Source: Bedellia somnulentella (taxonomy: Eukaryota > Arthropoda > Insecta > Lepidoptera > Bedelliidae). From it: DNA of 64,000 nucleotides. This document shows positions 1 through 64,000 of the stretch, piece after piece (position 1 is the stretch's first letter; each line of letters opens with the position of its first letter). A program made the position numbers and the translations under genes. Below the pieces are notes generated by a model, which had not been told where the DNA came from, did no database searches, and saw nothing but the letters and a program-made list of their open reading frames with translations. Location of the stretch: contig OY755191.1 in the NCBI GenBank assembly GCA_963576735.1, forward strand, positions 14,041,608-14,105,607. The letters run 5' to 3'.

Positions 1-246
1 TGTTGTTTTTATATTATCATAATTGTTATCTGTGAGGGAAAACATCGTAAGAAAACCCACATGGCTAAGTTGTACTTAGTCATGTGACAGTGTATTCATA
101 CAAAATATTCATATAAAATGGCGTACACTGTCCATGCAAAACGTGGGTGTCTGCTCTGGCCACTAGGTGGCGCTATCACATTATGTTCTGAAGTATTGGT
201 ACCTCTGCCAACCCTTTCGGGGATATTCGTCGTAAACGTTTAAAGT
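1..246 (+). repeat. SINE2 copy (tRNA-derived SINE body, head missing or diverged)
   Basis: This is the body of the tRNA-headed SINE whose best copy is at 37918-38285. It shares the block from the GTGAGGGAAAACATCG motif through the CCAACCC..CGGGGATATTCG block and the terminal AACGTTT. The tRNA-like head is not recognisable, being truncated or lying beyond the window edge. It sits in the MCM2 intron just left of exon 5. Confidence 0.8.
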
Positions 247-277
247 GATTACTGTATCTCTAATTAAAAAATATTAC

Positions 278-467
278 CTCATCAAAAATCTGCAACATTT
301 GCATAGGAGCTTCAGGTAGAAAGTAAGCCAAAACTTGTTCTCTTCTTGCCAATACATCGAATTCCACATGAAATGAACCCTGGTTGTTCTCACACATTCT
401 TCGGAGCCTCTCTTTGAATATGTACTGGCCTTTGCTATTTGTATATGTGCGGAGGAAGTTTTTGAAC
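278..467 (-). CDS. MCM2: MCM2 exon 5 (N-terminal MCM domain)
   Basis: The exon encodes FKNFLRTY through MLQIFDE. It starts after an ATTAG acceptor, completing a split Arg codon, and ends at a GTAATA donor. It is the last exon visible; the gene continues left of the window. Confidence 0.95.
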
Positions 468-3400
468 CTAATAGTAGACAATTAAAACACTGTTTAATAT
501 TAAAAAAAATTTGCTATACCATATTGTTTTTATATAATAGCTTAAATAAGATGGTTCTAAAATCAGCAAAGGTATAAAAAATAATTTCCAACAACAAGAT
601 GATAATTAAAATTTTAAAATAAAATTCATAAAGGCAGGTGTCCGTAGTATGAAGAATAAAAGAGCATGTATGAAAAGATTGATGGATGTGAATGAAGCTA
701 GAGAGGTTTGCCAGGATCGTACAAAGTGGCCATCGATAGTCTCTGCCTACCCCAATGGGAACTAACGGCGTGAGAATATGTATGTATGTATGTAAAATTA
801 ATAATCTAGAAAAAAAATAGAAGGATCAAGAAAAAAAATTACGTTTATTCGGATATGCACAACACAGACATAAAAAATATCAAATCAACAAAAAAAAACG
901 GACTTGCACTACAAATGCATCTCATTAATCTCAACAGAAAATTAATCAAAAAAATCTAAAATCCATACCTATTGGCAATCTCAGTTCTAGGTCCCAACAT
1001 AGAGACCCACTCTTTAGTGCTATACCCCTTAGTGTCCTCAAGATTCTCGATACTCTCCACGCCCTCTTCCCCCTCAGTTCCTGTGGCGGCTTTCTCGGCA
1101 GCCCTTCGTCTTTTGGCGCGAGGGGCATCGGCTGCTTCGTCGTCAGATTCATCTATATTATAAATAAAATATTGTTTATATAAATTATATTGTGAGAGAG
1201 GAAGTTTGTTTATACATACATGTATGGAAATAAATTGGTGAAAGAGAGGGCCAATATGAAGGTTCGAATAATGTTGATGTTCTAAGTTGCTGTGTAGTGT
1301 CGGCATAGAATAACACTACCCCATTTCTTCCGGTGGGTGTACGTAAGAGGCGATTAACGGATTTGGAGCTTTTAAGGGATTTTTGGGCGATGCGGTTGGA
1401 GACCCATCACCGAAAACCTTTATTTTACCATCTTTTCCCTACTAAAATTTCCAAAAGTGGCTGAGGAATTTCTCGTTCCAAAGCTCTGGCTACCCCATTA
1501 AGGGATTTATAGCCGTGAGTATATGTATGTATGATGTTCTAAGTTCAAATAGACATACGTATACTCACGGCCATTAATCTCAAAAATTGGTAGCCAGAGC
1601 TTTGGAGCTAGAAACTCCTCAGCAACATTTGGAAGTTGATAGGGGAGAAGATGGTAGAAATAAAAAGGGACAAGATGCAAGAAAAAGTATTGTTGGTGAT
1701 GCTGATGGGTCTCCAACACATTGCCCAAAAACTACTTAAAAAAGGCCCATACCCTTAGTAGCCTCTTACGACAGCCATGGACAGAAAAGCGTAGTGACAT
1801 TCTAAGCCCGCACTACACGGCAATATAAAATTAAAATATAAGTGTAAATGAAAGAGACTTAAAATCTTGCAGTGGTTATCTTTAATCTGTATGTACAGTG
1901 AGAATTAATGGATGGGTTCAATATCTATAAAAGCATAATTTTATTCGTTATTTTCATACTGTTGTGACGAAAAATATAGGGTAAAATGTGTTACACTTTT
2001 AGTCATGAAAGTAGAGTTAATGCAGTGGAAATGAGATCCCTCAGAAGTATATGTAATGTAAGGCTGTGTGATAGAGTGAGAAATACTGTGATTCGTGAAC
2101 GAGTAGGTTTGAAAGATGACGTAGTATGCTAGATAGAAATAGGAATGTTGAGATGGTTTGGGCCACAGATCTGTATTTGAATAGATAACGCAAGTGTCAT
2201 TTCTTGTATAGAAACCAAGCGTGCCATTATTTTCCCACCTACTGTGACGTCACATGAGCAATTTAGTGATGGGAACTCCCCGTCAGCGCGTAAACGATTC
2301 AATCGCTTATATTCGAGTGCATCGACAGACGAATGATAAATTGACAGAAGAATGATAAATCTAGAATTATACCTGTTTTTTAAATAACGCTATTTTCTCA
2401 TTTTTATTCTGCGCAACTCTTCCTACATTATTTTCCTCCACCACTAAATCTTCTCGGAGAACAACGATCTAAATCAGTGAGTTAATGAGTCAGTTAGTCA
2501 GTGAGTAGTTCAGTAGCCTTTATTATTATAATAACTTGTCCTTATTGATAACCTACCTAATTAACTAGTTTTAATAATTTGTTCTCGGGAAGTTACAAAA
2601 TGATTTTAAAAAAACCCGAGAAGAAATTTTATCTACAAAAAAGAAAGCCAGTAGAAGGCGCTATGACAAAATATAATACAACCAAGAACTAATTCGGATT
2701 TAAAAAAAAAAACAAAATAATATAACTTGCAGAGAAGGATAAATAATCAAGTATTTTTTTTTCGTTGTCTGTTTTTCTCCAGGCTGAATCTCATAAACAG
2801 TGATAACTAGAAAGCTTAAATTTTCAATGACGTATTTCTGTTGCCGCTATAACAACAAATACAAGTAAAAAAAGGATTTTAAGGGGGGGCCCTTACAATA
2901 AACGTATTTTTTTCCGTAATTGTTTGCTCAATATTAAAACGTTAATAAGTAGATACTTAAAATTTTCACAGTATATTTACTTGTATATCACCTTTAAAAA
3001 TAAATAATTAAATAACAGTAAAGTAAATATCAAAGGGGCTCCCATACAAAAACGATATTTTCTATTATAGATGATAGTACGGAACTCTTCGTTTGTTCAA
3101 TATTGGAAATAAAAAAAACAAAGTAGTGTAACAAACTCTTCAACATTTGCTGAATATATAGAATTATCAGAAGCAGTAACAGAATTAAATTTTCTCATTT
3201 GTGTAATGAAAGATGTCTTTACTAAGGTTTGTAAACCAGTTAAAATCTATGAAGATAATTCAGCAGCTGTAGCTATTTCTAAGTATGGAAACTTTGCAAA
3301 GAATTCTAAGCACATTGAAGTTCACTATCATTTTGTAAATTAAAATGTTAAGCAGGGAAGTATACAAAATAGAGTCAGAAAATAAACACATTTACAAAAC

Positions 3401-6400
3401 CTGTAGGAAATGTTAAATTCACTAACTTAAAAATGCTAAATTTAAAGGAGTATAGTTCCCTAATTGATTATAATTACTGTAGTACTTAAGAAGCTTTGAA
3501 CTTATGTAAGGAGGCATGTTCGTGTATATATGTACATTTATATTGGCAAAACTGAGTGAAGGAAGGAAGTAAATAAAGACTGACACATACCACACATTAA
3601 GAAATGTAGCTTAGAGAAAACTTGTAACTAAAATTAAACTGTTCTTTTATTAAATAAAAACAAAGTTAAAACAAGAGTATTCCAATTAATTATTTAACAG
3701 AAACATTGTAGTAATAAAAATATTTTAGATGCATGGAACATCCATCGCGAATATTATCATTTCTCTGTTCCCAAAATCGATTAGAATTAGAATCGAATAC
3801 AACTATCTGTGTAGGTACAACTTATTTTGCTTAAAATGACAGAAATATGACAATAGCTACCGTACCATGTAGCTGATTGACAGGTGAAAATATCGTTAAT
3901 TTTGATGTTCATTGCGTGTTTTAATAGACAAGCCATACTAGATAACTTTGTAACTAAAAGCGGCAATGTATTATAAATTAAGCGATACACACTCGTTTAA
4001 AAGATTTTCAGTGTAAAACCATAACGAAGACAAAATAATTGATTTTGCAATAAAAACCATATAATCTAATAATAAAGTGACCTACCGATGAAAGAAAATC
4101 TTTCTATTAATTAGTCCCGCTTTATTTAGATAGTTTTTGCAACTCAATACGGCACAATTAGGCATTTTTTATATTTAGCTTGACATCTGTCACCGAGAAC
4201 GTTCGAGCACGGACTCAATCAAATGGCGATAAACTAAGTTAATTTTACTCAGTTTTTACACGCGAAGTACATGCACTTGCGGCATCTATTCAAATACATG
4301 TCTGTGGTTTGGGCACATAGAGAGGATGGATGAAAATAAAGTAGCGAAAGAGATATATAGAGCCAATGTGGATGGGAATGTTAGTAGAGGACGGCCTCGT
4401 AAAACGTTTCTTGACCAGATAGAAAACGTTCTTATAAAGGCGGGGGTCCGAAGTGAGAAGAATAAAAGAGCATGTATGAGAAGGATAATGAATGTAAGGG
4501 AAGCAAGAGAGGTTTGTCAAGATCGTACTAAGTGGCGATCGATAGTCTCTGCCTACCCCAATGGGAATAATGGGCGTGAGTATAAGTAAGTAAGTAAGTA
4601 AGTGTTACACTTGAAGATGGACATGTACTGCACACTGGGCTTGCTGTAACCACCTATGAATACACTGATCATGATATTTTCTAAGATTTTCACGATTGCA
4701 CATTATAATTGAAACAACTATTGATTTTCGGATATTTTAATCGCGTGTTATTACATTATTTTTAATAGCCCGACGTTTCGAAAACTTTTCAGTTATCATG
4801 GTCACGGGAAGACTGAGGTGTTATTTGTCATTATACAGTACTATAAAATTATTAATACTAACTACCTTCACAAAATTTTAAGTTATATTTGCGTTTAATA
4901 TTTGCTATGTACAAAAAGAGCTAATGTTATCTGGAGTCTTGCTAGTGTTCTTCCCTCGCTTAGTTGTGCTAATGATCGGGTTCCAAGCAGGTGGTAATTG
5001 CCAACCATCATCTCTATTGAAGTTTGGATGTTTCTTTATTTCAATAACATCTTTGGATCATAAAACATGTCTTGATATAATAAACAAACGTGCTGATACT
5101 AAATTCAAACAAATGAACATCAATCATATAAAAAAGTTTGAAAGATTATTGACCAAAAACTTAAAATTGAACGCACCAAATCTCACTCAAGAAACCGACC
5201 AATCACGATCCGTTGTCAATTTATCAACACAAACATTAGACAAAAACACCATTGATGTACTAAGTAAAGGTTTAAATTTCGCCGTAACTCCAAGAAGAAT
5301 ACCTTATGAAGACATAATTTGCAATGTAGAACATTGTCTAATTCAAAATAACGTTCGTGAAGATGACAGGGAAGCAATTCGTCAGGACGTATCTTCGATA
5401 CTACGGTTGAGCAAGCTTCCTAAACCTAACCTCACACGAGCTCAAAGATCTGCCCTTAAAAATTTAAAATCTAATGAAGACATAGTAGTTCTACGCGCGG
5501 ATAAAGGTAATTCAACAGTAGTTATGGATACGTCTGAATATAAGAACAAAGTATCACAATTATTGTCAGATGACTCAACCTACCAAAAAGTCAAACGAGA
5601 TCCCACGACTAAAATACTCAAACAAACATCTGATTTAATAAAAAGACATAGTGATACCCTAACGTTAGACTCGAAAGCCTTATTACCATCGTGTGTGAAA
5701 CCTCCAAAACTGTATGGGTTACCCAAAATTCACAAAGTTGACAACCCGCTTCGTCCAATAGTAAGCCAAATTGATACACCAACATACAAATTGGCAAAAC
5801 ATGTGGCAAAGATACTATCACCACTTCGAGGAAAAACTGAAGCCTTTGTGAAGAATTCCTATCAATTCATTAATGACATCAAGAACTTAAGTCTTAGTGA
5901 TGAGGACATTATGGTCAGCTTTGATGTTCAGTCGCTTTACACCAGTTTACCAATACAAGACTGTGTTGAAGTTGTCACAGAAAGGTTAACAAATGCTGAC
6001 ATACCTTTAGAATATGCAGAATTACTTAAGCACTGCCTTACAACTGGCTACTTACTTTGGGATAAGGAATTCTACATCCAGACTGATGGTGTGGCAATGG
6101 GATCCCCAGTCTCTCCTATTGTAGCCGATATATTCATGGAACGATTGGAGGAGATTGCACTAAAATCCTTCCCTGTCACTCCAAAGGTTTATAAGAGGTA
6201 CGTAGATGATACTTTTGCAATCCTACCCAAAAACATAGTCTCTGCATTCTTAGACCATCTTAATTCCATTAACCCTAAGATCCAATTTACAATGGAATTA
6301 GAGACTAATAATAGTTTAGCCTTTCTAGATGTCCTCTTGATAAGGAATTCTGATAACTCAATTAGTCACACAGTTTATAGGAAACCCACCCACACTGATA

Positions 6401-9400
6401 GGTACCTCAATGGTGACTCACACCACCATCCATCTCAGTTAGCTACTGTTGGTAAAACTTTGTTTCAGAGAGCCAAACATCTTTGTGACGAACACCATCT
6501 TGCTGGAGAGCTCAGTCATGTGAAACAAGTTCTTCACAACAACAAACTGAAATTGCCCCGCCAACGTCACCGCTCCTCCGATAAACCACCTACTGTCGAA
6601 AGACTCCCTGCAACTCTACCTTTTGTAAAGGGTGTAACAGACAAAATTAGTACTGTGTTACAGCGTGCTTCCATTAAGACCTACTTCAAGCCGCACCAAA
6701 AGATAAGTCAGTTTCTAAGACCTATCAAATGTCAGATCCCTTTACAAGATGCAGGCGTTTATAAACTAGACTGTGAGTGTGGTCTTTCATACATCGGCCA
6801 AACAAAGCGTAGTGTAGCAACTCGCGTTAGAGAACATATTGCTGATATGAAGAATAGGCGTCCTGGAAGATCTGCTTTGTGTGAACACACCTTCGATAAG
6901 CCAAACCACCACATGCGTTTTGACAAACCTACAATTCTAGCAAAAGAGAATCGATTGATACCTAGAATGATACGCGAGTCTATTGAAATAAAGAAACATC
7001 CAAACTTCAATAGAGATGATGGTTGGCAATTACCACCTGCTTGGAACCCGATCATTAGCACAACTAAGCGAGGGAAGAACACTAGCAAGACTCCAGATAA
7101 CATTAGCTCTTTTTGTACATAGCAAATATTAAACGCAAATATAACTTAAAATTTTGTGAAGGTAGTTAGTATTAATAATTTTATAGTACTGTATAATGAC
7201 AAATAACACCTCAGTCTTCCCGTGACCATGATAACTGAAAAGTTTTCGAAACGTCGGGCTATTAAAAATAATGTAATAACACGCGATTAAAATATCCGAA
7301 AATCAATAGTTGTTTCAATTACACTGATCATGAGTTGGAACCACTAGGATTTCCTCACGATGGTTTTCCTCAACATTAACAACCTTGAAAGTTATCACAG
7401 CTGTAGGCCAAACTAAGGAATTAAAACCACAATACATGAACTAGCAATCTTCCAACCAATATTGAAATCCTCACCATAAATCAAGCCATCGCCATCCCTC
7501 CTTCTGGCCTCATCTCTATCTCTTCTCCTCATCTCTGCTTCCACAGCAGCTCTCTCTCCCACAGACATGGCATCATAGTCTTCATCATCTAGATCTTGGG
7601 TATCGTAGCGATCAAGAGCTGGCATGGGGCGGTAGTCGCTGGAATTTAATTCATTTGTTAAGAAATGAAGAAAGTTATTGGCCAGATAATATAAATGATT
7701 GCCCTCACTGGGGTTGATCCTTCAAACTTTTAAAATAAAGAAAAGTATTCTAACCACTGGACCTACTACATACACAACACACAACTCTACCTAGAGACAG
7801 TCACAAATGTTCAGCATTCACATTATCTACTATGTAAAAATAAGTCAGGTTTTCCTTTTTAACTAAACAACAAGGAATTGTCACAGTTTTGCATTTGTTG
7901 GAAAGGTCTCAGCTCTGTGAGGTTTGTAGCATATATAATTATATAAGAGCTATGTTTTTAAGTATATACTCTCTAATAGTCAGTCTCAACTATATATCAG
8001 CATTCATTCTTTGCTCCATTTTTAAACATGAATCGGCTATATCACACTAGCAAGCTATGTTAAAATGACTACAGTTATTGATTAAAAAATTAAACATGAA
8101 GAACACATACGCCTCCATATTGTCATTGAAGAGCTCCTCGCCATCATCTTCTTCTTCCACCATGTTGTCTCCGAGAATGGCCCCTTCATCTTCAAACATC
8201 TCATACTCCCGAGCAGGAGAGGTCATGCGAGACCTAGCTCCATCTCGCTCTGCAGGGGTGCCAGGGGTGGCTGGTTCAGCGGGAGAACTTGGAGAACTCT
8301 GAAATGGGTTAATAATTAATTGATTAAGTAGTGGTAAAATAATCTACTCACTGCTATATACCCCAAAACGAGATAGCCAGGGCTTCTAATTATATAAAAA
8401 ACCTTTATATAAAAAAAACATTAGAAATTCAAAATCCAAATTAGTTATTATTCCCGTGGGTGTATGTAAGAGGCGACTAATGGTATTGGGGCTTTTAAGA
8501 GATTTTTGGGCGATGCGGTTGGAGACCCATCACCAACAACCTTTACTTTACCATCTTTTCCCCATACAAAAGTGGCTGAGGAATTTCTAATTCCTTAGCT
8601 CTGGCTACCCCTTCTAGGTATAAAACATACAACAATCATGGCAGAGGCAATGGAATATCAACCCCTATTGGCAGGGCCATGCGACAGAATACAAAAGAGA
8701 TACATCTTCAAACACTATCAAGTCAATCTTGAGGAAGAACCAAACAACCACCCAACATAAAAGAGTTGAGAATATACACAGACAGATCGAAAACAAATGA
8801 TGGAACAGGGGCAGGAGCCTTTTCATACGACCTCAACATCAAGACATACTCGACGCTAGGAAGACACAATAGTGTCTATCAAGCTGAATGCATAGGCCTA
8901 CTCCTAGCAACAACAGCCATAATAAATAGAAGAGTTGAAAATACAAATATTAGAATACTTTCAGACAGCAAAGCAGTCAAGTGTTGTATGCTCTGAAAAA
9001 CAACGAAACCAATAATGGAATTATACTACAATGTCATGAATCACTTGAAAGTATATCCAAGAAAAACAACATCACATTGCAGTGGATAAAAGGACACAGT
9101 AATTTGCTTGGAAATGACGTCGACGAACTGGCCCGCAGAGGATCCAGCAACACAATAGAAGGGCTAGAACTTATCATACCAATCCCATACAACCAATATT
9201 GTATGTGGCTAAGGGAACGAACACAAGAACAACACAAGGTAATATGGCGCGCCCTGTCACAATGCCGAAAATCCAAAGAAGCAATGCCGAACCTGAATCT
9301 CAGCACACTATGAATGGTTACAGGTATCATAACGGGACACTGCTCACTAAACAAACACTACTTTACACTAGGAATCAGCCAATATGCAGAGCCTGCATGG

Positions 9401-10096
9401 AGATAGAAGAGACAGTAAATCATGTAATGTTCGAGTGTAACACCTTGAACGACCAACGCCACACCAACTTGGAAAACACAGGTAGTATGACAAATCACTT
9501 AAAACATATTACACAAGTAGTTGACTTCTGGATGGAGCTCGGGTGGATAGAATGACGGCCGTGGCCCCTGTGAAATGGCCCTGTAGTGACCAATTGCGGA
9601 AACCATTTATCTAATCTATCTATCTACCCCTTCTAGGGATTTATAGCCGTGAGTATATGTATGTATGTATGTTACTGTCAGTTCCTAAGGTTTTTGTTAA
9701 ATAAATAAAGGTCTAATTAAGGTTATGAGGCTGAAAGCTTTATCACTAACAATCCATTATTCGACTGTCCATCTAATCAGAAGCTCTGCTTTTATAGAAA
9801 TGAACCTGTCATTATAAGTATGGCACAATACATATAAAATTAACGGATTGATTCAAATTAATCTGCTACATAAAACAAAGGATTCTAACCAATAAAGAAA
9901 ATACAGGGTTGATTTAAGCAGCAAAATTAAATAAAAATAGCCGTGATAAGTGCTATTCTTTAGCTTAAATAAGTACTATACATTAAGCTTTATTCTATTT
10001 TAAGATTATTATTTCAGAAATGAAATATATGCGGTTCTTGTGATCTATACGGTTTGATTTTTTATTAGCAATACAAAGTATAAGAATACTTACCAT
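278..10096 (-). CDS. MCM2: MCM2 gene, DNA replication licensing factor (exons 1-5, 3' part beyond the window)
   Basis: MCM2 is a subunit of the MCM2-7 replicative helicase; its N-terminal tail also chaperones histones H3-H4. Five exons join in frame: 10094-10096, 8111-8298, 7475-7638, 969-1152 and 278-467. The tail is acidic and Ser/Pro-rich. It then carries the histone-binding block, with two tyrosines nine residues apart (about Tyr66 and Tyr75) matching the human H3-H4-contacting pair. A basic RAKRRR stretch follows, then the conserved EWVSMLGPR and FKNFLRTY segments and the [14 protein letters not shown] part of the N-terminal MCM domain. The AAA+ ATPase lies off the left edge. Splice sites are canonical and phases match at every junction. 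Intron 3 (about 6.3 kb) holds an intact Penelope-like element and other repeats. Confidence 0.96.
632..797 (+). repeat. LINE-A 3' fragment
   Basis: This is the last part of a non-LTR retrotransposon ORF ([23 protein letters not shown] type) followed by CTGCCTACCCCAATGGGAAC, GGCGTGAG and a (TATG)n tail. It is 5'-truncated. The family is RTE-like by its C-terminal sequence, which is an inference. The same 3' end recurs at 4298, 15080, 15999 and 37772. Confidence 0.8.
969..1152 (-). CDS. MCM2: MCM2 exon 4
   Basis: The exon encodes [17 protein letters not shown] through [15 protein letters not shown]. It has a TATAG acceptor and a GTATGG donor. The acidic then basic composition is typical of the MCM2 linker, and EWVSM.GPR is a strongly conserved MCM2 motif. 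Confidence 0.95.
1289..1533 (+). repeat. SINE1 copy with 12-bp target duplication
   Basis: Complete SINE1, from GCTGTGTAGTGTCGGC to AGCCGTGAGTATATG(TATG)n. It is flanked by direct repeats ATGTTCTAAGTT at 1277-1288 and 1534-1545, as expected for target-primed insertion. Confidence 0.9.
1551..1822 (-). repeat. SINE1 copy (inverted relative to its neighbour)
   Basis: This is a diverged SINE1 in reverse orientation, with the CATACGTATACTCACGGC tail side first and CACTACACGGCA last. It lies 17 bp from the preceding forward copy, so the two form an inverted pair. Confidence 0.85.
1990..2165 (+). repeat. LINE-A internal fragment
   Basis: Translation gives a degraded reverse-transcriptase C-terminal segment ([33 protein letters not shown]). 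This is the part that lies just upstream of the [10 protein letters not shown] segment seen at 4298. The copy is broken by stops and truncated at 2165. Confidence 0.6.
2166..3121. other. MCM2 intron 3 sequence with no recognisable gene
   Basis: AT-rich intron sequence. A short tandem of a GACAGACGAATGATAAAT-like unit lies near 2325-2360. I see no coding or RNA gene here. Confidence 0.6.
3122..3343 (+). pseudogene. Copia-type RNase H fragment
   Basis: A single open stretch of about 73 residues reads [18 protein letters not shown], then [13 protein letters not shown] and [11 protein letters not shown] before a stop. This matches the C-terminal RNase H region of Ty1/copia polyproteins (TEAEY..LSEA, EDN, KHIDV..HF). 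The rest of the element is missing. It is a relic inside MCM2 intron 3. Confidence 0.75.
3344..4297. other. MCM2 intron 3 sequence with no recognisable gene
   Basis: AT-rich intron sequence between the copia relic and the LINE-A fragment. I see no supported feature. Confidence 0.6.
4298..4606 (+). repeat. LINE-A 3' fragment, longest copy
   Basis: This 5'-truncated LINE end encodes [20 protein letters not shown], then [16 protein letters not shown] and [20 protein letters not shown], followed by GGGCGTGAGTATAAG and (TAAG)n. The protein segment is the C-terminus of an RTE-like reverse transcriptase (family inference). The last approximately 45 bp resemble the 3' end of SINE1. Confidence 0.85.
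4675..7320 (+). mobile_element. Penelope-like element, apparently full length, with inverted terminal arms
   Basis: The element is bounded by identical 340-bp inverted arms at 4707-5046 and 6981-7320. An extra approximately 32 bp (4675-4706) at the left end has no counterpart at the right, which resembles the short one-sided extension described for Penelope-like elements. Direct repeats ACACTGATCATGA flank it (4662-4674 and 7321-7333). The ORF is intact. The arms look identical by eye, so the copy is probably young. It lies in MCM2 intron 3, antisense to MCM2. Confidence 0.92.
4924..7122 (+). CDS. Penelope-like reverse transcriptase with GIY-YIG endonuclease
   Basis: The ORF of 732 residues copies element RNA and nicks DNA for target-primed insertion. 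N-terminal Penelope motifs include [11 protein letters not shown] and [13 protein letters not shown] motif A is [12 protein letters not shown] (about residue 333), the B-like motif is [16 protein letters not shown], and motif C is YVDD (about 427-429). A GIY-YIG nuclease follows from about residue 611 ([20 protein letters not shown]). The first approximately 41 codons lie in the left inverted arm and are the antisense of the ORF's own C-terminal coding sequence, so the true start may be internal (for example the Met near residue 64) or upstream. The ORF ends inside the right arm. Confidence 0.93.
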   Translation: MLSGVLLVFFPRLVVLMIGFQAGGNCQPSSLLKFGCFFISITSLDHKTCLDIINKRADTKFKQMNINHIKKFERLLTKNLKLNAPNLTQETDQSRSVVNLSTQTLDKNTIDVLSKGLNFAVTPRRIPYEDIICNVEHCLIQNNVREDDREAIRQDVSSILRLSKLPKPNLTRAQRSALKNLKSNEDIVVLRADKGNSTVVMDTSEYKNKVSQLLSDDSTYQKVKRDPTTKILKQTSDLIKRHSDTLTLDSKALLPSCVKPPKLYGLPKIHKVDNPLRPIVSQIDTPTYKLAKHVAKILSPLRGKTEAFVKNSYQFINDIKNLSLSDEDIMVSFDVQSLYTSLPIQDCVEVVTERLTNADIPLEYAELLKHCLTTGYLLWDKEFYIQTDGVAMGSPVSPIVADIFMERLEEIALKSFPVTPKVYKRYVDDTFAILPKNIVSAFLDHLNSINPKIQFTMELETNNSLAFLDVLLIRNSDNSISHTVYRKPTHTDRYLNGDSHHHPSQLATVGKTLFQRAKHLCDEHHLAGELSHVKQVLHNNKLKLPRQRHRSSDKPPTVERLPATLPFVKGVTDKISTVLQRASIKTYFKPHQKISQFLRPIKCQIPLQDAGVYKLDCECGLSYIGQTKRSVATRVREHIADMKNRRPGRSALCEHTFDKPNHHMRFDKPTILAKENRLIPRMIRESIEIKKHPNFNRDDGWQLPPAWNPIISTTKRGKNTSKTPDNISSFCT
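7475..7638 (-). CDS. MCM2: MCM2 exon 3 (histone-binding region)
   Basis: The exon encodes [20 protein letters not shown] and an Arg/Glu-rich helix down to GDGLIY. It has a TTCCAG acceptor and a GTGAGG donor, and enters with one base of a split Ala codon. The Tyr pair is in the H3-H4-binding segment. Confidence 0.95.
8111..8298 (-). CDS. MCM2: MCM2 exon 2 (acidic N-terminal tail)
   Basis: The exon encodes [15 protein letters not shown] through [16 protein letters not shown]. It starts in phase 0 after a TTTCAG acceptor and ends at a GTATGT donor. The Ser-Pro-rich acidic sequence is typical of the MCM2 tail targeted by CDK and DDK. Confidence 0.93.
8453..8618 (+). repeat. SINE1 copy, 5' part (split by a LINE)
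   Basis: SINE1 from CCCGTGGGTGTATG to CTACCCCTTCTAGG; the head is missing. The same SINE resumes at 9638 after a 1-kb LINE insertion. Confidence 0.88.
8619..9623 (+). mobile_element. 5'-truncated RNase H-bearing LINE nested in SINE1
   Basis: The insertion is flanked by a 14-bp direct repeat CTACCCCTTCTAGG (8605-8618 and 9624-9637) made from SINE1 sequence. It encodes RNase H and a Cys/His-rich C-terminus and ends in a (TCTA)n tail. RNase H-bearing LINEs belong to the I/R1/LOA group; the exact clade is not resolved. Confidence 0.88.
8760..9555 (+). pseudogene. LINE ORF2 C-terminus: RNase H and zinc-knuckle, frame-broken
   Basis: The reading gives [20 protein letters not shown] and [11 protein letters not shown], with a DSKAV motif, as in retrotransposon RNase H. 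A frame change near 8990 leads to [19 protein letters not shown]. Another near 9310-9340 leads to [18 protein letters not shown], a CCHC-type knuckle. At least two frame breaks make it non-functional. Confidence 0.85.
9638..9670 (+). repeat. SINE1 copy, 3' part
   Basis: Continuation of the SINE1 copy interrupted at 8618: GGATTTATAGCCGTGAG, then the (TATG)n tail. Confidence 0.88.
10094..10096 (-). CDS. MCM2: MCM2 exon 1: start codon only
   Basis: The sequence ATG is followed directly by a perfect GTAAGT donor. Joining to exon 2 in phase 0 gives [11 protein letters not shown] see no other in-frame Met between here and exon 2 that would serve. The call rests on the donor, the phase match and the expected MCM2 N-terminus. 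Confidence 0.8.
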
Positions 10097-10694
10097 GTTT
10101 ATTTATAGTAAAAATCTGTTTTTATGGTTTAAATGACGCACTAAATTGAATATTACAAACAAAATAACTGAAATTCACAATTAATAATTAAGGTTAAACT
10201 TCGTGAAATCCACTTTGTTTGTAATGTCAAAAATTGGCGCGAATTTATTGTCACACAGACCACGTTAAATACTAACTGAGCCCATATTCACAACTATCCA
10301 AGTACACAAAAAAACACGAAATGCTAATATAGTAAAATATAATTTTCCAATTAAATTGTAATAATATTTTTCTACCCTCTGCCACCAGTCACTCTCCACC
10401 ACCAAGAATAAAAAGGAGAAAACATTTGTTATTTTCTTAAATACGAAAAATATTATAATGTTCTGTTATTTTGGTCAAAGTAAGGATGGCACTGAACTGG
10501 GGGAATGTATTTTATGTTATAAAACAACCCCCATAACAGCAATACTGCTGTAGACACTATTGTATTATGTTATATATTGTTTAAATATTTTCAGAATAGA
10601 AAAATCATTTAAAAGTTTTGAAAAATTATATAATTTTTTCAACTGAGCGTGAGCGTGCTATTCTAACCACACACCACACCATACCTACAAGCCT

Positions 10695-10928
10695 AATATC
10701 ACGGCTATAATCCCTCGAAGGGGTAGCCAGAGCTTAGGCATACGAAATTCCCCAGCCACTTTTAGAAGTTGAGTGGGGAAAATATTGTACAACAATGGTT
10801 GTTGGTGATGGTTCTCCAAGCACATCGCTCAAAAGTCAATTATTAAGCCCCAATACCATTAGTCGTCTCTTACGAACACCCACAAGGGAAAAGGGGATAG
10901 TGCTATTTAAATCCGACGGTACACAGCT
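10695..10928 (-). repeat. SINE1 copy
   Basis: Diverged SINE1 in reverse orientation, lying between the MCM2 and PAM16 starts. The (CATA)n tail has been lost. Confidence 0.82.
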
Positions 10929-11188
10929 ATGCATTATAATGTTGAATGAAAGGCTGCAGTGTATGCTATCTTTTTGGACTCCCATCCATTTACCCTACCC
11001 ATCATGATTATACTGATGGTAAGGGAAAAAGGTATTGGGAGAAACATCGAACGTTACCATTTAAGAGATAGAGTAAAAAAAACAAATCTTACCTAAAACA
11101 TAACCTCTTTAAATTTTTACAATAATTCGTATAGTTGTTTGATATGTCGTCATATAATATTCAATTTGGTACCAAGATGTTATAAGCA

Positions 11189-11572
11189 ATGGCCAAGTAC
11201 ATAGCACAAATTATTGTTCTCGGTGCCCAAGTGGTTGGCAAAGCGTTTGCGCGAGCTTTACGCCAGGAGATTGCAGCATCACAAGAAGCTGCCAGGAGAG
11301 CTGGTGGTGGACCTGAAGGGGCTAAAAGAGCTGCAGCAAATGCCTCAAGTGGCCTCACCATAGAAGAAGCAATGCAAATACTTAATGTGTCCAAACTAGA
11401 CCCTGAAGACGTTAAAAGCAAATATGAACACTTGTTTACGGCAAATGACAAATCTAAAGGTGGTTCGTTTTATTTACAATCCAAAGTAGTCAGAGCGAAG
11501 GAAAGAATAGATACGGAATTAAAACAGAAAGGACTTAAGGATGAGCAGGAAATACCACAGCAAAATTCATGA
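11189..11572 (+). CDS. PAM16: PAM16 / Magmas, mitochondrial import motor subunit Tim16
   Basis: The 127-residue protein is a regulatory subunit of the presequence translocase-associated motor in the mitochondrial inner membrane, where it recruits and restrains the J-protein Pam18. The N-terminus [26 protein letters not shown] is the strongly conserved Tim16 opening. A Gly/Ala-rich linker follows. Then comes a degenerate J-like domain ([12 protein letters not shown], with [15 protein letters not shown]) in which the HPD motif of true J-proteins is absent, as in the family. The gene is a single exon of usual length (insect orthologues are about 130-140 residues). A poly(A) signal AATAAA lies at 11627-11632. 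The gene is head-to-head with MCM2. Confidence 0.96.
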
Positions 11573-11626
11573 TGGGTCTGTCAATAATCAAAACTAAATG
11601 TTTTTTTAAGTATTTTATTGATATGT

Positions 11627-11632
11627 AATAAA
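11627..11632 (+). terminator. Probable poly(A) signal of PAM16
   Basis: An AATAAA hexamer lies 55 bp after the PAM16 stop codon, followed by A-rich sequence. Confidence 0.6.
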
Positions 11633-11639
11633 TTACAAA

Positions 11640-12429
11640 ATGATGACTAGAGTATATCAGTCTTTATCCAACAATGTAAATTGCAATATAAAAATGCTAC
11701 AAAAAACTATATAGTTACTAGAAAATTAGATTAATATTGAGTAGGCATACATTGTTTGTAGTTGTTGAGTCGAAGCAATTTTTTTGTTGATCAATAAATT
11801 GTTTTAATTTGTTATCCTGCGTTTGGATACTTACTTCATGTTCATTTTATTATAAATACCCTAGCAGTTTTTTGTATACTTAATACTACTTTATATTATA
11901 CACATCCATAGCATACACACACACTATAGCATTTATGTTTGAATACATTATTTAAATACAAGCATTAGCAGGTATAAATCTTAAGTTATCATAAAACTAG
12001 TCATATTTTTGGATACAGATCTATCTATTGCTTTTAATTACATCATTAATGTAGATTCAGAATACATTTCATTTGTAAATATGATTTATTCACTTGGAAC
12101 ATTACAAAGATGTCATATTTGGACATGATTTAACTCATTATCATATAATGGCCCATTAAATGTGGTGTGAGACTATCTTACATAACTTTAAAGTCTCCTT
12201 TATACACAGAGCTGAACAAACTTTTTATTTGGGTGTATTCATATATAATAAATAATTTTAGAAGGGATGACAAAGGGAATAATTCTGCTTAACATTATGT
12301 TACAATCTGTTACCTTTATAGACAATTCTTAAACACATAAAGAAGTCTCATTATCAAAGCTGGCATTAACTCACTAAGCTAAATTTATAATATTGATATC
12401 GGTCAATCTTTTTAAGAGGCGGAGTTTTA
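11640..12429. other. Intergenic AT-rich sequence between PAM16 and TMEM169
   Basis: No ORF or repeat I can name. It lies between two convergent genes and may contain part of the TMEM169 3' UTR. Confidence 0.5.
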
Positions 12430-12580
12430 AAACAAATATTGATTTACGGATATCTAGTTGCTTGTTATTACATGTTTTTCTTGTTTTCTCTGACCATGAT
12501 AAGTGAAAAGTTCTCGAAACGTTCGGCTTTAAAATAAAATGTTATATCACAGATTAAATATCCGTAAATCAATTGTTTTA
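12430..12580. repeat. Collapsed Penelope-like inverted arms (solo hairpin relic)
   Basis: The left part (ATTGATTTACGGATATCTAG) and the right part (CTCGAAACGTTCGGCTTTAA through AAATATCCGTAAATCAATTG) match, in opposite orientations, the start of the inverted arm of the element at 4675-7320. They are fused with almost no interior, as if the element had collapsed to its two arms. Confidence 0.75.
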
Positions 12581-13338
12581 ATTGTAATCTGCAAATGCAA
12601 AAGTCTTGGAAAATATAAAATTAAACAATATATACTAAATATAAATTCTAATGGAGGACACAAAACTAAAATTTTCCCCTAACTCATTTATACTTATACA
12701 ATACATATTGCAATTGAGAACAAAATGTTCAGTAAAGGTTAATTATATCAAGCCTTATAAAATATTGTGATTTATTTGTACAATTAAATTATAAATTACT
12801 AAAAAATAAAATAATTTTGTGTTACAATATTGGCTGAAACCTGTTGATTGAACTGCCCTGATTTTAGTTTAATATATATCTGCTTTCAATTGTCTTTTAA
12901 AAACTAACTTCACTTTTTGTGCTACAATATTTTCCTATTTCAGTCTTATGAAAACAAATAATAATAATAAATGATTCTTACTCATAAGAGGCTTTTTTAA
13001 AATAACTATTACACCCATAAAACTAGAACCATTTTCCTTCAACATAAAAAAAAGATTAACTAATTACAATTAAGTTGTCTATCATGATCATGACTTAGTA
13101 TAAATTGTAAAATAAAATTTGAAACCTTAAACAATACTCAATATAAAAAAAAATATTAACATTTGTCTTTCAGTTATAGGATGGGCAAGAAAATTAGACA
13201 AGATTTACAATAAAAATACATTCACATAAACACTTAGCAACAATATTATATGCCAATACAATTATCCAGACTTCCGTTAAGTTCCTTCTTGAACTAGAAA
13301 AATACATGCACCAATACTAGACACGCCTAAAACAAAAT
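12581..13338. other. AT-rich sequence, probably TMEM169 3' UTR and downstream
   Basis: No coding signal or named repeat seen. Its position just downstream of the TMEM169 stop on the minus strand suggests 3' UTR. Confidence 0.45.
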
Positions 13339-14457
13339 CTAAGCTGGTTTAACATCAGTCAAAATGATAACCTCATAGGGACTACACTCTGACAATTCAA
13401 GTCTATTGCATAACCATCCATAAAAGCCTTTCTCAAAATCACAAACTACTTTCCACCAATTCCTACCACTAAATGTAAGCTGAATAAAACCAGCATACAA
13501 ACTTAGCACTACTGTAAAGGTTACTATCAAAAATGGATATGACAAAATCACAATTGGTGTCAAAAGAAGCTTTTTCAACAGGCTCATATGATCAGCTATG
13601 TGATTGAAAATGTTATACCATGTTAAAGTACCAATATAAAAGCAGTACAATGCTGACACAAAAGCGACTATTGGTGAACACAACAAGGTGAACAGAAATA
13701 TATGGGGACCACTGATGACAGAACACTTTGAGATATCCATTTTATTGTATTCTTCTGCAACGATGGCTGCTTCAATGAGCTCTAACTCTTCTCTTGAAAT
13801 ATTTAATTGGACATCTACATTCTGACCCTTCTTCTTCCCACGTTTGATTGTTCCCACCATAGTAAGATATCTATCTTTGGAATCAATTGTGCAATCAGGT
13901 GATAAAGATCCTTCTGATTCTATGTTCAATGCTGTTATTTCAGTGTCATCTCTCTCAATTGCTTCAGGTGCTATATTAACTCGTTTTTTTCGTTTAGCAC
14001 TGTTTTTGAGGCTGTCCAGTGTTCCCATTTCAAAGCTATTCTCTGATTGAGTCTGGGACATACTGTTTGGAGTTGATGAGTTTTCGTTGTGATCAGAATT
14101 AAGGATTCTACCGCTTTTTAGTACATTTTCCAATGATGCTTTAAAATTGTCATGACTGGAGCCAGTTTCAGATAAATTTTCGAGTATAGGTGATAAGTCT
14201 ATTATTTCTCTACTTCCATTAAAATTGGGGAGTGGTTGATAGTCTTTTAAAGGGGACTGTTTCTTTTGAGGATCATTTTCAAACACATCCATTGTTTCAT
14301 CATGAACATCAGTTATTATAGGCAAATTAATTTTCATGTTAGATTTAAGTCCTTCCATAGTGGAGTGTATGATCCCAGTAGCCACATGTTCAGTAGTTGG
14401 TGAAGGCAAGCCTGGTTTGTACTTAACTGGCAAATCACATTCTGCTGCTTGCACTCC
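13339..14457 (-). CDS. TMEM169: TMEM169 exon 2
   Basis: This exon carries the polar domain, the GKKKGQ signature and both membrane segments to the stop. A TTTCAG acceptor precedes GGA GTG CAA; there is no ATG here, so the start is in exon 1. Confidence 0.9.
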   Translation of the reverse strand, partial: GVQAAECDLPVKYKPGLPSPTTEHVATGIIHSTMEGLKSNMKINLPIITDVHDETMDVFENDPQKKQSPLKDYQPLPNFNGSREIIDLSPILENLSETGSSHDNFKASLENVLKSGRILNSDHNENSSTPNSMSQTQSENSFEMGTLDSLKNSAKRKKRVNIAPEAIERDDTEITALNIESEGSLSPDCTIDSKDRYLTMVGTIKRGKKKGQNVDVQLNISREELELIEAAIVAEEYNKMDISKCSVISGPHIFLFTLLCSPIVAFVSALYCFYIGTLTWYNIFNHIADHMSLLKKLLLTPIVILSYPFLIVTFTVVLSLYAGFIQLTFSGRNWWKVVCDFEKGFYGWLCNRLELSECSPYEVIILTDVKPA

Positions 14458-15321
14458 CTGAAAAAAAATATGATAAATTTATAACTCCAAGAAGTTGTAT
14501 TATAATCTTAGGGTTTCATTTACAGCTTTGTTGGAGCTATATTTAACCCACATTAAGAAATATTTTACATTAAATAACCACAAAAACTCAGAATAATCTG
14601 TTCCATTCATAAGAAATTTTAAAATATAACTTTACTATTACATCAGCATTAGATTAATAATTGAGAAGAATGATTTCCAGCAGTAGTGTGCAATGTGCAG
14701 CTGCGGAAGATTATATAATATGGAATTGTTTCTACTTGTATATTAACAATGCAGAATGTGAGGAAATTTATTTGATTACCTTAAATCTGGAGCAGACATT
14801 GAAAACTTTAGACTATAGAAAATAGATCCTAATAAAAACTGATCTGAATCTGCATAAACACACACACTCATGCCACTAATAATATTATGTGGATGATTGT
14901 GCCAGTAGAGGACGACCAGGAAGGACACACTAGAAAATGTGCTCATAATACTAATAACATAAATTGAACAAATATTTAATTCTATTTTATTATAAGTATG
15001 AGAAATAAGAGTTTCACACATCTAATACAGTCTGTGCTCAAAAATAGGCATTATTTTTTGAAGGATAAAAGAGAATATTTATGGAAGGAGTATAATGGAT
15101 GGACGATTGAGGTTTACAAAGTAGCAATCGTTGGTCTCTGCCTACCCCAATGGTAACTGATGGTGTGAGTTTATGTATGAATGCAAAGTAAGTAAAAATT
15201 TATAATTAATATCAGTTACCTGCACGGTAATAATGTGGTCAACATGAGATGAAATTGTGTTTGGTTTTCTTCCGTTCCTTTTCTTCGGCAATATAAATAG
15301 CGGCTGCTCCACTTTAGCCAT
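13339..15321 (-). CDS. TMEM169: TMEM169, two-exon transmembrane protein
   Basis: Exons 15220-15321 and 13339-14457 join in phase 0 into a protein of about 406 residues. It has a basic N-terminus (AKVEQPLFILPKKRNGRKP), a long polar region, the TMEM169 signature GTIKRGKKKGQNVDVQLNIS, then two hydrophobic segments (around FLFTLLCSPIVAFVSALYCF and TPIVILSYPFLIVTFTVVLS). The C-terminus contains WWKVVCDFEKGFYGWLCNRL. The family has a membrane topology with two spans and no established biochemical function. It is longer than the human protein (about 297 residues) because of the polar N-terminal part. It is head-to-head with the HSD10-like gene. Confidence 0.88.
15080..15184 (+). repeat. LINE-A 3' fragment
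   Basis: A short diverged end (ATCGTTGGTCTCTGCCTACC, then CCAATGGTAACTGATGGTGTG and a degenerate TATG tail) inside the TMEM169 intron. Confidence 0.65.
15220..15321 (-). CDS. TMEM169: TMEM169 exon 1
   Basis: It encodes 34 residues, MAKVEQPLFILPKKRNG through VDHIITVQ, ending at a GTAACT donor in phase 0. Confidence 0.85.
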
Positions 15322-16296
15322 TATGAATGTTTGAAATTAAGTATCAGTAAGTTCTTAAAATTATTACTAAATCATTTTAGTATAAGTTTAATGTTTTTTG
15401 TTTATTCTTTGATACTTTTGTTTATTTACTAGTTTACAACCCCTGGCTGGGCTGGACTGGAAATAGAGAGAAGCCCGAGGCCCGAACAAAATTGAGATTG
15501 GACTGACAGTGACAGTTGATGGACGCTAAAACGTCACAGACTACAATAAAATGTTTCTGATGCATCAAACATCGATTAAAATAATGTCCAATTCGACTGT
15601 GTCGAATATTCGAATATAAACTGTTACAATTTGGTCTGAAAAATATTTAAGTTTACCTGTGCATGTTTATGGTGGATTAACAATTCCTAAATTCCATTTC
15701 TTTACTTTTATTAATTAGGGAAAATAACACTGAAATCTTGTCCTCTGACTGGTTTGTGGTTCGTGGGACATGTCGTGTGCCTCGCTGTACAAATATTGCA
15801 TAACCATTGGTAGGTCTTTTATAGATCTATAATTCAAGTCAAATCAAATCAATTAATTAACTAATACGAATTAGTGATACGAGTTCGTATCAGTTCAGTC
15901 GTCCAATATAGTTATAAATATCTGTTCACTAGTCACTACGCACCGTTCGTCACTGGTAGCATCGCTTCTATCAAAAAATACTTATACGTATACCCAAGAA
16001 GCTAGAGAGTTTCTTCAGGATCGTACAATTTGGCGATCGATAAGTATGTATGTCCCCAACATCAATAGAAATAATCACAAGAGCAGAAATATTTGAATAT
16101 CTTTCTTATCTTATGGCACAACACACATCACTACACATTATTATGATATGTCTGTGCACTGTGTGCACTGCACAGCACTATTTATTTGCGGTATTTTATT
16201 TTCGAAACTGTTCTAAACTGAAACTAATAAGAATAATCAATAAATATAAATTTTAGATTATTCTTAGTTCAATTAAAGATCCTAAATAAGACAAAA
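15322..16296. promoter_or_regulatory. Divergent intergenic region between TMEM169 and the HSD10-like gene
   Basis: A 975-bp region separates two genes transcribed away from each other, so it should hold both promoters. I see no certain core motif. A small LINE-A end (15999-16054, ending in ATCGATAAGTATGTATG) lies within it. Confidence 0.5.
15999..16054 (+). repeat. LINE-A 3' scrap
   Basis: It reads AAGCTAGAGAGTTTCTTCAGG then ATCGTACAATTTGGCGATCG and TATGTATG, matching the end of the LINE-A ORF, with the terminal CTGCCTACCCC block deleted. Confidence 0.6.
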
Positions 16297-16305
16297 ATGT
16301 ACAAG
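16297..16305 (+). CDS. HSD10-like exon 1 (Met-Tyr-Lys)
   Basis: ATG TAC AAG is followed by a GTATAC donor and a 79-bp intron ending TTCTAG; the join gives [12 protein letters not shown]. The alternative is initiation at the Met (16388) in exon 2, three residues before the conserved LVTGG. Exon 1 is an inference from phase and the short N-terminus usual in insect orthologues. Confidence 0.6.
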
Positions 16306-19300
16306 GTATACATAATTTTATGACTAAAACTAAACTACGTTCCAAGTAGTTATAAACATAACCTAACATAACCTTATATTCTAGGGAATGGTAAGTTTGG
16401 TGACTGGTGGAGCATCAGGACTAGGTAAAGCGACTGTGGAAAGACTCGTTAAAAATGGCGGTAAAGCTGTAATTCTCGATATACAAGGAACAAGAGCACA
16501 GGCGGTGGCAAAGGAGCAAGGAGATAGTGTAATTGCTACTAAAGGTTGTGTAAGTTATCTTTGTTTTCTCAGTCTATTCTAGCATTCTCAGCATAAACCT
16601 TATCACGAATTTAGGCAATACTCACGAATATAAATCCCTAGAAGGGGTTTCCAGAGCTACGGAATTCCTAAGCCACTTTTGGAAGTTGAGGCTTATTCCA
16701 CTTTTCCCCGTTGACAATCCCCGTCAACGGGGAAAAGTGAACTTTTTGTTCACAAATTGGAGCGTGTAACGGGGATTAATGAACTTTTTAGTTCACTAAT
16801 CCCCGTTACACGCTCCAATTTGTGTTAACGGGGATTTGTGAACAAAAAGTTCACTTTTCCCCGTTGACGGGGATTGTCAACGGGGAAAAGTGGAATAAGC
16901 CGGAAGTTGAGTGGGGAAAAGTTTGTAGGTTTATAGTATTATACTCTTTGATTATCCTGAAGAAATGCAGGAATAAATAAGGGGGACAGTATTAAGGAAA
17001 TAAAATGTAAAATTGTAAATTGGCTCCGGGAACTAGATTACGATTCCACTGAAAACATTATATATGGTTGATTTCTAGTATTAAACTGATACGGCTTTTC
17101 CATATATACACAATACACATACATATACAAACACATAACACATACATTCATTTATGTTTTACAAACATTTTGTATTATATTATATTTATTATTATTTAGC
17201 ATTGATACTCATTTAACCTTTTCATATTTACTAACATAGTTATAAGTTTTGTACTAACAATCATGTTCAATTTTATATTATTCTCTCCACTATTATTAAT
17301 ACTATTTCTAATTCATTTCTGATTGATTCAATTTACTACATTTTAATTTGTTATTACTTGGTTTCCTAAGTCACAGGCTTAGCCTTTTTAGGAACCCCTG
17401 TGTAATTGTTTTCATAATTAACTCAAAACATGTGTGTCAAAGAGTGAAATCAGATAATAGTTATTATTCCATTTCATGTTAACTATGTTCCAACTTATTG
17501 TTATTATTTCTTTGTGTCACAATAAACGTTTTTTTTTTTTTTTTTTTTTATTATAGTAAAATTATAGATCACTTATCTAAGTAAGACTTGTTTTATTGGA
17601 TACTAACTCCACGATAAATAATACCCAAGACTAAGAAACAATAATTTATGCTAATCAATTACATTGTAGCATTGCGATATCAGTACACAATGGGGCGCGC
17701 CACATAGAAACGCTTACAGTGCAAGAAGTACCACATTCCACAGCAACACATAACCAAGCAATATATGTCACACTCGTCATCAAGACTTGCCATACAAATC
17801 CTACATTGCGCAATCAAAGTTTCTAAAATATTTACTATATATACAAGTTCCAACTTAGAACAGTTGGAACTCAGTTCCCAAGCACACCACCGCCTGGCGG
17901 AAGATCTTCCCTTTTCCTCCATAACATAAATATTGCTCTCAGCCGGGATCAAACCCGCAACCTCCGTACTGAGAAGCTGGTTACCTATCCACTCAGCCAG
18001 TGGCTGTCAATATTTATGTCATGTCATGTCCTCAGACCATCATCATATGAGAATTCATAAGGGCAGGAGAATGATGATGATGATTATGTCATGTCCTCAG
18101 ACCTTCAGAAAACAAGAAAAAAAATAAGAAATTGATTATAATGCTAAAGAATCCTCATATTAAGAGCCTATCAAAGAAAATTTTAAATATTATAATATTT
18201 TGTAGACTGTCCTGATAAACTATATTTATCACAAATTATGACCCATGTTTCCCGAAACATAGCATTGAAATTAATCAATTATTTACCATTTCAGGTCACA
18301 TCAGAAGAAGATGTAAAGAAGGCGTTAGAAATAGTTAAAGATAAGTTTGGCCGCCTCGACTTATTAGTCAATTGTGCTGGATATGCTGTGCCCTATCAGT
18401 TATATAACTTCAATAAGGATCTTGCATTTAACCTTAAAGACTTTACCAAAACTATTGAGGTGAGTTGTGTTTTGAATTTCCCATACCCAAAGGTACCCAT
18501 AGCCCTTAATACTAAGACTCTGCTGTTTTTCTGTTACTTTGCTGAAAATGGTAGATGTTGGGTAGATTTTTGATAATGTTTACCAGACTGCTTCAGAAGG
18601 AGGATTATGTTTTTTGAGCATATGTATTTATGTATGTAGATTTATTTTTTCTATGCAACAGACTTAACATATTAAAAAAGATCAAATTTACACTGTATTC
18701 ATAATTAATTAAATATATAAAAAAAATATCATTCAATGCTGCCTAGTGTTGGCTTAGAATAGCTCTACCTTATTTCTTCCTGTGAATGATGGTAGGAGGC
18801 CACTAAGAGTTTGGGGCTTTTCAAGTATTTTTGCATGTTGCGGTTGGAGATGGAGACCCATCACAACACAAACAATCTTTTCCCCTCTCAACTTTCAAAA
18901 GTGGCTGAGGAATTTCTTATTCTGAAACTCTGGCTACCCCTCCCAGGGATTCATAGCCGTGAGTATGTATGTAATGTTGATATCTATCTAAAGCAAAAAT
19001 GGCACATCATTGCACTTATTGGTAAAGCTAAAACTAGATAGTACTAAAAAAGTGCATAAAACATATTTTTTATTTCATAACATAACAATTAGAAAATCTG
19101 CCTTATTTTTCAAACATATTTAACTTATTGAAAATAACAACATACATTTTTTTCCCTCTTACAGGTAAATGCCGTAGGAACATTCAACACAATCCGGCTA
19201 TCTGTAGGCCTTATGGCAAAGAACACCCCATCGGCTGATGGGCAACGAGGGGTGATAGTAAATACAGCGGGAACCCTGGCGTGGGAAGGGGACATTGGGC

Positions 19301-19863
19301 AAGCGGCATTATCAGCTGCTGCAGCATCCATTGTGGGTATGACTTTGCCCATAGCTCGGGACTTGGCTAGTCAGGGGATCCGAGTGTGTACTATTGCACC
19401 AGGTAATAATCATACATACATACATATAGTCAAGGCTATAAATATCTAAAACGGGTTCTAAAGACTATTTGACACACTTGGGTACAGTTGGGTTCAATAT
19501 TTTCCGGGCAGCTACAGTAGCGTAATGTGCTTACATTAAACAAATTACTTAATTTAAATTTGTGGTTAAATTTATAGGACCTTTTCTTACATACATACAT
19601 ACATACATACATATACTCACGGCTATAAATCCCTTAACGGGGTAGCCAGAACTTTGGAATGAAAAATTCCTCAGCCACTTTTGGAAGTTGATTGGGGAAA
19701 AGATGGTAATAATAAATGTTTTTGGTGACGGGTCTCCAACCACATCGCCCAAAAATCACTTAATAAGCCCCTATACCCTTAGTCGCCTCTTACGATCACC
19801 CACGGGTAGAAATGGGGTAGTGTTATTCTAAGCTGACACTACACGGCTACACGGCACTTTTCT

Positions 19864-19915
<52 letters not shown>

Positions 19916-22900
19916 AAGTTATCTCTACTTATTTTATCCTAGCTTTAGTCCATTCGGCAAAAGAGGGTTTTATACAAAATAAACCGGATTAACCAACGAT
20001 ATTTTTAATCACTTACGTGATATGTTTGCCCGACGTTTCGTCACACCTACTGGTGCCGTGGTCACATGTGTCATTTCTACAAAAACAGCGAGAGTAAAAA
20101 GTGTAAAAGTGGGTGTTGTATTGTACACAGCTAAAAATCGATGAAGACCATTTAAAAATGTTACTAAATTAATGAATCTTCAACGAAAAGTTCCCTTAAA
20201 CATTTTCGGTATCAGAAGGGCAAGCACGAGCCGTGTTTAAACTAGTTATCGCGTGGGATAAAGCAGCCATCTCTTACGCACTTACTTAGTATCGTATACT
20301 GCCATCTCATTCTAACCGTTGTCGTGTCGATAAAATAGCGCTCGTGCTTGCTATACAGATATCGTTTGCAAATGGGCCTTCGGGCTGTGAGGTTTTGAAT
20401 ACAGCCCTTCTCTCGTGCTCTCCATTAAGATTTTATAATATTTTGCAAAAGATATCTCTAATGCCGGCTCTTCATTGTCTTCAGTTTGCTGTGTAGTGTC
20501 GGCTTTGCTGTGTAGTATCGGCTTTGCTGTGTAGTGTCGGCTTAGAATAACACTACCCCATTTCTACCCGTGGGTGATCGTAAGAGGCGACTAAGGGTAT
20601 AGGGGCTTTTAAGTGATTTTTGGGCAATGTGGTTGAAGACCCGTCACGAAAAACATTTATTATTACCATCTTTTCCCCAATCAACTTCCAAAAGTGGCTA
20701 AGGGATTTCTCATTCCAAAGCTCTGGCTACCCCGTTAAAGGATTAATAGCCGTGAGTATATGTATGTATGTATGTGTCATTGTCGTCCGCTCTCCGTCTT
20801 GATTCGGTTTTTGCGACCAGATCAAAGGGTCTCGCGTTGTCTCGCCTCGTTTAGTGCAACCTGCCGAATGCACACTTTAAAAGTGCTAACAGACGATCGA
20901 ACATGTACGGCGCGCACCAGCGTTCGTGGTACGGGCCGTACCAAAAACGAACGTGTGTAGCGTGGTTCGCCGCAAATAATTATTATTAATATTGGTGCGG
21001 GCTGGTTCGAAGCGCTTGCGGTGCACGGTGCGATGGTGCGCGCCGTACATGTTCGATCGTCTGTTAGCACTTTAAAGTTACACTCCCGTATCTCCTAGCT
21101 GTTAAGCAGTGAACTAGTCTACGTTTTGTAGTTTATAGTGTACTATGTCGTGGAATAACGAAACAGATCTCAATTTTATATACATACATATACTCACGGC
21201 TATAATTCCCTAGAAAGGGTAGCCAGAGCCAAGGAATTATAAATTCCTCAGCTACTTTTGGAAGTTGAGTGGGGAAAATGCGGTAAAATAAAGGTTTTTA
21301 GTGACGGGACTCCAACCGCATCGCCCAAAAATCCAATAAAAAACCCCAGTAATCTTAGTCGTCTCTTACGCCTTTACTTTATTTCTTTGCCGCTAAGTCA
21401 CATCATAAATGTTTCGTTTGTAGAAGGAGTTTTCCCAGAACGTCTAAAACGATCCATAGTTAAACCACTTTTGAAATCCGGAGATTGCACCTTCTTAAAA
21501 AACTATCGACCTATTGCACTAATACCCGTCATATCTAAAGTTTTTGAAAAAGTGATGTTTGATAAAATAAACAACTTTTTAATTAAACAGGAAATCTTAA
21601 TCCCTAACCAATTTGGTTTTAGAAAAGGTAGCTCAACTACTCTGGCGTGTTTCAATTTAATTAAACATGTATCGGAATCTTTAAATAAAAAGAATCCAGC
21701 AGTTGATGTATCAATTGATATGTCAAAGGCATTTGATTTTGTCTACCACCCAATTTTACTTGAAATTGTCGAAAAATGCGGCCTTCGCGGGAAAACTTAT
21801 GAGTGGATAAAAAGTTACTTAGCAAATCGTCAACAGTGCGTAGAAATTGTAGGTACTAATAAAAACCACATACAAGTGTACAGCTCAAACTACAAATTGG
21901 TGAAATTCGGCGTTCCTCAAGGAAGTATATTAGGTCCCCTGCTCTTCCTGCTCTACATAAATGACTTACCAGCTGTAACACGCCACAAATGCATTCTATA
22001 TGCGGACGACACTTCTATTCTTATTGAGTGTACAAATATTAATGCCTTTGAAACTGAAATAAACGAAACTTTAAAAAGTGTTGTTCAATGGCTTCAAAAC
22101 CATAACCTAAATATTAATCCAAAGAAAACTGAATATTTACAATTTCGAACACATCGCAGAGACCCAATAGAGTTAAACATTCAAATCGATGGGGATAAAA
22201 TCAACGAAGTGCCATACACAACATTTTTAGGATTTACTTTGGACCCTTTTCTTGACTGGAAAGCACACGTGGAAAAGCTATGCAATAAACTTGACAGATA
22301 CCTTTACGTCTTATATCGAATTAAGTATGTTGTATCCGACAAAGCAGCCTTAATATGTTATTACGGGTATGTAGCATCTATTTTACGTTACGGGATAATA
22401 CTGTGGGGAAATTCTGTAGACAGCGATAGGGCGTTTAAAATTAAAAAAAAAGTATAAGAATATTGTGTGGCGCTGATTTTCTCGATAGCTGTGTGCCGTT
22501 ATTCAAAAAGTTAAGAATATTACCACTCCCTTCCCTGTATATATATGAAATGTTAATATTTGTTCACAAAAATCAGTCCCTTTTTAGACTTAAAACACCA
22601 ACAAATAGGCCCCAACGTGGACATCATAACTTACAACTAAAGTACCCGTTTACAAAGGGTTTGGCTATATGTCACCGCAATGCATCTTACATGGCTGTGA
22701 AATTATACAATGTCATTAGCGATAATTTAAAGGATAAGGCATTTAAAGAATTTAGATTGAAGCTATTTAATTATTTAATTGAGAAGTGCTATTATTCTAT
22801 CCAAGATTTTATTGATAATTGTGACATTTAATTGTTTATGATTTTATATTTTGTGACATGTGATTTGATATTTTGTGACATGTGATTTGATTTTATTCTT

Positions 22901-25900
22901 TCTTTTTAATATTATTATTATCTTTTTTTTTATTTTTTTATTAGTGTTTTTTGAGTGAAATTTCTAGCCTAATGATTCAAATATTTACACGCCTCATGGC
23001 AGAGCAGGCAAAGCACATAATAACTACTTAACATCTTTATAAATACTCTTGTTCTTGTAAATAAATGATTTTTATTTTTTATTTTATTTATTTATTTTAC
23101 GACACCCGTGGGGAGAAAGGGGTAGCGACATTCTAAGCCGGCACTAAACGGCAATTTTGTATAAATTTATCAAATGGAACCCGGTATATGGGATTCCAAC
23201 CCCAGGTTTCTAACTAGCTAGTCTAGGCTGAGACTACGCGAGACAGAGATCTCGCAACAAGATTATGAAACTTATTTATGGTTGAGCGCTTCCGTTTACT
23301 TCATATTTACATACTATAGAACACAAAAGGGGTAGCCACTCTAGCCACAGCTCCCAACTACTTTTGGAAGTTGAGTTGATTAATGATAGTGGTTGTTGGT
23401 GGTTGGTGATGGGTCTTCAGCAACATTGAAAAATGAAAAAAAAAATGAAAAAAATGTTTATTTGTACCGCCATAGGTGATCGTCTTTTACAATTACATTA
23501 CAATTTTAATCTATATAATTTATTCTTTATAATAAAGACGAAGTAGTTTATCTGTGGCCCCACGCTAGGTAAATCCTGTGTTGTGGGAGCCGTTTTAAAC
23601 TAAACAATAAAATCGTGGCAGCTTATACCTGTAATTAAGTATTTAAATGGAATGATGTATCTGCATATTATATACATTTTATAAATATAAGATTATATAA
23701 AACTATTATATAAGTAATATTATTTTATATAAATAGGGATAAAGGAGAATTATGTAATAATAAATATGTAATTTATAATGAATACAATAAAATTGTAACA
23801 AATATAAAAAATATTAACATCTTCAGTATAAATCTCTGATGTAAAAATTATAATTTAAATGATTATAGCTTCGGTTTCTTCATATGTGAGCTTCTCCAAA
23901 ACTTCCGTAAGAGATTTTTTAACTTCCCTATCGCCTGTATTTTTAAGATTAATAAATTTAGTCATTTTGTTATAAATAAAGCTCTCCATAAATAAAGCTT
24001 GCCTCCGAGCAAAAGACGTTTTAACTAACGTCAAGGGAATGTTGTAGACGCGTTTTTTCAGTATATTGTCATAGTTGTGAGAATGGCGTATCTTTTTATG
24101 TACTGATGTAACGATCGTGAAAATGTATAATTGACGAACTGACAGCAACCTCCATTTCTGATATAAATTAAAAGTTCTAAATCGCCTTTTCACTTTCAGC
24201 ATGACTTTTAAAAGCGTTCTTTGTGCCCTTTCCACCTCTATTAATTTAGTTTTAGCCGCTCCACCCCAAATCTTTATGCCATATGTTATGACTGATTGGC
24301 AGATTGCCATGTAAATAATTCGAAGAAGTTGAAGGTCTGTGCTGTTTCTCAAAGATTTCATTACAGTTATCATTTTTAGTATCCTGCTTGAGAGCATTTG
24401 TATATGCTTTTCATATGATAATCTCTCGTCTATTTCAATACCGAGATACTTTATATTGGTAGTTCTTTCTATACCAGGACAGTCACAATTATTGAAAAAT
24501 TCAGTGTTTCCACTGCAGTGATGAATCTTGATAATGGGAGTTTGTTTGGGAGCTGACGGTTTAGTTTTATAAAATGCGACATATTTAGTTTTGTTAACGT
24601 TGAGCGTTAATAGACTGTTATTCAACCACTGTCCTAGTTTACTTAAACATAATTCGGCACTTTGGAAAACCTTTTCCCATGCTTTATCTTTGATTATAAT
24701 TACCGTATCATCAGCATAACATATACCTTTGTTATTTCCTAGATTGGTCAAAATGTCATTTACATATATAATAAATAAAGTTGGTCCTAAAACGCTTCCT
24801 TGTGGAATGCCGAAGTCGACACTTTCCAATGTACTCAAAGATTCTGAAATTTTAAGACATTGTTTTCTATTAGAAAGATATGATTTAAACCAGTCAAGTG
24901 CCTCACCCCTGATCCCATAATACTCTAATTTCCTTAATAATATATCTCTAGATATAGTATCAAAGGCCTTGGCTAGGTCTAAAAATACACCGAGACAAGC
25001 TTCGCCATTGTCCAATGCCTTTGAAACTATATCTGTTAACTCATTTACAGCATCAATAGTTGATTTGGCTTTTCTAAAACCAAATTGAGAGGCATTGAGT
25101 AAACATTCCTGTTCTAGGTAATTAAGAAGCCTTTTGTTTACAACTTTTTCCAATATTTTAGAAAGACAAGGTAATAAAGATATTGGCCTATAACTTATCG
25201 GATCATTTTTGAAACCACTTTTGTATATAGGACATATCCTCCCTATTTTCCAAGATTCTGGATACGTACCCGTGGAGATACTTAAATTTATTATATATGT
25301 CAACGGTATAGTTATATATTTTCTTATACATTTTAAAACTTTATTAGAAATTTCGTCATTGCCAGTTGAGTTTTTGTCCTTCAGGCTACTTAAAATTTCA
25401 TAGACCTCATTTTCATCAGTCGGACTGAGGAAAAACGGCTTGTAGTGACCTTTTGAAATTGGGATCTTTGAACAGAGTAAGGCTTCGGAAGTTTTTAATC
25501 GAGTGAGTATTTCATTTGACAGTCTTGCTCCTACTGAGGCGTAATAACTGTTACAATGCTCTAACGATTCTTTGGAGGAGTTTTTAGTTTTAAGCAAGTT
25601 GGAGCTTGGATCTTGGCGGTTCTTATTATTGGTCATGTGTTTAATTGTTTTCCAAAGCTTTTTTGGATCATTCTTGTCTTTACGTATTTTTTCACTGTAA
25701 TAATCGCTTTTCAGTTTGTGCATAATATTAACAAGATAGTTACGATAACGTTTATATGTTATTTGACGCACTAAATTCTGGGGTTCTTTTTGGGCTTTGT
25801 AATGTAAGCTATCACGATTTTTTAAGCAACGTATAATTCCTGGGGTGACCCATTCTTTTAAGTTATAGTTACGCTGGCTTTTCTTTATCACTTGCTTCCC

Positions 25901-28111
25901 TAATTCAATTATGTTTGTAATAGTATTAGTAAATTTATCGGTAGCTTCATTTACATCCTTACAATTGAGAATAATTGACCAGTCTATTTCACTAACATGT
26001 TTTTCAATGAGTTCAACATCATATTTGGTAAAGACTCTATCACATCTATCTAGGTTTGGGGCATTGGATACACAAATACTTACTACATTATGGTCTGTAA
26101 TAGATGTTTTACACACAAGTCCAACTGTTGATTGAGCGTACTTAGATGAAATAAAAATATGATCTAAACAGGAAGAACCCCGAGTTGGTTTATTGATAGC
26201 CGGAACTAAACCATGCTCAGCCGTTAAGCACATGTACTGAGTTTTTTTATCTGTGTCGGTAGTCGAAAGAATATCTATATTGATATCGCCAGCCAATATT
26301 ATACAATTTTTTGGTGTGATTGATTTAAGTATATTATCGAGGGAGTCAAGAAATGGGGATATGTCTTTGTAACTAGGAGAACGATAAATACCAATAATGG
26401 AGTATTTATTAGATATTTCTACTATAATGCAATTAGCCTCCTGGAAAAAAGGTTCAGACACAGTTACATCAAGTTCAGTTTTGGTGTAAACAACTACTCC
26501 ACTTGCTCTGTTTAGTGACACTTTCGTACAATGCGGTATGTAATTAGGAATACTCCCAATTAACGTTAAATCATTTAACCAACATTCAGTAAGAATTATG
26601 ACATCATAACAAACTTTAGTACTCACTAACAATACTAAAAACTGATCAAAATTTGCCTCGATGCTTCTTATATTAAATGTAAGTATATTCAGTTTTGGGT
26701 TTTCAATCATAATGTTGCTTTCTTGGTCAAAGGTATTTTTTTCGTAACATTTTACCACAAATATTTCGTCTAGATGGTCAGCAATTCCAATGTCAACCAT
26801 TTTCAAAAGATGTGTTTAATGATGTTTCTAGACAAAAAATATAATACCTTAATATGTGACTGAGCCGATGTCTCAATAAATAGAATAAAAAGCCTTTATA
26901 CCTCACAATAATGAAGAAAACGATAACCTTTGATAGAGTATTTGTGTTAAATTTGTTACCAGATTGATAAGAAGATTTAAAATGAATATATATGTATATA
27001 AATATTATTGTAAAATTTAAATAAGAGAAGTTTAAAAATAAGAGTGTGTAAAATTGTGTGTAATACAAAGTAATTGATGAGGCACTTTTAGGTGCAATCC
27101 CAATTAATTTTAAAATAAAGATGAATAACCTATTACTACTAAAAAATATTAAAATAATTTGGCCTTTAAAGATTGGTTTCTTCCGATGGGCCGATTTTCC
27201 GCTCCAGGTCTTGGTGACTTTGTATTTTAACAGCAGGGCATTTTTCAACTTTACGAACGTATATAGATCCATCTTTGATCCAACAGAATTTAAATTTGTG
27301 TTGTTTGGCTCGTACTCTTGTCTCCCGAAATAACATTCTTGTTTTCTTTGTCAGCCTCTCATTAATGTAAATTCTACTAGAACTCCCGGGAACTAAATCA
27401 CTAGAAGTAATATTAGACCTAGATTTAGCAGCTTTCAGTAATTGGTCGCGTTTACTCTTTCTATTCAGACTTATTATTATTGGACGATATTTTTTGTTGT
27501 CTTCATTTATATTTGTCGATTTCCGGTGTCGAATACCGGCTCTTGAAACATTATCGAGATCATTTTCCGTTAGCTCAACCCCAATTGTTTTTGCGGTTAG
27601 TAGGGCCACATGGAATATGTTTTCGTTATCGGTCTCAGGAACGCCAATCAGTTCCAATTGATTTCGGATATTGTGTTGTGCTTGGTCGTCTATAACACTT
27701 TGCATTTCCAAAATTTTTACTTTAAGATCGTTTATCTCTTTGTCTTTAAAAGCAACTTTTTTCTCAATCTCATCTATTATATTTATGAAGTCGCAATAAA
27801 TGGGTTAGTGCTATTCTAAACCGACCCTACACTAATTATTACATATTTAGTTTTCGCCATCTTGTAAAAATGACATATATTGATTTACTAATCACTTTAA
27901 TGTAACCTTCTTTCCAGGTATATTCGACACACCATTAATCCAGTACTTACCATTCAAAGCACTAGAATTCATCAAAAGGATGACTCCATTCCCCTCAAGA
28001 CTGGGCAAACCTGAGGAGTTTGCCCATCTGGTCACCACTATTGTGGAAAACCCCATGCTTAATGGAGAAGTTATTCGAATAGACGGAGCACAGAGATGGT
28101 TCCCATTATAG
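16297..28111 (+). CDS. HSD17B10 (scully)-like short-chain dehydrogenase, catalytic triad lost
   Basis: Five exons (16297-16305, 16385-16549, 18295-18459, 19165-19402, 27918-28111) join in frame into about 256 residues, the normal family length. Active HSD17B10 is a mitochondrial NAD-dependent 3-hydroxyacyl-CoA/steroid dehydrogenase and also a subunit of metazoan mitochondrial RNase P. Kept here: the Rossmann motif TGGASGLG (10-17), the acidic residue after strand 2 (LDIQG), NCAG, and the C-terminal [10 protein letters not shown]. Lost here: active-site Ser becomes Gly149 ([10 protein letters not shown]), Tyr becomes Leu162 and Lys becomes Ala166 (YSASK position reads LSAAA). The cofactor-contacting Asp of the DVTS motif is Cys. 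All splice sites and the frame are intact, so it looks like an expressed pseudoenzyme. Intron 4 (8.5 kb) is filled with retroelements. Confidence 0.9.
16385..16549 (+). CDS. HSD10-like exon 2 (NAD-binding motif)
   Basis: It encodes [19 protein letters not shown] through VIATKGC, with a GTAAGT donor. It contains the TGxxxGxG cofactor motif. Confidence 0.9.
16617..16689 (-). repeat. SINE1 copy, part interrupted by a fold-back MITE
   Basis: Reverse SINE1 from AATACTCACGAATATAAATC to TTTTGGAAGTTGA; it resumes after the MITE at 16911 for a few bases and is then truncated. Confidence 0.8.
16690..16901. mobile_element. Fold-back (near-perfect palindrome) MITE with 9-bp target duplication
   Basis: The 212-bp element is almost entirely self-complementary. 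It runs from GGCTTATTCCACTTTTCCCC to the reverse complement of that sequence, with internal sub-palindromes built from CCCCGTTGAC units and a centre near AACTTTTTAGTTC. Direct repeats GGAAGTTGA (16681-16689 and 16902-16910) flank it. A 9-bp duplication with long inverted ends is characteristic of Mutator-like elements, so a MULE-derived origin is inferred. Confidence 0.82.
16925..17640. other. HSD10-like intron 2, LINE 3'-end-like tail
   Basis: AT-rich intron. The stretch about 17380-17552 ends GTGTCACAATAAACG followed by more than 20 T, which resembles a retroposon or LINE 3' end. I cannot assign it to a family. Confidence 0.35.
17650..18006 (-). repeat. SINE4, a tRNA-headed SINE
   Basis: On the minus strand the head reads CTGGCTGAGTGGATAGGTAA and then GGTTGCGGGTTTGATCCCGG. 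These resemble the A and B boxes of RNA polymerase III promoters. The body follows to about 17650. The long open frame across it is incidental. Confidence 0.65.
18295..18459 (+). CDS. HSD10-like exon 3
   Basis: It encodes [19 protein letters not shown] through DFTKTIE, including NCAG. TTTCAG acceptor, GTGAGT donor. The Asp normally preceding VTS is replaced by Cys from exon 2. Confidence 0.9.
18738..18974 (+). repeat. SINE1 copy
   Basis: Diverged forward SINE1 (CTAGTGTTGGCTTAGAATAG to AGCCGTGAGTATGTATG) in HSD10-like intron 3. Confidence 0.85.
19165..19402 (+). CDS. HSD10-like exon 4 (mutated active site)
   Basis: It encodes [16 protein letters not shown] through VCTIAPG. The segments [10 protein letters not shown] and [14 protein letters not shown] align without gaps to the family's NTAS and YSASK motifs, and all three catalytic positions are changed. 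The flanking [10 protein letters not shown] and [17 protein letters not shown] segments are conserved. Confidence 0.92.
19590..19856 (-). repeat. SINE1 copy with 9-bp target duplication
   Basis: Reverse SINE1 with a (CATA)n tail, flanked by CTTTTCTTA at 19581-19589 and 19857-19865. It is followed by an (AT)n microsatellite at about 19866-19915. Confidence 0.85.
19958..20110 (+). repeat. Penelope-like arm fragment (second subfamily)
   Basis: It contains GCCCGACGTTTCGTCACACC and GTGCCGTGGTCAC, which resemble the CCCGACGTTTCG..GGTCAC core of the Penelope-like arms at 4707. The same sequence occurs in reverse at 38395-38560. The assignment is tentative. Confidence 0.5.
20219..20352. repeat. Small inverted-repeat element, possible MITE
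   Basis: GGCAAGCACGAGC near 20219 is mirrored by GCTCGTGCTTGCT near 20340. No clear target duplication is visible, so this is a weak call. Confidence 0.3.
20488..20776 (+). repeat. SINE1 copy with triplicated head
   Basis: The 5' end TGCTGTGTAGTGTCGGCTT occurs three times in tandem (from about 20488, 20507 and 20525) before one complete body and a (TATG)n tail. Confidence 0.85.
20874..21078. mobile_element. MITE with approximately 45-bp terminal inverted repeats
   Basis: The ends AAGTGCTAACAGACGATCGA..CGCGCACCA and their reverse complement enclose about 110 bp of unrelated GC-rich sequence. TTAA lies at each outer edge (within ACTTTAA and TTTAAAGT), consistent with a TTAA-targeting superfamily such as piggyBac. 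The termini do not show piggyBac's usual CCY start, so the class is open. Confidence 0.75.
21181..21370 (-). repeat. SINE1 copy, 3' part (split by a LINE)
   Basis: Reverse SINE1 interrupted after CTCTTACG by the LINE at 21371-23096; it resumes at 23102. Confidence 0.85.
21371..22831 (+). pseudogene. LINE reverse transcriptase, frameshifted
   Basis: The RT reads [60 protein letters not shown] and YADDTSI. The frame breaks in an A9 run near 22443-22451. The next frame then continues from [20 protein letters not shown] to a stop at 22831. The upstream open stretch from 21258 belongs to the SINE, not the LINE. Confidence 0.88.
21371..23096 (+). mobile_element. 5'-truncated LINE (CR1/Jockey group) nested in SINE1
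   Basis: The insertion lies inside a SINE1, with a short possible duplication TTACG (21366-21370 and 23097-23101). It encodes the reverse transcriptase core to the C-terminus, then a 3' UTR with a duplicated TATTTTGTGACATGTGATTTGA unit (22844-22888) and a tail of TTTA repeats. RNase H is absent. The CR1-like assignment is from RT flavour. Confidence 0.85.
23102..23154 (-). repeat. SINE1 copy, 5' part
   Basis: Remaining head of the SINE split at 21370 (GACACCCGTGGGGAGAAAGG to GGCACTAAACGGCA). Confidence 0.85.
23310..23427 (-). repeat. SINE1 fragment, left of the CR1-type LINE
   Basis: Degraded reverse SINE1 (AGGGGTAGCCACTCTAGCC..CTTTTGGAAGTTGAG..GATGGGTCTTC). Its other end appears to be 27797-27833, beyond the LINE. 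Confidence 0.7.
23855..26806 (-). CDS. LINE ORF2: endonuclease and reverse transcriptase, intact
   Basis: The ORF is 983 residues with no interruption. It carries an AP-type endonuclease: [10 protein letters not shown] (about 38), [26 protein letters not shown] and the terminal TDHN. The reverse transcriptase follows, with [54 protein letters not shown] and YADDTVI. There is no RNase H. The C-terminal region ([30 protein letters not shown]) is of the CR1-like type common in Lepidoptera. An intact ORF suggests a recently inserted copy, but 5' truncation makes it unlikely to be autonomous. Confidence 0.92.
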   Translation of the reverse strand: MKMVDIGIADHLDEIFVVKCYEKNTFDQESNIMIENPKLNILTFNIRSIEANFDQFLVLLVSTKVCYDVIILTECWLNDLTLIGSIPNYIPHCTKVSLNRASGVVVYTKTELDVTVSEPFFQEANCIIVEISNKYSIIGIYRSPSYKDISPFLDSLDNILKSITPKNCIILAGDINIDILSTTDTDKKTQYMCLTAEHGLVPAINKPTRGSSCLDHIFISSKYAQSTVGLVCKTSITDHNVVSICVSNAPNLDRCDRVFTKYDVELIEKHVSEIDWSIILNCKDVNEATDKFTNTITNIIELGKQVIKKSQRNYNLKEWVTPGIIRCLKNRDSLHYKAQKEPQNLVRQITYKRYRNYLVNIMHKLKSDYYSEKIRKDKNDPKKLWKTIKHMTNNKNRQDPSSNLLKTKNSSKESLEHCNSYYASVGARLSNEILTRLKTSEALLCSKIPISKGHYKPFFLSPTDENEVYEILSSLKDKNSTGNDEISNKVLKCIRKYITIPLTYIINLSISTGTYPESWKIGRICPIYKSGFKNDPISYRPISLLPCLSKILEKVVNKRLLNYLEQECLLNASQFGFRKAKSTIDAVNELTDIVSKALDNGEACLGVFLDLAKAFDTISRDILLRKLEYYGIRGEALDWFKSYLSNRKQCLKISESLSTLESVDFGIPQGSVLGPTLFIIYVNDILTNLGNNKGICYADDTVIIIKDKAWEKVFQSAELCLSKLGQWLNNSLLTLNVNKTKYVAFYKTKPSAPKQTPIIKIHHCSGNTEFFNNCDCPGIERTTNIKYLGIEIDERLSYEKHIQMLSSRILKMITVMKSLRNSTDLQLLRIIYMAICQSVITYGIKIWGGAAKTKLIEVERAQRTLLKVMLKVKRRFRTFNLYQKWRLLSVRQLYIFTIVTSVHKKIRHSHNYDNILKKRVYNIPLTLVKTSFARRQALFMESFIYNKMTKFINLKNTGDREVKKSLTEVLEKLTYEETEAIII
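27166..27794 (-). CDS. LINE ORF1, 5'-truncated
   Basis: It encodes a coiled-coil stretch ([19 protein letters not shown]), then [17 protein letters not shown] and [18 protein letters not shown], and ends after [12 protein letters not shown]. This is the nucleic-acid-binding ORF1 domain of insect LINEs, related to the C-terminal domain also found in baculovirus FP proteins. The start is lost at the SINE junction. Confidence 0.82.
27797..27833 (-). repeat. SINE1 fragment, right of the CR1-type LINE
   Basis: AAATGGGTTAGTGCTATTC then CCGACCCTACAC matches the head of SINE1 in reverse orientation. Confidence 0.75.
27918..28111 (+). CDS. HSD10-like exon 5 (C-terminus)
   Basis: It encodes [18 protein letters not shown] through [16 protein letters not shown] and a stop. 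The CTTTCCAG acceptor completes the split Gly codon. PFPSRLG and [10 protein letters not shown] are strong family signatures. Confidence 0.92.
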
Positions 28112-28389
28112 AATTATTGAGAAATTAGTCTAGAGATAGTTGTAAGTGCTAGTTCTGATGGAAATTGTATGACATATCCAAGATGCTAATGTTCCTATAT
28201 TATACTTAATGATATTCAAGGAACGAAAAAGTAAAGAAACAATGAATATTTATAATACACATTAAGTACAAAAAATATAAGTAAACAGACTTTAATTGTT
28301 TTGAGAAGTGAAAAGTGAAGCGATCATGCTTTAGGTATTATAACTCTCATTTAATGTGTGAACTGCGTTTACACCAAATGTAACTTAGA

Positions 28390-28746
28390 CGACATGATAG
28401 CTCAATGGGTAGAACACCGGTTATCGTGCAAGCGACTAGTGTTCAAATCCTGGTTTGAACCTACACCAATTTGTCTTTTCTAAAGACATATGTGTGGTTA
28501 ATTTATAATGGATGTTAACGGTGAGGAAAAACATCGTGAGGAAACCCACATGGCTAAGTTGTACTTAGTCATGTGACAGTGTATTCGTACAAAACGGCGA
28601 TAGGCCTACCCCCTATAACGTGAGTACACTGTCCATGAAAAACGTGGGTACTGTGAACACCAGGTGACAAAGTCACATGATGTTCAGAAGTATTAGTACC
28701 TCTGCCAACCCCTTCGGGGATATTCGGCGTGAACGTTTATGTTTAT
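28390..28746 (+). repeat. SINE2 copy, complete
   Basis: tRNA-like head GACATGATAGCTCAATGGGT and GTGTTCAAATCC, then the conserved body to GGCGTGAACGTTTATG. Confidence 0.9.
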
Positions 28747-28867
28747 TGTGTTATGTAACTTTATGTGCTTCCTCACCGAGAGCATTCACGTGTGCTGTTA
28801 TATTATAGATTCATCTTTGACCATTATATTACAATAATACCTCCCTGACTGTAGACTGCCTCCGTGG

Positions 28868-31660
28868 CACTAACGATCATTTTGATTTCAGAACCGGAAA
28901 AAAGTGACAATAACAAATTTCTGCGAACATCGCCCAAGTTGACGTTTTATGACAACTGAGTAATTATACTATCATAAACCAGTTCTATCTCGGACCAATC
29001 CCCTCCGCGCGTCCCGGTAAGGTAGTCGGAATCTAGTGTTCGTGTAGTACGCCCTTCTATTTTTTCGATACGATCTATTGATTCCTAACTTGCGAGTGGT
29101 GTCAAAAGTGGTTTGCAGTGAATTTTCGAAAGTTTTAGCTATGGAATCTGAAGAACAAGGTATGTACTTTATATCGATGTATATTATCTTTGAAATTAAT
29201 GACTTTTATGTATTTTTAGAGCCGTAATCAACAAAAGAGGAAATTAATTAATATCATGTATGTTTTTTTTAACTAATTAGTACTTTTGTTATAGTACCGG
29301 GTTAGATCGGGTAATAATTATTATGTTGTATTAAAATATAGAGTTTCGCCATGCCAGAACACTAAAAACGTTTTCCACATCTTTCCACCAACTAAAAAAA
29401 ATGAACTTTTACAATAATGTAAAGATTTTTTTATTGTTTAGCTAATTTACTATTTCATTGTTTCTTTGCAGACTCGACGTCAAATGTCATTCAAATGTCT
29501 CGGAAATCGTTGTTTATGATCTTCAAAGAGAGTCCGGCAAAAAAGTTAGATGACAAAGTATCATTTATGCAAAATAAGCTCCGAGAAATGTTGAAATGTC
29601 CCCAGGACGATTTTAAAACCTTAGGTCGCAATTTAAGTCATTTCAAATCAGATTTAAAGAAGAGATGGGCATCGTGCAACTATATTGAAGACAGATTTAT
29701 GAAAAAAAACGAAAGATGGCTTAGTAATTCAATACCTGTATATACAAGGAAGCAAAACACCAAACCAGGGCGCCCAAGCAAAGACTTCCAAGAATTGACT
29801 GATCGCGGTAAAAGACGGAGAACAAAGCGACTTCGCGAGGAGGTACCAGTTGAAGTGCTTACTTTTGCAGCTAGCGTCAGTCAAAATGTGTCAGGTAATG
29901 CTGCAGCTTCGAAACTTATTAAAGATGCAGTTTCTTCGCCAACAAGAGCGAAGCGGTACAGAAAAAAAATAAATACTACTCATGAATCAAAAATAAAAAA
30001 GTACACACCTGATGAAGCTTTGCGCATTTTTATTGAGGGTGGATTTACAAGAAAGCAATGGGAGTTACTGCACAATGCAAATAAAGGTATATTCCCTTGT
30101 TATGCCCTTATTAGAGAAGCAAAGAAACTCTGCTATCCCAAACCCGGGGCAGTTCGAGTTACTGAAACTTGTGTCGAAGTTGTGCTCCAAGACTTATTAG
30201 ATCACACATCTGAAAGACTTTGTCTTTATCTTGAAGATGTCCTCCAAAACTGTACAACAGAAGTATTGGAAAATCTGGAGCTTATTTCAAAATGGGGTTG
30301 TGATGGCTCTCATCAAACTGCCTACCAACAAAAGTTTTTAGACAGCTCTCATGATGACTCACACATATTTCAAAGTTCATTGGTGCCCTTGAGATTACAG
30401 TCACATATTGGGAACAAAATGAAGATTTTATGGCAAAATCCGACACCATCATCTACTCGGTTTTGTCGGCCAATCCGAATTAGATTTCTCCACGAATCAG
30501 TAGATATAACTAATGATGAAATAAAGTATGTTGAAAACCAAACCAAACAACTATTAAAAACTGAAATTAATAATCATAATAGAGCCACTTTCGTGCGACA
30601 TGTATTACTCCCAACCATGGTTGATGCAAAAGTTTGCAATGCAGCTACTTCCACGTCATCCACTATGAGATGTTACATATGTGGCAAGACGTCTAAAGCT
30701 TTCAATGACTATGAAAATTTAAATTCAGAGGATCCTCAATCATTAAGATTCGGATTGTCAATTCTTCATGCAAGAATCCGTTTTTTCGAAACGGTTTTAC
30801 ACATAGCTTACAAGCTTCCCCTGCAAAAATGGCAAGCCCGAACTGCAGAAGAAAAGGCTGTGGTTAAAGAAACAAAAGAAAAAATTCAAAAGCAATATAG
30901 AGAAAAGACTGGCCTTGTTATAGATATGCCAAAAGCTGGTTTTGGAAATTCCAATTCAGGCAACACATCTAGAAGATTCTTTGCCGATCCTGATCTAGCT
31001 GCTGAAATCACAGGCATAAATAAAGAGTTTATAATTAAACTTAAAGTGATTCTGGAAGCAATTTCATCTGGCCACAAAATAAATGCAGATAAGTTTGGAG
31101 AGTTTTGCAAAGATACTGCGAAAATGTATGTCGAACTGTACGGTTGGTATCCGATGACGCCAACTCTTCACAAAATTCTAGTGCACGGTACAACTGTCAT
31201 AAAACATGCAATCCTTCCTATCGGACAACTATCCGAGGAGGCCGCGGAAGCCCGTAATAAGCACTACCGGCCGGCAAAATTATGCCCGTAAATTTTCTAG
31301 AATACAATGTAATCAAGATGTCCTCAACAGACTGCTGCTCACATCAGATCCGTTTATTAGTTGTTTACGGAAGCGTATCCCGAGCAAAAGTCAGCCTTTC
31401 ATGAGTGAAACCATTGAGTTGTTCGAGCCGGAAGAACAGGATACAGAAGTAGATCAATCAACGAATCTTGCTTACTCTGATGAATCAGATTAAGATCTAT
31501 TAGAATTAAATAATGTTTTTTTTTTTTTATTATTTTTAATCTATCCATTTTTGTAAAATATTATATTTTCTTTAATCAAATACGTATTTTTATTCATTTC
31601 CAATAAAATAAAAGTACTAAATAATATTGTCCCGCTTTAAAGCCAAAATGATCCTTAGTG
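28868..31660 (+). mobile_element. Transib transposon, complete, with 5-bp target duplication
   Basis: The terminal repeats CACTAACGATCATTTTG (left) and, on the opposite strand, CACTAAGGATCATTTTG (right) bound a 2793-bp element. The direct repeat CGTGG lies at 28863-28867 and 31661-31665. A CAC-starting terminus and a GC-rich 5-bp duplication are Transib hallmarks. It interrupts the tRNA-like head of a SINE3. Confidence 0.93.
29141..31493 (+). pseudogene. Transib (RAG1-like) transposase, one intron, one frameshift
   Basis: Exon 1 (29141-29159, MESEEQ plus a split codon) joins exon 2 at 29472 across a GT-AG intron. The protein carries the RAG1/Transib core. The first Asp is in KWGCDGSHQ (about residue 284) and the second in MVDAKVCN (about 391), followed by a CYICG knuckle. 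The Glu is in LPIGQLSEEAAEARNK (about 595), after LHKILVHG. SLVPLRLQS and ILWQNPTPSSTRFCRP are Transib signatures. A one-base shift in the CCGGCCGG stretch (31265-31272) ends the main frame at 31291. The remaining C-terminus (NYARKFSR to SDESD) is open in another frame to 31493. Confidence 0.92.
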
Positions 31661-31665
31661 CGTGG

Positions 31666-32180
31666 TCTCGCTTTTACGCGCTTGGTTTCAAGTACGGAGG
31701 TCTCGGGTTCGATCTCCGGGTGGGGAACCTTACAAATTTAATTTCTAAGATTTAACTCAGTTTGGAAGGATATTGCTTGCTTGATTCACCTGATTATCCG
31801 AAAATTAAGATGATTCCGTGCTTCGGAGGCGTTAAGCCGTCGGTCCCAGCTACTATTACGGTAGTAGTCGTTAGTCTGCCAACCCGCAATTGGCCAGCGT
31901 GGTGGACTATGGCCAAATCGCCCTATATAGGGTAGACTCGAGTCCCTTGGTGGGGACATATTGGGACTGTGAGGAATGCCTCCCTGACTGATCATTCATA
32001 TAATCGTTACAAGGTGCGCATTGTAATGCTCGGTTCTACTGCCTCCTTCAGTGATGTAATACTCAAATCTGTAACGTTACATTACAGACGAATGCTCCCG
32101 GTGAGGGAGCACCGTTAAAGTTATATCGAATGTCAAGTTGCAAGTTTCAAATTTGGCTTAAAGCCAAATACCTAATTGAG
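31666..32180 (+). repeat. SINE3 copy (tRNA-headed), head split by Transib
   Basis: It begins CGTGGTCTCG after the Transib, with a B-box-like GGTCTCGGGTTCGATCTCC. The body includes TTAGTCTGCCAACCCGCAA. A second copy lies in reverse at 46318-46590 with head CGTGGTCTAGTGGTAATGCG. Sequence left of the Transib (28840-28867, CTGCCTCCGTGG) may belong to the same copy. Confidence 0.75.
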
Positions 32181-32198
32181 CATGGTCATCATGAATAA

Positions 32199-32447
32199 AC
32201 ATACATACATATACTCACGGCTGTAAATCCCTTACGGGGTAGCCAGAGCTTTGGAGTAAGAAATTCCTCAGCCACTTTTGGAAGTTGATTGGGGAGAAGA
32301 TGATAATAATAAATAAATGTTTTGGTGACGGGTCTCCAACCACATCGCCCAAAAATCACTCAAGAAGCCCCTATATCCTTAGTCGCCTCTTACGATCACC
32401 CACGTGTAGAAATGGGGTAGTGTTATTCTTAGCCGACACTACACGGT
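32199..32447 (-). repeat. SINE1 copy with 11-bp target duplication
   Basis: Complete reverse SINE1 with flanking ATCATGAATAA at 32188-32198 and 32448-32458. This copy defines the 5' end (ACCGTGTAGTGTCGG) and the tetranucleotide 3' tail. Confidence 0.92.
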
Positions 32448-32534
32448 ATCATGAATAACCTTTGCATTATATAAAAAAGTAATTGCCTGTATTTAAATTG
32501 GTATTTCGTTCCTTCGCGTTCTTTCTTTCTAACA

Positions 32535-33042
32535 ATTCGGTATGGAAAGTTTTACAAAAGTGGTGCTCATTACGAAACCATTTCGAGATATTATGTTTTT
32601 AAAACATATTTCCTTGAAATTAAATTAAACAAAGCTAAGATGACCGTTATTTTAACAAAATACTGTAACAGTATTTGACCTTCAGCGTTATTTCAAAGAC
32701 AATCGTTTTTGCAGTTTATAAATAAAATATCGAAAATGAAAAGTTTGTTTAGTATACTCGTAATATCGTAATAATTTCATTTGAGATCACAAATTCGTGA
32801 AATGTTTTGCAATCAGCAACATTTTTATTTAACATTTCGCTTTATTTGCATGTCGCCACGTGATATTTTCGATCGATGACGTCATTAAGTACAAACGTTG
32901 AACAATTTTTAAAAAATCATAACTTTGCAATTACTCATTTTAGATGTAAAATATTCAAATTAGTCTTTTATTTTCTTGTTTACTATCGAATAAAAATATT
33001 CAATAAATACCAAAAAAAACTTTGCATACCGAATTGCAAGAT
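32535..33042. mobile_element. MITE-X copy 1 (AATTCGGTATG ends)
   Basis: The ends read AATTCGGTATGGAAAGTTTT and the reverse complement of AATTCGGTATGCAAAGTTTT. The approximately 508-bp interior has no ORF but includes GATGACGTCATTAAGTACAA. A second copy lies at 61979-62487. It is a two-copy non-autonomous DNA transposon of unknown superfamily. Confidence 0.75.
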
Positions 33043-33376
33043 TGCAACAGCTTTGAAAATGTTGTTAGTACATAAATCCATCATCATCCATATTTTATCA
33101 TCAGATCGAATGTATTTTTAGATTTTCTTTCACAAATGTGATGATCAACCAAAATAAAATTGTTAATACAAAATAATATAGTTACTGATTAGTTGTATAT
33201 TGTAAGTTAAGTGCGTGTGTAGTTGTTGAACAAATATGTTGTTAATAAAATAGTTTTTGTATTACAACTTGTTTTAATTATTATGTAACTAAATTCTGTG
33301 AAATATAATCATAGCAAATTCTGGTCATTCCCCTGCATATAATTAACGTTTTATTTATTGTATACTACTTTACATA
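33043..33376. other. Intergenic AT-rich sequence
   Basis: No supported gene or repeat. Confidence 0.5.
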
Positions 33377-33605
33377 GGTAGCCAGAGCTAAGGAATTAGA
33401 AATTCCTCAGCCACTTTTGGATGTTAAGTGGGGAAAAGATGGTAAAATAAAGGTTATTAAAATTTAAAATATTTATAATATTGGTGATGGGTCTCCAACG
33501 GTATCGCCGAAAAATCCATTAAAAAGCCTTAAACCCTTAGCCGCTTCTTAGGTACACCCACGGGGAGGAACGGGGTAGTGCTATTCTAAGCCGACACTAC
33601 ACAGG
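33377..33605 (-). repeat. SINE1 copy, tail lost
   Basis: Reverse SINE1 starting at GGTAGCCAGAGC; the terminal CATA..CTCACGGC segment is missing. A small insertion lies after AAGGTTATT. Confidence 0.83.
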
Positions 33606-33693
33606 TACACAATACTATACTACTTACTATTGACACTATACTACTTTACTGCCCGCGAAAACGTCCAAATACATTAGTCTTTTTAAAAATATC

Positions 33694-33913
33694 ATACACA
33701 TACATACATATACTCACGACTATAAATCTCTAGAAGGGGTAGCCAGTGCTAAGGAATTAGAAATTCCTCAGCCACTTTTGGAAATTGAGTGGGGAAAAGA
33801 TGGTAAAGTAAAGGTTGTTGGTGATGGGTCTCCAGCCGCATCGCCCAAAAATCCCTTAAAAGCCGCAATACCGTTAGTCGCCTCTTACGTTACGTACACC
33901 CATCGGTAGAAAC
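33694..33913 (-). repeat. SINE1 copy, 3' part (split by LINE fragment)
   Basis: Reverse SINE1 to CGGTAGAAAC; it resumes at 34397 with AAACGGGGTAGTGC. Confidence 0.85.
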
Positions 33914-34396
33914 ATACATACTAGAAGTGACAGACATACTAGAAGTCTTAGAGATAATAATAAAATTTCAATTCAAAAGTACAGATTGTCAAAAATAAAT
34001 ACATCTTTTATGGGGTTATGGGTAAAATTTTATAATAAAATACCTGATGACATTTTGAATCAAACAGAAAAGAAATTCAAAGTAATTATAAAACGCAGTC
34101 TTCATTTAAAAGCTTATTACAGTTTAAATGATTATATGATAGATGAAACTGCTTGGTGTCACCAGGGCTCTATTCAGGATATTTCCAGACATACACCAAT
34201 ATTGTAATATGACTAAGAAAAGATGTGTGTTGCTGAGTTTCTTACGGGTTCTTCTCGCAACAATACACCTTCCGAATCCGAAGTAGAGACAGTAGAGTAA
34301 GATTTAACTTATACGTAAGTTTGTGACGTTCAAAAAATAGAGAACAATTCTTTTTATTTTGAAATAAATATTTTTTATCTTTTTTTATCTTATCTT
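33914..34396 (+). mobile_element. 5'-truncated LINE end nested in SINE1
   Basis: It encodes the last approximately 73 residues of a LINE ORF2 (SKINTSFMGLWVKFYNKIPD..KAYYSLNDYMIDETAW), a short 3' UTR and a T/ATCT-rich tail. It sits exactly within the SINE1 sequence GGTAGAAAC/GGGGTAG, with AAAC at both edges as a possible short duplication. Confidence 0.75.
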
Positions 34397-34434
34397 AAAC
34401 GGGGTAGTGCTATTCTAAGCCGACACTACACGGC
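34397..34434 (-). repeat. SINE1 copy, 5' part
   Basis: Head of the SINE split at 33913, ending CGACACTACACGGCA. Confidence 0.85.
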
Positions 34435-34511
34435 AAAAATATCCTTACACTATAACTAAACTGAATTTCAAAACCATGACGAATACAATTTCTTTCACTT
34501 TTCTTAGATTT

Positions 34512-34760
34512 GCTGTGTAGTGTCGGCCTAGAATTTGAACCCCATTTCTTCCCGTGGGTGTACGTAAGAGGCGACTAAGGGTATTGGGGCTTTTTAAGGG
34601 ATTTTTGGGCGATGCGGTTGGAGACCCATCACCAAACATCTTTATTTTACCATTCTTTCCCCTCTCAACTTCCAAAAGTGGCTGAGGCATTTTCAATTCT
34701 TCAGCTCTGGCTACCCCTTTTAGGGATTTATAGCCGTGAGTATATGTATGTATGTATGTC
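34512..34760 (+). repeat. SINE1 copy
   Basis: Forward SINE1 with a (TATG)n tail; TTCTTAGAT at 34501-34509 and 34761-34769 is the probable target duplication. It lies 78 bp from the preceding reverse copy. Confidence 0.88.
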
Positions 34761-37221
34761 TTCTTAGATGTTTCTGTTGTTGCCGCGGAAACAAGGTATC
34801 TTTTCTTAACGCTTATTTACACTCTCATTTTACTTTTCAACGTCAAGTGAATTGTAGTTATACTTTTACATCCAGTTTCTGTGAGAATTTGAGAAATCCG
34901 TAGGTTTTTAACTTCCTACGTCCAGTAGTTTCCGTTGTGCGTTGTATGTCTGTAACGCTACTGTTTTAAATATCCTATTAATATTGTAAATGTGAAAGTT
35001 TAGATGTTTGTGTGTTTGAGGCGAAAAGGCTCCGCAAGTACTTAATGTATATGAATGAAATTTGGCAGAATGCTAGATAATGACCCAAATTGTAAAATAG
35101 GGTACTTTTTATACTACTGAGATTTCATTATGGCTGGGGGTCACGTTGCGTCGCCTTAATTTTCTTTACTGATAGTTGTTCGCCCGCGTCGCACGGATGG
35201 GTTAAGTATTTTTCACTGCTTACCCCCTACAATATTAAGCGTGATATACAAAGGAATCTTCCCTGCTTGTATTATTATAAAATTATCATATGTCCTTTTT
35301 CTGGTTGTATGCTACCTCTCCACCAATTCGGGCACCGTAACTAAACTGGGGGCTCAATTATCCGAATAAACCCTCAAATAATTTAGACAGCGCTGGAAAT
35401 GTAGACACATCATTATCTGGTGTTTAGACTACTCACTTTTTGCCAGGACAATGTAGCGATATGAGAAGGTTCACTAGTATTGTCACTTGATGGTAACAAG
35501 TTTCCAACCGAACTGCCCAATAATTTACCTTTAATCCCCATATACTAAGTCGCCTGGCATAACATCTGCTGGAATAGTGTTATTCTCAGCTCTGTGAAAA
35601 ACCGCAGAAAAGCTATGTGTCCACTTGCCAAGTCATTGGATTTTCCAAATCAATGGATCACAATACTATTAAATAATTACCATAAAAGAAAACAACTTAA
35701 TATTGATCATATCAATTTATTATAAAAAGATGAAACAACGACATACCACTTCCACATTTATTTAATATCTGTTTATTTCAAATCTACTACACTGGGGACT
35801 ATCCATAATTATTTTGCCTGACATCTTTTATCATTGAAATTGTATTCATGTTCGCTTCATGGACTTTATACAGGTAGAAATGCTATGCCCAAATAATGTA
35901 GCGAAAATTTAAAAAAAAAAGTGTTTTACGGGGGACATACTTTACTATACTTTGATGCTACGCACCCTGTATTTTATCAACACCACCCTGTGTGTTTCTA
36001 TAGTTATGGATAGTCCGTTAAAATAAAAATGATATTTATTATAAATTGACGGTACAGTACAGTTTTGAAATTAAAATATAATTACATCTTACTTCAGAAA
36101 GTACATCGGAGCATTCACTTAGATATAATGAAGGTGTAAGAGCACAAAACCAAACATACAAATATTAAGAAAATAAGAACTCAAATAAAAAAATGACCAG
36201 CATTTTCACAAATTAGCTTAATAATATTTAATCATCTATCTCAATATCTTTGCTCTTCTCACACGAATCAGAACAGACTTTATTACGACCCAATAAAAAT
36301 ATATTAAATAGATAGCTTAATTAATTAATATCTATTCTATTACAACTACAAAAAACAAAGATTTTTAATCCTTAAACAGCTATAATGACTTATTTTAACT
36401 AACAATATACAGTTACATAACCATTGCATGTTTAAAGATTAAAATTCCATTTTACGACATATATTTACAAGAATAAGTTACAATGAAAAAATACACTACA
36501 TGAAAACAATAGTATAGAATTCGGACAGAACAAATTACTAATATGAGCAGCACAATTTCTATATACCAAACTAAATTAAATTAATTTCGACTGTCTAAAT
36601 AGTTTATTTTTTCCAAATTTCTATTTTTTATGAAATAATCTTAAACACTTACTTTAAGTAAAAAAATATGTGAGATAAGGGTTGTTAAACATTTTTAAGT
36701 ATCAGAAGTGTCAAAGTAAATAGTAATGTCAATTTAAGAGAGCCAAGCTTATAAAACATTATCTATTGAATACAAACAACTTTTTTCAGACTAAGATATC
36801 TATTTTTAATGAAGAAACTAGAATTAATAAAAATAATAAAATGAATATTTAAGAGTTTCTTTATTTGACAACTTTTTTTTTCACAACCATTCCTCTTCTA
36901 CTGAACCCGGAAACAATTAAAATACAATAAACATATTTTTTATGAAGTCTTAATTCTAACCCTTTTTTGTTTATTCAATGACACAATCAGGAAGCCTATA
37001 TACAAGCTTACATTTACATGAAGGGGGCAACTAAAGGCGGTACATTCTGGACATATTTTATTTACAACACTAAGTAGAAAGAACATTGTTTTTTTCTGTC
37101 GATACTAAACAACAACAGTTATATAAGTTACTGTAAAAAATTGCCACAACATTAGTATACATGTAAAATAATGTACCACCTTAAAAAAAAGGGTTCTTCT
37201 AAAAATTATGTCTACCTGAAT
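34761..37221. other. Intergenic region, AT-rich; likely ZCCHC10 3' UTR at its right end
   Basis: A diverged, possibly ancient SINE1 relic in reverse (AGTTTCCAACCGAACTGCCC..TAAGTCGCCTGG) is visible at about 35437-35597. A stretch near 34965-35160 (TTGTAAATGTGAAAGTTTAG..GAATGAAATTTGGCAGAATG) resembles a dispersed repeat common in arthropod genomes, but I cannot name it. From about 35600 on, AT-rich sequence with no ORF leads to the ZCCHC10 stop. Confidence 0.45.
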
Positions 37222-37426
37222 CTAACAATCGCTGCAAGACTCAGAGGATTGGTCGCAGTCACTTCCAGAACAGCTGCCACTGTCTGTCTCACTCTCGCTG
37301 TCACTGCCAGAGCTATCGCTTCCAGAAGAGTCTGAATCGCTGTTGGATTCACTATCCGAACTCTCTGATGAAGACTCCTCCTTTTTCTTCTTTTTGGATG
37401 ACATTTTGCAACTCATATCACCTTTG
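37222..37426 (-). CDS. ZCCHC10: ZCCHC10 exon 3 (Ser/Asp-rich tail)
   Basis: It encodes [18 protein letters not shown] then the [20 protein letters not shown] tail and a stop. The TTACAG acceptor completes a split Ser codon. Confidence 0.9.
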
Positions 37427-39915
37427 CTGTAATAAAATAAAGAAATTGGTACAACTGCATTTTTACTATCTCTGAGAGATGATGATAAGAGAAAGCATAC
37501 TGATATGTTGTCTAATTTATTGACCTCTCCATTCAAAGGTTGTCTGGAAGAGATCGCTTTTAGTGATAAGACCGCCAATTGTACTTTTGTTAATTCATTC
37601 TGTGTATTTGTAATTGTTTTTCCATATCTGATGTACAATAAAGAGTTTTCTATTCTATTCTATATGTTGCTATGTAGAGTTGAACAGACTACAGAATCTT
37701 AATATTTCTGTCCAACACTTATTATAAATTATGTGATTTATATATTTAAATTATTTAAAGACGACTAGAATACAAGAGCATGTATGAAAAGATTGATGGA
37801 TGTAAACGAAGCCAGAGAGGTTTGCCAGGATCGTACAAAGTGGCGATCGATAGTCTCTGCCTACCCCAATGGGAACTAACGGCGTGAGAATATGTATGTA
37901 TGTATGAATATGTTAAAGACGACGTGATAGCTCAGTGGGTAGAACACCGGTTGACGTGCAAGCGACTAGTGTTCGAATCCCGGGTCGGGCCTACACCAAT
38001 TTGTCTTTTCTAAAGACATATGTGTGGTTAATTTATCACGGTTGTTAACGGTGAGGGAAAACATCGTGAGGAAACCCACATGGCTGAGTTATACTTAGTC
38101 ATGTGACAGTGTATTCGTACAAAAACTGCGATAGGCCTGCCCCCTATCACGTGAGTACACTGTCCATGCAAAACGTGGGTACTCTGAACACCAGGTGACA
38201 ATGTCACGTGATGTTCAGAAGTATTAGTACCTCTGCCAACCCCTTCGGGGATATTCGGCGTGAACGTTTATGTTATGTTATGTTATTTATAATAAGTGAT
38301 TGCATCGCAAGGTGATGTCTAGTACAACATCATCGGACATTGTTAGTGTGGTGTGTCGCAACCCTAATAACATTTTGTGATTCGAGTGATATGATGGGTA
38401 CTTTAAAAACTCCTCAATCACAAACTACCAGCTGAGCCAGCTCATCAGTCAGCCCGTGACCACAACACCAGTAGGTGTGCCAAACCGTCATAAGTGTATC
38501 ACATAAGTGGTTTTAAAAATGTTCATTGGTTAATCCCGATTATTATTGTATATAAAACCTTTATTAAAATCAGTGTACCAATTACTAGTGAACTTCCATT
38601 GCCCCATCAAAAGGAAATAATTAGAAGTGTCAATAAAAAGCATGCATTGAAATCATACAAAATTTTAAGACCTGTTGTTCAGAGTGCCAAATTTTTGTTT
38701 AGTAGGTGTGTGTTTGTGATAAGGGGCAAGTATTTTGCCAAATGGTACAGATTTGCAAGACATCATATTGATTTTTATCCAAATTGTTCTACATATGTTA
38801 AGTAAACCTATAACTTGAACCAAACTGTTGTCATTTATCATTTTGAGGGTATATTTAAATAATTTCATAATAGAAGGATATATAATAATTCAAACTGTAG
38901 CATATTCTACTCAATAACAATGTAATTCTTTGATTGCCCACCTATCCCTTGTAGGAAATAATAAGTTCATAGACAACACTGGCAGTGAAAGATTTGAAAG
39001 AAAAGGTTTATTAAATGGGTTATGCTCCTTGAAGTAAATCTCTGCAAGAAATATGCAAGTATTTTCTAGTAATAATAGGTATGTAGACAGTAGATGTGTT
39101 GAATATAAACTAACAAAAGCAATTACAGACAAACTAGTTAGTACCAATATCCGTGTAGTGTTGGCTAAGAATAACACTACCCCATTTCAACCCGTGGGTG
39201 ATTGTAAGAGGCGACTAAGGGTATGGGCCTTTTTAAGTAATGTTTGGGCAATGTGGTTGGAGACCCATAACCAAAAACATTTATTATTACCAACTTTTCC
39301 CCAATCAAATTCCAAAAGTGGCTGAGGAATTTCTCATTCCAAAGCTCTGGCTACCCCTTTAAGGGATTTATAGCCGTGAGTATATGTATGTATGTAGTTA
39401 GTACCAACTGCCATTTAAATTACTTCTATAAAATAATGATCTCTAGTGGGTATATAAAAAGTATGTGCATTCCTCAACTTTTTCTATTATAGCAGTCTTC
39501 TAGAATATCCTACATGATAAGATTTCTAATAGTAATATTCCAGATTAGAGTATAAAGCATATTACTATATGCAACAGTTTCAACAGTTGGGCATTGATAA
39601 TTACTATTTACATATATAAGGGCTCACCTGCAGCACTGTCCATCTTTGCATTTGAGATTTTTCTTCATAACTTGTGTTCGTGAAGGCCGCACTAATATCT
39701 TCCGTTTATTCTTGCATTCGTAACTCCAATGGCCGTACTCCAAGCATTTCTGACAACGAATTCCTTGAGGAAAAGCCGCGGCCAGCGCAGCTTCCCTATT
39801 CAGATAATAAAAAAATATATAGCAATGAACCAATATTATCAGTTGACCACGAATACACAAAATATACTTACTTCTTCCTCTTAGCTTGATGTCTGTTATA
39901 TGTTCCCAGCGTCAT
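37222..39915 (-). CDS. ZCCHC10: ZCCHC10-like zinc-knuckle protein
   Basis: Exons 39872-39915, 39628-39795 and 37222-37426 join in frame into 138 residues. [17 protein letters not shown] leads into [20 protein letters not shown], which holds a CX2CX4HX4C zinc knuckle. Then comes the [13 protein letters not shown] segment typical of ZCCHC10, and a Lys run followed by a Ser/Asp/Glu-rich tail. The human protein has the same order: knuckle, RPSRT, Lys-rich, Ser-rich tail. The family is probably nucleic-acid-binding; its exact role is not established. Intron 2 (2.2 kb) carries SINE2, SINE1, LINE-A and Penelope-like fragments. It is head-to-head with PERK. Confidence 0.92.
37772..37906 (+). repeat. 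LINE-A 3' fragment
   Basis: It encodes [21 protein letters not shown] and ends GGCGTGAGAATATG(TATG)n, nearly identical to 660-797. Confidence 0.8.
37918..38285 (+). repeat. SINE2 copy, best-preserved
   Basis: tRNA-like head with A box TGATAGCTCAGTGGGTAG and B box GTGTTCGAATCC, body to GGCGTGAACG, and a (TTATG)n tail. It is a tRNA-derived SINE. Confidence 0.92.
38395..38560 (-). repeat. Penelope-like arm fragment (second subfamily)
   Basis: Reverse complement relative of 19958-20110 (CCCGTGACCACAACACCAGT..GGTTAATCCCGATTATTATT). Confidence 0.5.
39148..39395 (+). repeat. SINE1 copy with 12-bp target duplication
   Basis: Complete forward SINE1 flanked by AGTTAGTACCAA at 39136-39147 and 39396-39407. 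Confidence 0.92.
39628..39795 (-). CDS. ZCCHC10: ZCCHC10 exon 2 (zinc knuckle)
   Basis: It encodes [11 protein letters not shown], the CX2CX4HX4C knuckle and [24 protein letters not shown] acceptor, GTGAGC donor. Confidence 0.93.
39872..39915 (-). CDS. ZCCHC10: ZCCHC10 exon 1
   Basis: It encodes [14 protein letters not shown] with a GTAAGT donor, leaving two bases of the next Lys codon. Confidence 0.88.
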
Positions 39916-40654
39916 TTTTACTTCCTATCACAGTAACTAACGGCTTTAAGATGGATGTTGAACTGGAAGGTAGTCAATAAAAAGTATGCGATTAGATTTA
40001 TATATATCTGTTAGCCTTAGGGCTTCTTCAAAAATAATAACTCGGTCTCGTTTTGAAAAATAAATATGACTCTTTTTGGTTTTTTAAATGAGGAGGGAGG
40101 GAGGTTAGGTTATGACAAAATTGACTTTGACAATGACAAGCAAGCAAAGAATAGAAAACCATAACCATAGAGAACGATTGCTATCTTCAATCCCGGCTTT
40201 TAATATACAAGATGCATAGATGATGATGTTTACGCTTAACTTTGAAACTAATTAGATAATGTATACACTTAAGGAGTTGAAGTGGAATCAGGCTATTCGG
40301 TTTTTGGATTTATAGCCACGAATATATTTACGTTTGACACAATAACGTCCTTTCTTCTAAAGTCGGATATACTTTAATCCAAGTAGCCGTTCAAAACACT
40401 TGATCAAAGTTCATCGGGATGACGGTCGTCATAGAAGCCCAACAAGCCCATACGAAATGGCAATCAATCCAGTCAAACGACAGAACTGTTTACACTAGCC
40501 AAGTATCCTCCAAATGTAACGTAAAGCTCGGTTTAATTAGTTCTATTCTGTCTGGTCTGAGACTTCAGTCAACGTCAACACGTCAGCGTACTTTACGTCA
40601 AAAGAGTGGGAGCGCGAACCATGGCGAGAGCGAGATGAGAGATATAGTTGTCAT

Positions 40655-40806
40655 CACATGACTGTCACCTTATGTTCAGAGTACCCTCGTTTTGTTGGGA
40701 CAGTGTAATCACTTCAATTTTGTACAAATACACTGTCATATTACTAAGTAAATGTTTTCCCTCACCGTTAACAATCATGATAAATTAACCACACATAAGT
40801 GTTAAG
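40655..40806 (-). repeat. SINE2 fragment
   Basis: Reverse SINE2 body (ACATGACTGTCACCTTATGT..GATAAATTAACCACACATAAG) with head and tail missing. Confidence 0.75.
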
Positions 40807-40858
40807 ATGCGAAGACTGACAACAAGTAAACTTATAACATATGATTATTTTTATATAT

Positions 40859-41302
40859 TTAATTGTTTCGAATTAAGAAATTATTCATTATATGCATTCT
40901 TTTAATTATTCCACTCTCTCTTCCTTCTTCAATAAGATGCCCCCTTCTGACTACTCTTAACTGTACTTGTTCCACATCCATTATTTCACCATTTAAAATG
41001 CAGATGTTATGTAATACTGCAGAGCCAATAAATATTCTGGGATTTTTTCTATTACAATGCAGAATACTGCGCCAGCGGGTTTTCCATAAGCCAAATGCCC
41101 TTTCAATGGACATTCTAGCTGATGAAAGGCAAAAATTAATTTTTTTCTGGTGTTGTGTCAGATGTCTATTGTCTTTAAATGGTACCATTAAACTTTGATA
41201 GATCCCATATGCAGCATCTCTCACTAAATGGGTATCATTCGGGAAATGATTGTCAGGGTCTTGCATATAACACATCACAATATTTAGTTTAGTTTTCAAC
41301 AA
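40859..41302 (-). pseudogene. PIF/Harbinger transposase fragment
   Basis: A 147-residue open frame reads DTHLVRDAAYGIYQSLMVPF, then HLTQHQKKINFCLSSARMSI, ERAFGLWKTRWRSI and IGSAVLHNICI. This is the C-terminal half of DDE_Tnp_4/HARBI1-type transposases, containing the second catalytic Asp (VRDAAY) and the Glu (IERAFG). The N-terminal half with the first Asp is absent, and no terminal repeats were found. It could alternatively be an exon of a HARBI1-like host gene. Confidence 0.75.
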
Positions 41303-41707
41303 TGAGTGTTCAATGAGTATGTGTTAATCAATTTCAAAATTTTCCTAACTTTATAATACGTTTTTTCATTTTACTAAACGTTGGCAAAATTACTGTGTTG
41401 AAACACGGTCAAAGGCCATTTAAGAAAAAATGAAATGAAACAAACAAGAGCGATTACAAAATGCGTCCCGATTCGATAGACGCGCTGTTAGCACTGTTAT
41501 CACTTTTAGCGCGATAACTGAATCGGACCGCAAAATATCGCTGACAGCGATAAAATCGATTTCATCGTCATTCGGACCAGGGGGAAAACCAGCCGAAACT
41601 TGTTTCTGAGGTTTTGGAAATTGTTTTCGTTATTTCGTAATACAAATCATTGTTTTTATTCCTATGCCTGAAACTGAAATGACCGACAATAGTTTTACAT
41701 TCGTAAA

Positions 41708-41853
41708 ATGTCGGGATGGTATTGGCGGATGATTGCTTTCAAGGCAGCTTTTGTGTTCACCTGTGTATGCTCTTATCTAAGAGCTGATGATAATGTGCAG
41801 AAACTACCCTTCTGTAATCCTCACACCACCGACCACGGTTCGGAGAACAACGA
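41708..41853 (+). CDS. EIF2AK3: PERK exon 1 (signal peptide)
   Basis: It encodes MSGWYWRMIAFKAAFVFT through HTTDHGSENN with a GTAAGT donor. The hydrophobic core fits an ER signal peptide. Phase 2 matches exon 2. Confidence 0.82.
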
Positions 41854-44800
41854 GTAAGTTTATTAGTAACTAGCAAGCCTTTAGTAGTCTAGTATCATAT
41901 ATGTTTACCTTCGTTGTTTTATTGAATAAAAATGGTACATAACATGCATATAATACAAATAAAAAAAACATTGCATATGCTATGAATGAGTCATCGTAGT
42001 GCAATGCAGATACAGTTCAATTTTATAATTCAAATTTGCATCAATAACTTACTTTTCATTTATAAACTTCAGTTTCTAGAATGACCAATAACATCTTGAT
42101 TTGTTTGGTGACTAGTTCAACTCTGATTGGTGGAAATGCAAGCTAACTGTTATGTTGTGTCTTACCTCCAATCACTGCATTTGATATGATTGTATGAAGT
42201 AAATATCTGTTAATGTTTTGAAATGCTTAGATTGTCCTTGGATTATTTTATATTTTTCAGCTGTTAGTCACCTGCTTAATAACCTAGATTGGGTATCAAA
42301 TTGCACTCCCATTCCCATAGTAAAGCCACCAACAGAATGATATCATATACTCCTTAATATTAACTAACTTTTTGTGGGAACTAGAATATGTTATATATTT
42401 TAATTTATTAAATCCAAAGTATTGCAATAAAAATTTTGTATCTCCTGTTTCTGAAATCTTCTATACTGTAGGATGTTCTTCATATTTGTAAAATTACTGT
42501 ATTGATTCAAAATATTTTTTGATACAAAATATCATTTGTCTTTGCATATCTCTTTTCACTACTTCACATTACATAAACATAACATAAACGTTCGCGCCGT
42601 TTATCCCCGAAGGGGTTGGCAGAGGTACCAATACTCCTGAACTCACATGGCAAGCGCCATCTAGTTTCCAGAGAAGGTACCCACATTTTGCTTAGACAGT
42701 GTACTCACGTGATAGGGGGCAGGCCTATCGCCGTTTTGTACGAATACACTGTCACATGACTAAGTACAACTCAGCCATGTGGGTTTCCTCACGATGTTTT
42801 CCTTCACCGTTAGCAACCATGATAAATTAACCACACATATGACTTTAGAAAAGACAAATTGGTGTAGGCCCGTCCCAGGATTGGAACTCACACCCTTCTG
42901 TTTTTCGGGCGGGTGTTCTACCCACTGGACTATCATGTCGCTTCACATTATATTAATAAAATAGCTGTATCTGTTCAACACAGAGCATTTAGACAAGTTG
43001 CAAGAGCGCCTGTACTAGACCTGAGAGATCTGTTAAACTGGGTACCCCACTTTACAACCAAGACAATAAATGTCTTTAACTTATTACATAACATAACATA
43101 TACTCACGGCTTTAAGTCCCTAGAAGGGGTAGCCAGAGCTAAGGAATTAGAAATTCCTCAGCCACTTTTGGAAATGTGAGTGGGGAAAAGATGGTAAAAG
43201 TAGAGGTTGTTGGTGATGGGTCTCCAACCGCATCGCCCCAAAATCCCTTAAAAGCCACAATACCGTTAGTCGCCTCTTACATTCACCCATCAGTAGAAAC
43301 GGGGTAGTGCTATTCTAAGCCTACACTATACGGCAACTACTTACAACAACTTATTACATATTAAAATAACTTATAGTATGTATTTTGCTGGGCATGGTAG
43401 CACTTGCGAAGTTTTTATCAACACTAGAATGCTTGAACTTTTTTAGATTTCATTTGGTATATCATATTATGATAGTATAAATTCTGAGCAAAATATTTCA
43501 GAGTTTTGTCATTGCTATAACTAGAGAGAGAAGTCTCGAACTCGAGAAGCCTCTAGAAATTGCATTGGTTCGAGATGAGAAAAAAATACCTTGCCTCAAA
43601 CATTCTGGAGGCACTGAATTTTCAAATAAGATATCATTATTTTCTATTCTTTAAATTATTCCCCAAGTTCATCGAATTTTGCATTCCTTGCTATAAGCCA
43701 CCGAATACGAGGGGCATGCCAATAGAAGTTAGATACTCTTTTCTTATTTAATTGACACTGGAAAGCTATACATCATCTTAAAGGCTGGGTTTTTATTGAC
43801 ATATTTGAGTTAAGAACACACTTCTTTTTTTTATTTGAATGAGCATCATTTTTCCGAGAATCTGGAGGGAATTCACTTGCAACAATGGAGCTCAGTCGAC
43901 GTGATTTTCGCGCTATGATTTATTATGACTTTAAAAAAGGTTTAAAGCCTCAAGAATATTTTTAACTTTTGGCTTCTACTTTTGGTGAGTCTTCTTGTTC
44001 CCGACCAACAGTATTCAATTGGTTTGCTGAATTTAAAAGAGGACGGGGATGTCTCGAAGATGAAGCGAAGACAGGACGGCGGCCAATCGCGGTTACGCAA
44101 GAAAACGTTCGTGCAGTCGAAAAACTTATTCGCGAAAACCGACGAATTACATATGTAGAGCTAGAGCGAGAACTAGGAATGGGATCAGCAGCAATGCAAA
44201 CCATAATTCACGACCACCTTTCTCTCCGTAAACGTTGTTCGAGATGGGTGCCCTACAAATTTACCGATGAGCAGAAAGACCGTCGGGTGGATTGGTGCCT
44301 ATTCATGATAGATAAATTTAACGGAGGCGAGAAAAGAAACGTATATGATATACTGACTGGTGACGAAACGTGGCTATATAACTATGATCCCGAATCAAAG
44401 CGACAGTCGACTGTATGGTGCTTTGAAGACGAGCCAACTCCAACGAAATGTTGCCGTGCATGAAGCACACAGGAACAAATGGTCGCCTCGTTTTTCTGCA
44501 AAACGGGTCATTTTGCTACTGTTGTGCTAGAGAATGAAAGAACGGTGAACTCCGACTGGTATGTGACACTTTGTGCTCCAACAGTAATATCAGCTTGGTG
44601 TGACAAGTGACCGAAGTCAGGAATCCGGCACCACGACAATGCGGCGCCGCACACGTCTGCCACAACACTAGACGTTTTCTACTCGAAAATGTGCCAATTC
44701 ACCCTCACCCGCCATATTCCCCTGACCTAGCGCCTTGTAATTTTTACTTGTTTCCAAAAATCAAAGAAAAACTAAAGGGGAAGAAGTTTGAAAGCAAAGA

Positions 44801-47800
44801 AGATGCGCTGGTTGCCTATAATTTCGAGATTTCTGAGGTATCTAAAGAAGAGTGGTCACAGGTATTTTCCAATTGGTTCAGACGTATGGAAAAGTGTATA
44901 CGTGCTCAGCGTGAATACTTTGAAAAGATCGATACTTGTAATAAAGAATAAATTTTATAATTTTTGAGTATCTAGTTTCTCTTGGCATGCCCCTCGTAGT
45001 TACCAAAATAAGAAGCTGAGTGTCAGACAAGTTGATCGACTCACAGATTTTTTTAAAAGCGTATTTCTTATGAAAATCATCGCTTTTGTGTTTGTGAAAT
45101 TAAATACTATGTAAGTAAAGTTGTAGATCATATTTCTCCTATTGCCTTTTTCAATATAAGTTCAGAGATTAGAATTATAATCACAATACTAATAACAAAA
45201 AGAAAACCGACTTCATAGTTGGAAAACAACCGAAAATAAACAATCTAGTACTAAAAAGTCCGAAATAAGTTTTTTAATTGAATATGAGTACTGTAATTAA
45301 TACCTTAGCAATTTCTTTATTCCACACGCGTCAGTTCAACCTACCTAAATATTAAAATTCTCTTAAATTAAATTGATGATAATGATCCAACTGACCAACA
45401 TTTATTGCAAAATTGACACTGTTTTTAGTCAATTTATTTCAGGCACTCTGATTGTGGACATTTACCTCTAAAGGTTACCCACCAAAAACATTATCTATGT
45501 ACTTGTAACCAGTAACGTATAAAGAATGTTCAATGGAGAGTCATATAACATAAACATACATATATACATATACTCACGGCTATAAATCCCTAGAAGGGGT
45601 GGCCAGAGCTAAGGAATTAGAAATTCCTCGGCCACTTTTGGAAGTTAAGTAAGAAAAAGATGGTGAAATAAAGGTTGTTGGTGATGGGTCTCCAATCGCA
45701 TCGCCCAAAAACCCTTAAAAGCCCTAATACCGTTAGTCGCCTCTTACGTACACCCACCGGCAGAAATGGGGTAGTGCTGTTTTAACACACCGACACTACG
45801 CAGCTATATAACATAAACTATAATAATAAAGAAATCTCATTTAGGAACCTTAGGTTTAGCATGACTTAATCTAAATTTTCTGCTACTGTTTCTTTTAGTA
45901 AATTGGACGTTAAACAGAGCCCAACAGCTGTCAGGCAAGGGGAGCCTTTAATTATTTGTTCTTGGCTTCTGTGCACTGATAACCAACCAGTGGTGATGCC
46001 CATAAATCATAGCACTTCATATAACACCCATTAAAGTCATCTGATATACTTATTCCAAGTTATACCACACAGCAAATAAGTACCAATATGTGAATTCTTT
46101 CCATTTCAGTTTGATATTAGTAAGTTCACTCGACGGTCACCTCACAGCCTTCTCCACAAATGATGGCACCAAGCTGTGGCAGGTGGAGACTGCACCACTC
46201 CTGTCTTCCAACTTACATCATGTTGAGGTGAGATATCTTTGAAGTTATAGTGTCTGGTAAGAAGAAGGTGGAGTCTTAGATCAGTTCCCTTTCTCCCACA
46301 TAGCCCATATATGTTCCGACCGAATGGCTCAAGCCTATCTACAATAAGAGTGATTTCGTTTTAGTCTACTACGCTGGCAAAGTGTAAGTTGGCAGACTAA
46401 CGACTACTACCTTTACAGTTGCCAAGACCATTTACATACCGTCCCCACCGAGCACGGAATCCTCTTAATTTTTGAATATTTAACCCTTTTTAGCCTGCAA
46501 TATCCTTCCAAACTAACTAGGGTATCCTATCGAAACCGATATCGCCGGACTCGAAGCCGGGCGCATTACCACTAGACCACGAAAATCAATTCTATGCATA
46601 GTAGAAATTAGTGTCAGTGTATGTATGCAAGAGTTTTATATAGAGGCATGCCAACCATCGCTTCACATAATTTAAGACAACTATTTATTGAAAAGCCATT
46701 TTGAAATTGAAGACAGTATCAAATAACTAAATCTGGTATTTTTTGTGAATTTGCATCAACATCGCAACTCTTACTCAGTTAATCTAGGGAAAAGATCGGG
46801 TAGTGCTGTTGTAATCCGAAAGTAACCATTTATAATATGTTTTTATGATTGCAGTTAACATCAAATGGCCAATGGGTGCGTCTGGTGCCATCCCTAAGCG
46901 GATCATTATACGCTATAAGTGGGGACTCCATTGAGAAACTGCCCTTCGATGCTGAGTCTTTGCTAACCGCTTCCTTCAAATACTCGGATGATCTTGTTAT
47001 TGCTGGTAAGTTTAGAAACAAGCTGTGTAGTGTCGGCTTAAAATAGCACTACCCCATTTCTTCCGGTGGGTGTACGTAAGAGGCGACTAACGGACTTAGG
47101 GCTTTTTTTAAGGAATTTTTGGGCGATGCGTTGTTGGAGACTTATCACCAACAACCTTTATTCTACCATCTTTTCCCCACTCAACTTCCAGAAGTGGCTG
47201 AGAAATTTCTAATTTCTCAGCTCTGGCTACCCCTTTTAGGGATTTGTAGCCGTGAGTTTATGTATGTATGTTTAGAAACAAATGTTTTTAGTATTGTTTT
47301 GATACGTAGATAGTAAAATGAATAGTCATGTTTTGCTACCTTTTCTTAGTAGATAGAATTTGGTCACATAACGATGTTTATAATTTCTAATATTCGAATT
47401 GTGGTTGTCAGGGCGCCTCCATAACTACCATTTTATTCCAGACTTTTTATAAGCTTTTAATATTAACTTTCTTAAGTAATTATTAGTCAAAGTGTCAGAA
47501 AACCTACAACCTCCTTTATTTTACCATTTTTCACCAACGTAATTTCCAAAATAGCCAACTCCTGCTGGCTACCCGTAAAACTTGTTGTAGAAATCTTTGG
47601 GGAAGGCATAGGTCTAGGACTGGTCTATTGGCTGAAAGATGATGAAGATTTGCTGCCAACTCTTTTGGAATATATAGCTTAAACATGTGTATTATACAGG
47701 TTCCCGCGAAACAGTCTGGCTAGGAGTATCCGCCCAATCAGGCCGAGTGATCTACCGATGTAGCGGGGCGGGGTGTGAGGGGGCGGGGGCGGAAAAAAGC

Positions 47801-50800
47801 GAAGGGGATGAGGCTTTGTTGGTCATCAGATGGACTGGAGCCACCCTCAGGGCTTTGCAACCGCATAGCGGACATGAGAAGTTAGTATTTAAATGTTATT
47901 TTTATAGGTTTTAAGTTTTGTGAAGACTGTCCATAAAATCAGATACTTCAAGTTTAAGTATCTACCAAAGACATAATGAAAATTGAAGGAAGCAGATGGC
48001 TGAGGGCAGCACAGGACCGGTCGTTGTGGGAATCTTTGGGGAGGCCTATGTCCAGCGGTGGATGTCAATTGGCTAATGATGATATTTTTAATAAAGTTAA
48101 ATTTGATTAAGTTAAGTATGAAGGTCTGAGAATTTTGATAGGATCTTACAAAGTGGTGATTGATATACTGTGTCAACCCCAATGGGAGCGGGTGTGCCCG
48201 ATTATGGTACCTCAAATATATTGCTCCTCACGCGAAAGTCGGAAATCTTCACTATTGGAATACTATTGGCTTGCAAATATATGGGTACATTGTATGCTGA
48301 GCCGAGACCTTACTGTTAATTACTGTTTATAAGTTTGTTTTTAATACCAAATAAACATTTTTCTTACTTATAAATGTGACAGACTTTGCACATATATCTG
48401 TGTATATTTGTGGTCCTTCGAGGTGGAAATGTATATATTAGAGTAAAACTACAACAACTAAAACTATATGGACTAGTTTTTGAACTATATGGAATGTAAA
48501 AGATGTTATTAAAGGAAAGAAAAGTTTCGACACTGGCGGGGTTCGAACCCGCGACCTTCGGGTATACGCCCCCGTCGCTCTGCCAACTGAGCTACAGTGT
48601 CAGTCCACTTCGAAGGGTTCGAACCCCGCCAGTGTCGAAACTTTTCTTTCCTTTAATAACATCTTTTATTTATGAGTAATAATCCCCACATGAGGAATTC
48701 ATGTCAAAAAACATTAAATTATATGGAATGTTTTAGTTTTTGGCCACATTTTGCTATAAACATCAACCAATTAACTCCTAGGTCATGCCTGTACTGATGC
48801 ACATGTTTAGCATGCTCAGATGGACTCAGTCCGAACTAGACGCTCTGGGCAGACGTGATCTCTCATCGAATGCATCATCCCAGGTTGAGATTGTATATCC
48901 CGCGGAAGTGTGGTGGTCGAGGCCTCTTGAGTGCCAAAACCATATAGATAAGGCGGGGTATTCAACCTCAGAAACTATTTTTTGACGATGACGGATGATA
49001 GTATTCGGGGAGAGGTGGTCGCTAGTGATAAAGGACTGTAATCGTTGGCCTCACAAGATAGGCGAACCCCGGAGGTACTTAGCACCTCTGATCGGGAGTC
49101 CGTATGGAAAGAGAAGAAGCTGCACGGGAGGTTTTACAAGGTACTTCACGAATCTTTCGAAGCCTCCCTGCATTGGCTACGTTTCGGAAACCTCTTTGGG
49201 GAAACCGAAGGTTTTGTCTGTGCAATACAAGACCAGGTTATCAAGACGCGGAACTATCGGAAATACATCCTAAAGGACGGTACCAAAAACGTTTGTCGAG
49301 CATGTGGCCATCCCGGAGAGTCACTTAGGCATGTTATTTCCGGTTGTTCGGCTCTTGCTAACACTGAGTACTTGCACAGACACAACCAAGCAGCCAAAAT
49401 CCTGCATCAGGAGCTCGCTCTGAAATACGGACTCTTGCAACAGAGGCTGCCGTATTACAAGTATCTGCCGGAGCCAATCCTAGAAAACGACCGTGCAAAA
49501 ATCTTATTGGGACAGATCCGTTATCACGGACAAGACTATTCTAGCGAATAAACCTGACATCATGGTATGGGATCGGTCGCCGCCGAGGGTATTTCTAGTA
49601 GATGTCACTACCCCTCATGACGAGGGTCTCGTGAAAGCCGAAACCGAGAAGCGTCGGAAGTATCTCGATCTGGCTCACGAGATCACCGACATGTGGGGTG
49701 TGACTTCGACAGAAATAATCCCAATTATTTTGTCCGCGAACGGGTTAATTCCAACCAGCCTCGCGACCAACTTGAGGCGGTTGGATTTCTGTGGCGAGTC
49801 GGTTCCAGCTCAAATGCAGAAAGCGGTGCTGCTTGATACGGCTCGGATCGTTCGTCGGTTCTTAAACCTGAGTCCCTGACCCCGACCGACTGTCTTAATT
49901 TTCTTTTTTGGCCATGGGAGAGGCGAGAATAAATGTTATTAATAACATCATAAATTATCCAATTATCTACCATTTTACAATACCCCTAAAAATTTTGAAG
50001 AAATTAACCAAATAAGATACCTCTTTTCAACTTACTATTATTATTATGTCACAACAACATGCTGAGTCAGTAACTATTTCATTTCTCATATTGGATTTAA
50101 TATATTGCTTTTACTGTTTGTTTCTATTTCTTATATTGTTAAAATTAATTCAGGAGCAACGAATAAATAGCTGTGTTTCTTTGAACCTACCTAATAGCTA
50201 CAAAAACATTGCTTTACAAAAATTGGCTGACGTGGCAACCATTTCGTTGTCCAACGTATTTCGCTTTAATGTTTTGTATTTACTATTAATTACATAAATA
50301 AATACATATACTCACGTCACGGCTATAAATCCCAAAAAGGGTAGCCAGAGCTTTTGAAGGGGAGAAGGTGGCAGAAATAAAGTATCGTTGGTGATGGGTC
50401 TCCAATCGCATCGCCTAAAAACCACTTTAAAAAAGCCCATAGCCTTAGTCGCTTCCTACGACACCCGTGGGTAGAAAGAGGTACTGACATTCTCAGCCGG
50501 CACTACACGGTATTACACACTATTAATTATATTGTTAAAATCCACTCGTGAGCAACAAATAACTATAACGAACATACATGTTTTTTCTCTCTTCATTGCC
50601 GTGTAGATCCGGCTCAGAATGTCGTTACCCCTTTCCACCCACGGGTGTCGTAAGATGCGACTGGTATTGGAGCTTTTTATTGGATTTTTGGGCGGTGCGG
50701 TTGGAGACCCATCACCAAAAATCTTTCTTTTACCATCTTTTCCCCACGCAACTTCCAAAAGTGACTGAGGAATTTCTCATTCCAAAGCTCTGGCTACCCC

Positions 50801-50988
50801 GTTAAGGGATTTATAGCCGTGAGTATATGTACATGTTTCCTAGTGTAACACGAATGGTTCCCAGATGGAACTTCAGCGTGGGCTCGCACTCGGTGTCGGG
50901 CGGCGGGGCGCGCTGCGCGGGCGGGCGCGGGGGGGCGGTGCGGGTGGGCGCGGCCGGGGCGCTGCGAGCCGAGCGGTGGGCCAGACAG
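41708..50988 (+). CDS. EIF2AK3: PERK / EIF2AK3, 5' part (signal peptide and luminal exons 1-5)
   Basis: PERK is the ER-membrane kinase that senses unfolded proteins and phosphorylates eIF2alpha. Exons 41708-41853, 46110-46227, 46855-47005, 47700-47880 and 50865-50988 join in frame. They begin with a signal peptide (WRMIAFKAAFVFTCVCSYLR). Beta-propeller-like luminal repeats follow: LILVSSLDGHLTAFSTNDG, SLSGSLYAISGDSIEKLPFD, VWLGVSAQSGRVIYRC and [12 protein letters not shown]. They align in order with the human luminal domain. The plus-strand gene stops at exon 5, 40 bp before an N gap. The remaining exons are on the minus strand at 51433-56746, and exon 5 is repeated there at 57639-57762. See the findings for the probable mis-orientation. 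Confidence 0.93.
41854..42572. other. PERK intron 1, AT-rich
   Basis: No supported feature before the SINE2 at 42573. Confidence 0.5.
42573..42942 (-). repeat. SINE2 copy
   Basis: Reverse SINE2 with the (ACATA) tail side first and a head ending at TGGACTATCATGTCG. Confidence 0.88.
43091..43348 (-). repeat. SINE1 copy with 12-bp target duplication
   Basis: Reverse SINE1 flanked by ACTTATTACATA at 43079-43090 and 43349-43360, with about 13 extra bases after the SINE head. Confidence 0.85.
43708..44996 (+). mobile_element. mariner transposon
   Basis: The inverted ends CGAGGGGCATGCCAATAGAA (left) and, reverse-complemented, CGAGGGGCATGCCAAGAGAA (right) extend to about 31 bp. TA lies at 43706-43707 and 44997-44998. 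The length of 1289 bp is typical of mariner. It is inserted in PERK intron 1. Confidence 0.93.
43885..44951 (+). pseudogene. mariner transposase, inactivated
   Basis: It starts MELSRRDFRAMIYYDFKKG and contains the helix-turn-helix region (RPTVFNWFAEFKRGR) and TGDETWLYNYDPE with the first catalytic Asp. It also has the HHDNAAPH-type segment (partly out of frame) and PPYSPDLAPCNFYLFPKIK with the third Asp. An in-frame TAA near 43963 and a frame break near 44459 disable it. Confidence 0.9.
45556..45805 (-). repeat. SINE1 copy with 13-bp target duplication
   Basis: Complete reverse SINE1 flanked by ATATAACATAAAC at 45543-45555 and 45806-45818. Confidence 0.92.
46110..46227 (+). CDS. EIF2AK3: PERK exon 2
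   Basis: It encodes LILVSSLDGHLTAFSTNDG through SSNLHHVE. TTTCAG acceptor, GTGAGA donor. It aligns with human PERK VIISTLDGRIAALD. Confidence 0.93.
46318..46590 (-). repeat. SINE3 copy
   Basis: Reverse copy of the SINE3 at 31666; the head on the minus strand reads CGTGGTCTAGTGGTAATGCG and CCGGCTTCGAGTCCGG. Confidence 0.8.
46855..47005 (+). CDS. EIF2AK3: PERK exon 3
   Basis: It encodes LTSNGQWVRLVPSLSGSLYA through SDDLVIA. TTGCAG acceptor, GTAAGT donor. A SINE1 is inserted 16 bp into the following intron. Confidence 0.94.
47022..47269 (+). repeat. SINE1 copy with 12-bp target duplication, next to a splice donor
   Basis: Complete forward SINE1; GTTTAGAAACAA at 47010-47021 and 47270-47281. 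The duplication overlaps the donor region of PERK exon 3 (GTAAGT at 47006-47011), leaving that donor intact. Confidence 0.92.
47495..47585 (+). repeat. Old SINE1 fragment
   Basis: CCTACAACCTCCTTTATTTT..TTTCCAAAATAGCC..TGCTGGCTACCC matches the middle of SINE1 with many differences. Confidence 0.5.
47700..47880 (+). CDS. EIF2AK3: PERK exon 4
   Basis: It encodes SRETVWLGVSAQSGRVIYRC, a Gly/Glu-rich insert and LLVIRWTGATLRALQPHSGH. The acceptor is TACAG and the donor GTTAGT. A run of G-tracts (47765-47793) lies inside the coding sequence. Confidence 0.93.
47975..48090 (+). repeat. LINE-B 3' fragment (RTE-like)
   Basis: GGCTGAGGGCAGCACAGGAC..GGGGAGGCCTATGTCCAGCG is the end of an RTE-like ORF (RAAQDRSLWESLGEAY type). 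It is the same family as 61337-61562. Confidence 0.7.
48122..48200 (+). repeat. LINE-A-like 3' scrap
   Basis: GGATCTTACAAAGTGGTGAT..GTCAACCCCAATGGGAGCG resembles the LINE-A terminus with divergence. Confidence 0.45.
48498..48667. repeat. 53-bp inverted repeat enclosing a tRNA-like sequence
   Basis: The left arm 48498-48550 and right arm 48615-48667 are exact reverse complements: AAAAGATGTTATTAAAGGAA.., extending into the tRNA-like T-arm. A 64-bp loop holds the rest of the tRNA-like sequence. The DNA could form a cruciform. Confidence 0.85.
48529..48601 (-). tRNA. tRNA-like sequence, probably a pseudo-tRNA
   Basis: On the minus strand a 73-nt sequence has a perfect 7-bp acceptor stem (GACACTG with CAGTGTC), a D-arm (GCTC..GAGC) and a T-arm (GCGGG TTCGAAC CCCGC). 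The anticodon arm (ACGGGGGCGTATACCCG) does not form a normal 5-bp stem with a 7-nt loop, and no U33 precedes a sensible anticodon. It is read as a tRNA-derived repeat rather than a working tRNA. Confidence 0.6.
48785..49915 (+). pseudogene. RLE-type LINE (R2/R4-like) C-terminal fragment, copy A
   Basis: It encodes HWLRFGNLFGETEGFVCAIQ, then CRACGHPGESLRHVISGC (a CCHC knuckle), PEPILEN, YWDRSVITDKTILANKPDIM and VFLVDVTTPHDEGLVKAETEK. The KPDI..D..K pattern fits the restriction-like endonuclease of R2/R4-type LINEs; the clade is inferred. One extra base near 49500 breaks the frame relative to copy B (62990-64000). Confidence 0.75.
50297..50512 (-). repeat. SINE1 copy (duplicated segment A)
   Basis: Reverse SINE1 with an internal deletion; its counterpart in the inverted block is 58123-58357. 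Confidence 0.85.
50598..50828 (+). repeat. SINE1 copy (duplicated segment A)
   Basis: Forward SINE1 ending about 36 bp before PERK exon 5; its counterpart is 57800-58035. Confidence 0.88.
50865..50988 (+). CDS. EIF2AK3: PERK exon 5, plus-strand copy
   Basis: It encodes [17 protein letters not shown], a Gly/Arg-rich stretch and [10 protein letters not shown]. The acceptor TTCCCAG and donor GTAATT match those of the minus-strand copy. WNFSVG is the human PERK sequence. It ends in phase 0, 40 bp before the gap. Confidence 0.92.
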
Positions 50989-51028
50989 GTAATTATACTT
51001 TTACCGTCAGACTTCAAAAAAAGAGTTT

Positions 51029-51228
51029 NNNNNNNNNNNNNNNNNNNNNNNNNNNNNNNNNNNNNNNNNNNNNNNNNNNNNNNNNNNNNNNNNNNNNNNN
51101 NNNNNNNNNNNNNNNNNNNNNNNNNNNNNNNNNNNNNNNNNNNNNNNNNNNNNNNNNNNNNNNNNNNNNNNNNNNNNNNNNNNNNNNNNNNNNNNNNNNN
51201 NNNNNNNNNNNNNNNNNNNNNNNNNNNN
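51029..51228. other. Assembly gap, 200 N
   Basis: The run is exactly 200 N, which suggests a placeholder join between contigs rather than a measured gap. PERK orientation flips across it. Confidence 0.99.
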
Positions 51229-51233
51229 CTGAA

Positions 51234-51290
51234 TAAACTCATGGCTATAAATCCTAAAAAGCCTCTGTTGTAAGTTGAGTGGAACAAATT
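51234..51290 (-). repeat. SINE1 fragment
   Basis: AATAAACTCATGGCTATAAAT and GTAAGTTGAGTGGAACAAA are degraded pieces of reverse SINE1 at the edge of the gap. Confidence 0.6.
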
Positions 51291-51432
51291 AAAGAATGAT
51301 TGGTCTAATAGAAAAATACTTAAACTTATATTAAATACAAAAAAGGCAACACATACATTCTGAAAACAAACCATTTGCTAACCCAATTCACTATACAAAA
51401 TTCCATCAATATAAAATAATCAAAAAACTTAC

Positions 51433-51639
51433 TTGCTCGGCAAAGTTATCCTTTTAATAGCATAACACCGATTGTCGATATTGTTCCTGGCTTCGAAAAC
51501 CACTCCGAAGCCGCCGCGACCCAAACACCGTAAAGGGGTAAAACTCTGCCTCGTACCTGCCTGCTGGCCGCCCCACCACCACGAGCGGGGGCGGCGGGGG
51601 CGGCGTGGCCGGGGCGGCGGGGCGGGGGGAGAGAACAGT
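51433..51639 (-). CDS. EIF2AK3: PERK kinase N-lobe exon (P-loop), one-base frame break
   Basis: A Pro/Gly-rich start leads to GRYEAEF in one frame and to [30 protein letters not shown] in the next. Both parts match PERK ([14 protein letters not shown]) with correct spacing, if one base of the TTTT run near 51538 is discounted. The break is thus a homopolymer error or a real lesion. CCCCCAG acceptor, GTAAGT donor. Confidence 0.85.
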
Positions 51640-54600
51640 CTGGGGGAGATAATAAATATATAAATACACAGAATTATACAAAGGAGAAAACAGTAGGTTC
51701 ATATGTAGTTGATAGCAAAGATCGGTCTAATTTACAGGAAAATATATTTTGTTAAAATGACAATAAAGATAACATAACATAAACATTCACGCCGAATATC
51801 CCCGAGGGGTTTGGCAGAGGTGCTAATACTTATGAACGTCACGTGACTTAGTCACCTGTTCAGAGTACCCACGTTTTGCTTGAACAGTGTACTCACGTGA
51901 TAGGGGGTAGACCTATCGCCGTTTTGTACGAATACACTGTCACATGACTAAGTACAACTCAGCCTTGTGGGTTTCCTCACGATGTTTTCCCTCACCGTTA
52001 ACAATCATGATAAATTAACCACACATATGTCTTTAGAAAAGACAAATTGGTATAAGCTCGACCCGGGATTTGAACACTTGTCGCTTGCACGTTAACCGTG
52101 TTCTACCCATTGAGCTATCACGGTCACGGAGATAATAAATATATGAATAAACGGAATTAAAACTTACAATATTACAATATGGGATACTAACTCAACGATA
52201 TATTTAATATTATATAATACACATATAAAAAGAAACAATTGTTTATGCTCAGCAGATAAATGTTGATTGAGATATTAGTCACGATATATCGTCAATAACA
52301 TACAAAGATACACATACTCACGGCTATAAATCCCTTGCTGGGGTAGCCAGAGCTAAGAAAATAGAAATTCCTCAGCCACTTTTGGAAGTTGCGTGGGGAA
52401 AAGATGGTGAGATAGAGGTTTTTGGTGATGGGTCTCCAACCGCATCGCCCAAAAATCCCTTAAAAGCCCCAATACCGTTAGTCGCCTCTTTCGTACACCC
52501 ACCGGAAGAAATGGGGTAGTGCTATTCTTAGCCGACACTACACAGCTCTCATAGTTCGGAATACTTACAGCTAAATCATACAATAAGGGTTTATAAATTC
52601 AGTTATAAACTAAGCGAATAACAAGTATTCGAAAATAGATTGGATTCGCAAATTGGTACACAGTAGGGCTTCCTCGCTAGTATATCTTTGTTGTCCTCAT
52701 TGTTTATATAATAGGTAACCTTTTGACGTAATATCAGTGCAATGTAAGATCTGAGTGAGATGTCATTGTGTGTGCGAGTACAAAAAAGGAAAGAGCTTAT
52801 TCATTACACTTTGTCGTTTCTGAACTCAGACGTCCTAAGTTACTGCCGCAGACGCTTGTTATTCCACTACACAAATTTGTCTACTTTTCAGAAGCCTAGC
52901 GTTCTGAACGTTATTCCACTAGTCTGAATTCAGATTCTGTGGCTCTCAGACGTCTTCATTCAGACAAATGCACTGACCTCCATTATACTATATAAGTACG
53001 CTGGACTAATTATAGGCTGGTGACAGTGAGGCGATTTGATTTTCGCCATTTTGGCGCTTACGGCAGCAGTGAAGGAACAAGGAACTAATAAAAGAGATGG
53101 GACAGTAAGATAAAATATATCGATAAAATGTTTCTGCTTAAAGGAAAGGCTAAGTTTTATCGAAACGAAACTTTACAGCACTATTGATTTATAATTGTTT
53201 CTAAAAACCATAGATATATTATGCTTTATGGTAAAAAAACACTGGCCATTTTGCAGTTTATGTCATATTAGTTCCTCGTTCCGTCATTGGGGCGCTTCAA
53301 ATTGGCACAGTAAATAGCTGTCATTTTGATACGTATCATTAGTCCAGCGTACTTATATAGTATAATGGAGGTCAGTGACAAATGGAATAAGCTCTTAAGG
53401 AGAGCTGTCTCTTTAGCGCGGATTAGAGGTAGATAGAGAATAACAAAAAAAAATCGGCTACAGCAAAGGCAAATTGGTAGTAGTACAACAGCGGTCATTA
53501 ATGTAATAACGAATTTAATACATGTTATAAAGAGAAGAAGGTTTCTTATATAATAAAAAATATAACATCTTTCACATACCTCGGTCCAATCATCAAATTC
53601 ATGAGCAAAGCCGAGCTTATCGCTATCAACAGCACCTCTTTCCACCAGAACCACAGCGAGGACACGTGGACATGGATGTGGTCATCATATTCCACCTCAA
53701 TACCCTCAATTTCGTGGGTGTCTTCGGCCTCCAGGTTTTGCTCGCAGGTCGGGTCTTGGTAGAAAATTAGGCCGTTGCTGCCTGGAATTTTGGTATAGAT
53801 AAGTTAATTGTTATGAATGTGAATTTAACAATAACACATTTAGACCATATTATACCATATATACCATATTATACCATATTATACCATATAGTTTCCTATC
53901 AACATTTAATTCATCTAACGAAAGAATGGTACAGATGATGATTATGACAAAAAAAGGGTCGGAGGTTCAAATAACTTATTAGAAAAAATATATCTGTTTC
54001 AATTTTGTTTGTCAACTCAAACGTTCACACCGTATATCACCGAAGAGGTGGGCAGAAGTACTAATACTTTCTGAACATCACGTGACATTGTCACCTTGTG
54101 TTCAGAGTACCCACATTTTGCTTGGATAGTGTACCCATGTGATAAGGGGCAGGCCCATCGCCGTCTTGTACGAATACACTGTGACAAGACTAAGTATAAC
54201 TCAGCCATATGGGTTTCCTCACAATGTTTACCCTTACAGTTACAAACCATGATAAATCAACCACACCTATGTATTTAGAAAAGACAAATTGGTGTAGGCC
54301 CGATCCGGGATTAGAACGCTAGTCGTCTGCACGATAAGCGGGGTTCTACCCACTGAGCTGTCATGTCGTATTTCAATAAATAAGTGAAAAAATTGATTGG
54401 ACAAATAAAAATGGGTTACCAAATGTTGAAAATCAAAGTACTGATTGTTTTCCTGTACCGAGAAACAACCAACAACGTGTATCGATATTTGGGCATAGAT
54501 AATAATCGCTCCCTATCGCAATTTAACTTAGTAAAAGTGTTGTAGGGGCCGACCAAATCTATAGGTTCAAATAACCAAAATATCTTAAGTTGCTTTTTAC

Positions 54601-57600
54601 ATATATACATATGCTCAGGGACATAAATCCCAAAAAGAGGTAGCCAGAGCTTCAGAGCTAGAAACTCCTCAGCTACATTTGGAAGTTGATAGGGGGATAA
54701 GCTGGTAGAATTACTACCAGCTTTAAAAGTATTTAACATACATACATTCATACATATACTCACGGCTATAAATCCCTAGAAGGGGTAGCCAGAGCTAAGG
54801 AATTAAAAATTCCTCAGCCACTTTTGGCAAATTGAGTGGGGAAAAGATGGTCAAGTTAAGGTTGTTGGTGATGGGTTTCCAACCGCATCGCCCAAAAATC
54901 CCTTAAAAGACCCAATACCGTTAGTCGCCTCTTACGTACATCCATCGGTAGAAACGGGGTAGTGCTATTCTAAGCGACACTACACGGAGTACATTTAAAT
55001 AAAATATATGCCGTGTAGTGCCGGCTTAGAATGTCACTCCCAACGGTTGTCGTAAGAGGCGACTAAGGGTATGGGGCTTTTATCAGTAGGTTTCGGAATA
55101 TTTCTAGTGGAACTAAAGTATGATTGGTATTGGGTCTCCAACCGCATCGCTCAAAAACCACCTATAAAAGCCCATACCCATGGGTAGATAGGGGTAGTGA
55201 TATTCTTAGCCGCCACTACAGGGCAAGTTGCTTGCTTCTCTATTGTAAAATGCTGCTATGCTTAATGACGATTTATGATGATATTCAAACAACCGATACA
55301 CTGATTAAATAGCTACATAGAATTTCGCACGTAATTAGAAGACTAGAAAAATGCTGTGTAGTGTCGGCTTAGAATAACACTACCCCATTTCAACCCGTGG
55401 GTGATCGTAAGAGGCGACTAAGGGTCTAAGGGCTTTTCAAGCGATTTTTGGGCGATGTGGTTGGAGACCCGTCACCAAAAACATTTATTATTACCATCTT
55501 TTCAACACTCAACTTCCAAAAGTGGCTGAGGAATTTCTCATTCCAAAGCTCTGGCTACCCCGTTTAGGGAATTATAGCCGTGAGTATATGTATGTATGTA
55601 ATTAGAAAACATATACTTAAGATTGAACACTTATAAAAACAAATATATTTAAAAGACGACACAATGTAGTTACATTTAAAAAAAATAGTCTGGACTTTAA
55701 ATTACTTAATCCTATTAATTAATATTATAAATGTGAAACTTTAGATGTGTAGCTGTGTAGTGTCGGCTTAGAACAGCACTACCCCATTTCTTCAGACGTA
55801 AGAGGCGACTATCGGAATTGGGGCTTTTTAAGGGATTTTTGGGCGATTTTTTACATATACTCACGGCTATAAATCCCTTAACGGGGTAGCCAGAGCTTTG
55901 GAATGAGGAATTCCTCAGCCACTTTTGGAAGTTGATTGGGGAAAAGATGGTAATAATAAATGTTTTTGGTGACGGGTCTCCAACCACATCGCCCAAAAAT
56001 CACTTTAAAAGCCCCTATACCCTTAGTCGCCTCTTACGATCACCCACGGGTAGAAATGGGGTAGTGTTATTCTAAGCCGACACTACACGGCAAATATTTT
56101 TATTTATATATTTTAATGAATATAAAACAGACATACCATGCATAGCATTACTCCCCATGTGCGACAATAAGCGCCAACGTCTTCGGGTCTAGCGGTTGCA
56201 AGGCGGTGCTCTTGTCTCCGGGACCAGCTAATAATGGTTGTGAGGAAGACAGCTTCCACAGACCAGACTTGGATGGAACTGTCAGTTCTTGGGATGACCA
56301 CGTGTCTTCTTGGATGTATAGCTGAAGGGTTTTTGTATATATATTATTATATAGGAGAAACCGAAGGGGACGGTAATTATAAGTGCTTAGTAGGATGAGT
56401 ATGATGTAACAGTAAGACATTTGGTTAAAACAGTTAAGTATCTTGAATTTTCTTTTAAAATTCAGTATCGCAGGCAAGACAAACTTACTTAGTTACTCAA
56501 AGTTTTTTTTTTCCTCACGTGTCTACCTTGTTTAGTACCTTTAAGTTTTGTAGAACTTAAAGTATCTTAAATATTTGTATTAGTTTTACTTAATAAATGT
56601 GTCTTTTTACCCCTTTAGAAATGTCAGTAGTTACCTGTTGGTGATGCATGCCCAAATAAATGGCGGGGGCATTTTCCCCCAACAAGGACAGTTGCTCTAT
56701 GGAGCCGTCGCGGAACCGCCACGCGCCCCCCGAGCGGGACGTCCAGCTGGAATACAATTCAATGCCTATATTTACATCCATATCTACGGCAGAAAGTGGA
56801 TTACATAAATACAGGTTTCATCGCTCTAGGAAGCAAAGTGTAAAAAAAACATTGTAATATAAAACCGGTCCTTCTTGGTGGGTCTCTTTTTTTAACAAGT
56901 TTCATTATCGATTGAAATATATTTTAATGGAAAGATTATGCATTAAAATAACTAATCTGAGGTATGCACCAATTAAGCTGAACACTTAATTCAATTGGTA
57001 TATAAGACGACAAAAAAAGCAGTAAGAGTTTGACCACACGACCACGTTACGGCGCACGTGAAACGTCAGCCAATTAATATCGGAATTATTGTCGGAGCAT
57101 TCCATGTTATGGCATTGTGCAAAAATACATTGCCGCGTCGTGCAGATACACGTTGCCGTGTTGCCTTTTTCTTTATACTTCTTCTTATAAGCAACTAGAG
57201 CAGAATATATGTATTCACATTATGTATTATACATGTTATCGTCTTATCGTCGTCGTTATGTGTGGCGACGTGGTACAACGGTGCGGTGTTTGTTTTGTGA
57301 AATTTTACGACGCCGCACCGTGGCCGCACAATCATGTGGCGGCAAATTTTATGTAATATATAAAAAATATAAAAACAAAAAAAAACTAATTAAAAACAAA
57401 ACAGACACAAAAAACAGAAACAAAAATTCTTGCTTAAATCTTTATTAATATTATTTATGTCTAAAAAGGAAAAAACCTTCCGCCTTCAAAAAACCAACTA
57501 AAAAGAAAATACTTTTCTGAAAACCGCATCCAAATAGCTTTATCCAAACGCGAGATAATCGCGGACAAACATACATACATAAAAACGTTCGAAATGAGAA

Positions 57601-57762
57601 ACTCCTTTTTGAAGTCTGACGGCAAAATCTATAATTACCTGTCGGGCCCACCGCTCGGCTCTCACTGTCCCGGCCGCGCCCACCCGCACGTCCCCCCCGC
57701 GCCCGCCCGCGCAGCGCGCCCCGCCGCCCGACACCGAGTGCGAGCCCACGCTGAAGTTCCAT
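51433..57762 (-). CDS. EIF2AK3: PERK / EIF2AK3, rest of gene on the opposite strand
   Basis: Minus-strand exons in 5'-to-3' order are 57639-57762 (repeat of exon 5), 56635-56746, 56152-56321, 53580-53777 and 51433-51639. They encode [20 protein letters not shown] and YLGMHHQ, then [17 protein letters not shown]. Next is [20 protein letters not shown] with the transmembrane [18 protein letters not shown], and finally the kinase glycine loop [15 protein letters not shown] with the catalytic Lys in YAIKRI. All match human PERK in order. One or more exons seem missing: exon 5 ends in phase 0 but 56746 needs two preceding bases, and there is a similar mismatch before 51639. The rest of the kinase is not in the window. 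Confidence 0.92.
51772..52126 (-). repeat. SINE2 copy
   Basis: Complete reverse SINE2 in the PERK intron, with a head at GAGCTATCACGGTC and an (ACATA) tail. Confidence 0.88.
52308..52545 (-). repeat. SINE1 copy
   Basis: Complete reverse SINE1 in the PERK intron, ending CACTACACAGCT. Confidence 0.88.
52971..53376. mobile_element. MITE with 40-bp inverted ends and 8-bp target duplication
   Basis: ACTGACCTCCATTATACTATATAAGTACG.. (52972-53010) is repeated exactly as its reverse complement at 53338-53376. GACAAATG lies at 52963-52970 and 53377-53384. An 8-bp duplication fits hAT or P-type transposases; the CACTG-type end does not settle which. Confidence 0.82.
53580..53777 (-). CDS. EIF2AK3: PERK transmembrane exon
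   Basis: It encodes [20 protein letters not shown], an acidic His-rich juxtamembrane part, [20 protein letters not shown] and MIGPR. The acceptor used is the second AG of ATTCCAGGCAG, which restores the conserved DNG and the reading phase. GTATGT donor. Confidence 0.9.
53836..53892. repeat. Short tandem repeat (TATACCAT-type)
   Basis: CCATATTATA/CCATATATA units are repeated about six times. Confidence 0.7.
54012..54370 (-). repeat. SINE2 copy
   Basis: Diverged reverse SINE2 with head ACCCACTGAGCTGTCATGTCG. Confidence 0.85.
54600..54712 (-). repeat. SINE1 fragment (3' half)
   Basis: Reverse SINE1, tail half only, immediately followed by another reverse copy. Confidence 0.8.
54737..54987 (-). 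repeat. SINE1 copy
   Basis: Complete reverse SINE1 with a (CATA)n tail. Confidence 0.9.
55010..55225. repeat. Head-to-head SINE1 fragments
   Basis: A forward head fragment (55010-55095, GCCGTGTAGTGCCGGCTTAG) is followed by a reverse head fragment (55118-55225, ending CCGCCACTACAGGGCA). They form an imperfect inverted pair without tails. Confidence 0.75.
55353..55598 (+). repeat. SINE1 copy
   Basis: Complete forward SINE1; GTAATTAGAA occurs at 55331-55340 and 55598-55607, with 12 extra bases before the SINE head. Confidence 0.88.
55750..56093. repeat. SINE1 inverted pair (forward fragment and complete reverse copy)
   Basis: A forward head fragment (55750-55847) abuts a complete reverse copy (55853-56093). 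Confidence 0.85.
56152..56321 (-). CDS. EIF2AK3: PERK luminal exon (LYIQED)
   Basis: It encodes [18 protein letters not shown] through [10 protein letters not shown], matching human PERK LYLQSS..VLVGSDEFD. The TTCAG acceptor and GTAATG donor are canonical; its outgoing phase fits the transmembrane exon. Confidence 0.92.
56635..56746 (-). CDS. EIF2AK3: PERK luminal exon (YLGM)
   Basis: It encodes [20 protein letters not shown] through YLGMHHQ. TTCCAG acceptor, GTAACT donor. Its incoming phase does not fit exon 5, so an intervening exon is missing or unrecognised between 56747 and 57638. Confidence 0.88.
56747..57638. other. PERK intron sequence, GC-mixed, unexplained
   Basis: The segment about 57030-57350 is richer in CG than its surroundings (ACCACGTTACGGCGCACGTG.., GCCGCACCGTGGCCGC). 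It has no matching ends I can find and no PERK-like exon. Confidence 0.4.
57639..57762 (-). CDS. EIF2AK3: PERK exon 5, minus-strand copy
   Basis: It has the same 124-nt length, acceptor and donor as 50865-50988, with a few substitutions (for example [17 protein letters not shown]). It is one arm of the inverted duplication. Confidence 0.92.
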
Positions 57763-57799
57763 CTGGGAACCATGTGTGGAGTTACACTAGGAAACATGT

Positions 57800-58035
57800 A
57801 CATATACTCACGGCTATAAATCCCTTAACGGGGTAGCCAGAGCTTTGGAATGATAAATTCCTCAGTCACTTTTGGAAGTTGCGTGGGGAGAAGATGGTAA
57901 AATAAAGATTTTTGGTGATGGGTCTCCAACCGCATCGCCCAAAAATCCAATAAAGAACCCCAATACCCTTAGTCGCCTCTTACGACACCCGTGGGTAGAA
58001 AGGGGTAGCGACATTCTAAGCCGGCACTACACGGC
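57800..58035 (-). repeat. SINE1 copy (duplicated segment B)
   Basis: Counterpart of 50598-50828 in inverted orientation. Confidence 0.9.
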
Positions 58036-58122
58036 AATGAAGAAAGAAAAAACATGTATGTTCGTTATAGTTATTCGTTGCTCACAAGTGGATTTTAACA
58101 ATAAAATTAATAGTGTGTAATA

Positions 58123-58357
58123 CCGTGTAGTGCCGGCTTAGAATGTCACTACCTCTTTCTACCCACGGGTGTCGTAGGAAGCGACTAAGGGTATGGGCTT
58201 TTTTTAAGTGGTTTTTGGGCGATGCGATTGGAGATCCATCACCAACGCTACTTTATTTCTGCCACCTTCTCCCCTATCAACTTCCAAATGTGGCTGAGGA
58301 GTAACTCTAAAGCTCTTGCTACCCTTTTTAGGATTTATAGCCGTGAGTATATGTATT
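58123..58357 (+). repeat. SINE1 copy (duplicated segment B)
   Basis: Counterpart of 50297-50512 in inverted orientation. Confidence 0.88.
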
Positions 58358-58671
58358 AATTTATGTAATTAAGAGTAAATATAAAACATTAAAGCGAAAT
58401 ACGTTGGACAACGAAATGGTTGCCACGTCAGCCAATTTTTGTAAAGCAATGTTTTTGTAGTTATTAGGTAGGTTCAAAGAAATACAGCTATTTATTCGTT
58501 GCTCCTGAATTAATTTTAACAATATAAGAAATAGAAACAAACAGCAGTACCGTCTTTACCATAAGGGCACACGGGGCCAGTGCCCAGGGCCCCCCATCTC
58601 AGGGGGGCCCCGAACAACCAACAATTTCTGTCACACATTTATTTTCAGAACATTTTTGTCGGGCACATTAC

Positions 58672-60623
58672 TGTTAAACAAACCTCTTTTGTATTTAACA
58701 ATTTATGAATTTATGATTTGTCATTAAGAATTGACGTATATAAAATAGGTTTTTTTTTTGTTCTATATTTTTTCCTGTGTATTATAGAAGTTTTTCAAGA
58801 ATGTGAATATGTTATTTTTATATTGATTAATATATCAATTTTAACGTATTTGGTGTTTACTTTAACATTGGTTATGGGCAATTAGTTAATAAACATTTTT
58901 TAAATTATATAAAAAATGGAAAACCCAAGTACATCATATATATTGTAGATAGACCTAAAGATGGAAATATTATTAAGAGTAAATGGGTATTCAAAGAGAA
59001 AGTAGATCCTAGCGGGAAATTTGAAAAATATAAAGCTCGTTTAGTTGCAAAAGGTTTTAATCAAATTTATGGTATTGATTACCAAGAAACTTTTTCACCT
59101 GTAGTTCGTCACTGCACATTACGTTTATTGTTTGCTATTAGTGTTGAGTATGATATGGATATTGAACATATTGATGTAAATACTGCTTTTCTGCATGGAA
59201 ATTTATCAGAAACTATATATATGGAACAACCTGATGGTTTTGTTGTTGAAGGACAGCATAAAGTTTGTTTGCTAAGAAAAAGCTTATATGGTCTTAAGCA
59301 AGCAAGTCGTGCTTGGAATGAAAAAGTTAACGAAGTATTGATTACAGATGGCTTTATACAATTAAAGAGCGAAAAATGTGTATATATTAAAGATGCAGTT
59401 ATTATTGCACTTTATGTTGATGATTTTTTTGTTTTTAGTTCTGATAGGCAGCAAAAAGAAAAACTTTACAAATTACTTAAATCTCATTTCGATATTAAGT
59501 TGCTGGGACCTGTCAAACAAGCACTAGGTATGAAAGTGGACCGAGATAGGGAGAACGGTATTTTAACTTTAACTCAATCGGAATATATTAAAAATGTTTT
59601 GATTAGATTCGGAATGGAAAATTGTAACCCGATTTCTACACCAATGGAAGTAAATTTTAACTTGCCTAAAGCACAAAATGTTGATAATAGATTTCCATAC
59701 CAAGAACTTATTGGTAGTCTAATGTATCTTGCTGTATGCACCCGTCCAGATATAGCTTTCTGTTGTAGCAAATTAAGTCAATATAACACATGTTATGATG
59801 AATCTCACTGGCTTGCTGCAAAACGTGTTTTAAGATATTTGTCTGGCACAATCAACTACGGACTAAAATTTAGGAGAGGAAGTAGTAAAATTGAAATTTT
59901 ATCCGACGCAGATTGGGCAGGGGATACTAATGATAGGAAATCATACTCTGGACTTATTTCGAAATTTGGTCATTGTGTAGTTAATTGGTACAGTCAAAAA
60001 CAAAAACTTGTTGCTTGTTCTAGTACTGAGGCTGAATATTATGCTCTTGATAATTCAGTGAAAGAAGCAAAATTTATCAACAACTTTTTATATGAATTAA
60101 ATTACAGGAATCACAAACCAATTACTGTATTCAACGATAACCGTAGTACATTAAAAATTGTTGATACGGAATGTTTCAGACGTACAAAACATATTGACGT
60201 ACAACATCATTTTATACAAGAATGTGTTAAGAATAATATTATTGATTTGTGTTATAAACCATCTAAAGATTTAGAAGCAGATTTAATGACAAAAGCGTTA
60301 AGTAAAGTGAAACATGAATATTTTGTTAAGTGCTTAAATTTATGATTTTTGTTATGTTTTCTGTTTATGCTTCAGTTATTATAATTGTACAATTTTGGTT
60401 ATTGTTAATTGTTCAATTAAGGGGCAGTGTTAAACAAACCTCTTTTGTATTTAACAATTTATGAATTTATGATTTGTCATTAAGAATTGACGTATATAAA
60501 ATAGGTTTTTTTTTTGTTCTATATTTTTTCCTGTGTATTATAGAAGTTTTTCAAGAATGTGAATATGTTATTTTTATATTGATTAATATATCAATTTTAA
60601 CGTATTTGGTGTTTACTTTAACA
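58672..60623 (+). mobile_element. Ty1/copia element, internally deleted, LTRs identical by eye
   Basis: LTRs 58672-58867 and 60428-60623 are both 196 bp, begin TGTTAAAC and end TTTAACA. A primer-site-like TTGGTTATGGGC follows the 5' LTR, and AAGGGGCAG precedes the 3' LTR. The flanks ATTAC and TTTAC differ by one base. Only the reverse transcriptase-RNase H part remains; gag, protease and integrase are absent. It is nested in the hAT. Confidence 0.92.
58930..60345 (+). CDS. Copia reverse transcriptase and RNase H
   Basis: The open frame has no start of its own. RT motifs are SKWVFKEKVDPSGKFEKYKA, RLVAKGFNQIYGIDYQETFS, DVNTAFLHGNL, LLRKSLYGLKQASRAWNE and YVDDFFVF. RNase H motifs are LSDADWAGDTNDRKSYSG, SSTEAEYYAL, FNDNRSTLKI and RTKHIDVQHHFI. 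It is uninterrupted to the stop at 60345. Loss of the upstream polyprotein makes it non-autonomous. Confidence 0.93.
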   Translation, partial: YIIYIVDRPKDGNIIKSKWVFKEKVDPSGKFEKYKARLVAKGFNQIYGIDYQETFSPVVRHCTLRLLFAISVEYDMDIEHIDVNTAFLHGNLSETIYMEQPDGFVVEGQHKVCLLRKSLYGLKQASRAWNEKVNEVLITDGFIQLKSEKCVYIKDAVIIALYVDDFFVFSSDRQQKEKLYKLLKSHFDIKLLGPVKQALGMKVDRDRENGILTLTQSEYIKNVLIRFGMENCNPISTPMEVNFNLPKAQNVDNRFPYQELIGSLMYLAVCTRPDIAFCCSKLSQYNTCYDESHWLAAKRVLRYLSGTINYGLKFRRGSSKIEILSDADWAGDTNDRKSYSGLISKFGHCVVNWYSQKQKLVACSSTEAEYYALDNSVKEAKFINNFLYELNYRNHKPITVFNDNRSTLKIVDTECFRRTKHIDVQHHFIQECVKNNIIDLCYKPSKDLEADLMTKALSKVKHEYFVKCLNL

Positions 60624-60779
60624 TTTACATTGTTTTCACAAATCAGTAATCGATGACGAATCGAGCGCCTATTCTTACTGTACTAATTCTGAAAGCAGAA
60701 AAAAATCTTAAACTTGTAGAAAAATAGTTAATTTTCTTTTCGGCTTCGACAAAACGATGAAAAATTTTGACACATCATT

Positions 60780-61020
60780 TATTTGCAAATAGAGTCCCGA
60801 AGTCTTTTTCGGAAACTAGATGGTCTGCACGCGCTAATGCTATTAATGCTTTGCAAAATGGTAATTTAAATATTTCTGAAATATTCAATCAACCAGGAGA
60901 CACTAGAAAGAAAGCCCAAAACCTTGCAAAAAAATGGGAGACTGCCTTTCCAACGGAAATATGGAATGATCTTTTGGGAGTTATGAATGAAACAAGTCTA
61001 AGTTTACAGAATAAAACTAT
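60780..61020 (+). pseudogene. hAT transposase fragment
   Basis: It encodes FSETRWSARANAINALQNGN and AQNLAKKWETAFPTEIWNDL. The ETRWSAR..A..AL motif is typical of Tip100/Zaphod-type hAT transposases. It is cut by a SINE1 at 61049. Confidence 0.75.
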
Positions 61021-61048
61021 GACCATGGACGTTGTACATATACTCACT

Positions 61049-61227
61049 TATATATATATACTTTTGGAAATTTTAGTGGGGAAAGTTGGTAATATAAAGG
61101 TTGTTGGTGATGGGTCTCCAACCGCATCGCCCAAAAATCCCTTAAAAGCCCCAATACCGTTAGTCGCCTCTTACGTACGCCCACCAGAAGAAATGGGGTA
61201 GTGCTATTCTAAGCCGACACTACACGG
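61049..61227 (-). repeat. SINE1 copy inside the hAT
   Basis: Shortened reverse SINE1 between ACGTTGTA repeats (near 61029-61036 and 61228-61236). Confidence 0.8.
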
Positions 61228-61336
61228 CACGTTGTAACGAATCTCTAATCAGTTATGTCAATACCGCACGCATTAATTCTGATTAGTACGAAGAAACGAA
61301 ACTTCTACTGATGAAAATCCATATGCTGACTACAAA

Positions 61337-61562
61337 GAAATTGAAGAACTACGAAACTCAAGTGGCGCAAGGCAGGGCAAATTGCAGACAGAACCGACTT
61401 TCGGCCGTTGTTACTCGAAGGTTCTGGGGTGACGGCTACGTACCGGACGAAGTGGTGTGGGTAGGCCTCCCACATGGTGGTTGGATGAGGGCAGCGCAGG
61501 ACCGGTCGTTGTGGAAATCTATAGGGGAGGCCTAGTGGACGTCTATTGGCTATATGATCATG
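61337..61562 (+). repeat. LINE-B 3' end inside the hAT, 12-bp target duplication
   Basis: It encodes RRFWGDGYVPDEVVWVGLPH and GWMRAAQDRSLWKSIGEA. It is flanked by TGACTACAAAGA before 61337 and after 61562. An RTE-like LINE, 5'-truncated. Confidence 0.82.
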
Positions 61563-61978
61563 ATGACTACAAAGATACAATTGAATGAAAAAAACTTCGC
61601 AGCAAAAGCATACCTTTTTTTGAAGGATCATCAGAGACTTCACAGTTGAGAGGCAAGGAAAAGTTTCGTGTAGATACTTTCATTCCCATAATTGACACAT
61701 TAAGCATGAAAGCATTAGAAAGAACCACCAAGCACCAAGAAATGAATAGTCGATTTAATTTTCTTTGTCAGTAAACAACAATCGAATCTGATAAGTTGAC
61801 CAAAAAATGCAAAGAATTGCAATGTTTTCATTTAACCCAATATTAAAAAAAACATAGCAAAACAATCTGTGAATTTAAATATCTCAATCTTACATAATAA
61901 ATAAAATCAGATAAAATGGAGGTAACTTTTCCAAATGTAGAAATTGCTACAAGAATATTTCTTTGTCTAATGGTTACC

Positions 61979-62487
61979 AATTCGGTATGCAAAGTTTTAT
62001 AAAAGTGATGCTGATTACAAAACCATTTCGAGATATTACGTTCTTAAACAACATTTTCTTGAAATCAAATGAAATAAAGCTAAGATGACTATTATTTTAT
62101 CAAAAAACCGTAACAGTGTTTGACCTTCAATGTTATTTCAAAGACATTCGTTTTTGCAGTTTATTAATAAAATATCGAGAATCATAGGTTTGTTTAGAAT
62201 AATATCGTAATAATTTCATTTGGGATCACAAATTCGTGAAATATTTTGCAATTAGCAACATTTTTACTAAACATTTCGCTTTATTTGCATATCGCTACGT
62301 GATATTTTCAATCGATGACGTCATTAAGTACAAAAGTTGAACAATTTTTAAAAAATCATACTTTGCAATTACGAGTACTCATTTTAAATGAAAAATATTC
62401 AAATCAGTTTTTTATTTTCGTGTTTGCTATCGAATAAAAATATTTAATAAATATAAAAAAAAAAACTTCGCATACCGAATTACAAGA
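61979..62487. mobile_element. MITE-X copy 2 inside the hAT
   Basis: Same ends and body as 32535-33042 (AATTCGGTATGCAAAGTTTT), with scattered differences. Confidence 0.78.
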
Positions 62488-62989
62488 ACAACTGAGTAAT
62501 TTGTCAATTATGTACATAGAAAGTGATATCCTTCAAAATTTTACTTTAAGGACAGAATAGAAGATATTTCACAACAGAAATCCCGAAAGAAAACGTTATA
62601 GTAATCGTCACCACAAAGCCCAGCAGCATTGCAATATCATTAATATCAATTACATAATAATAAAACATACTATATTTGATTACCTATAATAAATGGTCTT
62701 ATTCATATTTATAAGTTAAAAAGTTTTAATTAATTAGTTTTTTTACTTTCCAAAAGGGCCCCAAATTCTAGTGTGCCCAAGGGCCCCAGCCTAGTATAAG
62801 ACGGCCCTGACAAACAGTAAAAGCAATATATTAAAGCCAATATGGGAAATGAAATAGTTACTGACTCAACATGTCGTTGTGACACAATAATAATAGTAAG
62901 TTGAAAAGAGGTATCTTATTTGGTAAATTTCTTCGAAATTTTTAGGGGTATTGTAAAATGGTACATAATTGTAATAATTGTAATATTGT

Positions 62990-64000
62990 AATTTATTATT
63001 AATAACATTTATTCTCGCCTCTCCCATGGCCGAAAAAGAAAATTAAGACAGTCGGTCGGGGTCAGGGACTCAGGTTCAAGAACCGACGGACGATCCGAGC
63101 CGTATCGAGCAGCACCGCTTTCTGCATTTGTGCTGGAACCGAAACGCCACAGAAATCCAACCGCCTGAAGTTGATCGCGAGGCTGGTTGGAATTAACCCG
63201 TTTGCGGACAAAACTATTGGGATTATTTCTGTCGAGGTCACACCCCACATGTCGGTGATCTCGTGAGCCACATCGAGATACTTCCGACGCTTCTCGGTTT
63301 CGGCTTTCACGAGACCCTCGTCATGAGGGATAGTGACATCTACTAGAAATACCCTCGACGGCGACCGATCCCATACCACGATGTCAGGCTTATTCGCTAG
63401 AATAGTCCTGTCCGTGATAACGGATCGGTCCCAATAGATTTTGGCACGGTCGTTTTCTAGGATTGGCTCCGGCAGATACTTGTAATACGGCAGCCTCTGT
63501 TGCAAGAGTCCGTATTTCAGAGCGAGCTCCTGATGTAGGATTTTGGCTGCTTGGTTGTGTCTGTGCAAGTACTCAGTGTTAGCAAGAGCCGAACAACCGG
63601 AAACAACATGCCTAAGTGACTCTCCGGGACGGCCACATGCTCGACAAACGTTTGTGGTACCGTCCTTTAGGATGTATTTCCGATAGTTCCGCGTCTTGAT
63701 AACCTGGTCTTGTATTGCACAGACAAAACCTTCGGTTTCCCCAAAAAGGTTCCCGAAACGCAGCCAATGCAGGGAGGCTTTACGGTCCACGAAAGATTCG
63801 TGAAGTACCTTGTAAAACCTCCCGTGCAGCTCCTTCTCTTTTCATACGGACTCCTCATCAAAGGTGCTAAGTACCTCCGGGGTTCGCCTATTCTGTGAGG
63901 CCAACGATAAGGGGGGTCAGTCTTTTATCACTAGCGACCACCTCTCCCCGAATACTATCATCCGTCATCGTCAAAAAATAGTTTCTGCGGTTGCATAACC
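62990..64000 (-). pseudogene. RLE-type LINE C-terminal fragment, copy B
   Basis: Inverted counterpart of 48960-49915. The frame is uninterrupted from HWLRFGNLFGETEGFVCAIQ through CRACGRPGESLRHVVSGC and KPDIVVWD..VFLVDVTIPHD to RRFLNLSP (63790 to 63062). It lacks the extra base of copy A and continues beyond the right edge. Confidence 0.75.

Follow-up and report, generated by a model that had tools for sequence, protein, structure and literature searches.

A PERK gene folded back across an assembly gap in a lepidopteran genome: very probably a reversed contig that overlaps its neighbour and represents the other haplotype

The gene for PERK (EIF2AK3) lies folded back on itself in the 64-kb window, i.e. 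the whole stretch of DNA analysed here. As the first-pass annotation had described, exons 1 to 5 are found on the plus strand left of an assembly gap and exons 9 to 5 on the minus strand right of it, so that exon 5 is present twice, in inverted orientation. We consider it highly probable that this fold-back is an assembly artefact, in which the contig right of the gap (contig B, from 51229) is mis-oriented and overlaps the contig left of it (contig A, to 51028) as the other haplotype. The overlap, an insertion in one of its copies, the exon order and the gap can be read directly from the assembly (Table 1). The sequenced bases fit two ordinary contigs from one locus, and the gap, which has exactly the 200 N claimed for it and is the only N run within the window, is the sole source of the fold.

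Table 1. Coordinates of the main features, counted from the first base of the window
Feature	Position	Strand	Basis or remark
TMEM169 gene in contig A	13345..14478	-	upstream of PERK, anchors contig A
PERK exon 1, signal peptide; 3' end approximate	41708..41842	+	tblastn of relatives' PERKs
PERK exon 2	46110..46227	+	tblastn and exon edges
PERK exon 3	46855..47005	+	tblastn and exon edges
PERK exon 4	47700..47880	+	tblastn and exon edges
Contig A end, empty site; overlaps B from within intron 4 through exon 5 into intron 5	48956..51028	+	A vs B comparison
Single 8-bp target CTGTTTGT, empty site in A	50114..50121	+	A vs B comparison
PERK exon 5, A copy	50865..50988	+	splice sites, frame, position
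Assembly gap, 200 N	51029..51228		single junction creating the fold-back
PERK exon 9, kinase domain start, B only; apparent frame breaks vs relatives	51432..51639	-	tblastn; EIF2AK3 structure match
PERK exon 8, B only; transmembrane segment, labelled via alignment with relatives	53580..53777	-	tblastn
PERK exon 7, B only	56155..56321	-	tblastn
PERK exon 6, B only; G run with apparent frame break; uncertain 5' edge, 56746 or 56783	56635..56746	-	tblastn; edge and break by eye
Inverted B copy of 50114-51028	57599..58544	-	A vs B comparison
PERK exon 5, B copy	57639..57762	-	splice sites, frame, position; A vs B comparison
hAT-like insertion, 4,265 bp, B only; ends CAG...CTG; nested Copia	58545..62809		flanked by 8-bp target duplication, 58537-58544 and 62810-62817
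Short Ty1/copia element within the insertion	58672..60625	+	identical 198-bp LTR matches (58672-58869, 60428-60625) and RVT_2 frame 58831-60342, 504 codons
Inverted B copy of 48956-50121, reaching the window's last base	62810..64000	-	A vs B comparison

The roughly 2 kb before the gap had been said to match contig B in inverted order, and the coordinates we checked by BLAST of A against B agree with that claim within a few bases. Two inverted matches (A 48956-50121 with B 64000-62810, 93.4% identical over 1,192 columns; A 50114-51028 with B 58544-57599, 90.9% over 952 columns) are collinear and stand far above the next-best one, a 520-column repeat at 87.5%. The homology extends to the last base of A (51028), as would be the case if the contig ended at an arbitrary point of an overlap, and to the last base of the window (64000), whose edge cuts its far end. 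Repeat-family likeness could be ruled out as the source of the inverted match, given that the three blocks without SINEs (48956-49880, 49881-50120 and 50841-51028) have, at E values up to 1e-3, one match each besides themselves within the window, which is the copy in B. The two SINE-bearing blocks of the overlap have 27 and 51 window matches, self included, as expected of repeats. The 259-aa frame at 63065-63841, labelled “RLE LINE” in the first-pass annotation, gave no Pfam match, and that label, which is based on motifs, is putative.

Within the overlap, contig B is longer than contig A through one insertion, at which A shows the empty site: the 8-bp target CTGTTTGT stands on both sides of the insertion in B and once in A. 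The length difference between the 2 kb of one copy and the 6.4 kb of the other, as they had been reported, is this 4,265-bp insertion. An 8-bp target duplication and CAG...CTG end motifs are features of hAT elements, and their presence here suggests such an element, with a tentative family assignment that we express as “hAT-like”. The ends of the insertion, CAGGGCCGTCTT and CAGTACCGTCTT, agree by eye at 10 of 12 bases, and a gapped local alignment of its 120-bp ends scored 24 and so did not exceed the best of 200 shuffled controls, which scored 27. The two frames scanned (60761-61198 and 61589-61774) matched no hAT domain of Pfam up to E 5, and a likeness of the insertion to hAT transposase is presumed on our part. 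The nested Ty1/copia element is flanked by a near 5-bp repeat (ATTAC/TTTAC, by eye), and the insertion also contains a piece of a repeat family common in the window. Elsewhere in contig A, positions 32530-33041 hold an 87.5% identical copy of the insertion part 61975-62487. One empty and one filled site imply that both copies go back to one ancestral site and separated before the element inserted, although this alone does not separate alleles from duplicates. The real biology that remains is modest, namely a transposon in PERK intron 4 that one copy has and the other lacks.

These features would be explained if contigs A and B represented the same locus of a heterozygous lepidopteran, with an overlap of at least 2.07 kb from PERK intron 4 to intron 5. 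Contig A would then be the haplotype without the transposon and contig B the haplotype with the hAT-like element and its nested Copia in intron 4. The two divergent haplotypes were probably assembled apart, with duplicate purging missing the overlap and leaving it unmerged, and the scaffolder would then have joined the end of A to the unique tail of B (the part beyond A), tail to tail, in the wrong orientation and with a fixed 200-N gap. With B reversed and the overlap collapsed, the locus would read TMEM169, PERK exons 1-5 and then exons 6-9, and the remainder of the kinase would lie outside the window. The flip alone leaves an overlap that needs to be collapsed.

How far the two copies have diverged bears on whether they are alleles. 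With the insertion and one target copy removed from B, the last 2,073 bases of A differ from inverted B at 104 of 2,067 compared positions (5.0%), and there are nine internal indels of 1 to 30 bases. Seven of the nine are longer than one base, which rules out consensus error as the cause of the differences, so that the copies differ biologically and not through read error alone. Between the two copies of exon 5, 7 of 124 bases differ, with five codons changed and three amino-acid changes in 41 complete codons. A divergence of 5.0% is high for alleles: diversity at 4-fold sites ranges from 0.0044 to 0.0428 among 38 European butterflies in the part of PMC6672018 drawn on here, and our value exceeds the top genome-wide butterfly value given there. 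However, false heterotype duplications have been reported from relatively more divergent haplotype regions in the portion of PMC9516828 considered here, and 5% divergence is thus not decisive against alleles. The differences in the overlap, which comprise substitutions, multi-base indels and a whole transposon, could be those between two haplotypes, and we infer that the copies are haplotypes (alleles) rather than diverged duplicates. They might instead be Z/W (or neo-sex) gametologs or come from two pooled individuals, joined by the same scaffolding error; this variant of the artefact also gives high divergence together with one empty and one filled site, but it is not needed, and we regard it as unlikely.

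The exon order in relatives favours the reversal of contig B. Among the PERK proteins of 41 relatives, 36 of which are named lepidopterans, all matches to A are on the plus strand and all matches to B on the minus strand in 41/41. The proposal that flipping everything right of the gap would unify the gene held well: with B reversed, the PERK matches share one orientation and follow the protein order in 40 of the 41 relatives, as against a single one in the order given, and that one has only one match in B. Under the same reversal the inverted duplication becomes, as had also been predicted, an overlap of contig ends, and this overlap extends to the last base of A. With B flipped, the one relative that is not monotone is P0025 from Plutella xylostella, an unusual entry of 1,019 aa. 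Contig A is further anchored by the TMEM169 gene, whose best matches are 69-71% identical, the named ones being Lepidoptera. In 15 of the 23 species with contigs in both the PERK and the TMEM169 homologue tables, the two genes lie on contigs of equal length, which we took as the same contig, and the context of A thus looks ancestral. The contigs differ in the remaining eight (Plutella xylostella, Arctia plantaginis, Arctopsyche grandis, Eumeta japonica, Trichoplusia ni, Spodoptera exigua, Scirpophaga incertulas and Timema podura), several of which have short contigs or values perhaps taken from different assemblies. Both P0025 and these eight species count against the artefact reading.

Staggered breaks give the order of flanking sequence, inverted unique part and inverted duplicate, and the segments left and right of the gap are laid out just as such breaks would produce. 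A real small inversion within PERK, with exons 6-9 inverted, the exon 5 segment duplicated in inverted orientation at both breakpoints and the gene broken, would therefore share this segment order. We nevertheless hold it to be very improbable. The junction that would prove it consists of N, so that unlike in an inversion with duplicated breakpoints there is no sequenced breakpoint here, and the far end of B is not reached within the window. The duplicate stops at the last base of the contig, where an inversion would need it to end by chance; a 2-kb repeat with 5% difference should be resolvable by long reads; and PERK would be left broken in the reference. Slightly less credible still is a true inversion inside the gene, with its breakpoints duplicated, that splits PERK in this lineage and leaves the canonical ER stress kinase broken or trans-spliced. 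Were that true, the divergent luminal domain of the protein would reflect relaxed constraint.

The exons on both sides of the gap can be assigned to PERK with some detail. Joined, they match insect PERKs across their whole joined length, with Chilo suppressalis as the best match at 47% identity (best matches 46-49%, the named ones being Lepidoptera), and they match the PERK luminal domain at E 5.4e-32, the matching part lying within the exons of A. The exon with the kinase start matches EIF2AK3 structures at E 1.6e-11, and a structure search with exon 7 returned one unrelated match at E 0.94. In the tblastn matches listed for five of the 41 relatives, exons 1-4 occur only in A (plus strand) and exons 6-9 only in B (minus strand, falling coordinates); exon 5 was not recovered by tblastn of the relatives' PERKs. 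Disagreeing splice phases raised the idea of a missing exon between exons 5 and 6, and a three-frame reading of the intron gave no recognisable candidate. By eye, the relatives are better matched if exon 6 has its acceptor near 56746 and the G run contains a frame break, while short-peptide BLAST of this reading gave no support, its matches falling in another part of the protein. Beyond residue 535 of the relatives, which mostly have more than 900 residues, no match was found in 40/41 at E up to 1e-3 (the residue for P0025 is 846). Contig B, too, thus ends inside PERK, and the remaining kinase must lie outside the window. A tRNA match on the minus strand of PERK intron 4 (48528-48601; Rfam, 55.1 bits) is either a tRNA gene or a tRNA-derived repeat.

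The state of the exons in contig B raises the question of decay. In exon 9, the stretch ahead of the kinase matches the relatives in one frame and the kinase start does so in another (the best E values of short-peptide BLAST with 41 relatives are 5.9e-05 for the former, partly via a proline run, and 8e-04 for the latter), and a similar break is seen by eye in exon 6. These breaks could be consensus errors or real variants, and exons 2-5 of A read open. Such breaks opposite open frames in A, the 5.0% divergence and the three amino-acid changes in exon 5 speak against the artefact reading, and they would also fit an older inverted partial duplication of PERK, in which B would be a pseudogene in decay and the working 3' part would lie elsewhere. 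We give little credence to that history, less than to a small inversion. By eye, the breaks in both exons lie in or near base runs, and one set of exons 6-9 was found in the window, which takes up the order where exons 1-5 leave off. In its 37-residue kinase part, exon 9 has a mean identity to relatives of 0.80, which is 0.93 of the relatives' own level. The same ratio of mean identity to the relatives' own level, for which 34 of the 41 relatives were used, is 0.85-0.94 for exons 1-3 and 0.59-0.60 for exons 4-5 of A, and 0.65-0.76 for exons 6-8 of B, which are thus no more divergent than exons 4-5 of A. The likeness of A exons 4-5 and B exons 6-8 in their unusual divergence fits parts of one gene.

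As an observation on the gene as a whole, the PERK luminal domain is the most divergent or nearly so in comparison with the 34 relatives: exons 4, 5, 6 and 8 rank last and exons 2, 3 and 7 next to last, with a normal kinase start.

The favoured artefact, a mis-oriented and overlapping contig, resembles two known kinds of assembly error. In false heterotype duplications, haplotypes are assembled as paralogs, and an assembly gap that separates the two members of a pair on the same scaffold is listed as a primary mark of false duplication in the part of the study used here (Ko et al. 2022, PMC9516828). Likewise, a divergent pair with a duplicated exon is found here on one scaffold, with 200 N between its members (48956-51028 and 57599-64000) and with haplotype-like differences beyond sequencing error (104/2,067 positions, 9 indels and the 4,265-bp insertion). 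Unlike in the cases described in the part of PMC9516828 used here, the second copy is inverted and carries a transposon; in the main text of that article the word “inverted” occurs 0 times. The second kind is the mis-oriented contig in Hi-C scaffolding. Gaps of 200 N have been reported for a YaHS Hi-C assembly in the part of PMC12134992 considered, and it is from the 200-N gap that we attribute the join to Hi-C scaffolding. According to the sections of PMC9848053 used here, YaHS scores four orientations per contig pair by their contact scores, and misorientated contigs are a counted class of error. As with such contigs, reversal restores the gene order of relatives (40/41), and we infer that the scaffolder chose the wrong orientation. 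In practice, the annotation of this assembly is likely to show a broken PERK, or PERK fragments and a doubled exon, and a false inversion and duplication could emerge from structural-variant calling at this locus. One flip and a purge of the overlap should correct the order.

Other parts of the window hold further repeats and frames. A 622-codon frame at 29423-31288 gave no Pfam match, even at E 5. The frames at 43966-44951 resemble a mariner-type transposase, with a weak HTH_32 match below the Pfam cut-off, and the mariner label is our presumption. For the 746-codon frame at 4882-7119, a search at E 0.01 gave no solved-structure match to its 746-aa product, and a putative GIY-YIG motif is seen by eye near its end. 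This frame matches RVT_1 (Pfam, E 1.9e-10) and lies between perfect 341-bp inverted repeats (4706-5046 and 6981-7321), and the stretch from 4706 to 7321 is probably a young Penelope-like element.
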